Assembly (NCBI RefSeq): GCF_030053155.1
Contig: NZ_CP125642.1
Span: 372,001-436,000, forward strand
DNA length: 64,000 nt
Direction: 5' to 3'
Origin: Rhizobium sp. BT03
GTDB taxonomy: Bacteria > Pseudomonadota > Alphaproteobacteria > Rhizobiales > Rhizobiaceae
Shown here: piece by piece, positions 1 through 64,000 of the stretch
Layout of the letters: the number at the start of each line of letters is the position of its first letter
Numbering within the stretch: the stretch's first letter is position 1
Position numbers and translations under genes: made by a program
The notes under the pieces: generated by a model
What the model was told of the DNA's origin: nothing
What the model saw: the letters and a program-made list of their open reading frames with translations, nothing else
Database searches by the model: none

Positions 1-1
1 C

Positions 2-451
2 GTGCTGCAGAACTGCATGCTGGCGCCGATGAAGGCGATCGGCGTCGGCAGGGCGGAAGCCGAGGAACGTGCACGCGGGCTGCTCGAGCGGGTCAAGATC
101 CTGGAACAGGCCGACAAATACCCGGTCCAGCTTTCCGGCGGCCAGCAGCAGCGCGTCGCCATCGCCCGGGCGCTCTGCATGCGGCCGAAAGTGATGCTGT
201 TCGACGAACCGACGTCGGCGCTCGACCCGGAGATGGTCAAGGAAGTGCTGGATACGATGATCGCGCTGGCCGACGAGGGCATGACGATGATCTGCGTCAC
301 CCATGAAATGGGCTTTGCCCGCCAGGTCGCCGATCGGGTGATCTTCATGGCCAGCGGCGCGATCGTCGAAGAAGCCCCGCCGGCCGAATTCTTTACCAAC
401 CCGCAGCACGAGCGGACCCGGAAATTTCTGGGAGAAATCCTGCGGAAATAA
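2..451 (+). CDS. Polar amino-acid ABC transporter ATP-binding protein (5' end cut by window)
   Basis: This is the C-terminal part of an ABC ATPase of the GlnQ/HisP type, which powers periplasmic-binding-protein-dependent import of polar amino acids at the inner membrane. The visible 149 codons contain the signature motif LSGGQQQR, Walker B ([12 protein letters not shown]) and the H-loop in VTHEMGF. Walker A lies upstream of the window, so the gene is truncated by the window edge and not by mutation. It is followed after 42 bases by an oxidoreductase and a shikimate-dehydrogenase-like gene on the same strand, so the transporter probably feeds that small pathway. The substrate cannot be read from the sequence. 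Confidence 0.9.
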
Positions 452-493
452 TCGGTCTCAGGGCCGATATCTCGTCAAATTCCGGAGCCGATC

Positions 494-1561
494 ATGAAGC
501 CATTGAAGATTGCAGTCATGGGAGCCGGCCTGATCGGCAGACGCCATGCCGAGCGCGTCATATCCGAGCCCGGAACCGTTCTCTCCGCCGTGATCGATCC
601 GTCTGCGGCTGGCCGCGACTTTGCCCGCAATGCCGGCGTCCGGTGCTACGCGTCCTTCCAGGACATTCCTGGCGAGGACAGGCCCGACGGTGTCATCGTG
701 GCAACGCCGAACCAGCTTCACGTCGAGAATGCCATGGAGCTTATCGCCGCCGGCATTCCCGTTCTCATCGAAAAGCCGATCGCCGACGACGTCGACGCCG
801 CCGCAGCGCTCGCTGCCGCCGGCGAGAGGGCAGGGATACCGCTCCTCGTCGGCCATCACCGGCGCCACAACCCGATGATCCAGGCGGCCAAACAGATCGT
901 CGACGGCGGCAGGCTTGGCCGGATCGTCACGGTGCACGGCACCTTCTGGGTCGCCAAGCCCGACAACTATTTCGACATCCCCTGGCGGCGGGAAGCCGGC
1001 GCCGGCCCGATCTTCGTCAACCTGATCCATGATGTCGACCTGTTCCGATTTCTGTTTGGCGAGGTCGAAGCCGTGCATGCGATGGAATCGCACGCCGTGC
1101 GCCACCACGCCGTCGAGGATACTTCAGTCGTCTCGTTGCGGTTCGCAAACGGTGTTCTCGCCACGCTGACCGGCAGCGATGCGGTGGCCGCACCCTGGAG
1201 CTGGGAGGCGACCACCGGCGAGAACCCGGCATTTCCCCGTTATCCCAAACATTGTTATCAGATCGGTGGCACGAAGGGTTCGCTCGGCATTCCCGATCTG
1301 ACGCTTTGGACGAGCACGGCCGAGCCGGATTGGCTGGCGCCGCTTGCCGAGGAGCGCGTGGCTTACGAAGTCGCCGATCCGCTTTGCCGTCAGCTCAGCC
1401 ATTTTTGCGATGTCATTCGCGGCGAAGCCACGCCGCTCGTGAGCGGGCGGGAGGGGCTCGCCACCCTCAGGGTCGTCGAAGCGATCAAGAGATCGGCGCG
1501 CTCGGGGCAGATGATCCACCTCTCTGACGCCGGCGCCTTTGCCGATCCTGAGAAAGTCTAG
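494..1561 (+). CDS. Gfo/Idh/MocA family oxidoreductase
   Basis: Predicted cytosolic NAD(P)-dependent dehydrogenase of 355 residues. The N-terminal Rossmann fold shows GAGLIGRRHAERV at about residues 10-22 and the family motif EKPIADD near residue 95; the C-terminal half is the usual alpha/beta substrate domain. The start is supported by GGAG at 484-487, six bases ahead of the ATG. It stands between an ABC ATPase and a shikimate-dehydrogenase-like gene that begins four bases after its stop, so the three are probably co-transcribed. The combination suggests catabolism of an imported polyol, inositol-like or shikimate/quinate-like compound, but the substrate is not determined. Confidence 0.88.
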   Translation: MKPLKIAVMGAGLIGRRHAERVISEPGTVLSAVIDPSAAGRDFARNAGVRCYASFQDIPGEDRPDGVIVATPNQLHVENAMELIAAGIPVLIEKPIADDVDAAAALAAAGERAGIPLLVGHHRRHNPMIQAAKQIVDGGRLGRIVTVHGTFWVAKPDNYFDIPWRREAGAGPIFVNLIHDVDLFRFLFGEVEAVHAMESHAVRHHAVEDTSVVSLRFANGVLATLTGSDAVAAPWSWEATTGENPAFPRYPKHCYQIGGTKGSLGIPDLTLWTSTAEPDWLAPLAEERVAYEVADPLCRQLSHFCDVIRGEATPLVSGREGLATLRVVEAIKRSARSGQMIHLSDAGAFADPEKV

Positions 1562-1565
1562 CCAC

Positions 1566-2396
1566 ATGATCACCGGGACGACCAAACTCATCGCCCACCT
1601 CGGTTATCCCACCGAGTCCTTCAAGGCGCCGCTGATCTACAATCCGTATTTCGAGAAGAACGGCATCGACGCGGTCGTCGTGCCGATGGGCTGCAGGCCG
1701 GAGGATTATCCGGCGTTCTTGAAGCTTGTCTTCCGGCTCTCCAATATTCACGGCGCGCTCATCACCATGCCGCACAAGATTGCGACGATGGCGCTGCTCG
1801 ACGAAACCTCGACCAATGCCAAAGTCGCAGGCTCGTGCAATGCGGTGCGCCTCGATTCGAACGGCAGGCTGATCGGCGACATGTTCGATGGCGAAGGCTT
1901 TGTGCGGGGCGTTCTGCGCAAGGGTAAAAAGGTCGAAGGCGCAAATGCGCTGGTCGTCGGCGCCGGCGGCGTCGGTTCGGCGATCGCGGCATCCCTCGCA
2001 AAGGCGGGTGTCGCCCATCTCGCGCTCTTCGACGCCAACGAGACGACCGCGACCGCGCTGCTCGACCGGCTGAAGACATATTATCCCCACCTCCACGTCA
2101 CGATCGGCTCGCTCGATCCGGCCGGCTTCGACGTCGTCGTCAACGCGACACCGCTTGGAATGCGGCGGGGCGACCCTCTGCCGATCGACGTCGACCGCAT
2201 CTCCCCCTCGACTTTCGTCGGCGAGGTGGTGTTGAGCAAGGAGATCACCCCTTTCCTGGAGGCCGCCCGGGCGCGCGGCTGCGCCTTTCAGGTCGGCACG
2301 GATATGCTGTTCGAACAGATCCCCGCCTATCTCGAATTCTTCGATTTCCCGACAACGACGGCCGACAATCTGCGGGCCATCGCCAAGCTTGGTTGA
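1566..2396 (+). CDS. Shikimate dehydrogenase family protein
   Basis: 276-residue member of the AroE family, which reduces 3-dehydroshikimate or oxidises shikimate/quinate with NAD(P). The N-terminal substrate domain has YPTESFKAP in place of the usual HSxSP-type motif, and the catalytic lysine motif ITMPHK near residue 67. The Rossmann domain has GAGGVGSA and the typical NATPLGM. The start chosen is the ATG four bases after the upstream stop. The altered serine motif and the catabolic neighbours (ABC ATPase, Gfo/Idh) argue for a catabolic paralogue and not the biosynthetic aroE, so no symbol is given. The exact substrate is inferred only. Confidence 0.85.
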   Translation: MITGTTKLIAHLGYPTESFKAPLIYNPYFEKNGIDAVVVPMGCRPEDYPAFLKLVFRLSNIHGALITMPHKIATMALLDETSTNAKVAGSCNAVRLDSNGRLIGDMFDGEGFVRGVLRKGKKVEGANALVVGAGGVGSAIAASLAKAGVAHLALFDANETTATALLDRLKTYYPHLHVTIGSLDPAGFDVVVNATPLGMRRGDPLPIDVDRISPSTFVGEVVLSKEITPFLEAARARGCAFQVGTDMLFEQIPAYLEFFDFPTTTADNLRAIAKLG

Positions 2397-2460
2397 TGAC
2401 TGAGCCGAAATTGCTCAGGATCGCGCGAATATCGATGATGCGGCGCGCACGCAGAGGTAA

Positions 2461-2640
2461 ATGATGAAGACAAAGCGGTTTAAAAGCGCTGTTTTCGAGG
2501 CGATCCACAGTGCGGTCGCAGCCATGCACGGTGCCGGCACAGCCGACAGAGAAACGATGCGCTCCTTCGATGAAACGTGCCTCGTTTCGCCTCAGGTAAA
2601 AGCGCGAGGCGCAGACCTGAAAGATCGCGACGCGCTTTAG
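2461..2640 (+). pseudogene. Truncated HigA-type antitoxin (N-terminal remnant)
   Basis: A 59-codon reading frame starting MMKTKRFKSAVFEAIHSA, with GAGGTAA just upstream. It resembles the N-terminal arm of HigA/YiaG-type antitoxins (a MKTKRFKSDAFEAIHSAA-like opening followed by a TMRSFDE-like segment). It stops just where the helix-turn-helix should begin, after a tail (VKARGADLKDRDAL) that degenerates. Its last bases overlap the 3' end of pcaB on the other strand. No intact toxin is visible in the 60 bases upstream, although the short preceding frame ending in TAA at about 2460 could be the last codons of one. I read it as a relic of a HigBA module; whether the peptide is still made is unknown. 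Confidence 0.55.
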
Positions 2641-3683
2641 GCAGTTCCAAGCCGCCTGATATTTCCTGTTAGCTCCGCTGCGAGGCGCAAGCTGGCGGCG
2701 GTTGCCATCGTCATTTGCGGCAGCAGCAGCCATTCGAGCGTCCAGGCAGCACCGGAGCGTTCCTGTTCATGGACGAGGGACTGGTGGATGCCCGACAGCG
2801 CCGTCGCGTTGAAGCGTGCGAGCGCGACCAGGGTTTCGGCGGCGACCGGATTCTGCTTGTGGGCCATCGCCGACGAGGTGCCGCCGCCTGCGATTTCGAT
2901 CTCCTGGCCTGCCTGGGCAAGCAGGGCGATATCCTGGCCGATCTTGCCGAGGCTGCCGGAGATCGATGCAAACAGGCCGGCGATATCGGCGATCGGCAGA
3001 CGCCCGCTCTGCCATTGCCTGGCGTCGGTCAGGCCGAGTTCCTGGGCGAGCGCGGCGCGAACGGCTGCGGCCTGCGGCCCAAGCTTATCCAGCGTGCCGG
3101 CGGCGCCGCCGAACTGGACGGGAAAACTCTGCTCGGTCAGGCGGTCGCGACAAGTTTCCAACGGTGCGCGCCATGCGTCGAGACGGTCGGAGACGGCGAT
3201 CGGGATCGCCGCCTGCATGCGGGTGTGGCCCATCAGCCGGCTGTGGCCGAACTGGCGATCGAGTCCGTCGAGCGCTCCGGCAATAGTGGAAAGCCGGCCG
3301 GCGAACAGGAAGACCACGGCCTTCAGCCTGATCATCAGGCTGGTGTCGATCACATCCTGGCTGGTGGCGCCGAGATGCAGGCTTTTTGCTGCCTCCTCGC
3401 CGACTTCGGCGCGCAGTTGCCTGATGAAATCGGGGATGACGACGCCATCCCGCGCGGTCGCCGAGCGAAGACTGGCGAGATCGGGAGAAAAGCCGGCGCA
3501 GGCTGCGGTGATCTTTCTTGCCGCTTCCGCTGGGATCAGGCCATGCGTGGCTTCCGCTCTCGCCAGCGCGGCCTCGAAGGAGGCCATGGCGCGCAGATCA
3601 GCCTCGGCGGAGAAATAGGGCGCGATTTCATCGTCGCCGAGCAGGCCGGAGAGGAAGGGATGGTCGAAGGGCGATGCGGTCAT
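2637..3683 (-). CDS. pcaB: 3-carboxy-cis,cis-muconate cycloisomerase
   Basis: Converts 3-carboxy-cis,cis-muconate to 4-carboxymuconolactone in the protocatechuate branch of the beta-ketoadipate pathway, in the cytosol. It is a 348-residue member of the fumarase/aspartase superfamily, with the signature loop GTSSAMAHKQNPV near residue 260 and the helical-bundle segment HLGATSQDVIDT near residue 105. An in-frame extension upstream to 3761 runs through an intergenic repeat, so the start MTASPFDHPFL at 3683 is preferred. It is last in the pcaDCHGB operon, separated from pcaG by a 190-base gap filled with a palindromic repeat. The length is on the short side for the family, but the signature region is intact. 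Confidence 0.93.
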   Translation of the reverse strand: MTASPFDHPFLSGLLGDDEIAPYFSAEADLRAMASFEAALARAEATHGLIPAEAARKITAACAGFSPDLASLRSATARDGVVIPDFIRQLRAEVGEEAAKSLHLGATSQDVIDTSLMIRLKAVVFLFAGRLSTIAGALDGLDRQFGHSRLMGHTRMQAAIPIAVSDRLDAWRAPLETCRDRLTEQSFPVQFGGAAGTLDKLGPQAAAVRAALAQELGLTDARQWQSGRLPIADIAGLFASISGSLGKIGQDIALLAQAGQEIEIAGGGTSSAMAHKQNPVAAETLVALARFNATALSGIHQSLVHEQERSGAAWTLEWLLLPQMTMATAASLRLAAELTGNIRRLGTA

Positions 3684-3705
3684 GGATTGCTCGTTGCGTG
3701 GTCGC

Positions 3706-3839
3706 CCCCTCATCCGGCTGCCGCCACCTTCTCCCCCAGGGGAGAAGGGGTTTTGAGGCAATGCCGGCGCCTAAGGGCCAAGTGATCTCGTGTGGCACTG
3801 TTCCCCTCTCCCCCACGGGGAGAGGGCAGGGTGAGGGGG
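3706..3839. repeat. RIME-like rhizobial palindromic element between pcaG and pcaB
   Basis: The segment begins with CCCTCATCCGGCTGCCGCC and ends with CAGGGTGAGGGG. Inside are two hairpins, CTTCTCCCC...GGGGAGAAG and CCCCTCTCCCC...GGGGAGAGG. The same outer and inner motifs recur near 6492-6673 and 31625-31769. This matches the Rhizobium-specific intergenic mosaic elements as I know them; the family name is from memory. It lies inside the pca operon and might affect the mRNA level of pcaB. Confidence 0.7.
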
Positions 3840-3874
3840 CTTCTTGCACGGCACTCTCCGCCTCCAGAACCCCC

Positions 3875-4492
3875 TCAAATATCCAAAAACACCGTTTCCT
3901 TCGCACCCTGCAGATGAATGTCGAAATGGCAGATGGCGCCGTCGCGGGTGGCGATCATGGTGGCGACACGCTCGCGATGTTCGATGCGCAGAAGCAGCGG
4001 GTCGGCGGCGTTGGCTTCCGTCTCCTCCGGGAAATACATCCGCGTGTGCAGGCCGATATTGATGCCGCGGGCGACGATCCAGACGGTGATGTGCGGGGCT
4101 TGTCTGCGGCCGTCCTTGAAGGGGACGCGGCCGGGCTTGATGGTGTCGAAGCTGTAGACGCCGTCTTCGCTGCGGGTCGGGCAGCGGCCCCAGCCGGTGA
4201 AATTGGGATCGGCGGTGCCGCGCATTTCCGAGGGGCTGTTGTAGAGGCCGGCGCTGTCGGCCTGCCAGATCTCGACGACGGCATCGCGCACCAAAGCGCC
4301 GGCGCCGTCGAGGATGCGGCCGGTGACGGTGATACGCTCGCCGAGCGTCTTCTCGTTGACCATCTGGGTGCCGAGATCGGCATCGTAGACGCCCGTGATG
4401 TCGCAGAAATTCGGCGTCAGGCCGATGTGGACATAGGGGCCGGCCGTCTGCGACGGGGTTTCCTTGAGATAACCGAGCTGCTGCATGGTCAA
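3875..4492 (-). CDS. pcaG: Protocatechuate 3,4-dioxygenase alpha subunit
   Basis: Structural alpha subunit of the non-haem Fe(III) intradiol dioxygenase that opens protocatechuate to 3-carboxy-cis,cis-muconate. At 205 residues it is the usual size. It shows the subunit's hallmark opening [14 protein letters not shown], the central GRILDGAG...VEIWQAD block and ANFTGWGR-like segment (here [10 protein letters not shown]). As expected for an alpha subunit, it does not carry the full set of iron ligands, which are on PcaH. Its start codon overlaps the pcaH stop by four bases (ATGA), so the two subunits are translationally coupled. Confidence 0.96.
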
Positions 4493-5238
4493 TTGCCCTC
4501 CAGCCTGTTTTCGAACATCGTCGAGCGGCGGCCGCGCAGCACGATATCGAATTTATAGGCGCGTGAGTCCATCGGGATCGTATTGCCCCAGTCGAGCGGC
4601 GCAATCAGCTGCTCGATCGCCGCCTTGTCGGGGATCGTGCCGACGATCGGACATTTCCAGATCATCGGATCGCCCTCGAAATACATCTGGGTGATCAGCC
4701 GCTGGGCAAAGCCGTGGCCGAAAACCGAGAAATGGATATGGGCCGGGCGCCAGTCGTTGACGCCGTTCGGCCAGGGATAGGCGCCGGGCCGCACCGTGCG
4801 GAAATGGTAGCGGCCTTCCTCATCGGTGACGGCGCGGCCGCAGCCGCCGAAATTCGGGTCGATCGCCGCCAGATAGGATTCCTTCTTGTGGCGATAGCGG
4901 CCGCCGGCATTGGCCTGCCAGAATTCGACCAGCGCGCCGGCAACCGGCTTTGCCCGTTCGTCGAGCACGCGGCCATGGACGATGATGCGCTCGCCAATGG
5001 CGCTTTCGCCGGGCCGCGCATAATTCAGGATCAGGTCGTTGTCGAGATCGCCGATCATCGAATGGCCGAAGACCGGGCCGGTGGTTTCGGAGATCGTGCC
5101 GTCGAGCGAGAGCAGGGCGCGCTGGGGGGCGCGCAGCACCGAGGTTTTGTAGCCGGGGGTCAGCGCCGGCGCGTGCCAGGCGCGGTCGCGGGCGAAGAAG
5201 GCGCCGGTCTCGGGCTTGCGGTTCGGTAATTCGGACAT
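4489..5238 (-). CDS. pcaH: Protocatechuate 3,4-dioxygenase beta subunit
   Basis: Iron-carrying beta subunit of protocatechuate 3,4-dioxygenase, 249 residues. Candidate Fe(III) ligands are visible: tyrosines in GGRYRHKK and RPGAYPWP, and the two histidines of [11 protein letters not shown]. The block [15 protein letters not shown] is the intradiol dioxygenase core. It is the third gene of pcaDCHGB, nine bases after pcaC and overlapping pcaG by four bases. Induction by PcaQ with beta-carboxymuconate or related intermediates is established for rhizobial pca operons; the divergent pcaQ here fits this. Confidence 0.97.
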
Positions 5239-5247
5239 TTTCCTCCC

Positions 5248-5649
5248 TCAGGCCGCCTTTTCGGCGTCCATTTGTTCAAAGGCCTGCTTGGCGATCTTGA
5301 TCGCATGATTGGCGGCGGGAACGCCGGCATAGATCGCCACATGCAAGAGCGCCTCGCAGACATCCTCGCGGGTCGCACCTGTGTTGGCGGTGGCGCGCAC
5401 ATGCATGGCAACCTCGTCGTCCTGGCCGAGTGCCGCCAGCAGCGCGATGGTGACGATCGAGCGCTCGCGTTTGCTCAGCCCCGGGCGCGACCAGACATGG
5501 CCCCAGGCGGCTTCGGTGATCAGCTCCTGGAAGGGCCGGTCGAACTCGGTCGCCGCGGCCGCAGCACGGTCGACATGGGCGTCGCCGAGCACGGCGCGGC
5601 GGGTCGCCATGCCTTGCCGGTAACGCTCGGAGGAGGCGGTCTCGTTCAT
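5248..5649 (-). CDS. pcaC: 4-carboxymuconolactone decarboxylase
   Basis: 133-residue protein of the carboxymuconolactone decarboxylase / AhpD-like fold, which turns 4-carboxymuconolactone into beta-ketoadipate enol-lactone. Typical blocks are MATRRAVLGDAHVDRA, WSRPGLSKRERSIVTIA and HVRATANTGATREDV...LLHVAIYAGVPAANHA, with the proton-relay histidine in HVRA. The frame remains open upstream into pcaD, but the start at 5649 overlaps the pcaD stop by four bases and gives the normal family length. It stands as a separate gene; in some other bacteria it is fused with PcaD. Confidence 0.96.
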   Translation of the reverse strand: MNETASSERYRQGMATRRAVLGDAHVDRAAAAATEFDRPFQELITEAAWGHVWSRPGLSKRERSIVTIALLAALGQDDEVAMHVRATANTGATREDVCEALLHVAIYAGVPAANHAIKIAKQAFEQMDAEKAA

Positions 5650-6455
5650 CGGTTGGTTTCTCCAGGCGGAAGAGACGTCAGAAAGGCGCGGATGATCGCC
5701 GTCAGCGCTTCCGGCTGCTCGACGCAGGGAATATGGGCGCAATCTGGGATAACTTCGTAGCGGGCGCCGGGGATCAGCTTCGCTGTGGAAAGCACGAGAG
5801 CGGGCGGCGTCGAGCCGTCCTGGTCCCCGACGATGCAGATCGCCGGAACCGCGATCCTCTTTGCCGCTTCGGTGAAATCGGCATCGCGGATCGCTTCGCA
5901 GGCGGCGATATAACCCTCGACCGGCTGGCGCGTCAGCATGTTGCAATAGCCTGAATAGGCGGTGTTCTCCGGCCGGCGGAAGGCAGGCGTGAACCAGCGC
6001 TCCATGATGGCGTCGACAATGCTGCCGATGCCGTTCTTCTCGACCGCGGCGATGCGGGCATTCCAGCTTTCGGCCGTGCCGATCTTATGGGCGGTGTCGC
6101 TGAGGATGAGGGCGTGCACGAGATCCGGCCGGCGCTGATAGAGCGACTGGGCGATGAGGCCGCCGACGGAGAGGCCGCAGATGACCGCATTCTTGACCGA
6201 GAGCAGATCGAGCAGGCCGGCGAGATCGGTCGCATGATCCTCGATCGATGCGGGGAGCTGGCCGACATCGGAAAGCCCGTGGCCGCGCTTGTCGTAGAGC
6301 AGGACGGCGTAGTCGCCGGCAAGCCGCACCACGACGTCGCGCCAGATGCGGAAATCCGTTCCCAGCGAGTTGATGAAGACGATCACCGGCCGATCGGCGG
6401 GCGCGCCGATGACCTGATAGTGGATCGTTACGTCGTTTATGCGGGCAAACTGCAC
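5646..6455 (-). CDS. pcaD: 3-oxoadipate enol-lactonase
   Basis: Alpha/beta-hydrolase of about 269 residues that hydrolyses beta-ketoadipate enol-lactone to beta-ketoadipate. The nucleophile elbow GLSVGG lies near residue 91, the oxyanion region after FINSLGTDFRIW, and the catalytic histidine in CAHIPCVEQP near the C-terminus. I prefer the GTG start at 6455 (VQFARINDVTIHYQ) because GGAGGAG sits six bases upstream; an ATG at 6473 (MTEEID) is in frame but would put that sequence inside the gene. It is first in pcaDCHGB. Its own 5' end is present a second time at 6790-6824, see findings. Confidence 0.94.
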   Translation of the reverse strand: MQFARINDVTIHYQVIGAPADRPVIVFINSLGTDFRIWRDVVVRLAGDYAVLLYDKRGHGLSDVGQLPASIEDHATDLAGLLDLLSVKNAVICGLSVGGLIAQSLYQRRPDLVHALILSDTAHKIGTAESWNARIAAVEKNGIGSIVDAIMERWFTPAFRRPENTAYSGYCNMLTRQPVEGYIAACEAIRDADFTEAAKRIAVPAICIVGDQDGSTPPALVLSTAKLIPGARYEVIPDCAHIPCVEQPEALTAIIRAFLTSLPPGETNR

Positions 6456-6491
6456 GTCAATCTCCTCCGTCATCAAGTCAGTTCAGCCGGG

Positions 6492-6673
6492 GGCGCGCCC
6501 CTCATCCGGCTGCCGCCACCTTGCCTGGGTCGAGCCACAGGTCTCGACCCGTCCTTCGGACCCCCGCAGGCGGGGAGAAGGGGATATGTCGCACCGTCTC
6601 CCTAAACCTCGACGCTGCGTTTGGCACGTCCCCTCGCCCCGCCTGCGGGGAGAGGGTTAGGGTGAGGGGCAGC
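6492..6673. repeat. RIME-like palindromic element upstream of pcaD
   Basis: Opens with CCCCTCATCCGGCTGCCGCC and closes with GGTTAGGGTGAGGGG. It contains inverted CTCGACCCG-type segments and two CCCC/GGGG hairpins (GCGGGGAGAAGGGG and CGCCCCGCCTGCGGGGAG). It is the same family as 3706-3839 and 31625-31769. It lies in the pcaD leader between the start codon and the probable promoter. Confidence 0.7.
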
Positions 6674-6686
6674 CTTTGGCGCTTCC

Positions 6687-6983
6687 GTCATCCCAGGGCT
6701 TGACCCGCGCATCACGCGGCATTCGCGGCATGGATCCTCGGGTCAAGCCCGAGGATGACGGAGAGTGGGGTTGGCTGGCCCTCACAAATTGCACGTCACT
6801 TCCTCATCAAGTCAGTTCCGCCGGCAAGTGCGTTTCCGACACGGTCGCCGACGCCGCGAATGGCTCCGTCCGTCTCTCCACCCTCCGTCATGCTCGGGCT
6901 TGACCCGAGCATCCACGCGGCGCCCACCGGCAGCCGCGGCATGGATCCTCGGCTCAAGGCCGAGGATGACGGAGAGTGGGGGA
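6687..6983. repeat. Two palindromic elements of a second rhizobial family
   Basis: Two related units occur at about 6687-6766 and 6885-6983. Each opens GTCATSC.CGGGCTTGACC and contains GCGGCATGGATCCTCGG, ending GAGGATGACGGAGAGTGGG. Each unit can fold: CGTCATCC...GGATGACG and CGGGCTTGACC...GGTCAAGCCCG. The pattern is that of short interspersed palindromes common in Rhizobiales. Between them lies a second copy of the pcaD 5' end (6790-6824). Confidence 0.7.
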
Positions 6984-7050
6984 GGCTCTTCGCCAAACTC
7001 GTCCCCGGCATGCAAAGCCCACCCAACGGCACATACTTCTAAAGATGAAA

Positions 7051-7071
7051 CTGACCGGTTGATCCGGTTAA
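7051..7071. promoter_or_regulatory. Candidate PcaQ-type operator (dyad CTGACCGG...CCGGTTAA)
   Basis: An imperfect dyad, CTGACCGG and CCGGTTAA separated by five bases, lies about 50 bases ahead of pcaQ. It carries the GGTTAA half-site of the motif ATAACC-N4-GGTTAA described for PcaQ in Sinorhizobium meliloti. It is the best-placed element to control the divergent pcaD promoter. Assignment is by motif and position only. Confidence 0.4.
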
Positions 7072-7097
7072 GTAAAATGATATTTATCAGCCTTTCG

Positions 7098-7113
7098 ATA
7101 ACCTCGGAGTTAT
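7098..7113. promoter_or_regulatory. Second dyad ATAAC-N6-GTTAT at the pcaQ start
   Basis: The 16-base segment reads ATAACCTCGGAGTTAT, a perfect five-base inverted repeat that includes the ATAACC half of the known PcaQ motif. It ends seven bases before the pcaQ ATG and overlaps its only Shine-Dalgarno candidate (GGAG). It could serve in autoregulation. Experimental support is not available from sequence. Confidence 0.4.
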
Positions 7114-7120
7114 GTGAACG

Positions 7121-8038
7121 ATGATCGACAGCCGCGTGAAGTTTCGTCATTTGCAGACCTTTGTCGAGGTGGCGCGGCAGAAGAGCGTCATGAAGGCGGC
7201 GGAGTTGCTGCATGTCAGCCAGCCGGCGGTGACGAAGACGATCCGCGAACTGGAGCAGGTGCTCGGCGTCGACGTCTTCGAGCGCGACGGCCGCGGCATC
7301 AAGATCACCCGCTACGGCGAGGTCTTCCTGCGCCATGCCGGGGCGGCGCTGACGGCGCTGCGCCAGGGGCTCGATTCCGTCTCGCAGGAGCAGTTCGCCG
7401 ATGCGCCGCCGATCCGCATCGGCGCCCTGCCGACGGTGTCGTCACGCATCATGCCGCGGGCGATGGAACTCTTCCTCAAGGAGCGGACCTGGAGCCGGGT
7501 GAAGATCGTCACCGGCGAGAATGCCGTGCTGCTGGAGCAGCTTCGCGTCGGCGATCTCGATCTCGTCGTCGGACGTCTGGCGGGTGCGGAGAAGATGGCA
7601 GGCTTTTCCTTCGAGCATCTTTATTCCGAGCAGGTCGTGTTTGCCGTGCGCGCCGGTCATCCGCTGCTCGACGCTGGGCAATCGCCCTTCTCAGGTTTCG
7701 GCGATTACACGGTGCTGATGCCGACGCGGGGTTCGATCATCCGGCCGGTGGTCGAAAATTTCCTCATCGCCAACGGCGTCTCCAGCCTGCCGAACCAGAT
7801 CGAAACGGTCTCGGATTCCTTCGGCCGCGCCTTCCTGCGCTCGAGCGATGCGATCTGGATCATTTCCAATGGCGTGGTGGCCGACGACGTCGCCGACGGG
7901 CGGCTGGCGCTGCTGCCGGTCGATACCGGCGAGACCAGGGGGCCGGTCGGGCTGACGATGCGCGCCGATGCCGTGCCGTCGGCGCCGCAATCGATCCTGA
8001 TGCAGACGATCCGCGAAGCGGCCGGGGAGATTTCCTGA
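7121..8038 (+). CDS. pcaQ: LysR-type activator of the pca operon
   Basis: 305-residue LysR-family regulator. The N-terminal winged helix-turn-helix (about residues 5-65) reads VKFRHLQTFVEVARQ...AAELLHVSQPAVTKTIREL, close to the PcaQ/GbpR subgroup; the rest is the two-lobed effector domain. In rhizobia and Agrobacterium PcaQ activates pcaDCHGB in response to carboxymuconate-type intermediates. It is divergent from pcaD, across about 660 bases that carry repeats and two candidate operators. The context makes the assignment strong. Confidence 0.93.
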   Translation: MIDSRVKFRHLQTFVEVARQKSVMKAAELLHVSQPAVTKTIRELEQVLGVDVFERDGRGIKITRYGEVFLRHAGAALTALRQGLDSVSQEQFADAPPIRIGALPTVSSRIMPRAMELFLKERTWSRVKIVTGENAVLLEQLRVGDLDLVVGRLAGAEKMAGFSFEHLYSEQVVFAVRAGHPLLDAGQSPFSGFGDYTVLMPTRGSIIRPVVENFLIANGVSSLPNQIETVSDSFGRAFLRSSDAIWIISNGVVADDVADGRLALLPVDTGETRGPVGLTMRADAVPSAPQSILMQTIREAAGEIS

Positions 8039-8076
8039 GCCTCCGCTCTTTAATTCTGGTTGTAGTTTGCCCAGAT

Positions 8077-8091
8077 TTAGACTATGTCTAA
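8077..8091. promoter_or_regulatory. Palindromic operator TTAGAC-TAT-GTCTAA of the Xre/RES module
   Basis: Perfect 15-base palindrome placed 20 bases ahead of the antitoxin ATG (8111) and overlapping the likely promoter (TTGTAG at 8060-8065 with a -10 near 8083). The position fits autoregulation by the antitoxin. It also argues against the in-frame ATG at 8084, which lies inside the palindrome. Confidence 0.65.
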
Positions 8092-8110
8092 TTCAGGACA
8101 GGAGGCTGTT

Positions 8111-8635
8111 ATGCAGCATGCACGACGCAGGGAGCAGCGGGAAAGCCAGGGGCCGCAGCGGCTTGAGACCGAGCGGTTTGCGCCTGTAAATCGCAAAAGG
8201 CTGAGTGCGCCGGCCTTGCGAACCTTCCTGGCGATCGCCGATCTCTGGGGTTTGAGCGAGGAGCAGCGGCTGCTCGTGCTCGGCTATCCCTCCCGGTCGA
8301 CCTATCACAACTGGGCCAAGCAGGCGCGCGAGCACGGGGCCTTCACGCTCGATGTCGATACGCTGACCCGGATCTCCGCCGTGCTCGGCATTCATCAGGC
8401 GCTCGGCGTGCTGTTTGCCGACGAACGCGCCGGCGTCGCCTGGCTGCGCGTGCCGCATCAGGCGCCGGTGTTCGGCGGGCATCCGCCGCTCGATATCGTG
8501 ACGAATGGGACCCAGGACGGGCTGATGACCGTGCGCCGCTTCCTCGATGGCGCCCGCGGCGGTGTCTACATGCAGCCGAATAGGCTCGACGAGGCCTTCA
8601 CGCCTTATGAAGATGCGGACGTCGTCTTCCGGTGA
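8111..8635 (+). CDS. Xre/MbcA/ParS-type antitoxin of a RES toxin-antitoxin pair
   Basis: 174-residue protein. The N-terminal half (LSAPALRTFLAIADLWGLS..QRLLVLGYPSRSTYHNWAK) is the Xre-like helix-turn-helix of RES-associated antitoxins, and the C-terminal half carries the antitoxin/toxin-binding domain (LGIHQALGVLFADERAGVAWLR...APVFGGHPPLD). The start at 8111 has AGGAGG five bases upstream; an upstream in-frame ATG at 8084 lies in the operator. Its stop overlaps the GTG start of the toxin gene (GTGA), so the pair is coupled. It should neutralise the RES protein and repress the operon. Confidence 0.85.
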   Translation: MQHARRREQRESQGPQRLETERFAPVNRKRLSAPALRTFLAIADLWGLSEEQRLLVLGYPSRSTYHNWAKQAREHGAFTLDVDTLTRISAVLGIHQALGVLFADERAGVAWLRVPHQAPVFGGHPPLDIVTNGTQDGLMTVRRFLDGARGGVYMQPNRLDEAFTPYEDADVVFR

Positions 8636-9303
8636 GTGAGCGTTTTGCCGCGGCGCCGCGTCCGTCCTATCGGCTGATCCCATCGCAATTTCCGCCGATC
8701 GGGCTTTTCGACACGGTGACCCGGGCGGCCGATCTCGAAGCCGTGATGGAACTCGTCGGCTGGACCAACGACCGTCTCGTCGCCGACCGCATCCAGCGGC
8801 TCCCCGAGGATGAGTGGGTCTATGGCAGTGCGAATGCCAGCATCGTCATGGCGGCGTTCCTGCATGTCGCCCCCGGCGGCATGCGCTTCAACGGCCCCGA
8901 TCTCGGCGCCTGGTATGCCGCCGACAATCTGAAGACCGCCGCCGCCGAGGTCGGCCATCATCTCCGGCGCGAGGTCGTCGCCCGCGGCGTGGCGACGATG
9001 GCGCGCACCTATCGAAGCTATGCGGCCACTCTGATTGGCGACTATCTCGACATTCGCGGCGAGCAGGCGCTGCGGCCCGATGTCTATAACAGTGCGAGCT
9101 ATGCGGCGTCGCAGATGCTGGGCGAAGAGGTGCGTTCGAGCGGCGGCGCCGGCATTCTTTATGACAGCGTCCGCCTGAGAGGCGGGGTCAACATCGCTGC
9201 GCATCGGCCGCGCAACATTCGCGATGTGCTGCAGGCCGATCACTTCGAAATCACCGTTTTCGCCGCCGACCGGCGCATCGATGTCAGGAAGCTTGCAAGC
9301 TAG
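8632..9303 (+). CDS. RES-domain toxin (predicted NAD+-degrading)
   Basis: 223-residue RES-domain protein. Family features are the early arginine in YRLIPSQFPP, the GMRFNGPDLGAWYAAD block (equivalent to the GRWN region), the ASYAASQMLGEEVR segment and the serine-bearing ILYDSVRLRGG.N end. Characterised RES toxins such as MbcT deplete NAD+ by ADP-ribosyl-type chemistry in the cytosol; function here is by family. It starts with GTG overlapping the antitoxin stop. Its stop codon interlocks with that of the convergent hydrolase gene (CTAG at 9300-9303). Confidence 0.85.
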   Translation: MSERFAAAPRPSYRLIPSQFPPIGLFDTVTRAADLEAVMELVGWTNDRLVADRIQRLPEDEWVYGSANASIVMAAFLHVAPGGMRFNGPDLGAWYAADNLKTAAAEVGHHLRREVVARGVATMARTYRSYAATLIGDYLDIRGEQALRPDVYNSASYAASQMLGEEVRSSGGAGILYDSVRLRGGVNIAAHRPRNIRDVLQADHFEITVFAADRRIDVRKLAS

Positions 9304-9932
9304 AGGCGTTCCGCCCAGGCCTTTGCCGCTTTCGCCATCGCAGCGAGGTGATCGGCAGCGGAGAAGCCGGAGATTGTCTTGCGCGGCTTGAGGTCGTGGT
9401 CTCCGTCCTCGAGCCAGAGGATTTCGATCCGGTGGGAGAGAACGTAGCCCGGCACCTCGTCGCGCGTGCCGAATTCGTCGCGCGTTCCCTGGCAGATCAG
9501 CGTGGGCGTTGTCAGCCCCTTGAGATGGGCCGTGCGTAGTTTCGTCGGCTGGCCGGGCGGATGGAAGGGATAGCCGAGGCAGAGCAGGCCGGCGATCTTG
9601 CCCCTGCCATGGAGATCGTCGGCGATCATGCTGGCGACCCGGCCGCCCATCGACTTGCCGCCGATGATCAGCGGGCCGCTGACGCCGAGTTCGGCAATCG
9701 CTGCTTCATATTCGGGATTGAGCGTTTCGGCCCGAGGCGGCGGCTTGCGGATTCCGCTGCGGCGGGCGGCCATATAGGCGAATTCAAACCTGATGACCCT
9801 GAAGCCGGCGCCGGCAAGCGCTTCCGCCGCTGCTGTCATCGACGCGGAATCCATCGGCGCGCCGGCGCCATGGGCCAGCAGGATGGTGAAGCGTGCATCC
9901 TGCGGCCCCTGGAGCAGAAATCTGTCGAGCAT
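9300..9932 (-). CDS. Alpha/beta hydrolase, KANL3/Tex30-like family
   Basis: 210-residue predicted cytosolic hydrolase. It shows the strand-turn LAHGAGAPMDS near residue 20, the nucleophile elbow GGKSMGGR near residue 93, an aspartate in QGTRDEFG and a histidine in EDGDHDLKPRK. The ATG at 9932 has GGAGG seven bases upstream; a TTG two codons earlier is also possible. Members of the KANL3/Tex30 group are widespread but of unknown substrate. The gene converges on the RES toxin with overlapping stops. Confidence 0.85.
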   Translation of the reverse strand: MLDRFLLQGPQDARFTILLAHGAGAPMDSASMTAAAEALAGAGFRVIRFEFAYMAARRSGIRKPPPRAETLNPEYEAAIAELGVSGPLIIGGKSMGGRVASMIADDLHGRGKIAGLLCLGYPFHPPGQPTKLRTAHLKGLTTPTLICQGTRDEFGTRDEVPGYVLSHRIEILWLEDGDHDLKPRKTISGFSAADHLAAMAKAAKAWAERL

Positions 9933-9955
9933 CGGCAATCCTCCATAGCGTCATC

Positions 9956-9980
9956 GGAACCATCTCGACGGCCGTGACTT
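9956..9980 (+). promoter_or_regulatory. Possible general-stress (EcfG/RpoE2-type) promoter
   Basis: GGAAC at 9956-9960 followed by 18 bases and TT at 9979-9980, matching the loose consensus GGAAC-N18-TT described for RpoE2 in Sinorhizobium meliloti. It lies 23 bases ahead of the small gene at 10003. The -10 part is weak, so this is a suggestion only. Confidence 0.3.
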
Positions 9981-10002
9981 CTTGCCTGAAAGGAGACAGA
10001 CA

Positions 10003-10185
10003 ATGTCGACGAATGACGAAAACGTAAAGCCCGAGCAGCGGCGCCCCAAGGATGTCGGCGCAGTCCCCGACAAGCCGGAGCCTGCCGATGCAGAATCGCT
10101 GGCGCCACCAACGGTGCAGCCGGCTGGGGCGGGCGACAAAAGCGAACGGCCGGTCGTCAATCCCGTAACCGGCGTCGCTTTTTAG
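10003..10185 (+). CDS. Small hydrophilic protein of unknown function
   Basis: 60-residue, proline- and charge-rich protein (KPEQRRPKDVGAVPDKPEP...) with no membrane segment, signal peptide or cysteine, likely disordered. AAAGGAG nine bases ahead of the ATG supports the start. It may be under the candidate stress promoter at 9956. It reads away from the alpha/beta hydrolase gene and is followed by a candidate small RNA. I do not recognise a family, and no function is proposed. Confidence 0.65.
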   Translation: MSTNDENVKPEQRRPKDVGAVPDKPEPADAESLAPPTVQPAGAGDKSERPVVNPVTGVAF

Positions 10186-10215
10186 GGATCGCAAAATTAT
10201 GATGCCTATCGGCCC

Positions 10216-10244
10216 TTGAAACCGCGGCGGAGAGGGGACATATA
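10216..10244 (+). promoter_or_regulatory. Housekeeping-type promoter for a candidate sRNA
   Basis: TTGAAA (10216-10221), 17 bases, CATATA (10239-10244). Read with the preceding C it resembles the rhizobial sigma-70 consensus CTTGAC-N17-CTATAT. Transcription would start near 10251, and a strong intrinsic terminator lies about 95 bases downstream with no open reading frame between them. Confidence 0.55.
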
Positions 10245-10250
10245 GCGGTC

Positions 10251-10348
10251 CTGCCTGAAAAATGGATGCATGGGGTATCGACGTCGTCGAACTCTTTGCT
10301 GTCCGACAGGATAAGGGCGCTCCCCGCAAGGGTCGAGCGCCCTTTTTG
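10251..10348 (+). ncRNA. Candidate trans-acting small RNA, about 95 nt
   Basis: The segment lies between a good promoter (10216-10244) and an intrinsic terminator (stem 10314-10322 with 10335-10343, then TTTTT). It has no coding frame of note. An internal arm, GTCG...CGAC at about 10284-10306, could form a second small stem. The size and layout (promoter, one internal hairpin, GC-rich terminator with a U tail) are those of rhizobial trans-encoded sRNAs. I cannot match it with certainty to a named alpha-r family. It could also be a terminated read-through leader, but there is no gene immediately after it. Confidence 0.5.
10314..10347 (+). terminator. Rho-independent terminator
   Basis: Nine-base perfect stem AGGGCGCTC / GAGCGCCCT with a 12-base loop, followed by a run of T including TTTTTGCTTTT. 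It ends the candidate sRNA, and could also stop read-through from the small gene at 10003. Confidence 0.8.
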
Positions 10349-10429
10349 CTTTTCAGACATTGCATTCGCCGAGACGTTTGTTCCGATCCGGGTGATCGTG
10401 ACGAACTCCCACCATACTCTATATAGCAC

Positions 10430-10547
10430 TTCGGAATCCCGAAATTGGTTGGGGCATTGAAATCATTGTCTGTTTTTCCGCGATGACATTGCGAAAAGGC
10501 CGGCGGATTTCGGAATCCCGAAGCGGCAGTCCTTCGGGATTCCGAAG
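10430..10547. repeat. Three copies of a 14-base dyad ahead of the DUF899 gene
   Basis: TTCGGAATCCCGAA occurs at 10430-10443 and 10509-10522, and its inverse TTCGGGATTCCGAA at 10533-10546. The last two form a perfect 14-base stem with a ten-base loop, followed by GGGATTTTTTCC. Each unit is itself a dyad (TTCGG-N4-CCGAA). Reiteration in front of one gene suggests binding sites for a dimeric repressor; the last pair could also act as a terminator. Confidence 0.65.
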
Positions 10548-10657
10548 TGGGATTTTTTCCCGCCGCGGTTTTTCGCCGGCGCTGTCGATTTTCGCATCCG
10601 CCGATCGTCATCCTAACGATGTGCTGCAATCGTGCGGCAACAGAAGGAGGAAATGTC

Positions 10658-11359
10658 ATGGATCATCAGCATCTCGTCCCCGCCGCTATGCTTGCGGCAA
10701 AGAACGGCGTCCGCTTCCCCAATGAGAGCGAGGCGTATCGCAGCGCCCGCGATGCGCTGCTTGCCGAAGAGATCGAATTGCGCCGCCACATCGAACGCGT
10801 GGCGGTACAGCGCCGGGCGCTGCCGCCGGGCGGCGCGGTGACGAAAGACTACCGCTTCGAAGGCGTTGACGGGCCGATAGCTTTCAGTGAGCTCTTCGCC
10901 GACAAGGAAACGCTGGTCGTCTACAGCTATATGTTCGGCCCACAACGAGAGCGCCCATGCCCGATGTGCACCTCACTGCTGTCGGCCTGGGACGGCGAGG
11001 TGCCGGATATGCTGCAGCGCGTCGGGCTTGCCGTCGTCGCCCGCTCGCCGCTCGAACGGCTGCTCGCCTTCAAGAAGGAACGCGGCTGGAATCACCTGCC
11101 GCTTTATTCCGACACGACGGATGAATACAGCCGCGACTATCACGCCATCGGCAAAGATGGCAGCGATGACGCGGCTTTCAACGTCTTCACGCGGCGCGAC
11201 GGCACCATCCGCCATTTCTGGAGCGGAGAGATGGGCGGGGTAACGGCCGATCCCGGCGAGGATCCGCGCGGCGCACCCGATCTGATGCCGCTCTGGACCG
11301 TGCTGGATTCAACGCCGGAAGGCCGGGCGCCGGACTGGTATCCGAAGCTGTCTTATTGA
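10658..11359 (+). CDS. DUF899 family thioredoxin-like protein
   Basis: 233-residue protein of the DUF899 group, which has a thioredoxin-like fold. The core reads LVVYSYMFGPQRERPCPMC with a CPMC redox-type motif near residue 105, followed by YSDTTDEYSRDY and the C-terminal PDWYPK segment typical of the family. GGAGG precedes the ATG by seven bases, and the reading frame further upstream is not needed. The function of the family is not established; a redox or ligand-binding role is inferred. Three copies of a dyad upstream suggest tight repression. Confidence 0.85.
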   Translation: MDHQHLVPAAMLAAKNGVRFPNESEAYRSARDALLAEEIELRRHIERVAVQRRALPPGGAVTKDYRFEGVDGPIAFSELFADKETLVVYSYMFGPQRERPCPMCTSLLSAWDGEVPDMLQRVGLAVVARSPLERLLAFKKERGWNHLPLYSDTTDEYSRDYHAIGKDGSDDAAFNVFTRRDGTIRHFWSGEMGGVTADPGEDPRGAPDLMPLWTVLDSTPEGRAPDWYPKLSY

Positions 11360-11371
11360 GGCCGTAGGCCG

Positions 11372-12001
11372 TCAGCCGGTGGAGCGGTTTCTCGACGTTT
11401 CGATCCATTCGAGATTGGCGACAGAAGCCTCCGGCAGCGGTGATGGATCGACGTCGTAGACATAGCCGGCGAGCATGTCGGCGGCGCGTTCCGCTGCCTT
11501 GATCTTCGCCTCGGTTTCCGCGACCGCCTTGCCGATCGCTTCGATGCGGGCGCGGAACATGTGCGCGAGCACATCGCGGCCGGACTGTTTTTCGAGCCGT
11601 TCCAGATGCAGGCCGATGCGCGAGGCGTGGCGTTCCAGTTCGCTCTTGCTGAAGCGGGCCTTGCGCAGTTCCTCGGAAAGGCTTTCCTGCATGACGGCGA
11701 CGGGATCGAAACTTCCGGGCACGCGCTCGTCGAGCACTGCGTCGGTGACGAGCTTCTCGATCATGACGAGCGCCTGCAACTCGGCGGCGTCGGCGAGTTC
11801 GACGTCATAGCCGGTATCGTCATAAACCTTGCGGCGGACGGGATCGAGAAGCAGCGCGTAGGCTTTCTGCAGATTGTCGAAGGCTTGCGAATCTCCGCCC
11901 GAATCCGGGTGGGCGACTTTTGCATGCTTGCGATAGGCGGCCTTCAGCTGCGCCTCATTCGCATCGCGTTCAACGCCGAGAATATCGTAGGGATCCGTCA
12001 C
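11372..12001 (-). CDS. J-domain (DnaJ-like) protein
   Basis: About 209 residues. The N-terminal J domain (residues 3-65) reads DPYDILGVERDANEAQLKAAYRKHAKVAHPD with the essential HPD tripeptide, so it should stimulate an Hsp70. There is no G/F or zinc region; the rest is an alpha-helical, charged segment rich in coiled-coil-like heptads, specific to rhizobial homologues. I choose the GTG at 12001, which has GGAG five bases upstream; a GTG at 12025 is also in frame. The client is unknown. Confidence 0.85.
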   Translation of the reverse strand: MTDPYDILGVERDANEAQLKAAYRKHAKVAHPDSGGDSQAFDNLQKAYALLLDPVRRKVYDDTGYDVELADAAELQALVMIEKLVTDAVLDERVPGSFDPVAVMQESLSEELRKARFSKSELERHASRIGLHLERLEKQSGRDVLAHMFRARIEAIGKAVAETEAKIKAAERAADMLAGYVYDVDPSPLPEASVANLEWIETSRNRSTG

Positions 12002-12174
12002 GCCCGCTCCATTGCTACCCCGCACGTCGGGCAGTCTAGGTCTTCTTCTGCATCAGAAAGGCGAAGTTTAGACCGAAAGCAGGAATGACGTCCATGGCCC
12101 GAAAAAGCAACGGTTCGCGCAAATGCCCTGGCCGTTTTTCGATTATCGAATTTTTTCAAGCCGTTGCGCCAAGA

Positions 12175-12750
12175 TCAGCCGGCGTCGATCGAAGCAAGAT
12201 AACAGGTTGCCTCGCCATCGATTTTGAGTTCGATTCCCACTGCATCCGTCATCAGCAGCGCATCGCCTGATGCAAGCGAGCCGGTTTCATCGCCCTGCCG
12301 GAACGACAGCGCGCCGCGGTGGCAGAGCAACAGGCATGACGACGCCGTCAGCGGCAGGGTCTTGCCGCCATCGATTTCGATCCGCACCAGCGTGTGAACA
12401 AGGCCCGCGCGGCGGGTCATGACGTTGAGATCGGTGATCGCGCCGTCCTGGAGCCTGGCGGCGACCGGGATATCCGCCGGAAAGGCGAGGGGATCGCTCG
12501 CCGTCGTCAGCAGCGCCGGCGCCTTGCCTTCGATGTCGAGCGTCATCCCATTACCGTTCAGGATCGCCAGCGTGCGGTCGATGCCGGGAAAGATCGAGAA
12601 CGGCCCATCCGTTGCGACGGTCGCCATGCTGACGCGCCAGTCGAAGCCGGCAAGGCCGGCATCTTCGGGCGAAACGGCGATCTCCACCGTTTCGCCGCCG
12701 CCGTTTTTCCACGGCATGCGCTTGTGATCGGCCGCCCGCAGGATCTTCAC
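12175..12750 (-). CDS. hutD: HutD family protein
   Basis: 191-residue HutD/Ves-type cupin. The family opening RMPWKNGGGETVEIAV is near residue 12, followed by DWRVSMATVATDGPFSIFPGIDR. HutD is encoded with histidine catabolism genes in many proteobacteria and is thought to tune the pathway, possibly by binding an intermediate such as formylglutamate; it is not an enzyme of the route. The GTG start at 12750 is four bases after the hutU stop, so it is coupled to hutU. An upstream frame extension overlaps hutU and is not used. Confidence 0.9.
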   Translation of the reverse strand: MKILRAADHKRMPWKNGGGETVEIAVSPEDAGLAGFDWRVSMATVATDGPFSIFPGIDRTLAILNGNGMTLDIEGKAPALLTTASDPLAFPADIPVAARLQDGAITDLNVMTRRAGLVHTLVRIEIDGGKTLPLTASSCLLLCHRGALSFRQGDETGSLASGDALLMTDAVGIELKIDGEATCYLASIDAG

Positions 12751-12754
12751 GGGT

Positions 12755-14428
<1,674 letters not shown>

Positions 14429-14458
14429 GGCGGTTCCCCTGTTCTCAGGTTTCAATCT

Positions 14459-15265
14459 TCAGCGTTTCAGGCCCGGTGCGATCTGTTCGATGCGCACCAG
14501 AATGTCTTTGAGATGGATGCCAAGCCGGTCCGCCCTAGCGGTGTCATAGGCAAACGGCGGCGTCTCGGTCTGCAGATGCGTCGATTGCGCGAGCTCCATC
14601 TGGATGGCGTGCACGCCGGTCTCGGGCCGGCCGTAGTGGCGGGTCGTCCAGCCGCCTTTGAAGCGGCCGTTGAGCACGCTGTCATGGCCATCGGCGGCTT
14701 CGACGACGGTGAGCGCCGCCTGCTCGATGGCGCCGTCGCAGGTCTTGCCCATATCGGTGCCGATGTTGAAATCCGGCAGCTTGCCTTCGAAGAGGAAGGG
14801 GATATGGGAGCGGATCGAGTGGCAATCATAGAGGATCGCTACGCCATGCATTGCTCTGATGCGCTCGATCTCGGCGGCAAGAGCGGCGTGATAAGGCGCA
14901 TGAAAATCTCTGAGCCGTGCCGCGATATCGGCCTCGTCGGGCGCCTGCCCATCCTTCCAGATCGGCTTGCCGTCGAAATCCGTTTCCGGAACGAGGCCGG
15001 TGGTGTTCTGGCCGGGATAGAGGCTGACGCCGGCCGGATCGCGGTTGGCGTCGATCACGTAGCGGTGGAAGGTGGCGCGCACCGTCGAGGCGTCGGACAG
15101 CAGGCCGTCATAGAGCCGGTGGATGTGCCAGTCGGTATCGGCGAGGATCCGGCCATTGTCGTTGAGACGGTCGTAGATCGCCGGCGGGACGTCGGTGCCG
15201 GTATGAGGGAAGGCGAGGATGACGGGGGAGGTGCCCCGATGGATTTCGAAGACGGGGGTGCTCAT
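14459..15265 (-). CDS. hutG: N-formylglutamate deformylase
   Basis: 268-residue N-formylglutamate amidohydrolase, releasing glutamate and formate at the end of the five-step histidine pathway. The family motif ILAFPHTGTDVP is at residues 16-27, LYDCHSIRSHIP is near residue 145, and GGWTTRHYGRPETGVHAIQMEL is near 205. Its presence together with hutF shows that this organism uses the formylglutamate route and not direct formamide release. It is 30 bases upstream of hutU and separated from hutH by about 235 bases with a repeat element. Confidence 0.95.
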   Translation of the reverse strand: MSTPVFEIHRGTSPVILAFPHTGTDVPPAIYDRLNDNGRILADTDWHIHRLYDGLLSDASTVRATFHRYVIDANRDPAGVSLYPGQNTTGLVPETDFDGKPIWKDGQAPDEADIAARLRDFHAPYHAALAAEIERIRAMHGVAILYDCHSIRSHIPFLFEGKLPDFNIGTDMGKTCDGAIEQAALTVVEAADGHDSVLNGRFKGGWTTRHYGRPETGVHAIQMELAQSTHLQTETPPFAYDTARADRLGIHLKDILVRIEQIAPGLKR

Positions 15266-15289
15266 GGGCAGAGCGCTCCGGCGTCTGGG

Positions 15290-15480
15290 GCATCACGCCC
15301 CTCTGTCCTGCCGGACCCGGGGTCGAGCCGCGGGTCTCGACCCGTCCTTCGGACCCCCACAAGGGGGGAGATCGGCAAGTAGATGAGACTTCCCCAAACA
15401 ATCGATGTTGGAGCGAGCGGGTCTGCCCAGCCGATCTCCCCACCTGTGGGGGAGATGCCCGGCAGGGCAGAGGGGGGTAC
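15290..15480. repeat. RIME-like element between hutH and hutG
   Basis: Contains CGCGGGTCTCGACCCGTCC, also present at 6538-6556, and inverted arms GGGGGGAGATCGGC and GCCGATCTCCCC that enclose about 70 bases. The outer ends are CCCCTCTGTCCTGCC and GGCAGGGCAGAGGGG, a 15-base near-perfect inverted repeat. It sits inside the hut operon and so must be transcribed as a long stem-loop. Confidence 0.7.
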
Positions 15481-15500
15481 CAAGTGCACATACATCAAGA

Positions 15501-17036
15501 TCAACCCTCCAAAACCGGCAAGATGCCATTCGAAACGGCGGCATTCAGCGCGCCCGTCGCCACCAGTTCAGCGGCGGCGGCGAGATCGCCCGCCATGTAG
15601 CGGTCGACGTCGAGGCTCGGCACCTGGCTGCGGATTGCGGCGATCGCCTTCAAAAGCTCTGGGCTCGTTGACAGCGGCGCACGCAGTTCGACGCCCTGGG
15701 CAGCGGTCAGCGCCTCGATGCCGATGATGGCGAACAGGTTCTCGGTCATGCCGAGCAGGCGGCGGGCGCCGTGGCAGGCCATCGAGACATGGTCTTCCTG
15801 ATTGGCCGAAGTCGGCGTCGAATCGACCGAGGCCGGGTGCGACATCTGCTTGTTCTCGGACATCAGCGCTGCCGAGGTGACCTCGGCGATCATCAGGCCG
15901 GAATTCAGGCCCGGCTTCTTGGCGAGGAAGGCCGGCAGGCCGTAGGAGAGGGTGGGATCGACTAGCAGCGCGATGCGGCGTTGCGAGATGGCGCCGATTT
16001 CGCAGACGGCGAGCGCGATCTGGTCGGCGGCAAAGGCGACCGGTTCGGCGTGGAAATTGCCGCCTGAGACGACGGAATTGTCCGACAGCACCAGCGGATT
16101 ATCGGTGACCGCGTTGGCTTCGATCTCCAGCGTGCGGGCGACCGAGCGCAAGAGATCGAGGCAGGCGCCGTCGACCTGCGGCTGGCAGCGGATGCAATAG
16201 GGATCCTGCACGCGCTCGTCGCCCTCGATATGGCTCTGGCGAATGACGGAGTTTTCGAGCAGGCCGCGAAGCGCGGCTGCGGTATCGATCTGGCCCTTAT
16301 GGCCGCGCAGCGTATGGATATCGGCATGGAAGGGCGCCGAAGAGCCCATCGCCGCATCGGTCGACATGGCGCCGGTGATGAGCGCCGACTGCGCGGCGCG
16401 ATGCGTACGGAAAAGGCCGGCGAGCGCCAGCGCCGTCGAAGTCTGCGTGCCGTTGATCAGCGCCAAGCCCTCCTTGGCGGCGAGAACGACTGGCTTCAGC
16501 CCGGCCCTCGCAAGGGCCTCGGCGCCCGACAGACGTTCGCCGGCGAAGAAGGCTTCGGCCTCGCCCATCATCACCGCGGCCATATGGGCGAGCGGCGCAA
16601 GATCGCCAGAGGCGCCGACCGAGCCCTTTTCCGGGATCAGCGGGATGACGCCCCTTTCGAGCATGCCTTCGATCAGCCGCACCAGCTCCAGCCGCACGCC
16701 GGAGGCGCCGCGGCCGAGCGAGACCAGCTTCAGCGCCATGATCAGCCGCACGATATTTTCCGGCAGTGGCGCGCCGACGCCGCAGCAATGCGAGAGGATG
16801 AGATTGCGCTGCAGCGTGGCGACGTCGGCGCTGTCGATCTTGATCGAGGCGAGTTTCCCGAAGCCGGTGTTGATGCCATAGACCGGCGCATTGCCGGCGG
16901 CGATCTCGGCGATGCGGGCGGCAGCCTTGGCGATGCCCACATCGAAGGAATGATCGAGCCTGGCCGGCTCACCCGTCCAGTAAATGATCTCCAGATCCTT
17001 GAGCGAGACGGAGCCCGGGTGGAGCGTAATGGTCAT
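15501..17036 (-). CDS. hutH: Histidine ammonia-lyase
   Basis: 511-residue histidase that deaminates L-histidine to urocanate. The MIO prosthetic group forms from Ala142-Ser143-Gly144, visible in [15 protein letters not shown]. Other active-site parts are Tyr53 in [13 protein letters not shown] near residue 310 and NQEDHVSM near 410. The ATG at 17036 overlaps the hutI stop by four bases. A long upstream frame extension runs antisense into hutI in another frame and is not coding. This is the catalytic copy; a second HutH-like protein at 24931 lacks the MIO triad. Confidence 0.97.
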
Positions 17037-18295
17037 CGGCCGTTCCTTTCGCCCTTGAAGACGCGTGTATGAAGTGGGTTGAAGCCGATGCGGTAGACGA
17101 GCTCGGCGAGGCTCTCGACATCCCAGACGGCGAGATCGGCGGATTTGCCGGCTTCGAGCGTTCCGGTCTCGCCGATGAGGCCGAGCGCGCGGGCACCTTC
17201 GCGGGTGGCGCCGGCGATGCATTCCTCGACGGTCAGGCCGAACAGCGTCGCCGACATGTTCATGGTGAGCAGCATCGAGGTGAGCGGCGAGGTGCCGGGA
17301 TTGCAATCGGTAGCGATCGCGATCGGCACGCCCGCTTGGCGCAGCGCTTCCACCGGCGGCTTCTGCTTCTCATGGATGGCGTAGAAGGCGCCGGGCAGCA
17401 GCACGGCGACAGTGCCGGCGGCAGCCATCGCGGCGATACCTTCCTCATCGAGATATTCGAGATGGTCACAGGAAAGCGCGCCATAGGCGGCCGCCAGCTT
17501 GGCGCCGCCGAGATTGGAGAGCTGTTCGGCATGCAGCTTGACCGGCAGGCCGAGCGCTTTGGCCTTGTCGAAGACGCGGGCGATCTCGCCAGTCGAAAAG
17601 GCGATGCCTTCGCAGAAGCCGTCGACGGCATCGGCAAGGCCGAGATTATACATGTCGTCGAGGCCGGGCAGCACGACATCGTCGAGATAATCGCCGTTGC
17701 GGCCCTTATAGTCGACAGGCGTCGCATGGGCGCCGAGATAGCTGGTGGCGACACGCACCGGCCTGACATGGCCGAGCAGGCGGGCGCTCTGCAGCATCTT
17801 CACTTCACCGCTGCGGTTGAGACCATAGCCTGATTTGATCTCGATCGTCGTTACGCCTTCAGCAAGCAGCGTATCGAGCCGCGGCAGCGCTGAGGCGACG
17901 AGTTCCTCGACCGACAGCGCATTGGTCGCCTGAACGGAGGAGACGATGCCGCCCCCGGCCCGCGCAATCTCTTCATAGGTCGCGCCTTCGAGGCGCATCT
18001 CGAATTCGCGGGCGCGATTGCCGCCGTGAACGATATGGGTGTGGCAGTCGACGAGGCCGGGCGTCACCCAGCGGCCTTCGAGGTCGATGATATCGGAATG
18101 TTCGATGGCGGAAGCCGGCAGCTCGCTTTCGGCGCCTGAAAAGGCGATGCGGCCATTTTCGATCAGCACGGCGCCCTTCTCGACGATGCCGAGCCCTTCC
18201 TTCTCAGGCGCGAGCGTCGCCAGGCGCGCATTGCGCCAGAGCGCCGGCCTGACCTCGGCGGATGGGTTACCTTCAGAAAAATTGTTCCCGGTCAT
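17033..18295 (-). CDS. hutI: Imidazolonepropionase
   Basis: 420-residue zinc amidohydrolase that opens 4-imidazolone-5-propionate to N-formimino-L-glutamate, the third step of the pathway. Metal-binding [10 protein letters not shown] is near residue 76, [11 protein letters not shown] near 250 and the aspartate in [11 protein letters not shown] near 325. The ATG at 18295 follows AGGAAAGG; longer in-frame starts run through the operator region. It is the first gene of the leftward hutIHGUD operon and faces hutF across a 122-base gap with a HutC-type operator. Confidence 0.96.
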
Positions 18296-18324
18296 CAGCT
18301 TTGCGCCTTTCCTTATGCCGAAAC

Positions 18325-18336
18325 ATGTATATACAT
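18325..18336. promoter_or_regulatory. HutC-type operator ATGTATATACAT
   Basis: Perfect 12-base palindrome in the divergent hutI-hutF intergenic region, 30 bases from the hutI start and 82 from hutF. It contains TGTATATACA, the core of HutC operators described in Pseudomonas and other proteobacteria. Urocanate is the known inducer of HutC. Two HutC-like repressors are encoded nearby and either could bind. Confidence 0.75.
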
Positions 18337-18417
18337 AATAAGCAGGTGACAAGAGAAATTTTGCGCGCTCTTCTGGAAAAGAAAGATCGGCGGCGCGGCA
18401 GAAGGGGAGAAAAGGCC

Positions 18418-19764
18418 ATGACCATACTTCACGCAGGTACAGCTCTGACGCCGCAAGGCTGGCAGAAGGATGTGCGGCTGACGCTGGAAGCCGGGCGCAT
18501 CGCCCGGGTCGAGGCCGGTGTGTCCGCCGCGCCCGGCGATGAGCGCCATGCCCTGATCGTTCCGGCCATGGGCAACCTGCACAGCCATGCCTTCCAGCGG
18601 GCGATGGCCGGTCTTGCCGAGGTACGCGGTCCGGCAAACGACAGCTTCTGGAGCTGGCGCACGGTCATGTACAAATTCGCTTTGGCGATGACGCCTGGAC
18701 ATGTCGAGGCGGTCGCGGCCAAGCTCTATGCGGAAATGCTGGAGGCCGGCTTTTCCCGGGTCGGCGAGTTCCACTATCTCCATCATGACAGGGATGGCGG
18801 CGCTTATGCCAATATCGCCGAGCTTGCCGAACGCATCGGCGCTGCAAGTGAAGAGACCGGCATCGGCCTGACGCTTCTACCGGTCTTCTATGCCCATTCC
18901 GGCTTCGGCGGCGCTCAGCCGATCGACGGCCAGCGGCGCTTCATCAATTCGCTCGAAAGCTTCGAGAGGCTGATGGAGGGATGCCGCGGAGTGACCGGCC
19001 GGCTCGGCGGCGCCGAACTCGGGCTTGCGCCGCACAGCCTGCGCGCCGCAACCCCGGAGGAACTGGCGAAGCTCGTGCCGATGGCGGGCGACGGCCCGAT
19101 CCATATTCATGTCGCCGAGCAGGTGAAGGAGGTCGAGGACTGCGTCGCCTGGTCGGGTGCCCGGCCGGTGCAGTGGCTACTCGATCATATGCCAGTGGAT
19201 GAGCGCTGGTGCCTGATCCATGCAACGCACATGACCGACGACGAGACGCGGCGGATGGCGAAGAGCGGGGCGATTGCCGGCCTCTGCCCGATCACCGAGG
19301 CCAATCTCGGCGACGGCGCTTTCGCCGTGCCGCTCTTCCTCGAAGAGGGCGGGCGTTACGGCATCGGCTCGGACTCCAACGTGCTGATCTCCGTGCCGGA
19401 GGAGCTGCGCCAGCTCGAATATTCGCAGCGCCTGGCGCTGCGCGCCCGCAATGTCGTGGCCGCCCCCGGCGGTTCGACGGCGCTTTCGCTGTTCAACCAA
19501 GCGCTTGCCGGCGGCGGTGCGGCACTGAAAGCCCCGGCAGGTATCGCCGCAGGCCATCACGCCGATCTCGTTTCGCTCGATGCCACGGCCGTTCCCTATC
19601 TCTCCGGCGACCAGATCCTCGATCACTGGCTGTTTGCCGGCGGCATCTCCGTCGATTGCGTCTGGGCGCGCGGCCGCAAGCAGGTGGAGGGCGGTCGCCA
19701 TCTCAAGCGTGACGCCATCGACCGTCGCTTCCTTGCTGCGATGGGCGAGTTGCTGGCCGCCTGA
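18418..19764 (+). CDS. hutF: Formimidoylglutamate deiminase
   Basis: 448-residue amidohydrolase that deiminates N-formimino-L-glutamate to N-formylglutamate, giving the substrate of HutG. Zinc ligands are visible in [10 protein letters not shown] near residue 58, in HIHVAEQ near 230 and in HATHMTDDE near 270; [11 protein letters not shown] carries the catalytic aspartate. The ATG at 18418 has a purine-rich AAGGGGAGAAAAGG upstream. It is transcribed divergently from hutIHGUD under the shared operator. Confidence 0.95.
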
Positions 19765-19795
19765 AAAGGAGCTTTTCACGGCTGGGTAGCGGCCC

Positions 19796-19900
19796 TGGAG
19801 CATTTCCATGTTTCCTCGTTTCGCGAAAATGCTCTATCCCGTTGTTTTCACGCAATTCCGGACGCAGAACGGCTTCACATATCTGCTGGAATTGCGCTAG
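19796..19900. repeat. Double-hairpin intergenic repeat ahead of hutC
   Basis: Two hairpins in tandem: GAGCATTT...AAATGCTC (about 19798-19837) and GCAATTCC...GGAATTGC (about 19853-19896). This is a repeat type common in Rhizobium intergenic regions. It lies immediately ahead of hutC and may be part of its leader. Confidence 0.6.
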
Positions 19901-19926
19901 ATCGGAAAACCAATCGGAACGTGGCG

Positions 19927-20649
19927 ATGAATCAAAGCAGGGATCCTACCTTGCATCAGCGCATCCTGGGCGACATCGAGGGCCGTATCGTCTCGGGCGA
20001 ATGGCCGCCGGGGCATCGCATTCCCTTCGAGGTCGATCTCGCCACGCAGTATGACGTCTCGCGGATGACGGTGAACAAGGTGCTGACCCAGCTCGCCAAG
20101 GCTGGCCTCATCGAGCGTCGCAAGAAATCCGGCAGCTTCGTCACCCAGCCGCAGGCGCAATCGGCGGTTCTCGAAATCCACGACATCAAGGCCGAGGTGC
20201 AGTCGCTGAACCTGCCCTATTCCTACGCGGTGTCGAAGAAGACGAGCCGCAAGGCCAAGGCGGAAGACAGTCGCCGGCTGGAGCTGCCTCTGGCGTCCTC
20301 GGTCGTCGAGGTGGTCTGCATCCACAATGCCGGCGCGCGGCCTTTCTGTTTGGAGGAGCGGCTGATCAGCCTTGCGACCGTGCCGGAGGCGGCCGATGCC
20401 GACTTCCTGACGGTGGCGCCGGGGCCATGGCTGCTCAACCAGGTGCCGTGGAGCACCGCCGAACACCGGATCCACGCCGTCTCTGCCAGCGCCGAGGTGG
20501 CGGCGGCCCTCGACATCGCCCGCAACACCGCCTGCCTGGTGGTCGAGCGCCGCACCTGGAGCGGCGCCGGCCCGGTGACCCATGTGCGCTTCACCTATCC
20601 CGGCGATCGTCACGCGTTGGTGGCGCGGTTCACACCGGCGTCGCAATAA
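19927..20649 (+). CDS. hutC: Histidine utilisation repressor, GntR/HutC family
   Basis: 240-residue HutC-family regulator. The N-terminal winged helix (residues 5-75) reads LHQRILGDIEGRIVSGEWPPGHRIPFEVDLATQYDVSRMTVNKVL, followed by the UTRA ligand domain, which in HutC binds urocanate. The ATG at 19927 follows CGGAAC; a GTG two codons earlier (19921) is also possible. It lies next to hutF and is the more HutC-like of two paralogues here. It is expected to bind the operator at 18325. Confidence 0.85.
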   Translation: MNQSRDPTLHQRILGDIEGRIVSGEWPPGHRIPFEVDLATQYDVSRMTVNKVLTQLAKAGLIERRKKSGSFVTQPQAQSAVLEIHDIKAEVQSLNLPYSYAVSKKTSRKAKAEDSRRLELPLASSVVEVVCIHNAGARPFCLEERLISLATVPEAADADFLTVAPGPWLLNQVPWSTAEHRIHAVSASAEVAAALDIARNTACLVVERRTWSGAGPVTHVRFTYPGDRHALVARFTPASQ

Positions 20650-20654
20650 TCATA

Positions 20655-20670
20655 GGTTCCATATACAACG
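20655..20670. promoter_or_regulatory. Orphan copy of the operator motif between convergent regulators
   Basis: GGTTCCATATACAACG agrees in 14 of 16 positions with GGTACCATATACAACC at 21513-21528 in the promoter region of the second regulator and transporter. Here it lies six bases after hutC and twelve before the end of the convergent gntR gene, where no promoter is expected. Confidence 0.45.
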
Positions 20671-20681
20671 TCGCGGGTGTT

Positions 20682-21437
20682 TTAGTCTTCGAACATCTTG
20701 CCGCTGCGTGCCTCGAGCCGGTAGCGATAGCCGGGATAGACGAGGCGGGCGGTCGAAACCACCTGTTTCGCCGACCATGTGCGCCGGCGGATCGTCAGGC
20801 ACGGCTCGCTCTTGAGGATGGTCAGCAGCTTGCATTCCCAGGCCTGCGGCATCGCCGCCTCGACGACGTGCTCGGAGCCGCTGAGCGGGGCGGCGGCCGT
20901 CAGATAGGCGTTCGGTGTCAGGGTCGTGAAATCCTGCTCGAGATATTCGGGAGCGGCGTCCGGATTGACGAAGCGGTCCTCGATCTGCACCGGAACGCCG
21001 TTTTCGCTGTGGACGATCAGCGAGTGGAAAACAGCGGCGCCGATTGCCAGCTCCAAGGCGTCGGCGATCTCTGGAGAGGCGGTTTCCCGGGCCAGAACGA
21101 CGACCGAGGCTTCATGGACATGGCCGCGTTCGGCGATTTCCTCAGCGATGTTGCGCACCTCGAACAGCGCCGAATAACCCTTGCGCTCGGCGACGAAGGA
21201 GCCGACGCCCTGGATGCGGACGAGTTCGCCTTCATTGGCAAGTTCGCGCAGCGCCCGGTTGGCGGTCATCTTGCTGACGCCGAGTTCGACGACCAGCTCG
21301 TTTTCCGACGGCACGCGGTATTTCGGCGGCCATTCGCCGCTGTGGATGCGGTCGAGGATCACCTGTTTGACGCCGGCGTAAAGCGGCGTGCTGTCATTTC
21401 CCGCCAAGTCGCGCTTCATCTCGCCGGAACGCTTCAT
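20682..21437 (-). CDS. Second GntR/HutC-type regulator
   Basis: 251-residue GntR-family protein with HutC-like winged helix (LYAGVKQVILDRIHSGEWPPKYRVPSENELVVELGVSKMTANRAL) and a UTRA effector domain (residues about 95-240). It is divergent from the amino-acid ABC transporter genes at 21629 onward, with a palindromic operator in between, so it probably controls that transporter and the second HutH-like gene. It is a paralogue of the protein at 19927, not a recent duplicate, since the sequences differ throughout. A second in-frame ATG lies six codons in. Confidence 0.8.
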   Translation of the reverse strand: MKRSGEMKRDLAGNDSTPLYAGVKQVILDRIHSGEWPPKYRVPSENELVVELGVSKMTANRALRELANEGELVRIQGVGSFVAERKGYSALFEVRNIAEEIAERGHVHEASVVVLARETASPEIADALELAIGAAVFHSLIVHSENGVPVQIEDRFVNPDAAPEYLEQDFTTLTPNAYLTAAAPLSGSEHVVEAAMPQAWECKLLTILKSEPCLTIRRRTWSAKQVVSTARLVYPGYRYRLEARSGKMFED

Positions 21438-21508
21438 TGCCTATTCCTTTTGCACGGATGCAATTTTCTACATAATCGACTTTCCTCTTGCATATCACAA
21501 AATATCTC

Positions 21509-21528
21509 ATATGGTACCATATACAACC
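21509..21528. promoter_or_regulatory. Operator ATATGGTACCATAT plus TACAACC upstream of the transporter
   Basis: A perfect 14-base palindrome (21509-21522) in the divergent region between the second gntR gene and the ABC operon. Extended rightward it gives GGTACCATATACAACC, whose TATAC core resembles the HutC site at 18325. The position suggests control of both divergent promoters by the GntR protein. Confidence 0.6.
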
Positions 21529-21628
21529 TCCCAATCGGTCCTTGAGACAAAAATAGGACGGAAAGGGCAAGCCGGCGGAGATCGGCGGTGCCGCAAGGTC
21601 TGTTTCAACTCCAGAGGAGAATTCATCA

Positions 21629-22471
21629 ATGAAATTTAGCGCCATCCTGTTTTGCGGCGTCGCCGCCCTTTCCGCCTTTGCCGCTCCCGCCTTTGCCAAG
21701 GACTGGACGAAGGCGACCATTACGCTTGAAGGCGCCTATGCGCCGTGGAACCTCACCAATGCCGACGGCACGCTCGGCGGCTTCGAGCCGGAGCTTGCCA
21801 AGGTGCTGTGCGAGCGCGCCAAGATCGAATGCACGCTGGTTGCTTCCGATTGGGACGGCATGATCCCGGCGCTCAATGCCGGCAAGTTCGACGTCATCAT
21901 GGATGCGCTGTCGATCACCGAGGAGCGCAAGCAGGTCATCGACTTCACCGTTCCCTATGCCGCCACCCCCGCCGCCTTCGCCACCGCCAAGGATAGCCCG
22001 CTGGCGAAAGCTGCCGGCACCGGCGCCACGATCAAGATGACGCCCGGCCAGACCGGCGTGAAGGAGATCGATGCGCTGAAGGAGGCCTTCAAGGGCAAGA
22101 CGATCGGCATCCAGGCGGCGACCGTCTACGCCAAGTTCGTCTATGACAATTTCGGCGATATTGCCGAGATCCGCGAATACAAGACCGGCGCCGACCGCGA
22201 CCTCGACCTGCAGAACGGCCGTATCGACCTCGGTTTCGACGACGCCGTCTATTTCGCCAATGCCTTCAAGAGCGCCAACGACACGCTCGATTTCACCGGT
22301 CCTGAGATCGTCGGCTCCATCTGGGGCGAGGGCGAAGGTCTCGGCATCCGCAAGGCCGATACCGATCTGCGCGACAAGTTCAACGTGGCGATCAAGTCGG
22401 CGCTTGCCGACGGCACGGTCAAGAACCTTTCGATGAAGTGGTTCAAGGTCGACGTCAGCCCGCAGCAGTAA
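21629..22471 (+). CDS. Polar amino-acid ABC transporter substrate-binding protein
   Basis: 280-residue periplasmic binding protein of the lysine/arginine/ornithine/histidine class. A signal peptide (MKFSAILFCGVAALSAFA, cleaved after APAFA) is followed by the SBP_bac_3 domain, with WDGMIPALNAGKFDVIMDALSITEERKQVIDFT. AGAGGAG precedes the ATG. It opens an operon with two permeases, an ATPase and a HutH-like gene, next to hut genes, so histidine or a related imidazole or aromatic amino acid is the likely ligand. A stable hairpin follows the gene, which may keep its mRNA in excess over the permeases. Confidence 0.9.
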   Translation: MKFSAILFCGVAALSAFAAPAFAKDWTKATITLEGAYAPWNLTNADGTLGGFEPELAKVLCERAKIECTLVASDWDGMIPALNAGKFDVIMDALSITEERKQVIDFTVPYAATPAAFATAKDSPLAKAAGTGATIKMTPGQTGVKEIDALKEAFKGKTIGIQAATVYAKFVYDNFGDIAEIREYKTGADRDLDLQNGRIDLGFDDAVYFANAFKSANDTLDFTGPEIVGSIWGEGEGLGIRKADTDLRDKFNVAIKSALADGTVKNLSMKWFKVDVSPQQ

Positions 22472-22499
22472 GCGCTTCGGCCGTTTGGCCGCAGGCGCC

Positions 22500-22525
22500 G
22501 GTCTCCGGCTTTATCGCCGGAGACC
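22500..22525 (+). promoter_or_regulatory. Stable intra-operon hairpin after the binding-protein gene
   Basis: Ten-base perfect stem GGTCTCCGGC / GCCGGAGACC with a six-base loop, 29 bases after the stop codon, followed by GCGTGTTATTTTC. The weak T tract suggests partial termination or protection of the upstream mRNA end, a usual way to make more binding protein than permease. Confidence 0.55.
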
Positions 22526-22576
22526 GCGTGTTATTTTCAATCCAGAAAACACTGCCACGGACGGGGAACGGACGAT

Positions 22577-23302
22577 ATGGCAAGCTTGGAACTGCTTGGC
22601 TTCGGCTCGACGGGATGGGGCGCGCTGCTCATTATCGCCGCCTTGATGACGCTGGCCGTCACCGCGACGGCACTGGCGATCGGCGCGGTGCTGGGTGCGC
22701 TCGTCGCGGCTGCGAAGCTCTCCGGCAATCCTATCCTCGTCGCCCTCGGCAATGTCTATACGACCGTCTTTCGCGGCGTGCCGGAACTGCTGATCATCTA
22801 TCTCATCTATTTCGGCGGCTCCTCGGCCGTCACCTCGATCGGCAAGGCGATGGGCTATGAGGGTTTTCTCGGCCTGCCTTCCTTTGCTGCCGGCGCGCTT
22901 GCCGTCGGCATCATCTCCGGCTCCTATCAGGCGGAGGTGTTCCGCGGCGCCTTCCTCGCCATCTCCAAGGGCGAGCTCGAAGCGGCCTCGGCGATCGGCA
23001 TGCATCGCGCCATGCGCTTCCGCCGCATCATCATGCCGCAGGTGCTGCGGCTGGCCATCCCCGGTCTCGGCAATGTCTGGCAGCTCAGCCTCAAGGATTC
23101 GGCGCTGATTTCGGTCACCGGCCTTGCCGAGCTGATGCGCACCAGCCAGGTCGCGGCGGGTTCGACGCGGCAATATTTCCTGTTCTTCATCGCCGGCGGC
23201 TGCCTCTACCTGATCCTGACCAGCCTTTCCGACCGCATCTTCAACGGCGCCGAACGCCGCGCCAATCGCAGCATGCCGGCCTCCGCCATGGGCCAAGCGT
23301 AA
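22577..23302 (+). CDS. Amino-acid ABC transporter permease (first)
   Basis: 241-residue inner-membrane permease of the HisMQ family. About five hydrophobic segments are visible, starting LLIIAALMTLAVTATALAIG. The EAA loop that contacts the ATPase is at EAASAIGMHRAMRFRRIIMPQ, near residue 135. It is followed ten bases later by the second permease. It belongs to the operon started by the binding protein at 21629. Confidence 0.9.
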   Translation: MASLELLGFGSTGWGALLIIAALMTLAVTATALAIGAVLGALVAAAKLSGNPILVALGNVYTTVFRGVPELLIIYLIYFGGSSAVTSIGKAMGYEGFLGLPSFAAGALAVGIISGSYQAEVFRGAFLAISKGELEAASAIGMHRAMRFRRIIMPQVLRLAIPGLGNVWQLSLKDSALISVTGLAELMRTSQVAAGSTRQYFLFFIAGGCLYLILTSLSDRIFNGAERRANRSMPASAMGQA

Positions 23303-23312
23303 GGAGGCGACG

Positions 23313-24017
23313 ATGGATTTCACTTTTCTCGCTTCGACCATGGTGACGCTGCTGAAGGCGGTGCCGACGACGCTGATCCTGTTTTCGCTGTCGATCCTCT
23401 TCGGCGGCCTACTGGCGCTGGTCATCGTCACGATGCGGGTCAGCGGCAACCGCTATCTGTCGGGTTTCGCCAAGGGCTATATCTTCGTCTTTCGCGGCTC
23501 GCCGCTCCTGATCCAGATGTTCCTGGTGTTCTACGGCCTCGGCCAGTTCGGCGTCATCCGCTATTCCTTCCTCTGGCCGTTCCTGCGCGAGCCGATGGTC
23601 TGCGCCGTGCTGTCGCTGGCGCTCTGCACCGCCGGCTACACGGCGGAGATCTTCCGCGGCGGCATCCGCGCCGTTTCGCCGAAGGAGATCGAGGCGGCGC
23701 GCTCGATCGGCATGTCCGGCTTCCTGATGGTGCGCCGCATCCTGGCGCCGATCGCCTTCCGTCATGCACTGCCGGCCTATTCCACCGAGATCGTGCTGAT
23801 GATGAAGTCGACGGCGCTCGCAAGCCTCGTCACCGTCTGGGAGGTCACCGGTGTCGCCCAGCGGCTGATCTCGCAGACCTACCGCACGATGGAGGTCTTC
23901 CTCTGCGCGGCGATCATCTATCTCGTGCTGAACTTCATCATCCTGCAGGGCATGGCCCTGCTCGAATATTCGCTGTCCCGACACCGCCGCGCGGCCCCGC
24001 AGCCGCTGAAGGCCTAG
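23313..24017 (+). CDS. Amino-acid ABC transporter permease (second)
   Basis: 234-residue HisMQ-type permease and partner of the preceding one. It has the RGSPLLIQMFLVFYGLGQFG segment characteristic of this class and the EAA loop EAARSIGMSGFLMVRRILAP near residue 128. GGAGG is eight bases before the ATG. The stop codon lies at the border of a rhizobial double-hairpin repeat (24016-24128) that separates it from the ATPase gene. Confidence 0.9.
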   Translation: MDFTFLASTMVTLLKAVPTTLILFSLSILFGGLLALVIVTMRVSGNRYLSGFAKGYIFVFRGSPLLIQMFLVFYGLGQFGVIRYSFLWPFLREPMVCAVLSLALCTAGYTAEIFRGGIRAVSPKEIEAARSIGMSGFLMVRRILAPIAFRHALPAYSTEIVLMMKSTALASLVTVWEVTGVAQRLISQTYRTMEVFLCAAIIYLVLNFIILQGMALLEYSLSRHRRAAPQPLKA

Positions 24018-24128
24018 AACAGGATGATTTTAGGCCGGGTCGGCCTAAAATCTGAATCCTGTTCTACATTAAAGAGTTAGAGCATGATGTCGTCCGAAAA
24101 CCGCTCACACTTTTCGGCATCATGCTCT
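24016..24128. repeat. Rhizobial double-hairpin intergenic repeat
   Basis: First hairpin: AGAACAGGAT...ATCCTGTTCT, enclosing TTTTAGGCC...GGCCTAAAA (24016-24065). Second hairpin: AGAGCATGATG...CATCATGCTCT (24079-24128). It lies between the permease and ATPase genes of one operon. A mosaic repeat of this form is frequent in Rhizobium genomes. Confidence 0.7.
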
Positions 24129-24157
24129 AGGTCGAACCTGAACCGATTGGAGCAACC

Positions 24158-24934
24158 ATGCCAGGCGTTACCCGACTTTCGGTCCGCAATATCCGCAAGA
24201 GCTTCGGCACGCATGAGGTGCTGCGCGGCATTTCCCTCGATGCCGAGGACGGCGATGTCATTTCGCTGCTCGGCGCCTCCGGCTCCGGCAAATCGACCTT
24301 TCTGCGCTGCATCAACATGCTCGAAACCGCCAGCGACGGCGAGATCTGGGTCGATGGCGAGCACATCGAGATGGTGCACAAGAACGGGCGGAGCAAACCG
24401 GCCAGCCAGAAGCAGGTGGATCATATCCGCTCCGAACTCGGCATGGTGTTCCAGTCCTTCAATCTCTGGTCCCACATGACGATCCTGCAGAACGTCATCG
24501 AAGGGCCGATCCATGTGCTGAAGCGGCCGCGCGCCGACTGCATCGCCGAGGCCGAGGCGCTGCTCGAAAAGGTCGGCATCGCAGACAAACGCCATGCCTA
24601 TCCCGCCCATCTTTCCGGCGGCCAGCAGCAGCGTGCCGCAATCGCCCGCGCTTTGGCGATGAAGCCGAAGGTGATGCTCTTCGACGAGCCGACCTCGGCG
24701 CTCGATCCGGAACTCGTAGGCGAGGTGCTGCGCGTCATGCGCGCGCTTGCCGAGGAAGGCATGACCATGCTCGTCGTCACCCATGAGATGAGCTTTGCCC
24801 GCAACGTCTCCAACCGCGTCGTCTTCATGCGCGAGGGGCTGATCGAAAGCAGCGGCAAGCCGGACGAGATGTTCGGCGGCGGCGCGTCGCCGGCCTTCCG
24901 CCAGTTCATCGGCCATTTCGGAACAGGGCAATGA
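24158..24934 (+). CDS. Amino-acid ABC transporter ATP-binding protein
   Basis: 258-residue ATPase of the HisP/GlnQ class. Walker A is GASGSGKST (about residues 39-47), Q-loop in [13 protein letters not shown], signature LSGGQQQR, Walker [13 protein letters not shown] and H-loop VTHEMSF. The insertion [23 protein letters not shown] after Walker A is typical of histidine/octopine-type ATPases, and supports import of a basic amino acid. Its stop overlaps the start of the HutH-like gene by four bases. Confidence 0.9.
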
Positions 24935-26424
24935 CCATCACCATCGATAGGGTGCTGACCTGGCGCGACGTCGCGCGCGTCGGGGCAGGGGAGGCGCTTG
25001 CGCTGTCGCCGGCCGCCTGGGCGCGGGTCGAGCAGGCAAGCCGCATCGTCGCCAGCATCGTCGAGACCGGCGTGCGCGCCTATGGCGTCAACACAGGCGT
25101 CGGGGCGCTGGCCGATACCGTGGTCGACCGCGCCTCGCAGAGCCTGCTGTCGCGCAGCATCGTGCTCAGCCATGCCTGCGGCGTCGGGCCGCTGCTGGCC
25201 GGGCGCGAAGTGCGCGCCATCATCGCCGCGCAGATCGCCAATTTTGCCCATGGCCATTCCGGCGTGCGGCGCGAGATCGTCCAGCATCTCACAGCCTTGC
25301 TGGAGCATGACTGCATTCCCGACGTGCCGTCGAAAGGCTCGGCCGGTTATCTCACCCACAATGCCCATACCGCGCTCGTCCTGATCGGCGAAGGCAGCGC
25401 CACGTTGGGCGGCCGGCAGATGAGCGGCCGCGAGGCGCTGGCGGCGATAGGCCTCGAGCCGCTGGTGCTCGGCGCCAAGGAGGGCCTGAGCCTCGTCAAC
25501 GGCACGGCCTGCGCAACGGGGCTGATGGCGACGGCGCTTTTGCGCGCCGAACGGCTGCTCGACTGGGCCGATGCCATCGCGGCGCTGACGCTGGAAGCGG
25601 CAGGCTGCCAGATCGCCGCCTTCGACGCGGCGGTGCTGAAGCTGCGCCCGTCCACCGGGATCGAAAAGGTCGGAGCGACGCTGCGCGCCCGCCTCCAGGG
25701 CAGCGGCCTCGTCGCCGCCGCCTTCGGCCGGCGCACCCAGGATGCCCTCAGCCTACGCTCGGTGCCGCATGCCCATGGCGCCGCCCGCGACGTTTTCGAC
25801 AATTCCGCCCGCATTGCCGATCAGGAGCTTGCTTCCGTCACGGACAATCCGGCGGTGTCGGGCACGCCGGAGCAGCCCATCGTTTCTTCCGAGGCCCATG
25901 CCGTCGCCCCGGCGCTCGGGCAGGCGGCCGACAGTCTGGCCATTGCGCTGGCGCAGATCGGCGCGATCAGCGAGCGGCGCATGGACCGGTTGGTCAATCC
26001 GCTGGTGAGCGGCCTGCCGCCGTTCCTGGCGAGCGATGCCGGCAGCCATTCCGGCTTCATGATCGCCCAATATACCGCAGCCGCGCTCAGCAACGACAAC
26101 CGCCGGCTTGCAGCACCCGCGGCCCTGGACGGCGGACTGACCTCCGGCCTGCAGGAGGATTTCCTCGCCCATCCGACAGCCGCCGCCGGCAAGCTGCTCG
26201 CGGTCATCGACAATGCCGAATATATCCTCGCGATCGAGCTGATGGCCGCGGCCCAGGCGCATGATTTCCTGGCGGCGACCGCGCCGCGGGCGGCGGGCAC
26301 GGATATGGTCTACCAAGCCGTGCGCCAGCGCATCTCCCATTATGGCGACGAGCGGCCGCTGAACGGCGATATCGAGGTCGTGCGCAGTCTGATCCGCGAG
26401 ACGGCGCCGCCACCGTTCAGCTGA
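24931..26424 (+). CDS. HutH-like aromatic amino-acid lyase homologue lacking the MIO triad
   Basis: 497-residue member of the histidase/phenylalanine ammonia-lyase family, often labelled hutH2. The fold is preserved: Tyr51 in YGVNTGVG, the VSSEAHAVA region and TDNPAVSG near residue 310. However, at the position where HutH has [13 protein letters not shown], it reads [13 protein letters not shown], so the Ala-Ser-Gly that makes the electrophilic MIO group is Tyr140-Leu141-Thr142. NQEDH is LQEDF. It should therefore not act as a classical lyase. It is translationally coupled to the ABC ATPase, which suggests a binding, regulatory or altered catalytic role linked to the imported compound. The frame is intact, so this is not simple decay. 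Confidence 0.85.
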
Positions 26425-26437
26425 GCAGGACAGGCGG

Positions 26438-26980
26438 TCAGAAAGGTTTGCTGGTCGCCGTATCCTGCTTGGCCGGTTCGCTGGCCTCGAGCCGCTTGAG
26501 GCACTGGGCGAAGGTGGGATAGAGCTGGTCCACCCGCGAAAGCGGCAGCGTCCAGTCGCCTTCGTCGCCGGCAAAGGTCAATTGCACGTCAGGCGTTCCA
26601 GCAAAGGAATTCTTGATGATCTTCTTCAGGCCGGCGCTGCCCTTGCTGCCTTTGGGCCAGAGACGAAGCGTGTTCTTGTCGAAGAATTCGGCGGCGACCA
26701 CCTTGGTGATCGCCCGATCGGTCAGCGTCACCTCGGTCGTGGTGCCGGCCGGAATGTCCCAGGTGTTCTTCGAGACCAGCCAGAAGGTTTCGGTGGCGCT
26801 CTGACGGAATTCCATCGTCTTGCCCAACTCGCTGTTCCACAGCAGCCGGCAATAGGCAGGATGCTCGCCGGCAAAGCCGACCGACCATTGCCTTGCGTCG
26901 CCCATCCATTCGGTCTCGCCGAAGGCCGAGACCGGCGGCAGGACGGCTGCCATCAGAACCATCGCGGTCAGAATTTTCAT
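26438..26980 (-). CDS. Secreted protein of unknown function
   Basis: 180 residues with a clear signal peptide (MKILTAMVLMAAVLPPVSAFG). The mature part is a small beta-rich, lysine-containing domain with single cysteines at about residues 43 and 160 that could form a disulfide. I recognise no family. It converges with the HutH-like gene, with 13 bases between the stop codons, and is probably transcribed alone. Location is predicted periplasmic. Confidence 0.75.
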   Translation of the reverse strand: MKILTAMVLMAAVLPPVSAFGETEWMGDARQWSVGFAGEHPAYCRLLWNSELGKTMEFRQSATETFWLVSKNTWDIPAGTTTEVTLTDRAITKVVAAEFFDKNTLRLWPKGSKGSAGLKKIIKNSFAGTPDVQLTFAGDEGDWTLPLSRVDQLYPTFAQCLKRLEASEPAKQDTATSKPF

Positions 26981-27170
26981 CGCCGAAACCTCTCTAGGTC
27001 AATCGCTCCAGCGATAGCAAAAGAAGGTTGAGCTTTTGCTACCGAGCCGGCGGGAGGGGCAGCGGATGCCCTTATGAACGACCCTCAAATGTCGCAAGGT
27101 CTTGAATTTGCGGCCCACCTTGCCGATTTGGCGGGGAACGGCATGATTAGAAGGGAGTTCGAACTCAGGC

Positions 27171-27908
27171 ATGAGCGAGGTTCAACGACGCGGATTTTGG
27201 GCGAGGTTCACCGCATATGAGCCGCTGACGCTGATCATGCTGGCATCCGTCGCCGGCGGGCTGTTCGTGTTGCAGCGGCTGACGAGCGAGGTGCTCGAAG
27301 GCGAGACCTTCCGCTTCGACGAGGCGATCCTGCTGGCGCTGCGACGGCCGGGCGAGCTTGGCGTGCCGATCGGCCCCGGCTGGCTGACGCATGCCGTCCG
27401 TGACATCACCAGTCTCGGCGGCGTCACCGTTCTCTCGCTGATGACGGTCCTCGTCACTGCCTATCTGTTGCTCGACCGGCGCTGGCCGATCGCGCTCTTC
27501 ATCTTTTCCTCGGTACTATCAGGCTGGCTGGCGAGCGCGACGCTGAAGATCCTCGTCGCCCGGCCGCGCCCCGATATCGTCCCGCATCTGGTCGAGGTCA
27601 GCGATCTCAGCTTTCCCTCCGGGCACGCCATGGTCTCGGCGGTGACCTATCTGACGCTGGGCGCGCTCTTAGCCCGCACACAGCGTTACCCCTCGACGCG
27701 GATCTTCGTCATGGCCGCCGGCGTCTTCCTGGCCGTCATCATCGGTCTGAGCCGGATCTATCTCGGCGTCCACTACCCGACGGATGTCTTCGCCGGATGG
27801 TGCGCCGGGGCGCTCTGGGCGCTCGGCTGCTGGCTGATCTCGAAACGCTTCGTCCCGAGCAGAGCCCCGGGCGATGGCCTCGAAAACGGCAATGGCGACG
27901 GCGACTAG
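27171..27908 (+). CDS. PAP2-family membrane phosphatase
   Basis: 245-residue inner-membrane protein with five to six hydrophobic segments. The three acid-phosphatase motifs are present: KILVARPRP, PSGHAMVS and SRIYLGVHYPTD, the last with the catalytic histidine. Such enzymes remove phosphate from lipid phosphates (phosphatidate, undecaprenyl or phosphatidylglycerol phosphates); the actual substrate is not determined. The C-terminus is hydrophilic and ends in a GNGDGD tail. Confidence 0.88.
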   Translation: MSEVQRRGFWARFTAYEPLTLIMLASVAGGLFVLQRLTSEVLEGETFRFDEAILLALRRPGELGVPIGPGWLTHAVRDITSLGGVTVLSLMTVLVTAYLLLDRRWPIALFIFSSVLSGWLASATLKILVARPRPDIVPHLVEVSDLSFPSGHAMVSAVTYLTLGALLARTQRYPSTRIFVMAAGVFLAVIIGLSRIYLGVHYPTDVFAGWCAGALWALGCWLISKRFVPSRAPGDGLENGNGDGD

Positions 27909-27927
27909 AACATGGGCTTAGAACGAC

Positions 27928-27952
27928 TGTGGCGCCCGCATGGGGCGCCACA
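27928..27952. terminator. Hairpin between convergent genes
   Basis: Stem TGTGGCGCCC / GGGCGCCACA of ten bases with a five-base loop, midway between the ends of the PAP2 gene and the dehydrogenase gene. There is no good T run on either side, so it is a probable bidirectional transcription barrier and not a textbook intrinsic terminator. Confidence 0.45.
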
Positions 27953-27965
27953 AGTGCTTGAGCGC

Positions 27966-30527
27966 TTAAGTGCGCGGCTTCAGATTTTCCGGGTCGTAAA
28001 TCGGCTTGTAGCCGACGCCGACGACTTCCACCGGATAGGTCTCGGCAAAGTATTCGACATTCAGCTTGCGTCCGACCTGGCAATGCGACCAGGGCAAATA
28101 GGCCAGAGCGATGTTCTTGCCGACCGTCGGGCCGTAGGCGATCGAGGTCGTGTAGGAGCGGCGGCCGAGCTCGTCGACCAGGACCTCGCCGGTGGCGGGG
28201 TCGACGACCGGCAGGTTGCCGAGCGGATAACGCTTGACGCCCGACTTGTCGGTATTCTCGGTCATCACAAGCGTGCAGAGCATGGCCGGCTGGTGCTCGC
28301 GCGCCTTGTATTCGAGATGCTTCGCCTTGCCGCGGAAATCGGCCTCCTTGACCTTCGGACGGGCGAGATCGGCTTCGATCAGGTTGTACTGGGTCAGCAG
28401 GTCGGCGTTCTGCAGGCGCAGGCTCTTTTCCATGCGGCGCGAGTTTGCATAGGTTTCCACACCGAAGGCCATTACGCCGGTCGAGCGCAGCGCATCCCAG
28501 ACGGCGAGGCCGTCTTCGTACTTCATATGCAATTCCCAGCCCTGCTCGCCGACATAGGAGATGCGGAAGGCGGTGACAGTTTTACCGGCGATTTCGATCG
28601 GCTTGATCGCTGCGAAAGCGAAGTTTTCCTGATCGAGCCCGGCCGGATCGGCCACGACCTTCTTCAGCGTCTCGCGGGCGTTCGGACCCCAGATGCCGAC
28701 CGTCACGAATTTTTCCGAGACGTCGGTGATGGTGACGTCGAGGCCGCGGTCTTCGGCGACGCGCTTCATATAGTGCAGGTCGCGCGGGCCGGCATCGGCG
28801 CCGTTGACGAGACGGCAGCGGTCGGCCATGCGGAAGACGGTGAAGTCGGCGCGGACCATGCCTTCGTCGTCGAGGAAGTGGGTATAGACGCCCTTGCCGA
28901 TGTTGGCATCGCCGCCGACCTTGGCGGCGCACAGCCATTCCATCAGCTCGACATGGTCGGGCCCCTCGATATCGACCATGTGGAAGTGGCTGAGATTGAC
29001 GATGCCGCAATCCTCGCTCATCGCCAGATGCTCGGCATTCGACACGCGCCAGAAATGGCGGTTGTCCCATTCGTTCTCGCGAACCGGCACGCGATCGGCG
29101 TATTTCTCCAGCAGGTGCTCGTTGGCGGCATAGCCGTGCGCACGCTCCCAGCCGCCCAGCTCCATGAAGTAGCCACCCAGCTCCTTTTCGCGCTCGTAGA
29201 ACGGCGAGCGCTTGGCGTTGCGGCCGGATAGATAGGGTTCGCGGGTGTGAACGGCCGGGAAATAGATCTTCTGAGCGGCTTCGTAGCAGCGGCCTTCGAT
29301 GAATTCTTCCGTCAGCTGATGCGGATAGAAGCGGGCGTAGTCGATGCTGTTGTGATCGATTTCGGTACGGCCGTCGGTCATCCAGTCGGCGATCAGCTTG
29401 CCGTAGCCCGGGCCGTCCTTGACCCAGATGGCAACGCAATACCAGAGACCCCTGACCTTCTGGCTCTCGCCGCAGGACGCGCCGCCGCCGGCGGAAACCT
29501 GCAGCAGGCCGTTGAAGGAGTGGCCTTCGTTGTAGCCGAGTTCGCCGAGGATCGGCGTCAGTTCCATAGCGCGCTCGAGGGGCTCGATGATCTGTTCCAT
29601 CTCGAGGTCGCGCTGTGAAGGCGAAAGGCGCGCCTCGTGTTTTTCGAGAAGCTCGCGCGGATGGCACATGCGCGGATTGGCGGCTTCGTAATAGCCCCAC
29701 TCGATCTGGCCGCCTTCGGTCGTCGCCGGATCGCCGGTATCGCGCATATAGGCGGAGTTGCCCTGGTCGCGCAGCAGCGGGAAGCCGATTTCCTTGCCGG
29801 TGCCTTCGAACTCATTATAGGGACCGAAGAAGGTGAGCGGGTGGTCGACCGGCATGACCGGCAGGTCTTCGCCGACCATCTCGGCGATCAGGCGGCCCCA
29901 GAGGCCGGCGCAGACGATCACGTGGTCGGCCATAATAGTGCCGCGATGGGTGACGACGCCCTTGATGCGGCCGCCTTCGACGATCAGCGACTTGGCCGGC
30001 GTGTTGCCGAATACCTTGAGTTTGCCGGCCTTTTCGGCGGCATCGACCAGCTTGCCGGCAACGGTCTGCGAGCGCGGAATGACGAGGCCGGCATCCGGAT
30101 CGTAAAGGCCGCCCATCACCTGATCTTCCTCGATCAGCGGGAACTTCTCCTTGATCTCGGACGGGCTGACATAATGGGCGCGGGTGCCGAAGGCGCGGGC
30201 CGAGGAGAGCTTGCGCTTGATCTCCTCCATCCAGGTATCGTCGCCGGTGCGCGCCACTTCCAGGCCGCCGATGCGGGCGTAATGGCCCATCTTCTCGTAG
30301 AAATCGATCGAATATTGCGTCGTCCAGACCGAGAGATAGTCGTGGCTGGTGGTGTAACAGAAGTCCGAGGCATGGGCTGTCGAGCCGATATCGGTCGGGA
30401 TGCCCGACTTGTCGATGCCGACGATATCGTCCCATCCGCGCTCGACGAGATGATGCGCGATGGAGGCGCCGACGATACCGCCGAGGCCGATGATGACGAC
30501 CTTTGCCTTTTCCGGAAATGCTGCCAC
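27966..30527 (-). CDS. Dimethylglycine/sarcosine dehydrogenase-like flavoprotein (DAO-GcvT)
   Basis: 853 residues. The N-terminal FAD-binding DAO domain begins VVIIGLGGIVGASIAHHL (residues 10-27). A middle FAO_M-type region follows to about residue 430. The C-terminal half is a GcvT-like tetrahydrofolate aminomethyltransferase domain (GVYTHFLDDEGMVRADFTVFR ... ISYVGEQGWELH). This architecture oxidises N-methylated glycines, with transfer of the one-carbon unit to THF. The equivalent of the FAD-linking histidine in the IGSTAHASDF region (H52) is present. The gene stands alone on its strand; demethylation of glycine betaine derivatives is a likely role, but the substrate is inferred. Confidence 0.88.
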   Translation of the reverse strand: MAAFPEKAKVVIIGLGGIVGASIAHHLVERGWDDIVGIDKSGIPTDIGSTAHASDFCYTTSHDYLSVWTTQYSIDFYEKMGHYARIGGLEVARTGDDTWMEEIKRKLSSARAFGTRAHYVSPSEIKEKFPLIEEDQVMGGLYDPDAGLVIPRSQTVAGKLVDAAEKAGKLKVFGNTPAKSLIVEGGRIKGVVTHRGTIMADHVIVCAGLWGRLIAEMVGEDLPVMPVDHPLTFFGPYNEFEGTGKEIGFPLLRDQGNSAYMRDTGDPATTEGGQIEWGYYEAANPRMCHPRELLEKHEARLSPSQRDLEMEQIIEPLERAMELTPILGELGYNEGHSFNGLLQVSAGGGASCGESQKVRGLWYCVAIWVKDGPGYGKLIADWMTDGRTEIDHNSIDYARFYPHQLTEEFIEGRCYEAAQKIYFPAVHTREPYLSGRNAKRSPFYEREKELGGYFMELGGWERAHGYAANEHLLEKYADRVPVRENEWDNRHFWRVSNAEHLAMSEDCGIVNLSHFHMVDIEGPDHVELMEWLCAAKVGGDANIGKGVYTHFLDDEGMVRADFTVFRMADRCRLVNGADAGPRDLHYMKRVAEDRGLDVTITDVSEKFVTVGIWGPNARETLKKVVADPAGLDQENFAFAAIKPIEIAGKTVTAFRISYVGEQGWELHMKYEDGLAVWDALRSTGVMAFGVETYANSRRMEKSLRLQNADLLTQYNLIEADLARPKVKEADFRGKAKHLEYKAREHQPAMLCTLVMTENTDKSGVKRYPLGNLPVVDPATGEVLVDELGRRSYTTSIAYGPTVGKNIALAYLPWSHCQVGRKLNVEYFAETYPVEVVGVGYKPIYDPENLKPRT

Positions 30528-30683
30528 GTGCTGTTCCTTCTACTGATCGGACGAACTAAAACTTTGCCAGCCGCCCTCGACTTGCGACGGGGGCATTATG
30601 CATCAGGCGGATGATCGCCATTGGTCCTACGCCGCCGAGGACCGGCGTGATTGCGCCAGCCGGGCTCGCCAGGCGCCATGAGA

Positions 30684-30923
30684 TCACGGCGCTGAAATCG
30701 CCTGCAGCCGGTCGATATCCACCAGCACGATGTCGTCGGAAACCGGCTCGCGATTGTGCAGGCGGAACCAATCCATCGCTTCGCGCACGCGGTCCCCATG
30801 CGGGCCTGGATAGGCGCCAAGGCCGAGGACCCATTCGCGCACAGTCTCGCGTTCCATTCGCCCGGCCCGGTATCGGTCGCAGACGGTTTTCGCAGAGGCG
30901 ACCAGATCATTGATGCTTTTCAC
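30684..30923 (-). CDS. Small conserved-looking protein, third gene of a Xre unit
   Basis: 79 residues, acidic/basic mixed, no membrane segment or signal peptide (MKSINDLVASAKTVCDRYRAG). It is the last of three co-oriented small genes, nine bases after the preceding one, so very likely co-transcribed with the Xre gene. I do not recognise a family. Overlapping longer frames on both strands are shadows. Function unknown. Confidence 0.6.
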   Translation of the reverse strand: MKSINDLVASAKTVCDRYRAGRMERETVREWVLGLGAYPGPHGDRVREAMDWFRLHNREPVSDDIVLVDIDRLQAISAP

Positions 30924-30932
30924 GACGATTCC

Positions 30933-31193
30933 TCAGTGAACGGACGGTTCTTCATCGTCGAGAAAGGATCGAATACCATCGCGGGCGACAGTGGCGAGGA
31001 ATTCGTCGAACGCTTCCCGGTCGGTGGCAAAGGGTTCGTCCCAGCGGATCAGATCCTCGGCCTGGGTGACGACTTCCATCGTCCAGTCTTCATTGCTGCC
31101 GGATGTGCGGAAGATATCGACGAGCACGGTGATCCCGTCATCGGTGAATTCTCCGGCCAGTTCCGAGTGTTCCAGCTTTTCTTTCTTTGTCAT
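30933..31193 (-). CDS. Small acidic protein, second gene of a Xre unit
   Basis: 86 residues, strongly acidic (...SGSNEDWTMEVVTQAEDLIRWDEP...FLDDEEPSVH), predicted cytosolic. It starts three bases after the stop of the Xre gene and ends nine bases before the next small gene, so the three form an operon. The composition would suit a binding partner of a DNA-binding protein, but this is conjecture. No family recognised. Confidence 0.65.
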   Translation of the reverse strand: MTKKEKLEHSELAGEFTDDGITVLVDIFRTSGSNEDWTMEVVTQAEDLIRWDEPFATDREAFDEFLATVARDGIRSFLDDEEPSVH

Positions 31194-31196
31194 CAG

Positions 31197-31517
31197 TCAG
31201 CCACCCGCGCCGGGCGGCGCGTCGTTTTCGAGATATTCTTCATATTGAACCGTTTCGGTCTCGTTGGTGTCGATCGAATTTGCGCGTTTGGCAAGGCGCA
31301 CACCGGCCCCTCCACCGTTTTCCGGGATGAAAACGACGCCGCCTGCCTCCAGGGCCTGCTTCATATCCTGAAGGGTTCGGTCATAGGGCGAGCGTTTGCC
31401 CGCCTCGAAATTGGCGATCGTCGCCTTGGCGACGTTGGCGGCCGAGGAGAGGTCGTCCTGTGACCAGGCGAGGAGGGCGCGTGCGGCGCGGCATTGAGCG
31501 GAAGACAGGTCCGTCAT
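31197..31517 (-). CDS. Xre-family helix-turn-helix regulator
   Basis: 106 residues. The Cro/CI-type HTH covers residues 7-60 (QCRAARALLAWSQDDLSSAANVAKATIANFEAGKRSP), followed by VFIPENGGGAGVRL, a tail often found on small rhizobial Xre regulators. It heads a three-gene unit with two small proteins of unknown function; the set might be a regulatory or toxin-antitoxin-like module, but no known toxin fold is visible. TTGCACAAG and AT-rich bases at 31550-31570 may hold its promoter. Confidence 0.82.
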   Translation of the reverse strand: MTDLSSAQCRAARALLAWSQDDLSSAANVAKATIANFEAGKRSPYDRTLQDMKQALEAGGVVFIPENGGGAGVRLAKRANSIDTNETETVQYEEYLENDAPPGAGG

Positions 31518-31624
31518 GATAGCCTTGCGTCGAAAGTGTCGTGGGACGGATTATATAAAAAATGCAATCTTGCACAAGCGGTGATGAGAGCGTCATCGCG
31601 TGCCGAAGTTCGATTTGCGCCGAA

Positions 31625-31769
31625 GGCTGCCCCTCACCCTAACCCTCTCCCCGTTCTGACGGGGAGAGGGGACGTGCCACGCGAGACGCTGGAGAGAGAC
31701 GGAAAGGTCGCGGCTTGCCCCCTTCGCCCCGTTTACGGGGAGAAGGTGCCGGCAGGCGGATGAGGGGCG
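31625..31769. repeat. RIME-like palindromic element
   Basis: Opens with CCCCTCACCCTAACCCTCTCCCC and ends with GCCGGCAGGCGGATGAGGGG, with two internal hairpins (CTCTCCCCG...CGGGGAGAG; CTTCGCCCCG...CGGGGAGAAG). It is the same family, in the opposite orientation, as 3706-3839 and 6492-6673. It fills the gap between the Xre gene and the methyltransferase gene. Confidence 0.7.
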
Positions 31770-31924
31770 TGGTGTCAGCATTTTGTCGGGGCCACGTGTT
31801 ACTCCCCCCGCATTCTTTCGACCCTTAATACTTCAGATTCATCCCCTGAAAGGCAAGGTTGATTGACTGAATATTATTAAAGCCTAATTTTGCAGTCCCT
31901 TAATCACGCACTCGGGAGGAAACA

Positions 31925-32986
31925 ATGCGTGAGCCAGATATGCAGAAACTCGATGCGCTCGTCGGCCGGCTGGTCGGTGATGTCGGCGCCGCCATGTCGG
32001 GCGCCTTGGTCGTGCTGGGCGACAAGGTGGGAATTTTCAAGGCGATGGCCGATGGGACGCCGATGAACGTCCAGCAGCTTTCCGCAAAAACCGGGGTGAA
32101 GGAGCGTTACCTCCGGGAGTGGCTGAGCGCCCAGGCGGCGGCTGATTATATTGTCTATGACGAAAAGACCGATCGTTTCAGCCTGACGCCGGAGCAGGCG
32201 ATGGTTTTTGCCGAAGAAAACAGCCCGGCCTTCTTCGTCGGCGCCTTCGAGGTCGTGCAATCCATGTGGATGGACGAGCCGAAGGTCACTGATGCCTTCC
32301 GCACCGGCGAGGGGCTCGGCTGGCATGAGCACAGCACCTGCCTGTTCCGGGGCACCGAGCGCTTCTTCCGTCCCGGCTATAACAGCCATCTCGTCGCCGA
32401 ATGGATCCCGGCGCTGGCCGGGGTGGAAGACAAGCTCAAGGCCGGCGCCAAGGTCGCCGATGTCGGCTGCGGCCATGGCGCCTCGACCATCCTGATGGCG
32501 CAGGCCTATCCCGCCTCCCATTTTACCGGCTTCGATTACCACGGCCCGTCGATCGAAAAAGCCAAGGCCGCCGCCGAGGATGCCGGCGTTGCCGACCGTG
32601 TAACCTTCGAGCAGAGCCGGGCGGCGGAATTTCCGGGGCGCGGCTATGATATGGTCGCCATGTTCGACTGCCTGCATGATATGGGCGATCCTGTTGGCGC
32701 CGGCCAGCATGTCAAGGAAACGCTTGGGCCGAACGGCACCTGGCTGATCGTCGAACCCTTTGCCCATGACCATCTCAAGGACAATCTCAACCCCGTCGGC
32801 CGCGTCTATTACGGCGCCTCGACGATGATCTGCACGCCGGCCTCGCTCTCCCAGGAGGTCGGGCTCGGGCTCGGCGCCCAGGCGGGGGAAATGAAGCTTC
32901 GCAAGGTGGCGCTCGACGCCGGCTTCACCCATTTCCGCCGCGCCACCGAAACCCCGTTCAACATGGTGTTCGAGGTGCGGGCCTGA
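31925..32986 (+). CDS. Class I SAM-dependent methyltransferase
   Basis: 353 residues. An N-terminal winged-helix-like dimerisation region (LVGDVGAAMSGALVVLGDKVGIFKAM) precedes a Rossmann methyltransferase domain with motif I VADVGCGHGASTILMA near residue 180, the acidic residue in FTGFDYHGPSIEKA, and AMFDCLHDMGDP near 248. It resembles the group annotated as Rv2258c-like or O-methyltransferase-like. GGAGG lies five bases before the start. Substrate unknown. It is monocistronic, converging with the AraC gene. Confidence 0.85.
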   Translation: MREPDMQKLDALVGRLVGDVGAAMSGALVVLGDKVGIFKAMADGTPMNVQQLSAKTGVKERYLREWLSAQAAADYIVYDEKTDRFSLTPEQAMVFAEENSPAFFVGAFEVVQSMWMDEPKVTDAFRTGEGLGWHEHSTCLFRGTERFFRPGYNSHLVAEWIPALAGVEDKLKAGAKVADVGCGHGASTILMAQAYPASHFTGFDYHGPSIEKAKAAAEDAGVADRVTFEQSRAAEFPGRGYDMVAMFDCLHDMGDPVGAGQHVKETLGPNGTWLIVEPFAHDHLKDNLNPVGRVYYGASTMICTPASLSQEVGLGLGAQAGEMKLRKVALDAGFTHFRRATETPFNMVFEVRA

Positions 32987-33004
32987 GATGACCCCGGCCG
33001 GCGG

Positions 33005-33880
33005 CTATTTCAGCTTGCCGATGCTGGCATACATGCCGGTGGTGCGGAATTCCGTCGGGTTGGTGCCGTAGACCCGGCGGAAGACCTTGGAGAAATAGTT
33101 CGGATCCTCGAAGCCGCACATGATGGCGACTTCCTTGACCGGCAGGAAATCCGCCTTGGTCAGCAGCTTGACGGCGCGCTGCAGCCGCTGCTGCAGCACG
33201 AATTCGGCCGGCGGCATGCCCTCGCTCTCGGCGAAGCTGCGGGAGAAATGCGCCCGGCTGAGGCCGACGATGCCGGCGAGTTCGCTGACCGGCAGCGGCT
33301 TTTCGAGATTGGCGTTGATATGGTCGATCACCGGCTGCATCAGGCTGAGCTCGGCGGCAAAGGCCGGCGAGCCGAAAACGTCGTCATAAAGCGCCATCGC
33401 CGCTTCATAGGCGATCGCCGAGGCCGCCCCCGGCGAGGTCGCGCCGGTGACGAGGCGCAGGCTGCAATCGGCGAGATGATCGATGGTCGAGGGCTGCAGT
33501 TTCAGCACCGGGCCGGCCGTCGACAGCACCAGCTGGTGAATGCGCAGCGTCTCCTCGCCATTCATCGAAATCCAGAAATATTCCCAGCGGTCGCCTTTCT
33601 CCAGCCAGTAGCGATGATTGTGCGGCACGAGCACCAGCAGCGTATCGCCGCCCTGAAGCCGATAATTGCGGTTCTGGTAGCGCAGCCGGCCGCTGCCGCT
33701 GATCGTGTGCTGCAGCACGGTGAAGGGCGTCTGGCCGCGCCTGCGGCCATCCCAGTCATAGGGTTCGTTCTCGCGCACTTCATAGCCGGAGCTCGTCGGC
33801 ATGGCATGCAATCGCTGGCGGCCGCGGGGCAGCGAAACCGTCCTCATCGACTGTCCGTTGGCAATCAAATTCTGCAGCAC
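33005..33880 (-). CDS. agpT: AraC-family activator of alpha-galactoside genes
   Basis: 291 residues. An N-terminal cupin-like sensor (FTVLQHTISGSGRLRYQNRNYRLQGGDTLLV) precedes a C-terminal double HTH (PVSELAGIVGLSRAHFSRSFAESEGMPPAEFV ... VAIMCGFEDPNYFSKVFRRVYG). It is divergent from a GH4 glycosidase and an agp-type importer. In Sinorhizobium meliloti an AraC-like protein, AgpT, at this position activates the melibiose/raffinose genes. The symbol rests on this conserved arrangement. Confidence 0.82.
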   Translation of the reverse strand: MLQNLIANGQSMRTVSLPRGRQRLHAMPTSSGYEVRENEPYDWDGRRRGQTPFTVLQHTISGSGRLRYQNRNYRLQGGDTLLVLVPHNHRYWLEKGDRWEYFWISMNGEETLRIHQLVLSTAGPVLKLQPSTIDHLADCSLRLVTGATSPGAASAIAYEAAMALYDDVFGSPAFAAELSLMQPVIDHINANLEKPLPVSELAGIVGLSRAHFSRSFAESEGMPPAEFVLQQRLQRAVKLLTKADFLPVKEVAIMCGFEDPNYFSKVFRRVYGTNPTEFRTTGMYASIGKLK

Positions 33881-34092
33881 AAAATTACCCCTGAAAGCAT
33901 AATCCTTCTCTGGTCGGCTTGCCGATTTCGGGCATAATCCCGCTCGACAAACAGGGAAGAGTCCACGGCCGAAAGAGCGGCCGGGAGGAAAACAGACAGT
34001 TTTTCGGCTTTTTCAACCGCATGCGCTAGCATGCGGCTTGATCCTTCATGGCCGTCTTTTCTGTAGCATTCGATTGGGTCGAGGTGAAGATC

Positions 34093-35559
34093 ATGAGTTT
34101 CAAAATCGCTATCATCGGTGCGGGCAGCGTTGGTTTCACCAAGAAGCTGTTTACCGACATTTTGTGCGTTCCGGAGTTTCGCGACGTCGAATTCGCGCTG
34201 ACCGATCTCAGCGAACATAATCTGGAGATGATCAAGGCGATCCTCGACCGGATCGTCGAGGCGAACGGATTGCCGACCAAGGTGACGGCGACGACCGACC
34301 GGCGCCAGGCACTGACCGGCGCGCGCTACATCATCAGCTGCGTGCGCGTCGGCGGCCTTGAGGCCTATGCCGACGATATCAGGATCCCGCTGAAATACGG
34401 CATCGACCAGTGCGTCGGCGATACGATCTGCGCCGGCGGCATTCTCTACGGCCAGCGCAACATCCCTGTGATCCTCGACTTCTGCAAGGATATCAGAGAG
34501 GTCGCCGAGCCGGGCGCGAAATTCCTGAACTATGCCAACCCGATGGCGATGAACACCTGGGCGGCGATCGAATACGGCAAGGTCGATACCGTCGGCCTCT
34601 GCCACGGCGTCCAGCACGGCGCCGAACAGATCGCCGAGGTGCTCGGCGCCAAGTCGCTGGGTGAGCTCGATTATATCTGCTCCGGCATCAACCATCAGAC
34701 CTGGTTCATTGACCTGCGCCTCAACGGCCGCAAGATCGGCAAGGACGAACTGGTGGCCGCCTTCGAGGCGCATCCGGTCTATTCGCAACAGGAGAAACTG
34801 CGCATCGACGTGCTGAAGCGTTTCGGCGTCTATTCCACCGAGAGCAACGGCCACCTTTCGGAATACCTGCCCTGGTACCGCAAGCGGCCGGAGGAAATCA
34901 CCCGCTGGATCGACATGTCCGACTGGATCCACGGCGAAACCGGCGGCTATCTCCGCCATTCCACCGAAACCCGCAACTGGTTCGAGACCGAATTCCCGCA
35001 ATTCCTGGAATCCGCCTCAAAGCCGATCGACCCTGCCAAGCGCTCGAACGAACATGCGAGCCACATCCTCGAGGGGCTGGAGACGAACCGGGTCTATCGC
35101 GGCCATTTCAACGTCAAGAACAACGGCGTCATCACCAACCTGCCGGCCGATGCGATCATCGAATCGCCCGGCTTCGTCGACCGTTTCGGCATCAACATGG
35201 TCTCCGGCGTCACCCTGCCGGAGGCCTGCGCGGCCACCTGCATCGCCTCGATCAACGTCCAGCGCATGTCGGTGCATGCGGCGGTCACAGGCGACATCGA
35301 CCTTCTGAAGCTCGCCGTGCTGCACGATCCGCTGGTCGGCGCCGTCTCGACGCCCGAGGAGGTCTGGCAGATGGTCGACGAGATGGTCGTTGCCCAGGCG
35401 CGCTGGCTGCCGCAATATGCCGATGCCGTGCCGGCCGCCAAGGAGCGGCTGTCGAAATCCAAGGTGCAGACCCGCGACTGGGCGGGCGCCGCACGCCGCA
35501 GCGTCCGCTCGATCGAAGAGCTGCGCGCGGAAAAGGCGGCGCTAAAACAGGCCGTCTGA
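34093..35559 (+). CDS. agaL1: Alpha-galactosidase, glycoside hydrolase family 4 (first)
   Basis: 488-residue GH4 enzyme, NAD+- and Mn2+-dependent, hydrolysing melibiose-type alpha-galactosides in the cytosol by an oxidation-elimination mechanism. The dinucleotide fold starts IAIIGAGSVGFTKKLF, NYANPMAMNTW binds substrate, and the metal ligands are the cysteine of GLCHGVQHG and the histidine of GINHQTWF. The ATG at 34093 follows GAGGTGAA; an upstream frame opening at 34048 is not supported by a ribosome-binding site. First gene of the agp operon. Confidence 0.9.
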   Translation: MSFKIAIIGAGSVGFTKKLFTDILCVPEFRDVEFALTDLSEHNLEMIKAILDRIVEANGLPTKVTATTDRRQALTGARYIISCVRVGGLEAYADDIRIPLKYGIDQCVGDTICAGGILYGQRNIPVILDFCKDIREVAEPGAKFLNYANPMAMNTWAAIEYGKVDTVGLCHGVQHGAEQIAEVLGAKSLGELDYICSGINHQTWFIDLRLNGRKIGKDELVAAFEAHPVYSQQEKLRIDVLKRFGVYSTESNGHLSEYLPWYRKRPEEITRWIDMSDWIHGETGGYLRHSTETRNWFETEFPQFLESASKPIDPAKRSNEHASHILEGLETNRVYRGHFNVKNNGVITNLPADAIIESPGFVDRFGINMVSGVTLPEACAATCIASINVQRMSVHAAVTGDIDLLKLAVLHDPLVGAVSTPEEVWQMVDEMVVAQARWLPQYADAVPAAKERLSKSKVQTRDWAGAARRSVRSIEELRAEKAALKQAV

Positions 35560-35683
35560 CTTTTCGTGAAGGCTGGTCGTCATGGGTTTCCGGGAGGGAG
35601 ATCCATGACATCGGGCCCGCCTTCATATCGTTCGAGGAGAAGAGAGCCGCGTGACCCGCGCTCCGGAACAAAAGGGAGAAACG

Positions 35684-37771
35684 ATGATGAATTTCCGCAA
35701 AGCAAGCATTCTGGCCGGACTGGCGCTCGGCGTCTCGGTCCTGGCGGTGAATGCCTATGCCTCAGAGGCAACCGTGCCGCCGGTGCCGCCGGAATTCCCG
35801 GCCGAGGGCAAGATCAACTATGTGGCGCGCGACTCCATTCTGGAGTTCAAGGCGCTGCCGGAATATCACGAACCCGACTGGGTCACGAAGAATTTCGTCT
35901 CCGCCGGCAAGCTGCCGCCGGTCAAGGACCGTCTGCCGAAGGAGCCGATGGTCTTCAAAACCGGCAACATGCCCGACGGCATCGGCGTCTACGGCGATAC
36001 GATGCGCCACGTCATCGGCGGCCGGCCGGAAGGCTGGAACTATGGCGCCGGCCAGACGCAGGGCTGGGGCGGTATCGATATCGGCCTTTCCGAATGCCTG
36101 ACGCGCACCGCGCCGCTGTTCCAGGTGAAAGCCCAGGACACCGAGCCGCTGCCGAACCTGGCCAAGAGCTGGGATTGGTCCGCCGACGGCCACAAGCTGA
36201 CCATGCACCTGGTCGAAGGCGCCAAGTGGTCTGACGGTGCGCCGTTCAATGCCGACGACATCATGTTCTACTGGGATGACGAAGTCATCGATCCGAACGT
36301 CTCGCCGCTCGGCGGCGGCGCCTCGCCGGAGGCTTTCGGCGTCGGCACGACGCTGAAGAAGATCGACGATTACACCGTCGAATGGACCTTCAAGGAGGCC
36401 TTCCCGAAGCAATATCTCTACACGATGTCCTACCCGAACTTCTGCCCGGGTCCGTCGCATATCCTGAAACCCCAGCATCCGAAATATTCGAAGAACACCT
36501 ACGACCAGTTCAAGAACGCCTTCCCGCCGGAATACATGAACATGCCGGTGATGGGCGCCTGGGTGCCAGTCGAATATCGCTCCGACGATATCATCGTACT
36601 GCGCCGCAACCCCTATTACTGGAAGGTCGACGAGAAGGGCAATCAGCTGCCTTACCTCAATGAGCTGCACTACAAGCTCTCGACCTGGGCCGACCGCGAC
36701 GTGCAGGCGGTGGCGGGATCCGCCGACATTTCCAACCTCGAGCAGCCGGAAAACTTCGTCGCCTCGCTGAAGCGTGCCGCCGAGAAGACGGCACCCGCCC
36801 GCCTGGCCTTCGGCCCGCGCCTCATCGGCTATAACCTGCGCATGAACTTTTCCGCCAACGGCTGGGGCAGCCCGGACGAGCGCGGCCAGGCGATCCGCGA
36901 ACTGAACCGCAACGAGGACTTCCGCAAGGCCGTCACCATGGCGCTCGACCGCAAGGCGATCGGCGACTCGCTGGTCAAGGGGCCGTTCACGGCGATCTAT
37001 CCGGGTGGGCTTTCATCCGGCACCAGCTTCTACGACCGCAACTCCACCGTCTACTATCCCTTCGATCTCAAGGGCGCCAAGGCGGAACTCGCCAAGGCAG
37101 GGCTGAAGGATACCGACGGCGACGGCATCGTCAACTTCCCGGCCGGCACGGCCGGCGGCAAGAATGTCGAAATCGTCATGCTGATCAACAATCAGTACAC
37201 GACCGACAAGAGCCTTGCCGAAGGTGTCGTCGGCCAGATGGAGAAGCTCGGGCTGAAGATCGTCCTCAATGCGCTCGACGGCGCCAAGCGTGACGATGCG
37301 CATTATGCCGGCCGCTTCGACTGGCTGATCCAGCGCAACACGACGGAACTGTCGTCGGTGGTGCAGAATACCGAGCAGCTCGCCCCCGTCGGCCCGCGCA
37401 CCAGCTGGCAACATCGCGCCGGCAAGGACGACAAGCTCGATCTGATGCCCTTCGAAAACGAGCTTGTCGACGTCGTCAACAAGTTCACGACAAGCCAGAG
37501 CAACGACGAGCGCGTCGATCTGATGAAGCAATATCAGAAGATCTCGACCGAGCACGTCAACACGGTGGGCCTGACCGAATATCCGGGCGCGCTGATCATC
37601 AACAAGCGGTTCTCGAACGTGCCGCAGGGCACCCCGATCTTCATGTTCAACTGGGCTGAAGATTCGGTCATCCGCGAACGCCTGTGGGTGGCCGCCGACA
37701 AGCAGGGCAAATATGAGCTGTTCCCCGAGCAGCTGCCCGGCAAGCCCGGCGACAAGGGTCCGATCAACTGA
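35684..37771 (+). CDS. agpA: Alpha-galactoside ABC transporter substrate-binding protein
   Basis: 695-residue periplasmic binding protein of the peptide/nickel (SBP_bac_5) family. The signal peptide is MNFRKASILAGLALGVSVLAV..AYA. The core has LAKSWDWSADGHKLTMHLVEGAKWSDG near residue 170 and DIMFYWDDEVID. It is about 150 residues longer than typical oligopeptide binders, a property shared with AgpA, which in Sinorhizobium meliloti binds melibiose and raffinose although its family is peptide-binding. AAGGGAGAAACG precedes the double ATG. A very stable hairpin follows the gene. Confidence 0.9.
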   Translation: MMNFRKASILAGLALGVSVLAVNAYASEATVPPVPPEFPAEGKINYVARDSILEFKALPEYHEPDWVTKNFVSAGKLPPVKDRLPKEPMVFKTGNMPDGIGVYGDTMRHVIGGRPEGWNYGAGQTQGWGGIDIGLSECLTRTAPLFQVKAQDTEPLPNLAKSWDWSADGHKLTMHLVEGAKWSDGAPFNADDIMFYWDDEVIDPNVSPLGGGASPEAFGVGTTLKKIDDYTVEWTFKEAFPKQYLYTMSYPNFCPGPSHILKPQHPKYSKNTYDQFKNAFPPEYMNMPVMGAWVPVEYRSDDIIVLRRNPYYWKVDEKGNQLPYLNELHYKLSTWADRDVQAVAGSADISNLEQPENFVASLKRAAEKTAPARLAFGPRLIGYNLRMNFSANGWGSPDERGQAIRELNRNEDFRKAVTMALDRKAIGDSLVKGPFTAIYPGGLSSGTSFYDRNSTVYYPFDLKGAKAELAKAGLKDTDGDGIVNFPAGTAGGKNVEIVMLINNQYTTDKSLAEGVVGQMEKLGLKIVLNALDGAKRDDAHYAGRFDWLIQRNTTELSSVVQNTEQLAPVGPRTSWQHRAGKDDKLDLMPFENELVDVVNKFTTSQSNDERVDLMKQYQKISTEHVNTVGLTEYPGALIINKRFSNVPQGTPIFMFNWAEDSVIRERLWVAADKQGKYELFPEQLPGKPGDKGPIN

Positions 37772-37853
37772 TCGGTGTCATCAGGACAAAGAGCTGAGCG
37801 CGTCGCATCCGATGCGGCGCGCCGGAGAACTCCCTCCCAGCTGAAATGAACTT

Positions 37854-37878
37854 CCGGCCGCGCGTGGCGCGCGGCCGG
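37854..37878 (+). promoter_or_regulatory. Very stable intra-operon hairpin after agpA
   Basis: Eleven-base all-GC stem CCGGCCGCGCG / CGCGCGGCCGG with a three-base loop. It has no T tract and so should not terminate strongly, but it would block 3' exonucleases and stabilise the agpA message. It abuts the ATG at 37881, which argues against that codon as the agpB start. Confidence 0.6.
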
Positions 37879-37943
37879 ATATGACCAACGAGCCGGCCGC
37901 GCCGACAAGGAGCGACTGGCGGCAAGGAAAAGCGGACCGTCCG

Positions 37944-38951
37944 ATGTTACGATTCCTGCTCGTGCGCATAGCCTCCGCGATCCCCGTCCTCTTCATCCTG
38001 AGCGTGGTGACCTTCGCGATCATCCAGGCTCCGCCCGGCGACTACGCCGACTATATAAGATCGCAGCTGATCAACCAGGGCGGCGCTTCCTACGCCCAGG
38101 CCGACGCCCAGGCACAGGCCTACCGGGTCGAACACGGCCTGGATAAGCCGATGGTCGTGCAATACGTCAACTGGATCGGCGGCATCGTCACCCGCGGCGA
38201 TTTCGGCTACAGCATGTTCTACAACAAGCCGGTCGCCGATGTCGTTGCCGAGCGGCTGCCGCGCACGCTGCTCTTGGCGCTCGTCTGCCACATCTTCGCT
38301 TCCGTGCTCGGCATCGGCTTCGGCATCTGGGCGGCGACCCGCCAATACAGCTGGATCGACAGCACGCTTTCGGCGGTTTCCTTTCTCGGCATGACGGTGC
38401 CGCGCTTCCTGATGGCGCTGATCATCGTCTATCTCCTGGTCTTCCAGTTCAACGTGTCGGAGATCGGCAGCTTCTTCTCGCCGCAATATGGCGGGGCGCC
38501 CTGGTCGTGGGCGAAATTCGTCGACCTCGTCCACCATGTCTGGCCGGTCGTGGCGATCGCCACCTTCGGCGGGCTCGCCTACAATATGCGGGTGATGCGC
38601 GGCAACCTGCTCGATACGCTGAATGCCCAATATGTCGAGACGGCCAGGGCCAAGGGGCTTTCCGGCGGGGCGGTGGTGATGCGCCACGCGGTGCCGAATG
38701 CGCTGCACCCGCTGGTGATGTATCAGGGCGTCGTGCTGCCCTACATGCTGACCGGCGAGATCGAGACCGCCATCATCTTTGCGCTACCGACCGTCGGCCC
38801 GGCGATCGTCGGCTCGATGGCGATCGGCGACGTCTATGTCACCGCCACCTTCATGTTGGTGCTGTCGGCGACGCTGATCGTCGGCAACATCATCGCCGAC
38901 ATGCTGCTGGCGCTGCTCGACCCGCGTGTCCGCCAATATGAAGGAGCCTGA
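37944..38951 (+). CDS. agpB: Alpha-galactoside ABC transporter permease (DppB type)
   Basis: 335-residue inner-membrane permease. MLRFLLVRIASAIPVLFILSVVTFAII is the typical first segment of DppB/OppB proteins; the periplasmic loop contains HGLDKPMVVQYVNWI, and the EAA-type loop is ETARAKGLSGGAVVMRHAVPNA. I use the ATG at 37944, which gives the usual N-terminus; the frame is open back to an ATG at 37881 directly behind a hairpin. The stop is one base before the agpC start. Confidence 0.88.
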   Translation: MLRFLLVRIASAIPVLFILSVVTFAIIQAPPGDYADYIRSQLINQGGASYAQADAQAQAYRVEHGLDKPMVVQYVNWIGGIVTRGDFGYSMFYNKPVADVVAERLPRTLLLALVCHIFASVLGIGFGIWAATRQYSWIDSTLSAVSFLGMTVPRFLMALIIVYLLVFQFNVSEIGSFFSPQYGGAPWSWAKFVDLVHHVWPVVAIATFGGLAYNMRVMRGNLLDTLNAQYVETARAKGLSGGAVVMRHAVPNALHPLVMYQGVVLPYMLTGEIETAIIFALPTVGPAIVGSMAIGDVYVTATFMLVLSATLIVGNIIADMLLALLDPRVRQYEGA

Positions 38952-38952
38952 G

Positions 38953-40092
38953 ATGCTGGCTTTCGACTCCTCGCCGCCACCGCCGACGACGACCGAACCT
39001 TCGGTCAGCAAGCCATCGCGCGGGCATGAGAGCTACATCGCCCTGGTCTGGCGCCGGCTCAGGCGCTCGTGGACCGGCATGGCCGGGCTCATCCTCGTCG
39101 GCCTGCTGCTGCTCATGGCGATCTTTGCCGATTTCGTTGCGCCGATGGACCCGAAGGCGACCGATGTCGGCTTCGCCCCGCCGCAGGTGATGAGCTTCCA
39201 CGACAAGGACGGCAATTTCGTCTTCCAGCCGCGCGTCTATGCGCTGTCGGATTCCGAGGAACTCGACCCGGTCACCTTCCAGCCGATCGTCGGTATGGAT
39301 TACGACAATCCGAGGCTGCTCGGCTTCTTCGTCAAGGGCGCCGAATACAAGCTGTTCGGCCTGATCCCGGCGGAGCGCCACTTCTTCGGCTCGACCGACG
39401 GCCAGCCGGTGCATTTCCTCGGCACCGACAAATTCGGCCGCGACGTGCTGTCGCGCGCCATCATCGGCTCGCGCATCTCGCTGATGATCGCGCTGACCGT
39501 CGTCTTCATCGTCACGCTGATCGGCACCACGGTCGGCATGGTCTCCGGCTATTTCGGCGGCACATTCGATGTCTGGCTGCAGCGTTTCGTCGAGCTGGTG
39601 CTCGCCTTCCCGCAGCTGCCGCTCTACCTGGCGCTGACCTCGCTGATCCCGGTGACGGCGCCGACCAATGTCTTTCTCGCCTTCGTCATTATCGTCATGT
39701 CGGCGCTCGGCTGGGCGCAGATGTCGCGCGAGGTGCGCGGCAAGACCCTGGCGCTCGCCCGCATCGATTATGTGAGGGCGGCGATGGCGGTCGGCGCCAC
39801 CGACCGGCGCATCATCCTGCAGCATATTTTCCCGAATGTGATGAGCCACGTCATCGTCGCGGTGACGCTCGCCATACCGAGCGTCGTGCTTCTCGAATCC
39901 TTCCTCGGTTTCTTAGGCTTTGCCGTCAAGCCGCCGCTGATTTCCTGGGGGCTGATGCTGCAGGATACGGCGACCTATTCGGTGATCGGCTCCTATCCCT
40001 GGATTCTCTCTCCCGTCGGCTTCGTGCTCGTCACTGTCTTCGCCTTCAATGCGCTGGGCGATGGACTGCGTGACGCAGTCGATCCTTATTGA
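38953..40092 (+). CDS. agpC: Alpha-galactoside ABC transporter permease (DppC type)
   Basis: 379-residue permease. After a 45-residue cytoplasmic arm comes the first segment GLILVGLLLLMAIFADFVAPMDP. A long periplasmic insert (about residues 70-150) distinguishes it from short DppC proteins. The block FLGTDKFGRDVLSRAIIGSRISL is the family hallmark, and the EAA loop is YVRAAMAVGATDRRIILQHIFPN. AAGGAG is six bases before the ATG at 38953. It pairs with AgpB. Confidence 0.9.
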   Translation: MLAFDSSPPPPTTTEPSVSKPSRGHESYIALVWRRLRRSWTGMAGLILVGLLLLMAIFADFVAPMDPKATDVGFAPPQVMSFHDKDGNFVFQPRVYALSDSEELDPVTFQPIVGMDYDNPRLLGFFVKGAEYKLFGLIPAERHFFGSTDGQPVHFLGTDKFGRDVLSRAIIGSRISLMIALTVVFIVTLIGTTVGMVSGYFGGTFDVWLQRFVELVLAFPQLPLYLALTSLIPVTAPTNVFLAFVIIVMSALGWAQMSREVRGKTLALARIDYVRAAMAVGATDRRIILQHIFPNVMSHVIVAVTLAIPSVVLLESFLGFLGFAVKPPLISWGLMLQDTATYSVIGSYPWILSPVGFVLVTVFAFNALGDGLRDAVDPY

Positions 40093-40102
40093 GGTGATTG
40101 AT

Positions 40103-41770
40103 ATGGCTCTTTCCCTGGTCAATTCCTTCGCCCCGCCCGTCCGCCACGACCATGACGGCCGCTCGGACACGCCTGTTATCGATGCCCGCAATGTGGCGGT
40201 GAATTTCAAGGTCGAGGACGGCATGGTCGAAGCCGTCAAGGACGTCTCCTTCCAGCTCTATCGCGGCGAGACCATCGCCATCGTCGGCGAATCCGGCTCC
40301 GGCAAATCGGTGACGGCGCGAACGGTGATGGGGCTTCTGTCGAAGCGCGCCGTCGTCTCCGGCAAATCGACGGTTTCCTATGACGGCAGCAATATCCTCA
40401 AATTCTCCGAGCGGGAGCGCCGGAAGCTGCGCGGCGACCGCATCTCGATGATCTTTCAGGAGCCGATGAGCTCGCTGAACCCGATCTATACGATCGGCAG
40501 CCAGATCGTCGAGGCGATCCGCGTGCATCGCCGGATGAGCCGCAGGCAAGCGGAACAGCGGGCACTGGAACTGCTCGAACATGTGCAGATCCCCGATCCC
40601 GCCGCGCGCATCCGGCAATATCCGCATCAGCTTTCCGGCGGCCAGCGCCAGCGCGTGATGATCGCCATGGCGCTCGCCAACGATCCGGACGTCTTGATCG
40701 CCGACGAGCCGACGACGGCGCTCGATGTCACCGTGCAGGCGCAGATCCTCAACCTGATCCGCAACCTGCAGAAGGAAATGGGGATGGCCGTCATCCTCAT
40801 CACCCACGACCTGACGGTGGTGCGGCAGTTTTCCGATTACGTCTATGTCATGCAGCATGGCGAAGTGCGCGAGCACAACACCACCGAAGCTTTGTTTGCC
40901 AATCCGCAGCACGCCTATACAAGGCATCTGCTTGCCTCCGAGCCGCGCGGCGAGGCCAACCCGCTGCCGGCGGGATCGGATGTCATCCTCGACGCCAAGG
41001 GCGTGCGCGTCGCCTTCATGCTGCGCCACGGTTCCTTCCTCAAGCCGGCGATGCGCGAGCTTGTCGCCGTCGACAGCCTTGATCTGACGCTGCGCCGTCA
41101 CGAGACGCTCGGCCTCGTCGGTGAATCCGGCTCCGGCAAGACGACTTTCGGCCAGGCGATCCTGCGGCTGAATACGCCCGACAGCGGCGAGATCCATTTC
41201 GACCATCAGCCGATCCACGGGCTTTCCAGAGCCGAGATGCGGCCGCTACGGGCCCGCATGCAGGTGGTGTTCCAGGACCCGTTCTCCTCGCTCAACCCGC
41301 GCATGACGATCGGCCAGATCATCGAGGAAGGCCTCGTCGTCAACAAGCTGGGCGCCACCAGGGCCGAACGGCAGGACCGGGTGCGCGAGGCGCTGATATC
41401 AGCCGGCATGCCCGGCAATATCCTCTCGCGTTTCCCGCATGAATTTTCCGGCGGCCAGCGCCAGCGCATCGCCATTGCCCGCGCCATCGCGCTGGAGCCG
41501 GAATTTATCCTGCTCGACGAGCCGACATCGGCACTCGACCTTTCCGTCCAGGCGCAGATCATTGAACTCTTGCGCAAGCTGCAGGACGAGCGCGGCTTGA
41601 GCTACCTCTTCATCTCCCACGACCTCAAGGTCGTCCGGGCCCTCTGCCATCGCGTCATCGTCATGCAGCACGGCAAGATCGTCGAAGAGGGCCCCGTGAA
41701 CGAAGTTCTCACCCATCCCAAGACCGCCTACACCGAACGGCTCGTCAAAGCCGCTTTCGAGGTAGCATGA
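40103..41770 (+). CDS. agpD: Alpha-galactoside ABC transporter, fused double ATPase
   Basis: 555 residues carrying two complete ABC ATPase domains in one chain, equivalent to DppD and DppF together. The first has [20 protein letters not shown] and [12 protein letters not shown]; the second has [18 protein letters not shown] and [12 protein letters not shown]. Each domain ends with the oligopeptide-type C-terminal region. GAGGTG precedes the ATG at 40103 by six bases. It energises AgpB-AgpC. The fusion is common in this transporter subfamily. Confidence 0.92.
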
Positions 41771-41792
41771 CTATCGAATGCCGGAGGTTATA

Positions 41793-43163
41793 ATGGCAGC
41801 AAATCCCAAGATTACATTCATCGGAGCAGGCTCCACCGTTTTCATGAAGAACATCATCGGCGACGTGTTGCAGCGTCCGGCGCTGTCGGGCGCGACGATC
41901 GCGCTGATGGATCTCAACCCGCAGCGGCTTGAGGAAAGCGCTATCGTCGTCAACAAGCTGATCTCGACGCTCGGGGTCAAGGCCAAGGCAGAGACCTATT
42001 CCGACCAGCGCAAGGCGCTTGCCGGCGCCGATTTCGTCGTCGTCGCCTTCCAGATCGGCGGCTATGAGCCCTGCACCGTCACCGATTTCGAGGTGCCGAA
42101 GAAATACGGGCTGCGCCAGACGATCGCCGATACGCTGGGCGTCGGCGGCATCATGCGGGGCTTACGCACCGTGCCGCATCTCTGGAAGGTCTGCGAGGAC
42201 ATGCTCGCCGTCTGCCCCGAGGCGATCATGCTGCAATATGTCAACCCGATGGCGATCAACACCTGGGCGATATCGGAGAAATACCCCACCATCCGCCAGG
42301 TCGGCCTCTGCCACTCAGTGCAGGGCACGGCGATGGAGCTCGCCCACGACCTCGACATTCCCTACGAGGAAATCCGCTACCGCGCCGCCGGCATCAATCA
42401 CATGGCCTTCTATCTCAAATTCGAGCATCGCCAGGCCGACGGCTCCTACCGCAACCTCTATCCCGATCTGGTGCGCGGCTATCGCGAGGGTAGGGCGCCG
42501 AAGCCCGGCTGGAACCCGCGCTGCCCGAACAAGGTGCGTTACGAGATGCTGACGCGGCTCGGCTATTTCGTCACCGAAAGCTCGGAGCATTTCGCCGAAT
42601 ACACGCCCTATTTCATCAAGGAGGGCCGCGACGACCTGATCGAGAAATTCGGCATTCCGCTCGATGAATATCCCAAACGCTGCATCGAGCAGATCGAACG
42701 CTGGAAGGGCCAGGCGGAGGCCTATCGCAGCGCCGACAAGATCGAGGTGACGCCCTCGAAGGAATACGCCTCCTCGATCATCAACTCGGTCTGGACCGGC
42801 GAGCCCTCGGTGATCTACGGCAACGTCCGCAACAATGGCTGCATCACCTCGCTGCCGGAGAATTGCGCCGCCGAAGTGCCCTGCCTGGTCGACGCCTCCG
42901 GCATCCAGCCGACCTTCATCGGCGACCTGCCGCCGCAGCTGACCGCGCTGATCCGCACCAATATCAACGTCCAGGAATTGACGGTGCAGGCGCTGATGAC
43001 CGAAAATCGCGAGCACATCTACCACGCCGCGATGATGGACCCGCACACCGCAGCCGAACTCGACCTCGACCAGATCTGGTCGCTGGTCGACGACCTGCTC
43101 GCCACCCACGGCGACTGGCTGCCGGAATGGGCCCGCACATCCAACAAAGTTAAAGCCGCCTGA
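41793..43163 (+). CDS. agaL2: Alpha-galactosidase, glycoside hydrolase family 4 (second)
   Basis: 456-residue GH4 enzyme, a paralogue of agaL1 at the other end of the operon. GAGSTVFMKN is the dinucleotide-binding loop, LQYVNPMAINTW the substrate loop; metal ligands are the cysteine of GLCHSVQG and histidine of GINHMAFY. GGAGG lies five bases ahead of the ATG at 41793. It is closer to MelA of enterobacteria in length than AgaL1. Different sugar preference of the two enzymes is likely but not readable. A strong terminator follows. Confidence 0.9.
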   Translation: MAANPKITFIGAGSTVFMKNIIGDVLQRPALSGATIALMDLNPQRLEESAIVVNKLISTLGVKAKAETYSDQRKALAGADFVVVAFQIGGYEPCTVTDFEVPKKYGLRQTIADTLGVGGIMRGLRTVPHLWKVCEDMLAVCPEAIMLQYVNPMAINTWAISEKYPTIRQVGLCHSVQGTAMELAHDLDIPYEEIRYRAAGINHMAFYLKFEHRQADGSYRNLYPDLVRGYREGRAPKPGWNPRCPNKVRYEMLTRLGYFVTESSEHFAEYTPYFIKEGRDDLIEKFGIPLDEYPKRCIEQIERWKGQAEAYRSADKIEVTPSKEYASSIINSVWTGEPSVIYGNVRNNGCITSLPENCAAEVPCLVDASGIQPTFIGDLPPQLTALIRTNINVQELTVQALMTENREHIYHAAMMDPHTAAELDLDQIWSLVDDLLATHGDWLPEWARTSNKVKAA

Positions 43164-43191
43164 CCTTTTTCTCCCGGGTTAGGCGTCAAAG

Positions 43192-43225
43192 AGCCCCGCG
43201 GTGTGGCAACGACCGCGGGGCTTTT
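43192..43225 (+). terminator. Rho-independent terminator of the agp operon
   Basis: Stem AGCCCCGCGGT / ACCGCGGGGCT of eleven bases (an internal register may vary by one) with a nine-base loop and a TTTT tail, 28 bases after agaL2. It closes the operon and marks the border to the accessory region. Confidence 0.88.
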
Positions 43226-43299
43226 GCATCGAGGGATGCGCGCCGGCATTCATTTGCCGGAAGTCTAAATCCCCCGACCCATCGAGTTGCTCGTCGTCA

Positions 43300-43560
43300 T
43301 CGCCTTCCCAGGGCGAAGGCATCGAGGTGCGATTGGCCGAAGGCACCGGCATCCAACACTTCAATTCCGGCTCGGCATATTCGATGATGTGCCCGGGCGG
43401 AGAATCCGACGCGCGCCAGCCTAATTCTGCGAACTGATCGCATGCGACCAATAAGCGAGGTCAACCTCCGCCCCTGCTCGGACGCCCGGATCGTCACCAG
43501 GATCCGGCTGCCGTCCTTCGGTGCACTTGCCATCTGGCGCCAGCGATCTGGGTCGTCCAT
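43300..43560 (-). pseudogene. Decayed small gene (DUF551-like), two frameshifts
   Basis: Three reading frames in succession on the minus strand give one plausible protein. The first is MDDPDRWRQMASAPKDGSRILVTIRASEQG (43560 to about 43470). The second is EVDLAYWSHAISSQN and the third is LGWRASDSPPGHIIEYAEPELKCWMPVP. The pattern W..M.SAPKDG.RIL ... AYW ... W....WMP.P is that of the short phage/plasmid proteins grouped around DUF551. Two frame changes, near 43468 and 43443, break it. It is non-functional as read. Confidence 0.6.
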
Positions 43561-43631
43561 CGATTTTCCTCCTGCCTTGCTGCTGGGGCGAGTGTTGCCT
43601 CGTCGTCGGAGGTGGTCAACTCAAACTTTGT

Positions 43632-44279
43632 GGGAGCCGTCATCTATCGCGGCAGAGCTAGCGGCGATCGACGCGGTACTCGCCCGTTCTGACGCCGCTA
43701 TCGCCGAGGCCCAGACGCCCGAGCGCCTCGGCAGGATTGACAAGGATCCGCTCGTTTATGATCTCGACTGGGACAGGATGAACGCCTTGCTGAATGGCGC
43801 ACGACAGTCGGTGAGACTGAAGGCTTGCCGCCAGTGCTGCGAGCGATCATCGCCCTCGACGCCTGGAGCGTGCTGCAGGTCCTGCGGCACGCGCCGTGGT
43901 TTGGCCGGCTGCTCATCTCGCCGGGTTCAATCTCGGCCTCAAATCAATATCTGTGGATCGTCGCCGACATCGCCACCGAGACACGCGCCTTGCCGCTATC
44001 CTTGGTGGCCTCGCCGCGGCTGCCGAACTTGGCCTCAGAGAGCATGATCGGTTGTCGCTGCTGCGGCAAATGATGGAACGGCGGCTGGCCGGCTGGCGGG
44101 CGTCGTCAAAGCTGCCGGCCCTCGTCGAGCTCGTCATGTGCCGGCCACTGGTGTCGGCCGGGCATGGTCTCCGAAACCCTTGACGTGACACCGCAGGCGG
44201 CGCTCCGGATGGTCGGCGAGCTTGGGCTCAGGGAGTGACCGGGAGGGGGAGGTTTCGGGCGTGGGGGGCCTTTAGATAA
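43632..44279 (+). pseudogene. Decayed RHE_PE00001 (DUF1612/HTH) family gene
   Basis: Pieces in different frames match the order of this rhizobial plasmid family. They are SSIAAELAAIDAVLARSDAAI (43640-43700), DLDWDRMNALLNGARQS (near 43765), LPPVLRAIIALDAWSVLQVL (near 43835), FNLGLKSI (43927), and RLAGWRASSKLPALVELVM with MCRPLVS (44080-44160). The last is DVTPQAALRMVGELGL, then VTGRGRFRAWGAF ending at TAA 44279. At least three frame changes and an internal deletion between the first two pieces are needed. The gene is dead. Intact members are regulators or partition-linked proteins of unknown function. Confidence 0.7.
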
Positions 44280-44399
44280 GATGCAATTTCAATTGAGCGT
44301 CTCCGAGGAGATCACACGGTAAGTAAAATCGTGTTCCCGATAAAAATCACTTGATGGTTGCATAGCTGTAAAATAGTAGATGTACTTTGAGGGGACGCA

Positions 44400-44525
44400 A
44401 TGAGGAAGCTGAGAAAAACAATGTTGCCGTATGCGGCAATTGGTGACGACTTGTGCGCGTGCATGAATCACGCCACCGTTGCAACTGATCTCAAACCTTC
44501 ACTTGCTCTAATTTTCTGGCCATGA
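44400..44525 (+). CDS. 41-residue leader ORF coupled to the nuclease gene
   Basis: Short frame starting MRKLRKTMLPYAAIGDD and ending LALIFWP. It has GAGGGG five bases ahead of its ATG, while the downstream nuclease start (44522) has no Shine-Dalgarno sequence and overlaps this stop codon as ATGA, the same coupling as in the two following junctions. That makes translation of this frame likely. The peptide is basic at the N-terminus and hydrophobic at the C-terminus. It could be a true small component or only a translational leader. No similarity recognised. Confidence 0.5.
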   Translation: MRKLRKTMLPYAAIGDDLCACMNHATVATDLKPSLALIFWP

Positions 44526-45703
44526 GCGAGGTGGTTACAGAAATTGGTCCATCAGAGGCGTCTTGGCCATCGATTGATGACGCGAAGCCTGATGAAGAAG
44601 GGGGGCCCGTAGCTCGGACTGGTTTCAATTATCAAGACGAGATCGCTGTCGGCTTCCTTATCGAAATGCTGGAGCAACCGGAACTACTAAAGGTTCATTG
44701 CGAAACTCACGACGACATCGTGTTAATTCGCCAGGCAAACGGTGTTGCCCATCGAACTGCCGAGTATGTCCAGGTTAAAGCGAGCGAACAGGACAAACTT
44801 TGGTCCGTAGCCGATCTCTGCCAACGTAAGAAGACCAAGGTGGGTTCCTCCATCTTCGAGATTTCTCTTTCACGAGACAAGCATGAAGAGACTTCATTGT
44901 TTAGGTTGGTCACGCTGCGACCTGTAGTCACCGCCTTGGAACCTCTGACGTATGCATTAGAACCCCCCGGCCGATCCCTGGATTCCCAAGGAGTAATGGC
45001 TCTTTCCACCGAGCTTGAGTCCCGCTTTCCCGGCGTTTGCTCGCCAAAGGGGAATGGAGCGCGCTTCTGGGTCCAGAATTGCACATGGGATCAGCGGCAC
45101 AGCGAGGAAGCTGTTCGGAAAGATAATCTTCTCCGACTGATCCGATTGAGCGTGCGAGAGGGGCGTCCGCTGCTCGTTGAGCCGGCCGAAGTTCTATTGC
45201 TCGAGCTGCGGTCGATCGCAAAGACTGCCGGGGATGCCAAATGGCAACCTGATCGCGACAAAAAGATAGTCTCACGACAGCAGCTTCGCGCTTGGTGGGA
45301 TAGGCGAACTAGAGAGCTCATAGACGGTGCGGCGTCAACCTCGGGCGGGAAGCTTTCTACGAAAATGGAGGAAGCAGGACTGCCCGACGAGCTCGTCGGG
45401 CTGGCGCTTGAGATGCGGAGAGCATATGCGTCCGAAATCCGGGTTGCTCGTTATTTGGAACCCAGCGAGGCAGAACGTCTGCAACAGCGAGTCCAGTCTG
45501 AGGTCGTCTCCCTTCGTGCGCGCTTCATCGCCGGCCAAGTCGATTTAGATCCGCTTGGATTCCACGCGCTCTGCCTGGATCATATGGACGCGATCAACGC
45601 CGAGAGACCTGCAGTAAGCGAGGACCGATCAGCTTTTCTGAAAGGCTGCATGTACGACATCGCGGATCGATGCCTTCTTAGATTCACGAGGCGCGCGATA
45701 TGA
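44522..45703 (+). CDS. DUF4297-type nuclease, putative effector of an ABC-three-component system
   Basis: 393 residues. The N-terminal domain (residues 30-150) begins RTGFNYQDEIAVGFLIEML and carries CETHDDIVLI and EYVQVK, the pattern of DUF4297/Cap4-like PD-(D/E)xK nucleases (probable E61 or D65, then Q84-V-K86). The remaining 240 residues are helical and lack a motif I recognise; they probably sense or dock. It is the first large gene of a set with a middle component and an SMC-like ATPase, each joined by ATGA overlaps. It probably cleaves DNA when the ATPase is triggered. Codon and base composition differ visibly from the agp genes, pointing to acquisition. Confidence 0.78.
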   Translation: MSEVVTEIGPSEASWPSIDDAKPDEEGGPVARTGFNYQDEIAVGFLIEMLEQPELLKVHCETHDDIVLIRQANGVAHRTAEYVQVKASEQDKLWSVADLCQRKKTKVGSSIFEISLSRDKHEETSLFRLVTLRPVVTALEPLTYALEPPGRSLDSQGVMALSTELESRFPGVCSPKGNGARFWVQNCTWDQRHSEEAVRKDNLLRLIRLSVREGRPLLVEPAEVLLLELRSIAKTAGDAKWQPDRDKKIVSRQQLRAWWDRRTRELIDGAASTSGGKLSTKMEEAGLPDELVGLALEMRRAYASEIRVARYLEPSEAERLQQRVQSEVVSLRARFIAGQVDLDPLGFHALCLDHMDAINAERPAVSEDRSAFLKGCMYDIADRCLLRFTRRAI

Positions 45704-46269
45704 AGTCGATCAACCGACTCGGTACCCAGGCGATGAGTCTACCGCTATCAGCGGATGACATTGTGGAGTTTCATGCCGCTCGTCTGCTGCTGTTGATGCA
45801 CCTCTGCGGTGTCAACGGCCGAATCGACGGGCTCACAAAAATGGCTAAGCTTGACTTCTTTGCGCGCTACCCGGATTTTTTCGATGTTGCTCGAGCTGCC
45901 GTTACGTCTTCGGGCCCTACGACCGAGCCAGATGTGTCTGCTGGCGAAAGCGTAGAATCGGCAATGGTGCGTCATCACTATGGTCCCTGGGACAGGCGCT
46001 ATTATCATGTTCTTGCACATCTCGAGGCCAAGCGCTTGATCACAGTGACCAAGGATGGAAAATCATACCGGATCGCTCTCACGGATTTGGGCCGGGAGCG
46101 ATCAAAGACCCTCGCATCTCGCCCTTCGTTTGCGCCACTGGTTGAGAGGATGAGGCAAGTTAAGAAGACTTTTGGCGGAAAAACCGGCACCTTCCTCAAG
46201 GATCTGATTTATCGACTGTTCGACGCAGAGGTCGGTCGGCGCCCCATGGGAGAGAAGATTAGTCGATGA
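45700..46269 (+). CDS. Middle component of an ABC-three-component system
   Basis: 189 residues, with a winged-helix-like layout. FHAARLLLLMHLCGVNGRIDGLTKMAKLDFFARYP is followed by MVRHHYGPWDRRYYHVLAHLEAKRLI and a C-terminal FLKDLIYRLF. The KLDFF..P, YGPWD and LE.KGLI-type pattern is that of the middle components of ABC-3C systems classified by comparative genomics. These are thought to link the ABC ATPase to its effector. It overlaps the nuclease and ATPase genes by four bases each. The biochemical role is not established. Confidence 0.65.
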   Translation: MKSINRLGTQAMSLPLSADDIVEFHAARLLLLMHLCGVNGRIDGLTKMAKLDFFARYPDFFDVARAAVTSSGPTTEPDVSAGESVESAMVRHHYGPWDRRYYHVLAHLEAKRLITVTKDGKSYRIALTDLGRERSKTLASRPSFAPLVERMRQVKKTFGGKTGTFLKDLIYRLFDAEVGRRPMGEKISR

Positions 46270-48179
46270 TAAAGGAATGTCTTTCGATCTCTCGCCTTGA
46301 ACGCCGTCATACTAATGGAAATGTCGAAGAGCTGATATTCCATAAAGGCGTGAATCTGCTGGTCGGGCGACCAAACACCGGTAAAACAAAATGGCTGCAA
46401 ACACTTGATTTTCTTCTCGGCGATCCAGGTGAAAATCCATTTGAAGGCGCTGAAGAGGCGGGCCTAGCAGAAAAATACGATGCAGCGGGCGCTCAGCTCT
46501 TGCTTGGCGACGAGGAGGTCCGCATCGAACGCCGATGGCGGGAGCAAGGCGCCAAGACGAAAGTCTTTGTAAACGGCGAAGGAATGCCTGCTCGCGAATT
46601 TCAGCAATGGCTGATGCAGCGCCTTGAGATACCGCTCCTCAATTTTCCCAAAGGAAATCCGATGTCAGGCCAAACCTGGCCGGAGTTAAGTTTTCGCATG
46701 CTACTGCGCCATATCTATCGCCAACAACGGTTCTGGGGAGGACTCGCTGATCAGCAGCCAGACGGCGAGCAACATGCTTGTTTGCTGCAGTTTTTGGGAC
46801 TCGCTGAGCGGATATATACTCCTGAATACGGCCGGTTGATCGGGCTGAAATTAGAGATCGAACGACTGAAGGCCCGACGGGAGCAGTATGGTCACACGCT
46901 TGATGACCTTGCGCAGGAGGTGCTTGCTCAGGCTGGTGTCACTGTGAGTGTCACACCGACGACGATTAAAGTGGCACAGGACGGCCTAGCTGCGGAGACG
47001 CAACTATTGCGTGAACGTCGCAACAAGATTCTCTCAGAGGGTGGAGAAAGCGCAGTCGGGGAAAAAGAGCGCGGGCACATTGCCGAGCTGAGTGAAAAAC
47101 GCGCCGAAATGTTGGCGCGCCTAGAGGTAGGGCGACGAAAACTCAGCGCCATTTCCGAGCGCATTGAAGAGCTGCGCCGATACCGTATCGATCTATCCGA
47201 TGAGCTCGATCGCATCGTTCGTGCAGAAGACGCGGGTGAAGTCCTGGCAGACTTGCGAATTACACATTGCCCAGCATGCGATCAGTCAATTTCGAAGAAA
47301 TCAGGCGATCCCTATCATTGTTTTTTATGCCACCAGAACCTTCCAGACGAGCCGGTAATTGAGGAACTTGGTTCTGTGCGCCTACAATTTGAAAGGGACC
47401 GGTTGTCGGGTGAGTTGAAGGAGGCAGATGAACTGCTGGATGTGCTCCGCCGGGAGTACCAAATGCTCGCGAAGGAAACGGCGGCCATTGACGACAGTTT
47501 TCGCTCAATAGAAAACGAACTCGTCCCCGCACGGCAAGCTGTTGCAGCATTTGTGCAGGAGGAGATTAGTGCGGTCGACGTTGCGCTGGGGCAAGCAAGC
47601 GAGCGTGAGCGGCAGATCCGGAGAATCGCGAGCGCGCATGAGCTCGGTAAAGATCTCACCAGGCAAATAGCAGAAAAAGAATCGCTCATTGAACCTCTAC
47701 AGTCAAAGCACGATGAACTCGCGCGGGCTACTGACTTTGAGGCCGCGGCGGCCCTACTTGAAGACGGCATGAATGCGTACCTCAATGCAATCAACGCACT
47801 TCGGCCGGGGGTGTGGCGCCATAGTCCGGTCAACATCAATCTGTCTCGATCAAGTTTTACGGTCAGAGTGGGAGCCCGCCGTTGGAGTGTTGCACTCGGA
47901 GGCACCGATACCCTTTATTTTTTGATGGCGTATCACTATGGGCTGCTATCTCTAAGCAGCAAGCTCGGCTGTCACTACCCTGGTTTAGCGGTCATCGATG
48001 TACCTGGGGAATTTTCTGGGGAAGCGGTCGAGGATAAGGAGAACTTCATAGTCCAACCGTTCATCGCACTCCTGAATCAAGATGAATATGCCGACTGCCA
48101 ACTAATTATGACAGGAGCATCATTCTCCGGTTTGGACGGAGCGCATTTTCAAAAGTTGACACATGTCCATGTTGCGTAA
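46266..48179 (+). CDS. SMC/RecN-like ABC ATPase with zinc ribbon (ABC-three-component system)
   Basis: 637 residues. Walker A GRPNTGKT is at residues 34-41. Two coiled-coil arms (about 190-330 and 370-500) flank a zinc ribbon with CPAC at 335-338 and CFLC at 352-355. The signature is a variant, LGGTD (544-548), and Walker B reads LAVIDVPGEF with Asp578. Unlike Rad50, whose hook has one CxxC per chain, this protein has both pairs and can bind zinc alone. The N-terminal P-loop and the C-terminal signature/Walker B halves must fold together. It probably detects a nucleic-acid structure and controls the DUF4297 nuclease. Last gene of its operon. Confidence 0.8.
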   Translation: MIKECLSISRLERRHTNGNVEELIFHKGVNLLVGRPNTGKTKWLQTLDFLLGDPGENPFEGAEEAGLAEKYDAAGAQLLLGDEEVRIERRWREQGAKTKVFVNGEGMPAREFQQWLMQRLEIPLLNFPKGNPMSGQTWPELSFRMLLRHIYRQQRFWGGLADQQPDGEQHACLLQFLGLAERIYTPEYGRLIGLKLEIERLKARREQYGHTLDDLAQEVLAQAGVTVSVTPTTIKVAQDGLAAETQLLRERRNKILSEGGESAVGEKERGHIAELSEKRAEMLARLEVGRRKLSAISERIEELRRYRIDLSDELDRIVRAEDAGEVLADLRITHCPACDQSISKKSGDPYHCFLCHQNLPDEPVIEELGSVRLQFERDRLSGELKEADELLDVLRREYQMLAKETAAIDDSFRSIENELVPARQAVAAFVQEEISAVDVALGQASERERQIRRIASAHELGKDLTRQIAEKESLIEPLQSKHDELARATDFEAAAALLEDGMNAYLNAINALRPGVWRHSPVNINLSRSSFTVRVGARRWSVALGGTDTLYFLMAYHYGLLSLSSKLGCHYPGLAVIDVPGEFSGEAVEDKENFIVQPFIALLNQDEYADCQLIMTGASFSGLDGAHFQKLTHVHVA

Positions 48180-48321
48180 TCTGGGAATTTTTGCCTCACC
48201 GGAGCGTTCGCTGATCCTCTGGTTGAAAGAGGTGCCCAGACCGCATTGAAAAATAATTCGTCCTGTCTTCCCATTTTGCCGTCCATCCCCGCAAAGTAGT
48301 GGAAAGGGTGCAGCAGGTTTC

Positions 48322-48852
48322 ATGGCAGACGAGGTCGAACATCTTTCATTGGTGGAAGTAGGGCGGTTGCTCAGCCGTCAGCGGCAAGCTGACTTACTGA
48401 GATTGGCTGCTCTTGCCGAGACGTGGGCCCGTGCCGCGCCTCGTCGCGAAGCGTCCGACTTGCTCAACGAGGCACTCGCTCGAATTCTTTCTGGTGACAG
48501 GCCGTGGCCCGCCAATGTTTCGCTTCACGCCTTCCTCTCCCAGGTGATGCGAAGCATTGCAAGTCAATGGCGGCACGAAGATATGCGCGAACCGCTTGCC
48601 GCCGATCAGGATAGCCAGCTTAGTGATAGCACCATTGAAGACGGCTTCGAGTTTGTTGACCTCGTCCAGCGCATGCGCGCAACACTCCTTGCTGATTATC
48701 TGGCGCTTGGCATTTTCGATCACATCATGGCCCAGACAAGCCGAAAGCAAGCATGTGATCTACTTGGCCTCGATACCACCGGCTACGATACAGCGCGCCG
48801 CCGCATGACCCGAGTTCTCAGGCGCCAATTCAAACCAGGATGGATCAAATGA
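48322..48852 (+). CDS. Sigma-70-region-like protein at the head of the SNF2/sacsin module
   Basis: 176 residues. DLLNEALARILSGDRPWPANVSLHAFLSQVMRSIASQWR (about residues 45-85) matches the region-2 core helices of ECF-type sigma factors, and the end (SRKQACDLLGLDTTGYDTARRRMTRVLRR) looks like a region-4 HTH. Its stop overlaps the helicase start as ATGA. It may be a true sigma factor for its own operon or a DNA-binding subunit derived from one. A sigma-like protein as part of a helicase/GHKL module is unusual. GCAGG is the only weak ribosome-binding site. Confidence 0.7.
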   Translation: MADEVEHLSLVEVGRLLSRQRQADLLRLAALAETWARAAPRREASDLLNEALARILSGDRPWPANVSLHAFLSQVMRSIASQWRHEDMREPLAADQDSQLSDSTIEDGFEFVDLVQRMRATLLADYLALGIFDHIMAQTSRKQACDLLGLDTTGYDTARRRMTRVLRRQFKPGWIK

Positions 48853-51800
48853 CGAACGGCCCCGACACCGATCAGATCCTCGCGCTGATTGCGGAGAGCA
48901 TCCTCGAAGCAAGCGACCAAGAAATAATCGAAGCCGCTCGCTCGCACGGCGTTGATGTAGGCGCACTGGAGAGGAAGGTGCGAGAAATCATCGCGATCCG
49001 CGTCGCAGCGATTCAGCCAACACGATCGCTGCAAATCGGGGAGACTGTAGCGTTGCGATCCGATCCAACACGGATCGGCGTCATTACCGGCATTACGCCT
49101 AGCAATCGGGAAACACGGCTCAATGTGTTCATCGATGGGCGTCTTGAGACGCTCTATCTGAGCCAGGTTGTACGCGCCGACCTCACGCCGGGTGCCGTCC
49201 GTGCGACTCTGAGTGAGTTTCACGCGCGTCTCACGGCCCTCCAGTTGGCCGAGCCGAGCATTGCGAACTTATACTCATTGCAGGCAGGCCGCATCGATTT
49301 CATCCCCTACCAGTTTCGGCCGGTGCTGAAATTCATCCGTGCCGATCGTCCGAGATTGCTGGTCGCTGATGAAGTCGGCGTGGGCAAGACAATCGAAGCT
49401 GGCCTCTTGCTCCGGGAGCTGCAGGCACGACGGCCGCTACGTTCAGTGCTTGTCGTCTGCTCAAAGGCACTCGTGGCGGAAGAGAAGTGGCATCGAGAGA
49501 TGCGACGATTTGATGAGGAATTCGTGACGGTCGGTAGCGACGAACTCCGATATTGCCTTGATCAGAGCGATCTCGAAGGCGAGTGGCCGGATCGTTATTC
49601 GCGCGCCATCTTGCCCTTCTCGCTTGTCAATGAAAAGTTACTGCAAGGCTACCCCTCGCGGGGCGGCGGCCGCGGCCCCGGCCTCAGCACACTCGACACG
49701 CCGCCACGATTCGACCTGCTAATAGTGGATGAGGCCCATAACGCCCGCAACACGGACACGAGCTTGCATCAGGGCCTTCGCATCCTCGCCGACAATGCCG
49801 AGGCTGTCGTATTGATCACCGCCACTCCCGTTCAGCTGGGGACAGGAGACCTGTTCTCGCTGCTCAACCTGTTGAGACCCGATCTCGTCATCGACCGCCC
49901 AACATTCGAGCGGATGGCCCAGCCGAACGAAGCCATCAACGCAGCAATCGCGACAATCCGCGGCGCAGCTCCCGGATGGCAGGATGCTGCGATCGTACAG
50001 CTTAATGAAGCCGCGAGCACCGACTGGGGCCGGGTTATGCTTGCGCCGTCGCCAGAATATCGCAATCTTGTCGCGGCGACACGTGGTGCCTCAAGCGATG
50101 ATGACCGCGTCCGTCTCATCAGGCCAGCGGAGGCGCTTCACAGCTTCGCATCGATGATCAGCCGCACGCGGCGGCGCGATATCGGCAACTTCACTAGTCG
50201 AAAAGCGCGCACTGTCGAAGTGCCTTTCACGCCCGAGCAGCAGGCCGTTCATGACGATCTACTCGCCCTTCAGCGCGCCATCTATCTGCGAACGCACGGC
50301 GCAGGCCCGCTTGGCTTCCTGATGACAACAATACGTCGGCAGGCTGCAAGTTCGTTGCACGGGCTAGTCCCTTTCCTCGAAGATATCTTAACGCGACGTC
50401 TTAGCGACCTGGAACTCGTCGAGATGGAAGAGGAAGCGCTCGATCATGGTGAGGGCGAAATCGACGCTATCCGCGAGGAGATTGCGGCGATCGTCGAACG
50501 CGCACGCGGGTTGCCGCGCGATGATCCTAAACTGGCGGCGCTCATTGACATCGTCACTCAGAAAGGCGGCATGGCCAACCGCCGTTTGCTTGTTTTCAGT
50601 TCATTCCGACATACGCTGTTCTATCTGGACAAAGCGTTGCGCGCGTGTGGAGTGCGCGTGGGGCTTATTCATGGTGGGATAGTCGACGACGACCGTCGTG
50701 CTCTACGCAAGGCCTTCGCCCTTCCGCCGGAGCATCCCGACGCTGTCGACATTCTTCTTTCGTCCGAAGTTGGTTCGGAGGGGCTCGACTTTCAGTTTTG
50801 CGATGCGCTCGTAAACTTCGATATCCCTTGGAACCCGATGCGCATCGAGCAGCGTATCGGTCGCATCGATCGCTACGGCCAGACTAGCCAGACGGTGGCG
50901 ATCTATAATTTTGTGACCCCGGGTACCGTTGACTTCGACATCTTCCAACGCTGTTTGCTGCGTATTGGCGTTTTCGAACGTGCAATCGGCGGCAGCGAGG
51001 CGATCCTGGGCGAAATCGCCGGTCGACTTCAGGCAGTGGCCGATGACTTTCTGTTGACTGATGTTGAGCGCCAGGCCCGCCTGCAGCAACTCGCCGACAA
51101 TGAGATCCGCCAAATCATTGAGGCAGACGCACTTGAGGAGCGCGAGGCCGAACTGTTCGGCGTACGTATCGAGCGCACGCGCATGAATGATGAGATCGCC
51201 GAGGCCTCAAGCCGCTGGTTGGAGCCGGTCGCGATTGAACGGCTGGTCGGCCTCCACCTAGAGCGCGAGCTGGACGTTGGCCGCAACCCGATCAGTGGAC
51301 AGGGTCCCGTGAAAAGTCTCCGCCTCGCAGCGGACGCCCGCCGACGCCTTGTCCCACCACGAGCGCGTGGTACCCGACTTAGCCTTGCGGATCGGGAGTG
51401 GGAAACATGGCTGCGCGGTGACCAACAAACGCTTGCTTTAACCTTCGATCGCGAAGCTGCCAACGAGGACCGTTCGCTAGCTTTCATCACGCCCGTACAC
51501 CCTCTCACTCAGGCAGCCGCGCGGTCATTCGCCGGCGACGAGGAAGTGGTGGTGACGCTACGCGTGAAAGACCCGACACTTCCTCTCGGGGATCACGCCT
51601 TTGCAATCTACCAATGGCAGATGCGCGGACTTCGCGAGGATGCGATGCTTGTGCCCGTTGTCGAGGATTCGACTGTCGGCGCTGCGTTTATGGATGTGTT
51701 CGCGACAGCGATTGATGCTTCCGACGTGGCACCCCCCGATAGTGCTACGATCGAAGGGCTCGAAAGCTGGCATCATGAGCTTTGGACCCGACGGCGTGCC

Positions 51801-52058
51801 GCACACGTTGCCGAGGCGGGCGAGATCGCGCGATTTCGGCGCGACAGCTTGGCGGCCAGCCATAGAGCCCGTGTCGCAATTTTAGAGGAACAACTCGCGG
51901 CCGCGTCCGAAGATCGCATCCGACGGATGCGCGCCGGCCAGCTCGCCCGCGCCAACGCAGACCATCAGGAGGCACTTGAGGGCCTCATGGCCGCGGAGCG
52001 GCGTGCCGATATCCTTCCCCGCCGCGTCGCCTCGGGCACGCTCAGAGTGGAGCATTGA
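48849..52058 (+). CDS. SNF2-family helicase of a three-gene accessory module
   Basis: 1069 residues, SWI2/SNF2 type, RapA-like. Motif I is ADEVGVGKTIEAG with Lys180, motif II VDEAHNAR (Asp294-Glu295), motif III LITATPVQ; the second RecA lobe has SSEVGSEGLDFQFCDALVNFD and RIEQRIGRIDRYGQ. The N-terminal 130 residues hold an SH3-like segment (IGETVALRSDPTRIGVITGI), and the C-terminal 350 are helical with a coiled coil. I prefer the ATG at 48849 (ATGA overlap) to that at 48840. It likely translocates on double-stranded DNA. It lacks the neighbours of DISARM (drmA, B, C, methyltransferase), so it is not that system. Confidence 0.85.
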   Translation: MTNGPDTDQILALIAESILEASDQEIIEAARSHGVDVGALERKVREIIAIRVAAIQPTRSLQIGETVALRSDPTRIGVITGITPSNRETRLNVFIDGRLETLYLSQVVRADLTPGAVRATLSEFHARLTALQLAEPSIANLYSLQAGRIDFIPYQFRPVLKFIRADRPRLLVADEVGVGKTIEAGLLLRELQARRPLRSVLVVCSKALVAEEKWHREMRRFDEEFVTVGSDELRYCLDQSDLEGEWPDRYSRAILPFSLVNEKLLQGYPSRGGGRGPGLSTLDTPPRFDLLIVDEAHNARNTDTSLHQGLRILADNAEAVVLITATPVQLGTGDLFSLLNLLRPDLVIDRPTFERMAQPNEAINAAIATIRGAAPGWQDAAIVQLNEAASTDWGRVMLAPSPEYRNLVAATRGASSDDDRVRLIRPAEALHSFASMISRTRRRDIGNFTSRKARTVEVPFTPEQQAVHDDLLALQRAIYLRTHGAGPLGFLMTTIRRQAASSLHGLVPFLEDILTRRLSDLELVEMEEEALDHGEGEIDAIREEIAAIVERARGLPRDDPKLAALIDIVTQKGGMANRRLLVFSSFRHTLFYLDKALRACGVRVGLIHGGIVDDDRRALRKAFALPPEHPDAVDILLSSEVGSEGLDFQFCDALVNFDIPWNPMRIEQRIGRIDRYGQTSQTVAIYNFVTPGTVDFDIFQRCLLRIGVFERAIGGSEAILGEIAGRLQAVADDFLLTDVERQARLQQLADNEIRQIIEADALEEREAELFGVRIERTRMNDEIAEASSRWLEPVAIERLVGLHLERELDVGRNPISGQGPVKSLRLAADARRRLVPPRARGTRLSLADREWETWLRGDQQTLALTFDREAANEDRSLAFITPVHPLTQAAARSFAGDEEVVVTLRVKDPTLPLGDHAFAIYQWQMRGLREDAMLVPVVEDSTVGAAFMDVFATAIDASDVAPPDSATIEGLESWHHELWTRRRAAHVAEAGEIARFRRDSLAASHRARVAILEEQLAAASEDRIRRMRAGQLARANADHQEALEGLMAAERRADILPRRVASGTLRVEH

Positions 52059-52059
52059 C

Positions 52060-55000
52060 ATGGGAACCTCATTTCACGGTTGGCTTAACGATCTGCGCGC
52101 GAGGCGCGAACGGTGGGTGGCGGCGAACCACGAGAACAACTTCGATCGCGGCATCTGGAACGCGACTGTCGACAAATATGCCGACCCCAGCCATTTCATC
52201 TTCGAACTGCTACAGAATGCTGAGGATGCCGGAGCGAGTTGGGTCCGGTTCGTGCTAGAGCCGACCCGTATAGTGTTTGAGCACGATGGTAGGCCTTTCG
52301 ACCGCGACGATATCGAGGGAATCACCGGTATCGGGAATACGACAAAGCTGGATGATGGGCACAAGATCGGTTGTTTTGGCATCGGATTCAAGTCGGTATA
52401 CGTCGTGACCGAGCGCCCTGAGATCCACTCATTTATCGAAGATGAGCCATTGGCCTTTGCGATTGAGAATCTCGTAGTTCCGCGGCTCGTTAAATCGGAT
52501 CATGCTGAGGCCAAAACGAAAATCGTCCTGCCGTTGCGCACCGATCGCGCCGAACTCGCGCTGACACGCGCTCGCGAGGGTCTTACAGCCTCAGGCGCCC
52601 GTTCTCTTCTATTCTTGCGGAATATCAAACGGCTCGAATGGACCGATGGAGCGCGTAAGGGGACTGCAGAGGTCACTGACTCCGATGGATCGGTACGTTC
52701 GATCCGCTCTCAAATGCCGGACGGGACCAATCAGCTCGATCGCTTCCTGATCCTAGCGCGCGCCGTCGAACACCGAGAGGGCCGCAAGCAATATGAAGTT
52801 AAGGCCGCGTTCCGAATCAACAGCGCCGGCGATTTGATCGCCGAGGAGGCTCCAACGCGACTTATGGTGTTTTTCGAGACCGAAGAAGTAACCGGCCTCC
52901 ATTTCGCCATTCATGGTCCGTTCCAGCTCACCGACAACCGCGGTAATATTAAACGCGAAGATAATTGGAATGCCGTACTGATCAATGAAATCGCTGGCAT
53001 GATTGCAGATGCGCTTCCTTCGTTACGTGACCGTGGGATGCTCAAGCGCGCCGCTCTCGGTCTCTTACCCAATGCTTCGGATGAACTGCCCACAACGTTC
53101 ACACCAATCCTCGCTGCGATTGTCGCCAAGTTCGCTGGCGAGGAGCTAATCCCCGTCCATGGCGGCGGCTTTGCGACGACAATGAATGGCATTCGAGGGC
53201 CGGCCGACCTTCGGGATCTCTTAGGGGAAGTTGGCCTAGCAGAATTTTGTCAAAAGCCGGATCGTCGCTGGGTTATCGCCGCGCCGAAGAACAGTCGCGT
53301 GGATGCATTCATTAACACGTTAAAATTATACGAATTCGGCTACTCGGAGTTCTTTTCATCGTTCCGGCATGTGCTGGGCGATCAGAGCCTCTTCGGCGAT
53401 AGAGACAAGCGTTGGCGTGAGCGGGGCCTTAAATGGTTCAACGCATTACCTGACGAGCAACTCCAACATTTCTATCTCGCATTGGAAGCCGCATGGAAGG
53501 CCCAAAAGCCCTCAGTCAACATCTCTGACCTGCAATTTGTCAGACTTGAGGATGGCCGTCGCCATTCCCCGCGACACGCGGTTTTCGCGCCAATCGATAG
53601 CGACCTAGACCCTGAAACCGAACAGGGTGAGCTGTATCTCGTCAAAAAGGCCTTGATCAGGCTCGGCCGCGGTCGAGGCAAGGATGTCGAGGAATTCCTG
53701 CGGCGAACGGGCGTTCGCGACCTTGATGAGCGGGCCTTTCTCACCGCAATAATTCGGACCAAATATAAGAGTGACGGACAGCAGCCCAATCGCGAGCAGC
53801 ATCTCCAGCATATGCGTCGTTTCCTTCGTTGGTGGAAGGAGACATCGGAGGTCAGCCTCTTCAACGGCGTACCGTTCCTTCGCGCTGGAGCGGACGCCAC
53901 TTACAAGGTTCCCGGCAACGTATACCTTGGACCGCCCTACCTCGAGTCGGGCTTGCAAAGCATCTATAATGACCAAATCGCGGGTCGGGATAAGGTAGCG
54001 CTGTGGGAGGGATATAAATCGCTCCCTCGGAAAGACTTTCTGGCGTTCCTGGAGAAATGTGGGGTCGAGAGCCGACTTGTAGTATGGTCGTCCTCTATTC
54101 CCTACAGCCATCCCAATTCAAGTGAACTTCGATACAACTGGGGAGCAGCTCGTTTTACTGGAACGGGTGTTAATACTGACTATCGCATCGATCAGCTTCC
54201 GGAGATGCTCGCACGGCAAGATCCAGCCATTTCAAGATTAGTATGGGATGCGGCGAACCGCGTCGGGGCATCAACGATGGTTGCCAGCTTCTCGCCTAAC
54301 CAGACCTACGCTGCGCGTAAGCGGCCTTCGTCGCTTGCGATCGGGCTGCGGGACGCTGCGTGGATCCCGACCAAAGACGGGCGCCTCCGTAAGCCGAATG
54401 AGATCACCCAGTCTGACCTAGCAAAGGGCTACACGGTCGGCGGAAACGAAGAATGGCTGCGAGCTATTGGTTTCGGAGAGCAGGATCGTCAACGTAATGA
54501 GCAAACCAGGGCACGCCGTCAGGCTGCAGAACTTATTGGTCTTCCGTCCGAACTTGTCGATCAGCTGGGCAATCTTTCCCCGGATGCCTTGGCAGCCTTC
54601 AGCGCAGAGATGATCCGAAATATTAACAGCCGATCGTACGAGCCGGTCGAGTTTCCGAACCGGGAAGCGGGCAATCCTGGGCGAAGGGCCGAACGGCTTG
54701 GAGTCCGCGCGCAAGCGGCGCCACATAAGACCTTTGAGGTCCGCGCGCGCAGCGTGCGCACTAACGACATGGAAAGCAGAAAGCTGGCGCGGACATATCT
54801 AGAAGACCATTACACGAATCCTGCCGGCGATATGGTATGCCAAGGATGTCACGGAAAAATGCCATTCTATCTTGCTGATGGCGCACCCTATTTCGAGGCG
54901 GTGGAGTGTCTTGACTCACTTGAGAGAGAGCACGCAGAGAACCATCTCGCGTTGTGTCCGATTTGTGCTGCAAAGTGGCGCCATGCTAACCCCATCAATG

Positions 55001-55185
55001 ATGGTGATTTGCGTGCGAGAATAGGCGCGGCAGCATTGCCGGAAATCATAGTTGAGCTCGCGGGTGAACCCTCTAAGATTCGGTTCACTCAAATGCATCT
55101 TGAAGACCTCCGTACAGTTGCGCGCATCGGCCTGCCGGGCTCCGTGCCGGCAACCGAAGCATCTCAGGCATTGTCCGGCAGTTGA
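52060..55185 (+). CDS. Sacsin-like GHKL ATPase with C-terminal zinc finger
   Basis: 1041 residues. The N-terminal Bergerat-fold ATPase has the N-box FIFELLQNAEDAGAS (Glu49, Asn53), the nucleotide loop VFEHDGRPF (Asp76) and the lid GCFGIGFKSVY, as in sacsin/Hsp90. A long central region of no clear similarity follows. Near the C-terminus two pairs, CQGC (927-930) and CPIC (966-969), bracket YFEAVECL and HAENHLALC, the frame of an HNH/treble-clef domain whose first His pair is replaced. It starts one base after the helicase stop. It is probably the regulatory or effector partner of the helicase, consuming ATP by conformational clamping; nuclease activity of the finger is doubtful. Confidence 0.8.
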   Translation: MGTSFHGWLNDLRARRERWVAANHENNFDRGIWNATVDKYADPSHFIFELLQNAEDAGASWVRFVLEPTRIVFEHDGRPFDRDDIEGITGIGNTTKLDDGHKIGCFGIGFKSVYVVTERPEIHSFIEDEPLAFAIENLVVPRLVKSDHAEAKTKIVLPLRTDRAELALTRAREGLTASGARSLLFLRNIKRLEWTDGARKGTAEVTDSDGSVRSIRSQMPDGTNQLDRFLILARAVEHREGRKQYEVKAAFRINSAGDLIAEEAPTRLMVFFETEEVTGLHFAIHGPFQLTDNRGNIKREDNWNAVLINEIAGMIADALPSLRDRGMLKRAALGLLPNASDELPTTFTPILAAIVAKFAGEELIPVHGGGFATTMNGIRGPADLRDLLGEVGLAEFCQKPDRRWVIAAPKNSRVDAFINTLKLYEFGYSEFFSSFRHVLGDQSLFGDRDKRWRERGLKWFNALPDEQLQHFYLALEAAWKAQKPSVNISDLQFVRLEDGRRHSPRHAVFAPIDSDLDPETEQGELYLVKKALIRLGRGRGKDVEEFLRRTGVRDLDERAFLTAIIRTKYKSDGQQPNREQHLQHMRRFLRWWKETSEVSLFNGVPFLRAGADATYKVPGNVYLGPPYLESGLQSIYNDQIAGRDKVALWEGYKSLPRKDFLAFLEKCGVESRLVVWSSSIPYSHPNSSELRYNWGAARFTGTGVNTDYRIDQLPEMLARQDPAISRLVWDAANRVGASTMVASFSPNQTYAARKRPSSLAIGLRDAAWIPTKDGRLRKPNEITQSDLAKGYTVGGNEEWLRAIGFGEQDRQRNEQTRARRQAAELIGLPSELVDQLGNLSPDALAAFSAEMIRNINSRSYEPVEFPNREAGNPGRRAERLGVRAQAAPHKTFEVRARSVRTNDMESRKLARTYLEDHYTNPAGDMVCQGCHGKMPFYLADGAPYFEAVECLDSLEREHAENHLALCPICAAKWRHANPINDGDLRARIGAAALPEIIVELAGEPSKIRFTQMHLEDLRTVARIGLPGSVPATEASQALSGS

Positions 55186-55339
55186 TTGGTGCGGGAACGG
55201 TTCACGGCTGAAGCATGTCGACCGCTGGGTGGAAGTCTAGGTCAAAGCGTTGTGAAACTGAACACCTCTGGCGCCTTGCAGCGGTTCAGGGCATCCTATG
55301 GCGGCTGAAAATTGTGTTATGGCAGTTGGAGGAATGCCG

Positions 55340-57301
55340 ATGCGCTGCTTTACCGTGCTTGGACCTTCGCAGACCGGAAAATCGACAGTCGTGGAAAAGC
55401 TCGGTTCGCTGGAGGGGACGCCGAGAAAATCCAGCTCCCCTTATGGATTGAACCTCACTGAATTCACCTTCGGAAACGAGGCGTGGTGTGCGCTGGATGC
55501 GCCAGGACCCAACGAAGCGTTGGCGCATGCGCAGCACGCGCTTCTTGCCAGCGACGCCTGCATATTGTGCGTTTCATCGGCACCCGAGGAGGCTGTGCTC
55601 GCCGCGCCCTATCTCAGGATCGTCGAAGCCTCGGGGACGCCTTGCATCCTCTTCGTCAATCGGATGGACGAACCGAGAGGGCGGTTGAGGGACGTGATCG
55701 CCGCGCTTCAAGACTACGCCAGCCACACCCTTTTGCTTCGCCAGATCCCGATCCGCGAGGGGGACAGGATCATTGGCAGTTGCGATCTGATTTCGGAACG
55801 GGCGTGGCGCTACCGGGAAGGCCAGACTTCGGCGCTGATCGCAATCCCCGAAAGCACTGCCGAACGTGAGCATGAAGCGCGCACCGAGCTCCTGGAACAC
55901 CTGTCCGAATTCGATGACTGGCTTCTCGAGGAACTGATCGAGGACCGCGAGCCATCCAGCGACGCGCTCTATGCCATTTCATCACGGGTTCTCAGGGAAA
56001 ACAGAATTATCCCGGTGCTGATCGGTGCTGCAAGTCACGGCAACGGCATGATGAGGTTGATGAAGGCGCTGCGCCACGAGGCGCCGCCGGTCGGGATCCT
56101 CAGGCAGCGTCTCGCGCAGACGGCAACTGTCGATGAAGGCAAGCTGGCGGCCGTGAGCTTCCATGCCTATCATCGCCAGAATGTCGGCAAGACGGTGCTC
56201 GTGCGCGCACTTGGCGAGGGACTGCGGCAAGGCGCATCACTCGGCGGTTCCAGCCTCGGCGCCGTCCAAAATCTCGCAAACGGGCGGTCCAATTCGGCGG
56301 TTCTGCCGGCGCCGGGGGATGTCTTCGCGACTGTTAAGTCCGACCATCTGCGCGTCCCTTCGCTCTTGATCCCCGGCGCGGTGATCGCCCCGCCCGAGTG
56401 GACGGAACCACCGACGCCGATGCTTGAAAGGATTCTGGTTCCGGGCAGCGAGCGCGATGAAAACAAGCTTTCCGAAACACTGGCGAAACTGTCCGAGACG
56501 GATCGCGGCCTGAAAGTGTTGCAGGAGGAAGGCACGGGCGCTCAACTCGTCCGCGCCCAAGGGCCGGTGCATCTGCGTGATCTCTGCCGAACGCTGGCGG
56601 AAGTCTTTCACATCTCCGTGACCGACCGGACGCCCAGCCCGATCTACCGCGAGACGATCGCCAAACCATCTGAGGTTCATTACCGCCATCGCAAACAGAC
56701 CGGCGGCGCCGGGCAATTCGCGGATGTGAAGTTGAGCATTCACCCCAACGAGCGCGGCCAGGGCTTCACCTTTGGCGAAACCGTCAAGGGCGGCGCCGTT
56801 CCGCGCAATTACTTCCCCGCCGTCGAAGCGGGGGCGCGCGAAGCGATGGAGAAAGGACCGCTGGGCTTCGAAGTCATCGATGTCGGCGTAACGCTGCTGG
56901 ATGGTCAGCACCATACCGTCGACAGTTCGGAACACGCCTTCCGGACGGCGTCGAAAATGGGGGTGCGACAGGCGTTTTCCGAAGGATCGCCCGTCTTGAT
57001 GCAGCCGGTCTTCCGCACGGAGTTCCACATCCCGTCGGTCTATTCAGGCAGCCTTGTCCAGATCGTCGCCGGTCTCAATGGCCAGGTTCTCGGCTTCGAC
57101 CGGGATGAAACCGCCAAGGGTTGGGACATCTTCCGCGCGCTCGTTCCGGGCGGCGCACTTGAAGATCTGGCGCGGTCGCTGCGCTCGGCGACGCAGGGCA
57201 TCGGTTATTTTTCCAAGACCTTCGATCACTTCGAGGAACTATACGGCAAGGAAGCGGACGCCATTGTGAGGGCAAAGGAGAAACCAGGCACCGCCCACTG
57301 A
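55340..57301 (+). CDS. EF-G-like translational GTPase with atypical G motifs
   Basis: 653 residues, with the five-domain order of elongation factor G. Domain IV/V blocks are clear: HYRHRKQTGGAGQFADVKL and the EF-G C-terminal IVAGLNGQVLGFDRD. The GTPase motifs deviate. G1 is GPSQTGKST instead of GHVDHGKTT, G3 is DAPGPNEA, and G4 is NRMD instead of NKxD; the switch regions are short. It belongs to the EF-G-like paralogues seen in Rhizobiales and is not the essential fusA. The ATG at 55340 has GGAGG seven bases upstream; an ATG at 55298 is in frame but lacks one. A role in stress or ribosome rescue is possible, not shown. Confidence 0.85.
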   Translation: MRCFTVLGPSQTGKSTVVEKLGSLEGTPRKSSSPYGLNLTEFTFGNEAWCALDAPGPNEALAHAQHALLASDACILCVSSAPEEAVLAAPYLRIVEASGTPCILFVNRMDEPRGRLRDVIAALQDYASHTLLLRQIPIREGDRIIGSCDLISERAWRYREGQTSALIAIPESTAEREHEARTELLEHLSEFDDWLLEELIEDREPSSDALYAISSRVLRENRIIPVLIGAASHGNGMMRLMKALRHEAPPVGILRQRLAQTATVDEGKLAAVSFHAYHRQNVGKTVLVRALGEGLRQGASLGGSSLGAVQNLANGRSNSAVLPAPGDVFATVKSDHLRVPSLLIPGAVIAPPEWTEPPTPMLERILVPGSERDENKLSETLAKLSETDRGLKVLQEEGTGAQLVRAQGPVHLRDLCRTLAEVFHISVTDRTPSPIYRETIAKPSEVHYRHRKQTGGAGQFADVKLSIHPNERGQGFTFGETVKGGAVPRNYFPAVEAGAREAMEKGPLGFEVIDVGVTLLDGQHHTVDSSEHAFRTASKMGVRQAFSEGSPVLMQPVFRTEFHIPSVYSGSLVQIVAGLNGQVLGFDRDETAKGWDIFRALVPGGALEDLARSLRSATQGIGYFSKTFDHFEELYGKEADAIVRAKEKPGTAH

Positions 57302-57474
57302 AACCTTCGCGCCACTTCATGCTCGTTTCCAGAGCCGGCGGATTTGTTCACCTGGTAATGCGTGCCTAAGGTTCGATTCCTTTCAAGGTGCTCAAGCACT
57401 TTCGGATCCAACCCTGCAGCAGGAACCTTCGAAGGGGGCGAAACGTTATGCGCCTCATTGCTGGAGACTGGCTA

Positions 57475-58340
57475 ATGTACATCGTTGTTGGCGGGACAGG
57501 CCACGTCGGTTCCGCCGTGGCAAAGACACTGCTCGATGAAGGCGAGGCCGTTACCATCGTCACGCGACACCGTGAGAAGGCCGGCGCATGGCAACGGCGG
57601 GGCGCGGAGGTCGCCGTCGCCGGCGTCCACGACGTCGCCTCGCTGCGTGAGGTGTTCCGCCGCGGAAAGCGGGCCTTCCTACTGAACCCGAACGCTGACA
57701 TCTCGAGCGATACGGATCGGGAGGAACGCGAGACCGTGCGCTGCCTGCTTGAGGCTATCGAAGGGTCCGGACTGGAGAAGGTCGTGGCGCAATCAACCTT
57801 GGGCGCCCAGCCGGGCAAGCAATGCGGCGATCTCAACGTCCTTTACGACCTGGAAGTGGGCCTGAGGAACCAGCCGATTCCTGCCAGTGTCATCCGCGCA
57901 GCCTACTACTACAGCAATTGGGATACGATGTTGGAACCTGTCAAGGACGGGGCGCTGTCGACCATGCTCCCCGCCGACCTCAAGCTCCCGATGGTCGCGC
58001 CGGAGGATCTGGGAAGGGTGGCGGCGCGGCTCCTGCAGGCGCCGATCGAACAGATCGGCGTATACCCCGTCGAGGGGCCGGAACGGAACTCCCCCAACGA
58101 TGTCGCCGCGGCCTTCGCCGCCGCCCTCGGCCGGGCGGTTCGCGTCGATGTGATCCCGCGCGAAACTGGGAAGACGCATACCGCAGCTTAGGCTTCTCCG
58201 ACGCGGCGGCTTACTCATATGCAAGGATGACGGCTCTCACCGCTGACGGCCCCGAATACCCCGAGGATCCAATTCGAGGATCGATCTCGCTCCAGACCTA
58301 CATAGGTAAGCTCGTCGCGGCGCATCGCGACGCGTCCTGA
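57475..58340 (+). pseudogene. NmrA/SDR-type NAD(P)-binding protein, frameshifted near the 3' end
   Basis: The frame from 57475 (MYIVVGGTGHVGSAVAKTLL) runs as an atypical short-chain reductase of the NmrA group: Rossmann motif GGTGHVG, AFLLNPNAD, STLGAQPG and the YYSNWD segment. At about 58161 the reading shifts. The annotated frame ends in TGKTHTAA at 58191, whereas the next frame continues the family sequence, NWEDAYRSLGFSDAAAYSYA through SLQTYIGKLVAAH, to 58340. One missing base in the run CGCGAAACTGG restores the full 288-residue protein. It is either a natural inactivation of the last third or a sequencing error. Substrate unknown. Confidence 0.75.
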
Positions 58341-58515
58341 TGGCCGAAAGGGAAAGCGAGCCCGCAAGGGAACCCTTCAAAAGGAAGGAACACAGAGTTT
58401 CGATTTCAGCATGAAAGGAAGATTATGCGGAGCTGCGCGAGAAGGCGCCCTGGCCGCAGTTGGAGGCTCTGAGACAGCCCGTGGGGGCTATCCTTTAATG
58501 TGAGTGACTACTGGC

Positions 58516-58827
58516 TCAATCCTTGAGGCGGTCCATATTGCGAGACCAAGGGAAAGCAATCACCGGTTTCTGCGCAACGGACGTATGTTCGCTTGGTGCT
58601 TCCTGTTCAGCAGATCCGGCATCGCGCAGTGCCTCGCGAAGAGCCTGACCTTGCGGATGATCGCCGAAGTGCTGCAGAAAGCTCGAAATCGGCCATCTCG
58701 TCTCAGTGCCGCCGGAGGCGTCGTTGGCGCGATGGATCACGATATGCTGGTCCGCAGTTCCGTTATGTCCGAGATACCATGTGTCTCCGTTTGCACTCGC
58801 TGCAAATTCTTTTGGCGCTTCTGGCAT
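58516..58827 (-). CDS. Small protein of unknown function
   Basis: 103 residues, no signal or membrane segment (MPEAPKEFAASANGDTWYLGH). It contains TWYLGHNGTADQHIVIHRANDASGG, a compact beta-rich stretch with several histidines, then an alanine/glutamate-rich helix. GAGGAGG five bases before the ATG gives strong support for expression. I recognise no family; genes of this type are frequent in rhizobial accessory regions. The region between 58341 and 58515 shows no gene. Confidence 0.7.
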   Translation of the reverse strand: MPEAPKEFAASANGDTWYLGHNGTADQHIVIHRANDASGGTETRWPISSFLQHFGDHPQGQALREALRDAGSAEQEAPSEHTSVAQKPVIAFPWSRNMDRLKD

Positions 58828-59024
58828 TCCAGCCTCCTCTGATGGTGCCTGTTATTGTGCCGCTTCCCGGCGCACTGTCCCGCATTTATGGTTTCGGCAA
58901 GTGCAGCAAAGGGGCTTGAGTGAACAGCTTGGTCGCTCTGCCGGGCGACCCCGATGATATATTAAAGCAGCAGGTTCATCTGCCGGGGCATTCCGACGCC
59001 GTGTCCACTGAGTTGCGGGTAAGT

Positions 59025-59165
59025 TCATGGCACGGAGCGTCGATGATTTCCCGCGCCTCCGACGCTTGCGCCGAGGGCGATGAGAAGTTCGTCTAGCTGT
59101 TCGAACTGCTGCGGCGTGCAACCCGCCATCCCGCTGGCAATGGCTTCGTCGAAATAGTTACTCAC
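59025..59165 (-). CDS. Possible 46-residue peptide
   Basis: A short frame starting with GTG, VSNYFDEAIASGMAGCTPQQ, and continuing FEQLDELLIALGASVGGAG. The amphipathic, coding-like composition (third-position GC) suggests a small protein or the end of a lost gene. There is no clear ribosome-binding site. It is co-oriented with the next gene (59177-59485), whose stop codon is eleven bases upstream of its start, which would fit an operon. Confidence 0.35.
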   Translation of the reverse strand: MSNYFDEAIASGMAGCTPQQFEQLDELLIALGASVGGAGNHRRSVP

Positions 59166-59176
59166 CAAGTGTCTGT

Positions 59177-59485
59177 TCAGGCGCCGGTGGGCGACTTAAC
59201 CACAACGGCTGAACGAATCCCCTGTATCAACTTGCGATTTTTTTCGAACGCCGCGGATGATTTCGAGGACAGTGGTGTTTTTCCAAAGTGCCGGCTGAGT
59301 TCGATGGAAAGGGCAGCGGGCGAGGTCATTCCATCATTATAGAGATTGAACAGCAGCCTGACGGCGATGTTGTAATATTTCGGATCTGCGAGGCTACTGG
59401 TGGAATCGTATCCGGCGTCGTCGAGGACGCCTTGCAATACAGCCAGGTCAGAGGTCCGCACAGATATGTTGAGATTGGAAGACAT
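59177..59485 (-). CDS. Small protein of unknown function with duplicated leader
   Basis: 102 residues (MSSNLNISVRTSDLAVLQGVLDDAGY). Predicted cytosolic, helical, ending KLIQGIRSAVVV. AAGGAGG is six bases before the ATG. The 5' leader, including a hairpin at 59531-59557, closely resembles that of the gene starting at 60127, so the two are regulated alike. No family recognised. Longer frame starts upstream run through the leader and are not used. Confidence 0.7.
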   Translation of the reverse strand: MSSNLNISVRTSDLAVLQGVLDDAGYDSTSSLADPKYYNIAVRLLFNLYNDGMTSPAALSIELSRHFGKTPLSSKSSAAFEKNRKLIQGIRSAVVVKSPTGA

Positions 59486-59530
59486 GCTGTCCTCCTTCAT
59501 TTGGGGCGAAGGCAACAACCGACCTCCACT

Positions 59531-59557
59531 CAGTAGCGCCCTGAGAAACAGCTACTG
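59531..59557 (-). promoter_or_regulatory. Leader hairpin A (CAGTAGC / GCTACTG)
   Basis: Seven-base perfect stem with a 13-base loop, 46 bases ahead of the ATG at 59485. It corresponds in position, stem length and loop length to hairpin B at 60170-60196, with two stem positions changed in a compensatory way. Confidence 0.6.
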
Positions 59558-59717
59558 AAGATGCATCGTGCGCCTAATCAATGCGGCTGGCAAACTAAAT
59601 ATTCCGGGGTAGCAGGAAGCGGTCGTTCGAATGTAGTTATTCTCGCAATCATCGTTTCCCGGTTCGATAGTCACCAGCGCCAAACAACGTTCCTCGCTGA
59701 ATCGCCTCGCGGCGTCA

Positions 59718-60011
59718 TCAATTTTTCTTGTCCGCAGGCGGGTGCACAGCTCGCGTGGCGCCTCCTTCGTTTTCCCATGATGCCAAAGCCTCAGGATCGG
59801 CATGCAGCTTCCGCCGCCTCGAAGAGGGGTAGGCGGGCGCCGGGATCGTCGCCGCCCTGATGCGTCTTATCACCATCACCTCTTCGTGATGGTCGCCGTT
59901 TTCTGAAGCCGCGAGATCTGTCGTCGCGTAGTCCGCTCGCTTGAGGATGGACCGCAGCCGCCAATTCTCGTCGCGTTTTGCAGCAGTTCCAGTCGTGATG
60001 ATTACTACCAT
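59718..60011 (-). CDS. Small basic protein, second gene after a 40-residue membrane peptide
   Basis: 97 residues (MVVIITTGTAAKRDENWRLR), rich in arginine and alanine, with no clear domain. The ATG at 60011 lies within the last codons of the upstream 40-residue gene, and the GAGGGG that precedes it by six bases is also inside that gene, so the two would be coupled. A competing frame on the same strand (59552-59803) overlaps its 3' part and cannot be excluded. Function unknown. Confidence 0.45.
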   Translation of the reverse strand: MVVIITTGTAAKRDENWRLRSILKRADYATTDLAASENGDHHEEVMVIRRIRAATIPAPAYPSSRRRKLHADPEALASWENEGGATRAVHPPADKKN

Positions 60012-60127
60012 AACCATCCCCTCAAAATTAAACTAATGATGACGGCGAAACTCGCCAGGATGGAAGCCCTGAACAAGAAGTCGCCGTAAGCCACGATATG
60101 GAAAGAACGCTTGAGGGTGGAAGACAT
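60005..60127 (-). CDS. 40-residue membrane peptide with duplicated leader
   Basis: Short protein MSSTLKRSFHIVAYGDFLFR, followed by one transmembrane segment (ASILASFAVIISLILRGWLW). AAAGGAGG precedes the ATG at 60127 by five bases. Its leader and promoter region (60128-60240) resemble those of the gene at 59485, including the first codons MSS. It looks like a small stress- or envelope-related membrane peptide; this is inference from size and topology. Confidence 0.6.
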   Translation of the reverse strand: MSSTLKRSFHIVAYGDFLFRASILASFAVIISLILRGWLW

Positions 60128-60169
60128 CTTGTCCTCCTTTGATTGGGGCGAAGGGAGCCACCCCTTGTT

Positions 60170-60196
60170 CGGCAGCGCCCGTTTCATTGGCTGCCG
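60170..60196 (-). promoter_or_regulatory. Leader hairpin B (CGGCAGC / GCTGCCG)
   Basis: Seven-base perfect stem with a 13-base loop beginning GCCC, 43 bases ahead of the ATG at 60127. Counterpart of hairpin A at 59531-59557; two base pairs differ as A-T to G-C and T-A to C-G. Confidence 0.6.
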
Positions 60197-60417
60197 ATAT
60201 GCAAACATGCGCCTTTATTGCGCTTTATCCAAGGCAAAAGCGACGAACGCTGTGCCAGGCGCCCCTATAATTTTCCGTGCTGGGGCCAGTCGGTCGCGAG
60301 GAGAGGCGCGGGCTCTGTCTTAGCTCGTTCAGCGGCAACCAACCTGGCGGCCGCGATAGTACCGGGACGGCACCCGAATTGAATCCTACTATCGCGGCCT
60401 GTGTGATATAGTCTCTT

Positions 60418-60633
60418 ATGACCTATTCCCCGAAGGACCTGGAACTCGCGCGCCGGCAAGTGATTGTCGACCGGCAGATGATTTGCGTGCAGCAGGGCCT
60501 GATCGACGGAATGCTGGCGCGAGGCGAGCCCGCGGGGCTGGCCAGCGAAAGGCTGGTGAAGTTGACAGAGGATTTGCGCAACCATTGCTTCCATCAGGAT
60601 CTGATTCAGGCGTCGATCCGATTGGAGCGCTGA
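60418..60633 (+). CDS. Small helical protein of unknown function
   Basis: 71 residues (MTYSPKDLELARRQVIVDRQ), predicted to be two amphipathic helices with cysteines at 23 and 58. No signal peptide or membrane segment. The initiation region is TAGTCTCTT before ATG, without a Shine-Dalgarno sequence, so it could be leaderless: TGTGTGATATAG at 60399-60410 resembles a -10 region. A GC-rich hairpin (CCGCC...GGCGG) follows between it and the convergent gene. Confidence 0.65.
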   Translation: MTYSPKDLELARRQVIVDRQMICVQQGLIDGMLARGEPAGLASERLVKLTEDLRNHCFHQDLIQASIRLER

Positions 60634-60677
60634 GCCAGCCGCCGCCCACGGGGGCGGTCGGCGGGTCTGATCCTTGT

Positions 60678-61043
60678 TCACTCCCCGGCTTTTTCGTCAG
60701 GCTCCTCGGCACGCCTTTCGGCTTCCCGGGTGGCGATCTTCCTGCTGTGATCGGTCCGCGCCTGCTCGAGTTCACCCATTGTAGGAAGATCCCGGACAGC
60801 CAGACTCCTATCATCGGCCTCAGTGCTTCGGGGCTTTGTGAACCGATGCCGCGGGTTCTTTGCTTCACGCAGTTCGTCAACTGCGCGCGCTCCCGCGGTC
60901 GGCACGGCGAGGTCGATGCGTGCGGCCACGGCATGGGCGATCAATTCATTCGCGGAGGGATTGCCGTCCGGACGCTTTGCGTTAGCGCCGAAGTCGTGGC
61001 GGTCACTGGCGGTAAGGGGCTTGGCGTTGTTATGTCTCGACAT
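60678..61043 (-). CDS. Charged, probably disordered protein of unknown function
   Basis: 121 residues (MSRHNNAKPLTASDRHDFGA), strongly hydrophilic, ending REAERRAEEPDEKAGE. No domain, cysteine or membrane segment. AGAGG is seven bases ahead of the ATG. It follows a possible 37-residue frame and the BON-domain gene on the same strand. Such proteins are frequent among rhizobial stress genes, but no role can be assigned. Confidence 0.55.
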   Translation of the reverse strand: MSRHNNAKPLTASDRHDFGANAKRPDGNPSANELIAHAVAARIDLAVPTAGARAVDELREAKNPRHRFTKPRSTEADDRSLAVRDLPTMGELEQARTDHSRKIATREAERRAEEPDEKAGE

Positions 61044-61067
61044 TTAGATGCCTCTTTTTTCATGAAG

Positions 61068-61181
61068 TCATGAGCTGCCGTTCGCGCGGGACGCGCTTTC
61101 GCGGCCGACTTCCTGCTTGTCGAGCAGGCTGGCGAAGGCGCTGTATAGCGGCCGGGCCGGAATACGACGCAGCCGCGCCAT
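61068..61181 (-). CDS. Possible 37-residue basic peptide
   Basis: Short frame MARLRRIPARPLYSAFASLL ending DKQEVGRESASRANGSS, with coding-like base use. No Shine-Dalgarno sequence is visible. It lies between the BON gene (stop at 61207) and the charged-protein gene (start at 61043), all on one strand. It could be a real small basic peptide or a fragment. Confidence 0.3.
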   Translation of the reverse strand: MARLRRIPARPLYSAFASLLDKQEVGRESASRANGSS

Positions 61182-61206
61182 GGAAATGGTGCCGGACGGA
61201 CTTGTC

Positions 61207-61473
61207 TCATAAATCCGGCGACAGTTCATTGTGAACCTTGCGCACGCCGTTGGTTCTCAGTGTAATCTCCTCAGCCCGTGACACCTCCGCTTTCAAATGC
61301 ACCCATCCGGCCAGCGTGATGTCACGGCCGCGCGCGGTGACGAAGATATAGCTGGGGTCGAGATCGCCGGCATGGGCGAGCGCGCTGTAGACGGCCGATT
61401 CAAGATCGCCCTGGTCGGGACAGCGGGTCGCCACGCGGCCCGCGACACTGAGATGTTTTCTGTCGACTGACAT
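61207..61473 (-). CDS. BON-domain protein
   Basis: 88 residues, single BON domain: DLESAVYSALAHAGDLDPSYIFVTARGRDITLAGWVHLKAEVSRAEEITLRTNGVRKVHNEL, with the conserved glycine of LAGWV. BON domains bind phospholipid or stabilise envelopes, as in OsmY, but this one has no signal peptide and so would be cytosolic. AGGAG precedes the ATG by nine bases. It is the second gene after the DUF1488 gene on the same strand. Confidence 0.78.
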   Translation of the reverse strand: MSVDRKHLSVAGRVATRCPDQGDLESAVYSALAHAGDLDPSYIFVTARGRDITLAGWVHLKAEVSRAEEITLRTNGVRKVHNELSPDL

Positions 61474-61511
61474 GGGTTCGGCTCCTGCACGGCCTTGCCG
61501 GGTGTAAAAGT

Positions 61512-61778
61512 CTACCGGCGGATATCCTGCGCCGTCAGGGTATATCGGTCTTTGCCGCCGCGGCCGTAGGCATGGGTAGCCGCTTCCAGAATGATCTCGC
61601 GCGCCATGTCGAAGGCTCTCAGGTACTCGTCCTCGGAGCGGCCGGGCTGGCTCGCGGTCCGCAAGGCGTTAGCTTCGACTAAAAACCGCACTTCGAACAT
61701 GCCGTCATAACCGGAGAAGCGGACCGCATTCCGGCTCTCATCAAAACTACGGCTTTTATTCGGAAAGGTCAGTGTCAC
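61512..61778 (-). CDS. DUF1488 family protein
   Basis: 88 residues. VTLTFPNKSRSFDESRNAVRF and the following GYDGMFEVRFLVEANAL match the opening of DUF1488, small proteobacterial proteins of unknown function; the end YGRGGKDRYTLTAQDI also fits. It starts with GTG, preceded by GGAGAGAA. It is 38 bases upstream of the BON gene and probably co-transcribed. Confidence 0.75.
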   Translation of the reverse strand: MTLTFPNKSRSFDESRNAVRFSGYDGMFEVRFLVEANALRTASQPGRSEDEYLRAFDMAREIILEAATHAYGRGGKDRYTLTAQDIRR

Positions 61779-62123
61779 GCATTCTCTCCCGAAGGGTCAG
61801 TATGCCCAATCCATTCGGACTGTAGCAAGAACATGCTGTTGGGGACGGAGCAGCCGGTCTCGCCTGAGACGCGGCAGGGCTGGTCAAACTGCCGGTGTGC
61901 TACGGATGCAGAAACACCGTCATCCTCCTGCGGGGCGCCGGAATTCCTGCGGACGGCTGCAGCTTCGCAGTTCCGCTCCTATAGAAATATAGGGCGCGGC
62001 ATTCGAATTGCAATGTAGGGGCCGGGTGGCTAGAATCTGCCGTCTGCGCTTGAGGCTGTGACAATGGTTCCCGCTATTAAGCGCGCTTACCTCAGCTTAA
62101 TTCTTTAAGAATCGCTGAAGGCG
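61779..62123. other. Region without a recognisable gene
   Basis: Besides the likely promoter of the DUF1488 gene, I see nothing convincing in these 345 bases. An open frame at 61833-62018 has a shadow-like composition. AT-rich stretches near 61980-62010 and 62070-62110 (GCGCGCTTACCTCAGC) may hold a promoter for the short frame at 62124. Confidence 0.5.
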
Positions 62124-62255
62124 ATGATCTCCTCGGGCTTGGCCGTCGCCGCCATGCTGGAGATGATTGCATCGAACTTGCCGGCGGCTGAAAACATCAT
62201 CAGCCATTTTGAGGGCGAGGGAGGCGCCGGACAGTGGACTTCCGCTGATCTTTAA
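62124..62255 (+). CDS. Possible 43-residue peptide
   Basis: Frame MISSGLAVAAMLEMIASNLP continuing AAENIISHFEGEGGAGQW. It has coding-like composition, with GAAGG immediately ahead of the start. The next upstream in-frame stop is at 62106, so it is not a longer gene. It ends over the last codon of the convergent repeat-protein gene. Small protein or remnant; no similarity recognised. Confidence 0.35.
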   Translation: MISSGLAVAAMLEMIASNLPAAENIISHFEGEGGAGQWTSADL

Positions 62256-63027
62256 TCGCTCATGCAGGCACCACTGCGAAGCTGGTACGGACGATTGCAG
62301 TCCCAGCCGTCGCCCGTCGAGTTAAGATGTGCGTTTTCGGGAAGCTTGACCTGCAGGCATTGATTGCTCCTCGTCTCGAAGCCTCGGTCGCATTTCCATT
62401 TTTGCCCGTGGGGCGTGTCGACGAAGATGGCATTCTCCGGAACCTGGACGGCGACACACGCCTGATCCTTCTTTTCAAAGCCTCTATCGCACCTCCACTC
62501 ATTTCCGCCGGTTGTCAGATAGGCCTGGGCGGGGAGTTCGAGCTTGAGGCATGCTTGTTGTGTCGCGCGATAACCTCTTTCGCATTCCCAGCCGGATCCT
62601 GTGGTGGTATCGGACAGGAATGCTTTCTCCGGGACTTTAATAAGGTCGCAACCCACATTGGTTTGACGGTATCCACGCAGGCATCTCCAGCGGTCGCCGG
62701 AAGATGGGTCGAGATATGCATTGGTCGGGATTTGGACGGTAAGGCACTGGTCCCCCTTCTCGAGAAAGCCGTAGTGGCAATCCCATCCATTGCCAAAGGA
62801 GGAGTTCGTCAGAAACGCGTTGTCGGGAAGCTGCACCTCGAAGCAGGTGTCATCCTGCCTTCGAAAACCACGATTGCATGTCCAGCCGGAGCCGTAGCGG
62901 CTTGCCTGGGCATTTTCAGGCACCGGCCTTGCGGTCTGGCCGAACGCCGGGGAGCTGAGTCCCGATGCAAATTGCAGGGGAGGACGGTCATCGTCAGGGC
63001 CAGCGCCCTGTAATATGATTGGCGCAT
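62252..63027 (-). CDS. Secreted cysteine-repeat protein, frameshift in the signal-peptide region
   Basis: The body (from about 62975 leftward) consists of six and a half tandem repeats of 31-36 residues. Their consensus is GxxWxCxRGFxxxxxxCxxVxLPxNAxL, with seven cysteine pairs such as WTCNRGF..DDTC and WKCDRGF..SNQC. The annotated long frame would start at TTG (63040) without a signal peptide. However, the ATG at 63027, which has GGAG seven bases upstream, encodes MRQSYYRALALTMTVL. A one-base change in the C run at 62977-62980 would join this to LQFASGLSSPAFGQ, giving a perfect signal peptide. The protein is thus probably an exported adhesin- or matrix-like repeat protein, inactive or phase-variable as sequenced. 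Confidence 0.65.
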
Positions 63028-63040
63028 GAGTTGTCTCCAA

Positions 63041-63745
63041 AGGCCTGCATCTGCAATCTCCGGGTCCGAATTCCGAGATACAACGCTGATGGCTAAAGAG
63101 GGAAAGACAGATACGGTGCGAAGCTACCAGAGCCTTGGCTTTTTCTCGGGAACTTTCTCAGGAAAAATCGGCGTCGGACATATCACGCGACCGACAAGTG
63201 ACGAGCCATGAAGCTGCCGTCTTTTGCGAACCATCGGAAAAGCCCGATGGACTTCCCGATTGCATGCATTGTGCTTGCCTTCGCCGTTGGCGTTCAGGAG
63301 CATTTTCTGGAAATAAAGCAGGAAGCAGGCATGCGAGGATCGGGACGTCATCGCGTCCTCCTCTCGTCGGGGCTAGGGCGCGCGCATGTCCCTCAGGCGG
63401 CAGCGCCCTGACCAGTTGCAGCCGACATCGCACCCTGGGCTTCATTTCCGCCTTTGGCAAGCAAGTTTTGCTATTCATGTGGTGCCTTGAAGGAGGCTGA
63501 TCAAACCCTTACATAAATTGCACGTTTTCAGGCTTTCGGCCAGACTGGCTGGAGCGATTTGTTCTGGATGTGTTCGTCCGGTAGGATTTCCTCCGCCGAT
63601 AAGTTCTCCGGAGGCGAAAGAGATACGCCAAGATGCAGCAGCGTCTGCTGAACGGTTGGCTGACTTCTTTTTTCCGTTGATACCGCAGACCGGACGGTGA
63701 TGATCAACTGTCCTCGACAATCGCCCCAATCGCAAGGATGAGGTT
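63041..63745. other. Mostly non-coding stretch
   Basis: Several overlapping frames exist on both strands, but none has both a good ribosome-binding site and coding-like composition except, weakly, the frame at 63208. GAAACTTTCTC...GGAAAAATC near 63150 and the T-rich GACTTCTTTTTTCCG at 63661 are the only notable stretches. I see no RNA gene. Confidence 0.4.
63208..63411 (+). CDS. Doubtful small protein
   Basis: 67 residues (MKLPSFANHRKSPMDFPIAC) with one short hydrophobic stretch (IACIVLAFAVGV), so possibly a membrane peptide. GACGAG precedes the ATG. An antisense frame of similar length overlaps it. Composition does not decide; kept at low confidence. Confidence 0.28.
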   Translation: MKLPSFANHRKSPMDFPIACIVLAFAVGVQEHFLEIKQEAGMRGSGRHRVLLSSGLGRAHVPQAAAP

Positions 63746-63991
63746 ATGACCGTTTTCGACTATAGTGCCGGCGCGGGGCTTTACCCGTGCAAGACAATCA
63801 AGAGAAAAAGCAGCCTCGCTTACAAAAGGTTCGATACCGTCGCCGAAGCTCTTCGCTTTGCGATCGAGGACATGCCGGCCTCTCTCCTTCGCGGATCCGT
63901 GCTCGAAGTCGAGGAGGCGCGCTTTGATGGATTGCAGATGCGCAAACTCTATGAAGCCGAGGCATATCCGCTGACGCGCCGGAAGTCGTGA
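63746..63991 (+). CDS. Small conserved-type protein of unknown function
   Basis: 81 residues (MTVFDYSAGAGLYPCKTIKR). Central part KRFDTVAEALRFAIEDMPASLLRGSVLEVEEARFDG; cytosolic, mixed alpha/beta. AGGATGAGG lies just ahead of the ATG, and codon use is clearly coding. The type is frequent in Rhizobium genomes, but its function is not known to me. It is the last gene in the window. Confidence 0.75.
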   Translation: MTVFDYSAGAGLYPCKTIKRKSSLAYKRFDTVAEALRFAIEDMPASLLRGSVLEVEEARFDGLQMRKLYEAEAYPLTRRKS

Positions 63992-64000
63992 GGCGGTGGT

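Follow-up and report, generated by a model that had tools for sequence, protein, structure and literature searches.

A mobile operon joining a sigma-like protein, a RapA/DrmD-like motor and a sacsin-type ATPase in Rhizobium sp. BT03, a candidate defence system

We analysed a stretch of 64,000 nt from Rhizobium sp. BT03 (NZ_CP125642.1, positions 372,001-436,000 of the forward strand), which is referred to as the window. Three genes, encoding a sigma-factor-like protein (SIG), a SNF2 translocase (HEL) and a sacsin/Hsp90-like ATPase (SAC), form a single operon at 48322-55185. Their coordinates had been given correctly in an earlier, sequence-only reading, and both junctions that it described are present: the SIG stop is overlapped as ATGA by the second in-frame ATG of HEL, at 48849, and SAC starts at 52060, one base after the HEL stop. 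The “conflict system” that it placed upstream was identified as a Lamassu-family operon. The features are listed in Table 1.

Table 1. Features of the locus, with positions in the window.
Feature	Position	Strand	Basis
SIG, sigma-factor-like protein, 176 aa	48322..48852	+	Region-4-like fold; weak matches to SigH and an ECF model
HEL, RapA/DrmD-like SNF2 translocase, 1072 aa from first ATG	48840..52058	+	Domain libraries, RapA match
HEL residues 1-57, proposed sigma-partner module	48840..49010	+	hhalign to protein X, HMM scan
HEL SNF2/Helicase_C motor core, about residues 139-700	49254..50939	+	Pfam, motifs
SAC, sacsin/Hsp90-like ATPase, 1041 aa	52060..55185	+	NCBIfam P_loop_sacsin, AF2 model, PDB matches
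SAC GHKL nucleotide-binding motifs, residues 45-125	52192..52434	+	Domain match, alignments
SAC C-terminal zinc finger CQxC...YFEA...CPxC, residues 927-971	54838..54972	+	PADLOC mREase_IV match, alignment
Promoter-like element	48249..48294	+	A/T-rich run 48249-48259; TTCCC from 48268; 17-nt spacer; CGCAA to 48294
Lamassu operon LmuA (Cap4 nuclease), LmuC, LmuB; neighbour outside the trio	44522..48179	+	Domain and PADLOC matches
Variable insert with Lamassu and the trio	43229..55233	.	Flank comparison; left edge possibly near 43638

The foreign character proposed for this region was borne out by composition and by comparison of the flanks. The GC content was 0.54-0.61 in six 2-kb steps across 44-56 kb, versus 0.60-0.66 in the first 44 kb, and it was likewise low (0.56-0.62) in the right flank at 56-64 kb. 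The insert flanks, positions 43227 and 55233, lie only 1.2 kb apart in a genome of the same genus (G1099), and at the same site a further genome (G1105) carries about 11.5 kb of unrelated inserted sequence, beside a stretch matching 43266-43638. The flank junction in the same-genus genome is stronger support for foreign character than the GC content.

In SIG, the fold of residues 101-174 resembles that of sigma region 4, a helix-turn-helix, and residues 42-125 align colinearly but weakly with SigH, covering region 2 (E 0.077). The match to an NCBIfam ECF-type model was also weak (E 0.017), and no part of the protein, region 2 included, matched a Pfam family; region 2 is divergent. In a distant SIG relative (L034), Sigma70_r2 was detected at 2.8e-4, just below the cut-off, and relatives of SIG carry sigma-type names in their sources. 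The sigma likeness of SIG is based on the weak sequence matches, the names of its relatives and the fold of the C-terminal half.

HEL carries SNF2 and Helicase_C domains in Pfam, and the helicase motifs reported as intact by the sequence-only reading (GxGKT, DEAH, TATP and QRIGRxDR) run without a break through an alignment of eight sequences. Among solved structures, RapA is the closest to HEL in sequence (4.9e-35); the best PADLOC model is DrmD (2e-101), followed by weaker matches to BrxHI/BrxHII, DrmA and DpdE. Nothing in the trio was recognised as an active nuclease, HEL having been checked with domain libraries.

SAC scored 90.9 bits against NCBIfam P_loop_sacsin (NF047352; cut-off 50) and 66.4 bits against PF25794 (cut-off 32.8). 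Its AF2 model has a mean pLDDT of 85.5, and the best PDB matches are Hsp90 chains (1.1e-13). The GHKL motifs and the zinc finger proposed earlier hold up: across an alignment of 40 sequences neither the sacsin/GHKL N-box nor the GxFGxGFK loop varies, and the C-terminal finger is conserved. The finger is HNH-like, and the PADLOC model mREase_IV matched residues 923-973 (2.6e-5). We compared it with the HNH motif, which is characterised by a catalytic histidine pair; this pair is missing in all rows of a 45-row alignment, and SAC as an active HNH nuclease was rejected.

To assess conservation, we considered 15 loci with an intact SIG, comprising 12 of the 18 loci from a survey together with the window, L035 and L036. 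HEL follows SIG in all 15, and SAC follows HEL in 14, the contig of the remaining one ending inside HEL; the three genes are conserved together. The other six survey loci lack an intact SIG-HEL pair, and one of them, L017, retains pieces of both genes. In 8 of the 15 loci the trio is flanked by a defence system, either recognised or candidate (IetAS, Lamassu or ABC-3C, Qat). The distribution of the trio is patchy and partly plasmid-borne. Of 18 comparisons, 11 allowed dS to be estimated, and in these dN/dS was 0.03-0.14. No HEL relative was found among the viral contigs scanned. We regard as supported the view that the trio is a genuine, conserved unit, that it moves horizontally and that it often lies within defence islands. 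In library searches the trio was covered by no PADLOC or NCBIfam system, in agreement with the earlier reading, which knew no system with this exact trio. Of the two outcomes that this reading had named as refuting it, lack of joint conservation and mapping to a named system, neither was observed in the loci and libraries searched. In a literature search that left subscription journals mostly outside its reach, we found no title or abstract start describing the trio or the HEL-SAC pair. Searches joining sacsin, SNF2 and sigma factor with defence systems, or BREX with sacsin, found nothing, and AbiA was the sole subject matched for sacsin and antiphage.

HEL-SAC pairs without SIG were also found in the sampled genomes. 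In these pairs a Swt1-type HEPN domain (confirmed by Pfam in L043 and by alignment or eye in the other loci) stands at the N-terminus of HEL; the gene order is that of the trio, and no SIG is present where the upstream side is visible. In four such loci (L043, L052, L053 and L054) the identity to HEL is 47-50%, versus 27-34%, partly over fragments, for SAC, which is the less conserved part of the pair. Trees indicate an exchange of SAC between the sigma-headed and HEPN-headed forms. Once, in gut contig L037, the HEPN-headed pair lies directly behind BREX PglX-PglZ. The fusion of Swt1-HEPN with SNF2 is listed in PMC3710099, and we found no system name for its pairing with a sacsin-like ATPase. 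Because such pairs exist, SIG is not an obligatory part, and the proposal of the sequence-only reading that the sigma-like protein is the DNA-binding subunit of a three-protein machine finds no support in that form.

The N-terminus of HEL offers a different connection to SIG. Residues 1-57 match a small protein, here called X, over 57 columns (hhalign probability 95, E 2.9e-8), and an HMM scan of 5257 ORFs showed that an X-like N-terminus is confined to sigma-headed HELs; in the HEPN-headed pair, the HEPN domain replaces this module. X is encoded directly behind distant SIG relatives, which are the SIG-profile matches with an intact sigma gene, and in places an ImmA/IrrE peptidase comes next. 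In these sigma-X-ImmA/IrrE operons, found on the Cereibacter plasmid pDE and a Fuscovulum plasmid, the sigma-like gene is related to SIG and X resembles the HEL N-terminus. X overlaps its sigma-like gene by 4 or 13 nt, and HEL overlaps SIG likewise in 11 of the 15 trios. However, X is a free protein of 85-149 aa followed by the peptidase (annotated in L033 and L034), whereas the trio has the DNA motor in that place. Among the literature matches listed, no title concerned a sigma-X-ImmA operon.

SIG is preceded by a promoter-like element. TTCCC lies 53-58 nt ahead of the SIG start in 14 of the 15 trio loci (ATCCC in L036), and CGCA follows 22 nt after it, start to start, giving TTCCC-N17-CGCA (CGTA in L005). 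ECF promoters have a -35/-10 spacing near 22 nt, start to start, and the sigma-70 consensus is unlike this element. In its own 6.9-Mb genome, the trio site is the one perfect match, and it is the sole match at up to three mismatches within the window. At this threshold the genome holds 26 sites (1 perfect, 2 with two mismatches and 23 with three), versus 10 for a reversed control. Of 25 weaker sites, 19 were examined; 18 of them lie inside an ORF of at least 150 aa, and two (L100 and L104) have an ORF of at least 100 aa beginning 30-120 nt downstream. One weaker site (L087) scores 19.0 bits, matching the trio site of L036 at 18.7 bits. The element is retained before five truncated SIG genes with no HEL behind, and no element scoring above 8.5 bits was found at the HEPN-headed pairs. 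The tie of SIG to both the element and the short HEL module, as read from the sequences, suggests that the role of a regulator fits better than that of a machine subunit.

We give an even chance to the reading that the trio is a mobile defence operon under its own sigma-type factor, in which a sigma-partner module has been fused to a DNA motor; its target would probably be phages or plasmids. SIG would read the element before its own gene and drive SIG-HEL-SAC in a positive loop. The first 57 or so residues of HEL, to judge from homology and gene order, would most likely bind SIG and keep it inactive or tethered. HEL would act as a RapA-like dsDNA translocase together with SAC, an Hsp90-like ATPase with a structural zinc finger, on foreign DNA, and SAC would supply the exchangeable and probably target-sensing part. 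Engagement of invading DNA by HEL-SAC would then release SIG and amplify the operon. As the trio showed no recognisable active nuclease, the output may be the blocking of foreign DNA or the recruitment of a partner nuclease. Phages often attack host sigma-70. More tentatively, and with a chance well short of even, the DNA motor may itself serve as the anti-sigma factor, its N-terminus holding the sigma until HEL-SAC is captured by invading DNA; the freed sigma would then fire the promoter of the operon, which would make a self-amplifying immune switch independent of the sigma-70 of the host.

Two alternatives assign SIG another role. It could be a structural, DNA-binding component of a complex with HEL and SAC, in line with the sequence-only reading, and no transcription factor, with the element serving as an ordinary promoter or target site. 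The shared operon with overlapping genes is consistent with this, and the resemblance of the HEL N-terminus to a SIG docking module also fits a stable complex; we nevertheless consider it unlikely, given the HEL-SAC pairs that lack SIG, an element that does not resemble a sigma-70 promoter and the retention of that element before truncated SIG genes. Alternatively, SIG might be a degenerate sigma that serves as a local repressor or a regulator of antitoxin type, binding the element and keeping a harmful HEL-SAC low. A single perfect site in the genome and a divergent region 2 would suit such a protein, but the two blocks of the element are spaced nearly as in ECF promoters and SIG is colinear, albeit weakly, with SigH over region 2, which makes a repressor quite unlikely.

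The defence function itself can be questioned. With RapA as the nearest solved structure to HEL, with no active nuclease recognised, and with the one scanned neighbour each at L009 and L010 being housekeeping, the operon could serve RNA-polymerase or chromatin maintenance in permissive islands. Against this stand the defence systems, recognised or candidate, beside 8 of the 15 loci, the HEPN-headed pair behind PglX-PglZ and the patchy, partly plasmid-borne distribution; we regard maintenance as improbable. Membership in a named system (DISARM, BREX or Tiamat) would explain why the best matches of HEL and SAC are DrmD and TmtA, respectively. DrmD of DISARM is likewise a SNF2 motor, but HEL reaches 311.7 bits against a cut-off of 610, and in the seven window proteins scanned (44522-57298) drmA, drmB, drmC and the DNA methylase were absent, save for the DrmA cross-match of HEL; DISARM membership was rejected. 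BREX membership was rejected as well: BrxHII of type 3 BREX is a RapA-like helicase, as is HEL, but apart from the weaker Brx matches of HEL no pglZ, pglX or brx core gene was found among these seven proteins, in contrast to L037. The plan of BrxHII and RapA is described in PMC12839542 (section 27), a paper whose main text has no mention of GHKL, Hsp90, Swt1 or MORC, and PMC2292703 places MORC-type GHKL proteins with SNF2 helicases at restriction loci. SAC matches TmtA over residues 25-783 (1.1e-54, to a model without a curated cut-off) and has the sacsin/GHKL N-terminal ATPase in common with it. Tiamat is a single-gene system; SAC lies inside an operon and follows HEL in the loci read. With no DISARM or BREX model matched by any of the seven proteins besides HEL, a form of a named system is highly improbable.

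If the defence reading of the operon is correct, it may be one of few immune operons to own both their sigma factor and their promoter, and binding of SIG by HEL residues 1-57, if true, would explain the quiet state of the system and its triggering. Three contexts were seen for the unnamed helicase-sacsin pair, with a sigma head, with an HEPN head and linked to BREX, and relatives of the HEPN-headed helicase by itself number in the thousands.

The three genes of the window encode SIG, a sigma-factor-like protein of 176 residues with a region 4 fold, HEL, a RapA/DrmD-like SNF2 translocase, and SAC, a sacsin/Hsp90-like ATPase. The joints described in the sequence-only reading are present and intact: SIG and HEL overlap in an ATGA that includes HEL's second start codon, and one base separates HEL from SAC. 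The ATGA junction is found in 11 of the 15 loci carrying this trio, and the HEL ATG lies 20 nt upstream of the SIG end in L011, L012, L013 and L036 (L-numbers denote loci from other genomes, plasmids or contigs). As that reading had also claimed, the SNF2 motifs of HEL are intact, and SAC carries the sacsin/GHKL motifs for nucleotide binding as well as a conserved zinc finger at its C-terminus. The finger is HNH-like but without catalytic histidines, and consequently no active nuclease was recognised in SIG, HEL or SAC. Of 18 gene comparisons with near relatives, 11 had an estimable dS and gave dN/dS of 0.03–0.14; dS was saturated in the remaining 7.

The trio is located in an insert, which bears out the foreign character claimed for the region: the flanks matching window positions 43227 and 55233 sit 1.2 kb apart in the same-genus genome G1099. 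In G1105, a second genome of the genus, the same site holds an unrelated insert of ~11.5 kb with sugar-metabolism-like genes (judged by eye). The interval is an insertion hotspot.

Coordinates of the trio and of the other features described
Feature	Locus	Coordinates	Description
Insertion hotspot	window	43163-55298	between upstream gene and EF-G-like gene
Lamassu-family operon	window	44522-48179	directly upstream of trio
Trio	window	48322-55185
SIG	window	48322-48852
HEL	window	48840-52058
SAC	window	52060-55185
Fourth gene, directly behind SAC	L012	16842-20234	RNase H-like/PD-(D/E)XK + SF1-type helicase, TM0106 family
Fourth gene, directly behind SAC	L036	20742-24131	same
Sigma-like gene, X, ImmA/IrrE-like peptidase	L033	7872-9657	recurring three-gene arrangement, Alphaproteobacteria
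Same arrangement	L034	7863-9666
Same arrangement	L026
Same arrangement	L027
Seventh HEL-N match	L027	2498-2704
PglX, PglZ and HEPN-headed HEL-SAC pair	L037	3-16141	PglX in two pieces, another gene between
HEL-SAC pair without SIG	L044	3597-16325	few genes behind type IIG restriction-methylase-like gene
ORF upstream of trio	L010	532-5697	1721 aa
Neighbour without match	L004	3683-6922	no PADLOC or no Pfam match
Neighbour without match	L006	1569-2384	no PADLOC or no Pfam match

SIG relatives were found at 18 loci in one scan of a collection of 84,980 species, each represented by a single genome; the scan reaches close relatives of its two patterns. An intact SIG is followed by HEL in 12 of these (L002-L013; the L003 SIG, missed by the automatic gene pick, was counted from direct reading), and SAC lies behind HEL in 11 of the 12, the L011 contig ending within HEL. 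In the other six (L014-L019), SIG is truncated or in pieces and HEL is not intact; L017 retains pieces of both. With two further trios on plasmids (L035 and L036) and the window, HEL lies behind an intact SIG in 15 of 15 loci and SAC in 14, and the co-occurrence of the three families is thus confirmed across genomes. The hosts are Rhizobium, Neorhizobium, Mesorhizobium, Ensifer, Pelagibacterium, Sphingomonas and Stakelama, with L002 and L011 from Rhizobiales/Hyphomicrobiales. The trio is rare. The SIG profile matched 11 of 397 genomes in an even sample of the host's order, with E 6.6e-86 in the strain's own genome and 1.8e-39 for the next, a split, partial match. Truncated SIG genes were seen in Bradyrhizobium at L014, L016, L018 and L019 (also L017 and L021).

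The HEL-SAC module extends beyond the trio. At strict cut-offs (1e-80 and 1e-100), HEL relatives were present in 4 of 385 genomes of the class sample and 5 of 398 of the phylum sample, own genome counted. The HEL-SAC pair occurs in five other genomes, G461, G580, G824, G827 and G886 (SAC in the last is split over two ORFs where the contig ends), and SIG was seen in none of them; the G824 contig starts at HEL, so that its upstream side is not visible. A distant HEL lacking SAC occurs in G479 and a fragment of HEL in G898. The HEL N-terminus of L043 (G461) is a Swt1-like HEPN domain (PF18731, 49.2 bits against a cut-off of 27.5), and the HELs of L037, L052, L053 and L054 begin similarly, by alignment or by eye. 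PF18731 is present in 110 of the best 120 of at least 7973 L043-HEL relatives passing the cut-off (at least 7998 candidates scored). The HEL of L044 (G580) has no visible HEPN-like start. The trio is a real, unnamed, sigma-headed variant of this helicase-sacsin module, alongside the HEPN-headed form. In the human-gut contig L037, genes for PglX (3.1e-237) and PglZ (3.7e-236) immediately precede the HEPN-headed pair; L046 has similar upstream genes and HEL, its contig stopping before SAC, and the upstream genes of L047 differ. The pair behind PglX-PglZ in L037 (compare L046) may be a so far undescribed pair of accessory genes in a BREX locus.

The trees support an exchange of SAC between the two forms. 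The HEL phylogeny puts L012 and L013 inside the sigma-headed clade, next to L011 and L036; by SAC, L013 clusters with HEPN-headed L043 (SH-aLRT 100) and L012 stands apart. A single group of all 14 sigma-headed SACs was rejected (p-AU 0.0004), as was a topology uniting the HELs of L013 and L043 (p-AU 3e-48), in tests of groups picked after the trees, which were quick and had some long branches, had been seen. Between the same loci, conservation is higher for HEL than for SAC or SIG, which would fit SAC being the component directed at a changing target.

A promoter-like element, TTCCC-N17-CGCA, precedes SIG. TTCCC lies 53–58 nt before the start codon in 14 of the 15 trio loci (ATCCC in L036, which the count matrix excludes), with CGCA 22 nt on (CGTA in L005) and a stretch rich in A/T upstream; conservation does not extend to the flanks. 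The 15 sites show no mismatch to the search pattern in six cases, one in six, two in two and three in L036. The window has one site at up to three mismatches, with 0.22 expected, and the own genome has a single perfect site, the one before SIG. At up to three mismatches, the genome has 26 sites (1 perfect, 2 with two mismatches, 23 with three) versus 10 for the reversed control; among 19 of the 25 weaker sites that were examined, 18 lie inside an ORF of at least 150 aa on either strand, and 2 have an ORF start 30–120 nt downstream. SIG's own operon is therefore the clear predicted target, and further targets are possible. The HEPN-headed loci have no element above 8.5 bits (18.7–42.2 at the 15 trio sites). 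The element is kept at five truncated-SIG loci (GTCCC in L015, TTCCC in the others), and its presence before the four Bradyrhizobium genes (L014, L016, L018, L019) suggests past loss of the trio.

We built a profile (HEL-N) from the opening ~66 residues of sigma-headed HELs, using 11 of the 15, and searched it against 5257 ORFs from the loci collected, a set rich in sigma loci. Beyond the HELs themselves and the L017 remnant, seven matches had E < 1. Six of them correspond to the gene immediately after a distant sigma-like gene, or to the frame that contains it (L027 5.9e-4, L038 3.4e-3, L033 5e-3, L034 0.025, L022 0.27, L030 0.72); the seventh (0.28) is not so placed, and HEPN-headed HELs gave no match in this search. 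In 11 distant loci (L022, L024-L030, L033, L034, L038), the gene at this position encodes a small protein, X, of 85–149 residues and shares 4 or 13 nt with the sigma gene; the common motif is hardly visible in L024 and L029. Profile-profile comparison of HEL-N with X gave a probability of 95 and E 2.9e-8 over 57 columns, the first four partly dictated by the shared gene overlap. Among 297 genomes from the order, the X profile, for which mostly the loci above were used, matched 4 times, each time at a known sigma locus; at E 0.001 it did not recover the HEL of the window itself. The HEL start looks like a putative sigma-partner module. An ImmA/IrrE peptidase is annotated next after X in L033 and L034 (Pfam M78 in L033), and on the Cereibacter plasmid pDE (L033) the set adjoins SAVED and nucleotidyltransferase genes.

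We propose that SIG would transcribe its own operon, that HEL residues 1–57 may bind SIG, that HEL-SAC would act on invading DNA, and that binding of foreign DNA would release SIG. The nearest solved structure to HEL by sequence is RapA (4.9e-35), a likeness that makes contact with RNA polymerase plausible; a Tudor-SNF2-degenerate-REase plan is given for BrxHII and RapA in one report (PMC12839542). No description of the trio's regulatory design was found in the literature open to search, mostly titles and abstract starts.

The setting of the trio is often defence-like, and the helicase-sacsin module with SIG probably belongs to the defence repertoire. The claim that the trio adjoins a conflict system holds in the window, where a complete-looking Lamassu-family operon of LmuA (Cap4-type, HamA-like similarity), LmuC and LmuB lies upstream, and defence-system matches flank 8 of the 15 loci (window, L002-L006, L008, L035). 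It does not extend to every neighbour: the sole scanned one is housekeeping in L009 (proline dehydrogenase) and L010 (DNA polymerase III alpha), and L005 has one such neighbour too (cytochrome bd oxidase). The scan covered 29 proteins in total, part of the flanking genes, at loci other than L011 and L013. IetA and IetS matches are strong in L002 and L008 and weaker in L003 and L004 (IetS 5e-32 and 1e-30), QatA flanks L005, and an ABC-three-component operon (PADLOC PDC-M68) flanks L035. Lamassu in L006 was called from similarity to the window genes, the homologous upstream operon having 61–74% identity. A HamB-like helicase also occurs at L006, a KAP NTPase at L002, and, downstream of the L003 trio, a pPIWI-associated nuclease and a TIR protein. 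At the cut-offs used, no PADLOC or no Pfam match was obtained for one gene each of L004, L006 and L007 and two of L008; the other scanned L007 neighbour, a HEPN_LA2681 protein, had no PADLOC match. The fourth gene of L012 and L036, annotated TM0106 RecB-like in L036, is possibly a nuclease arm of some trios. The long ORF upstream of the L010 trio shows 32% identity over 86 residues to HEL, a helicase similarity.
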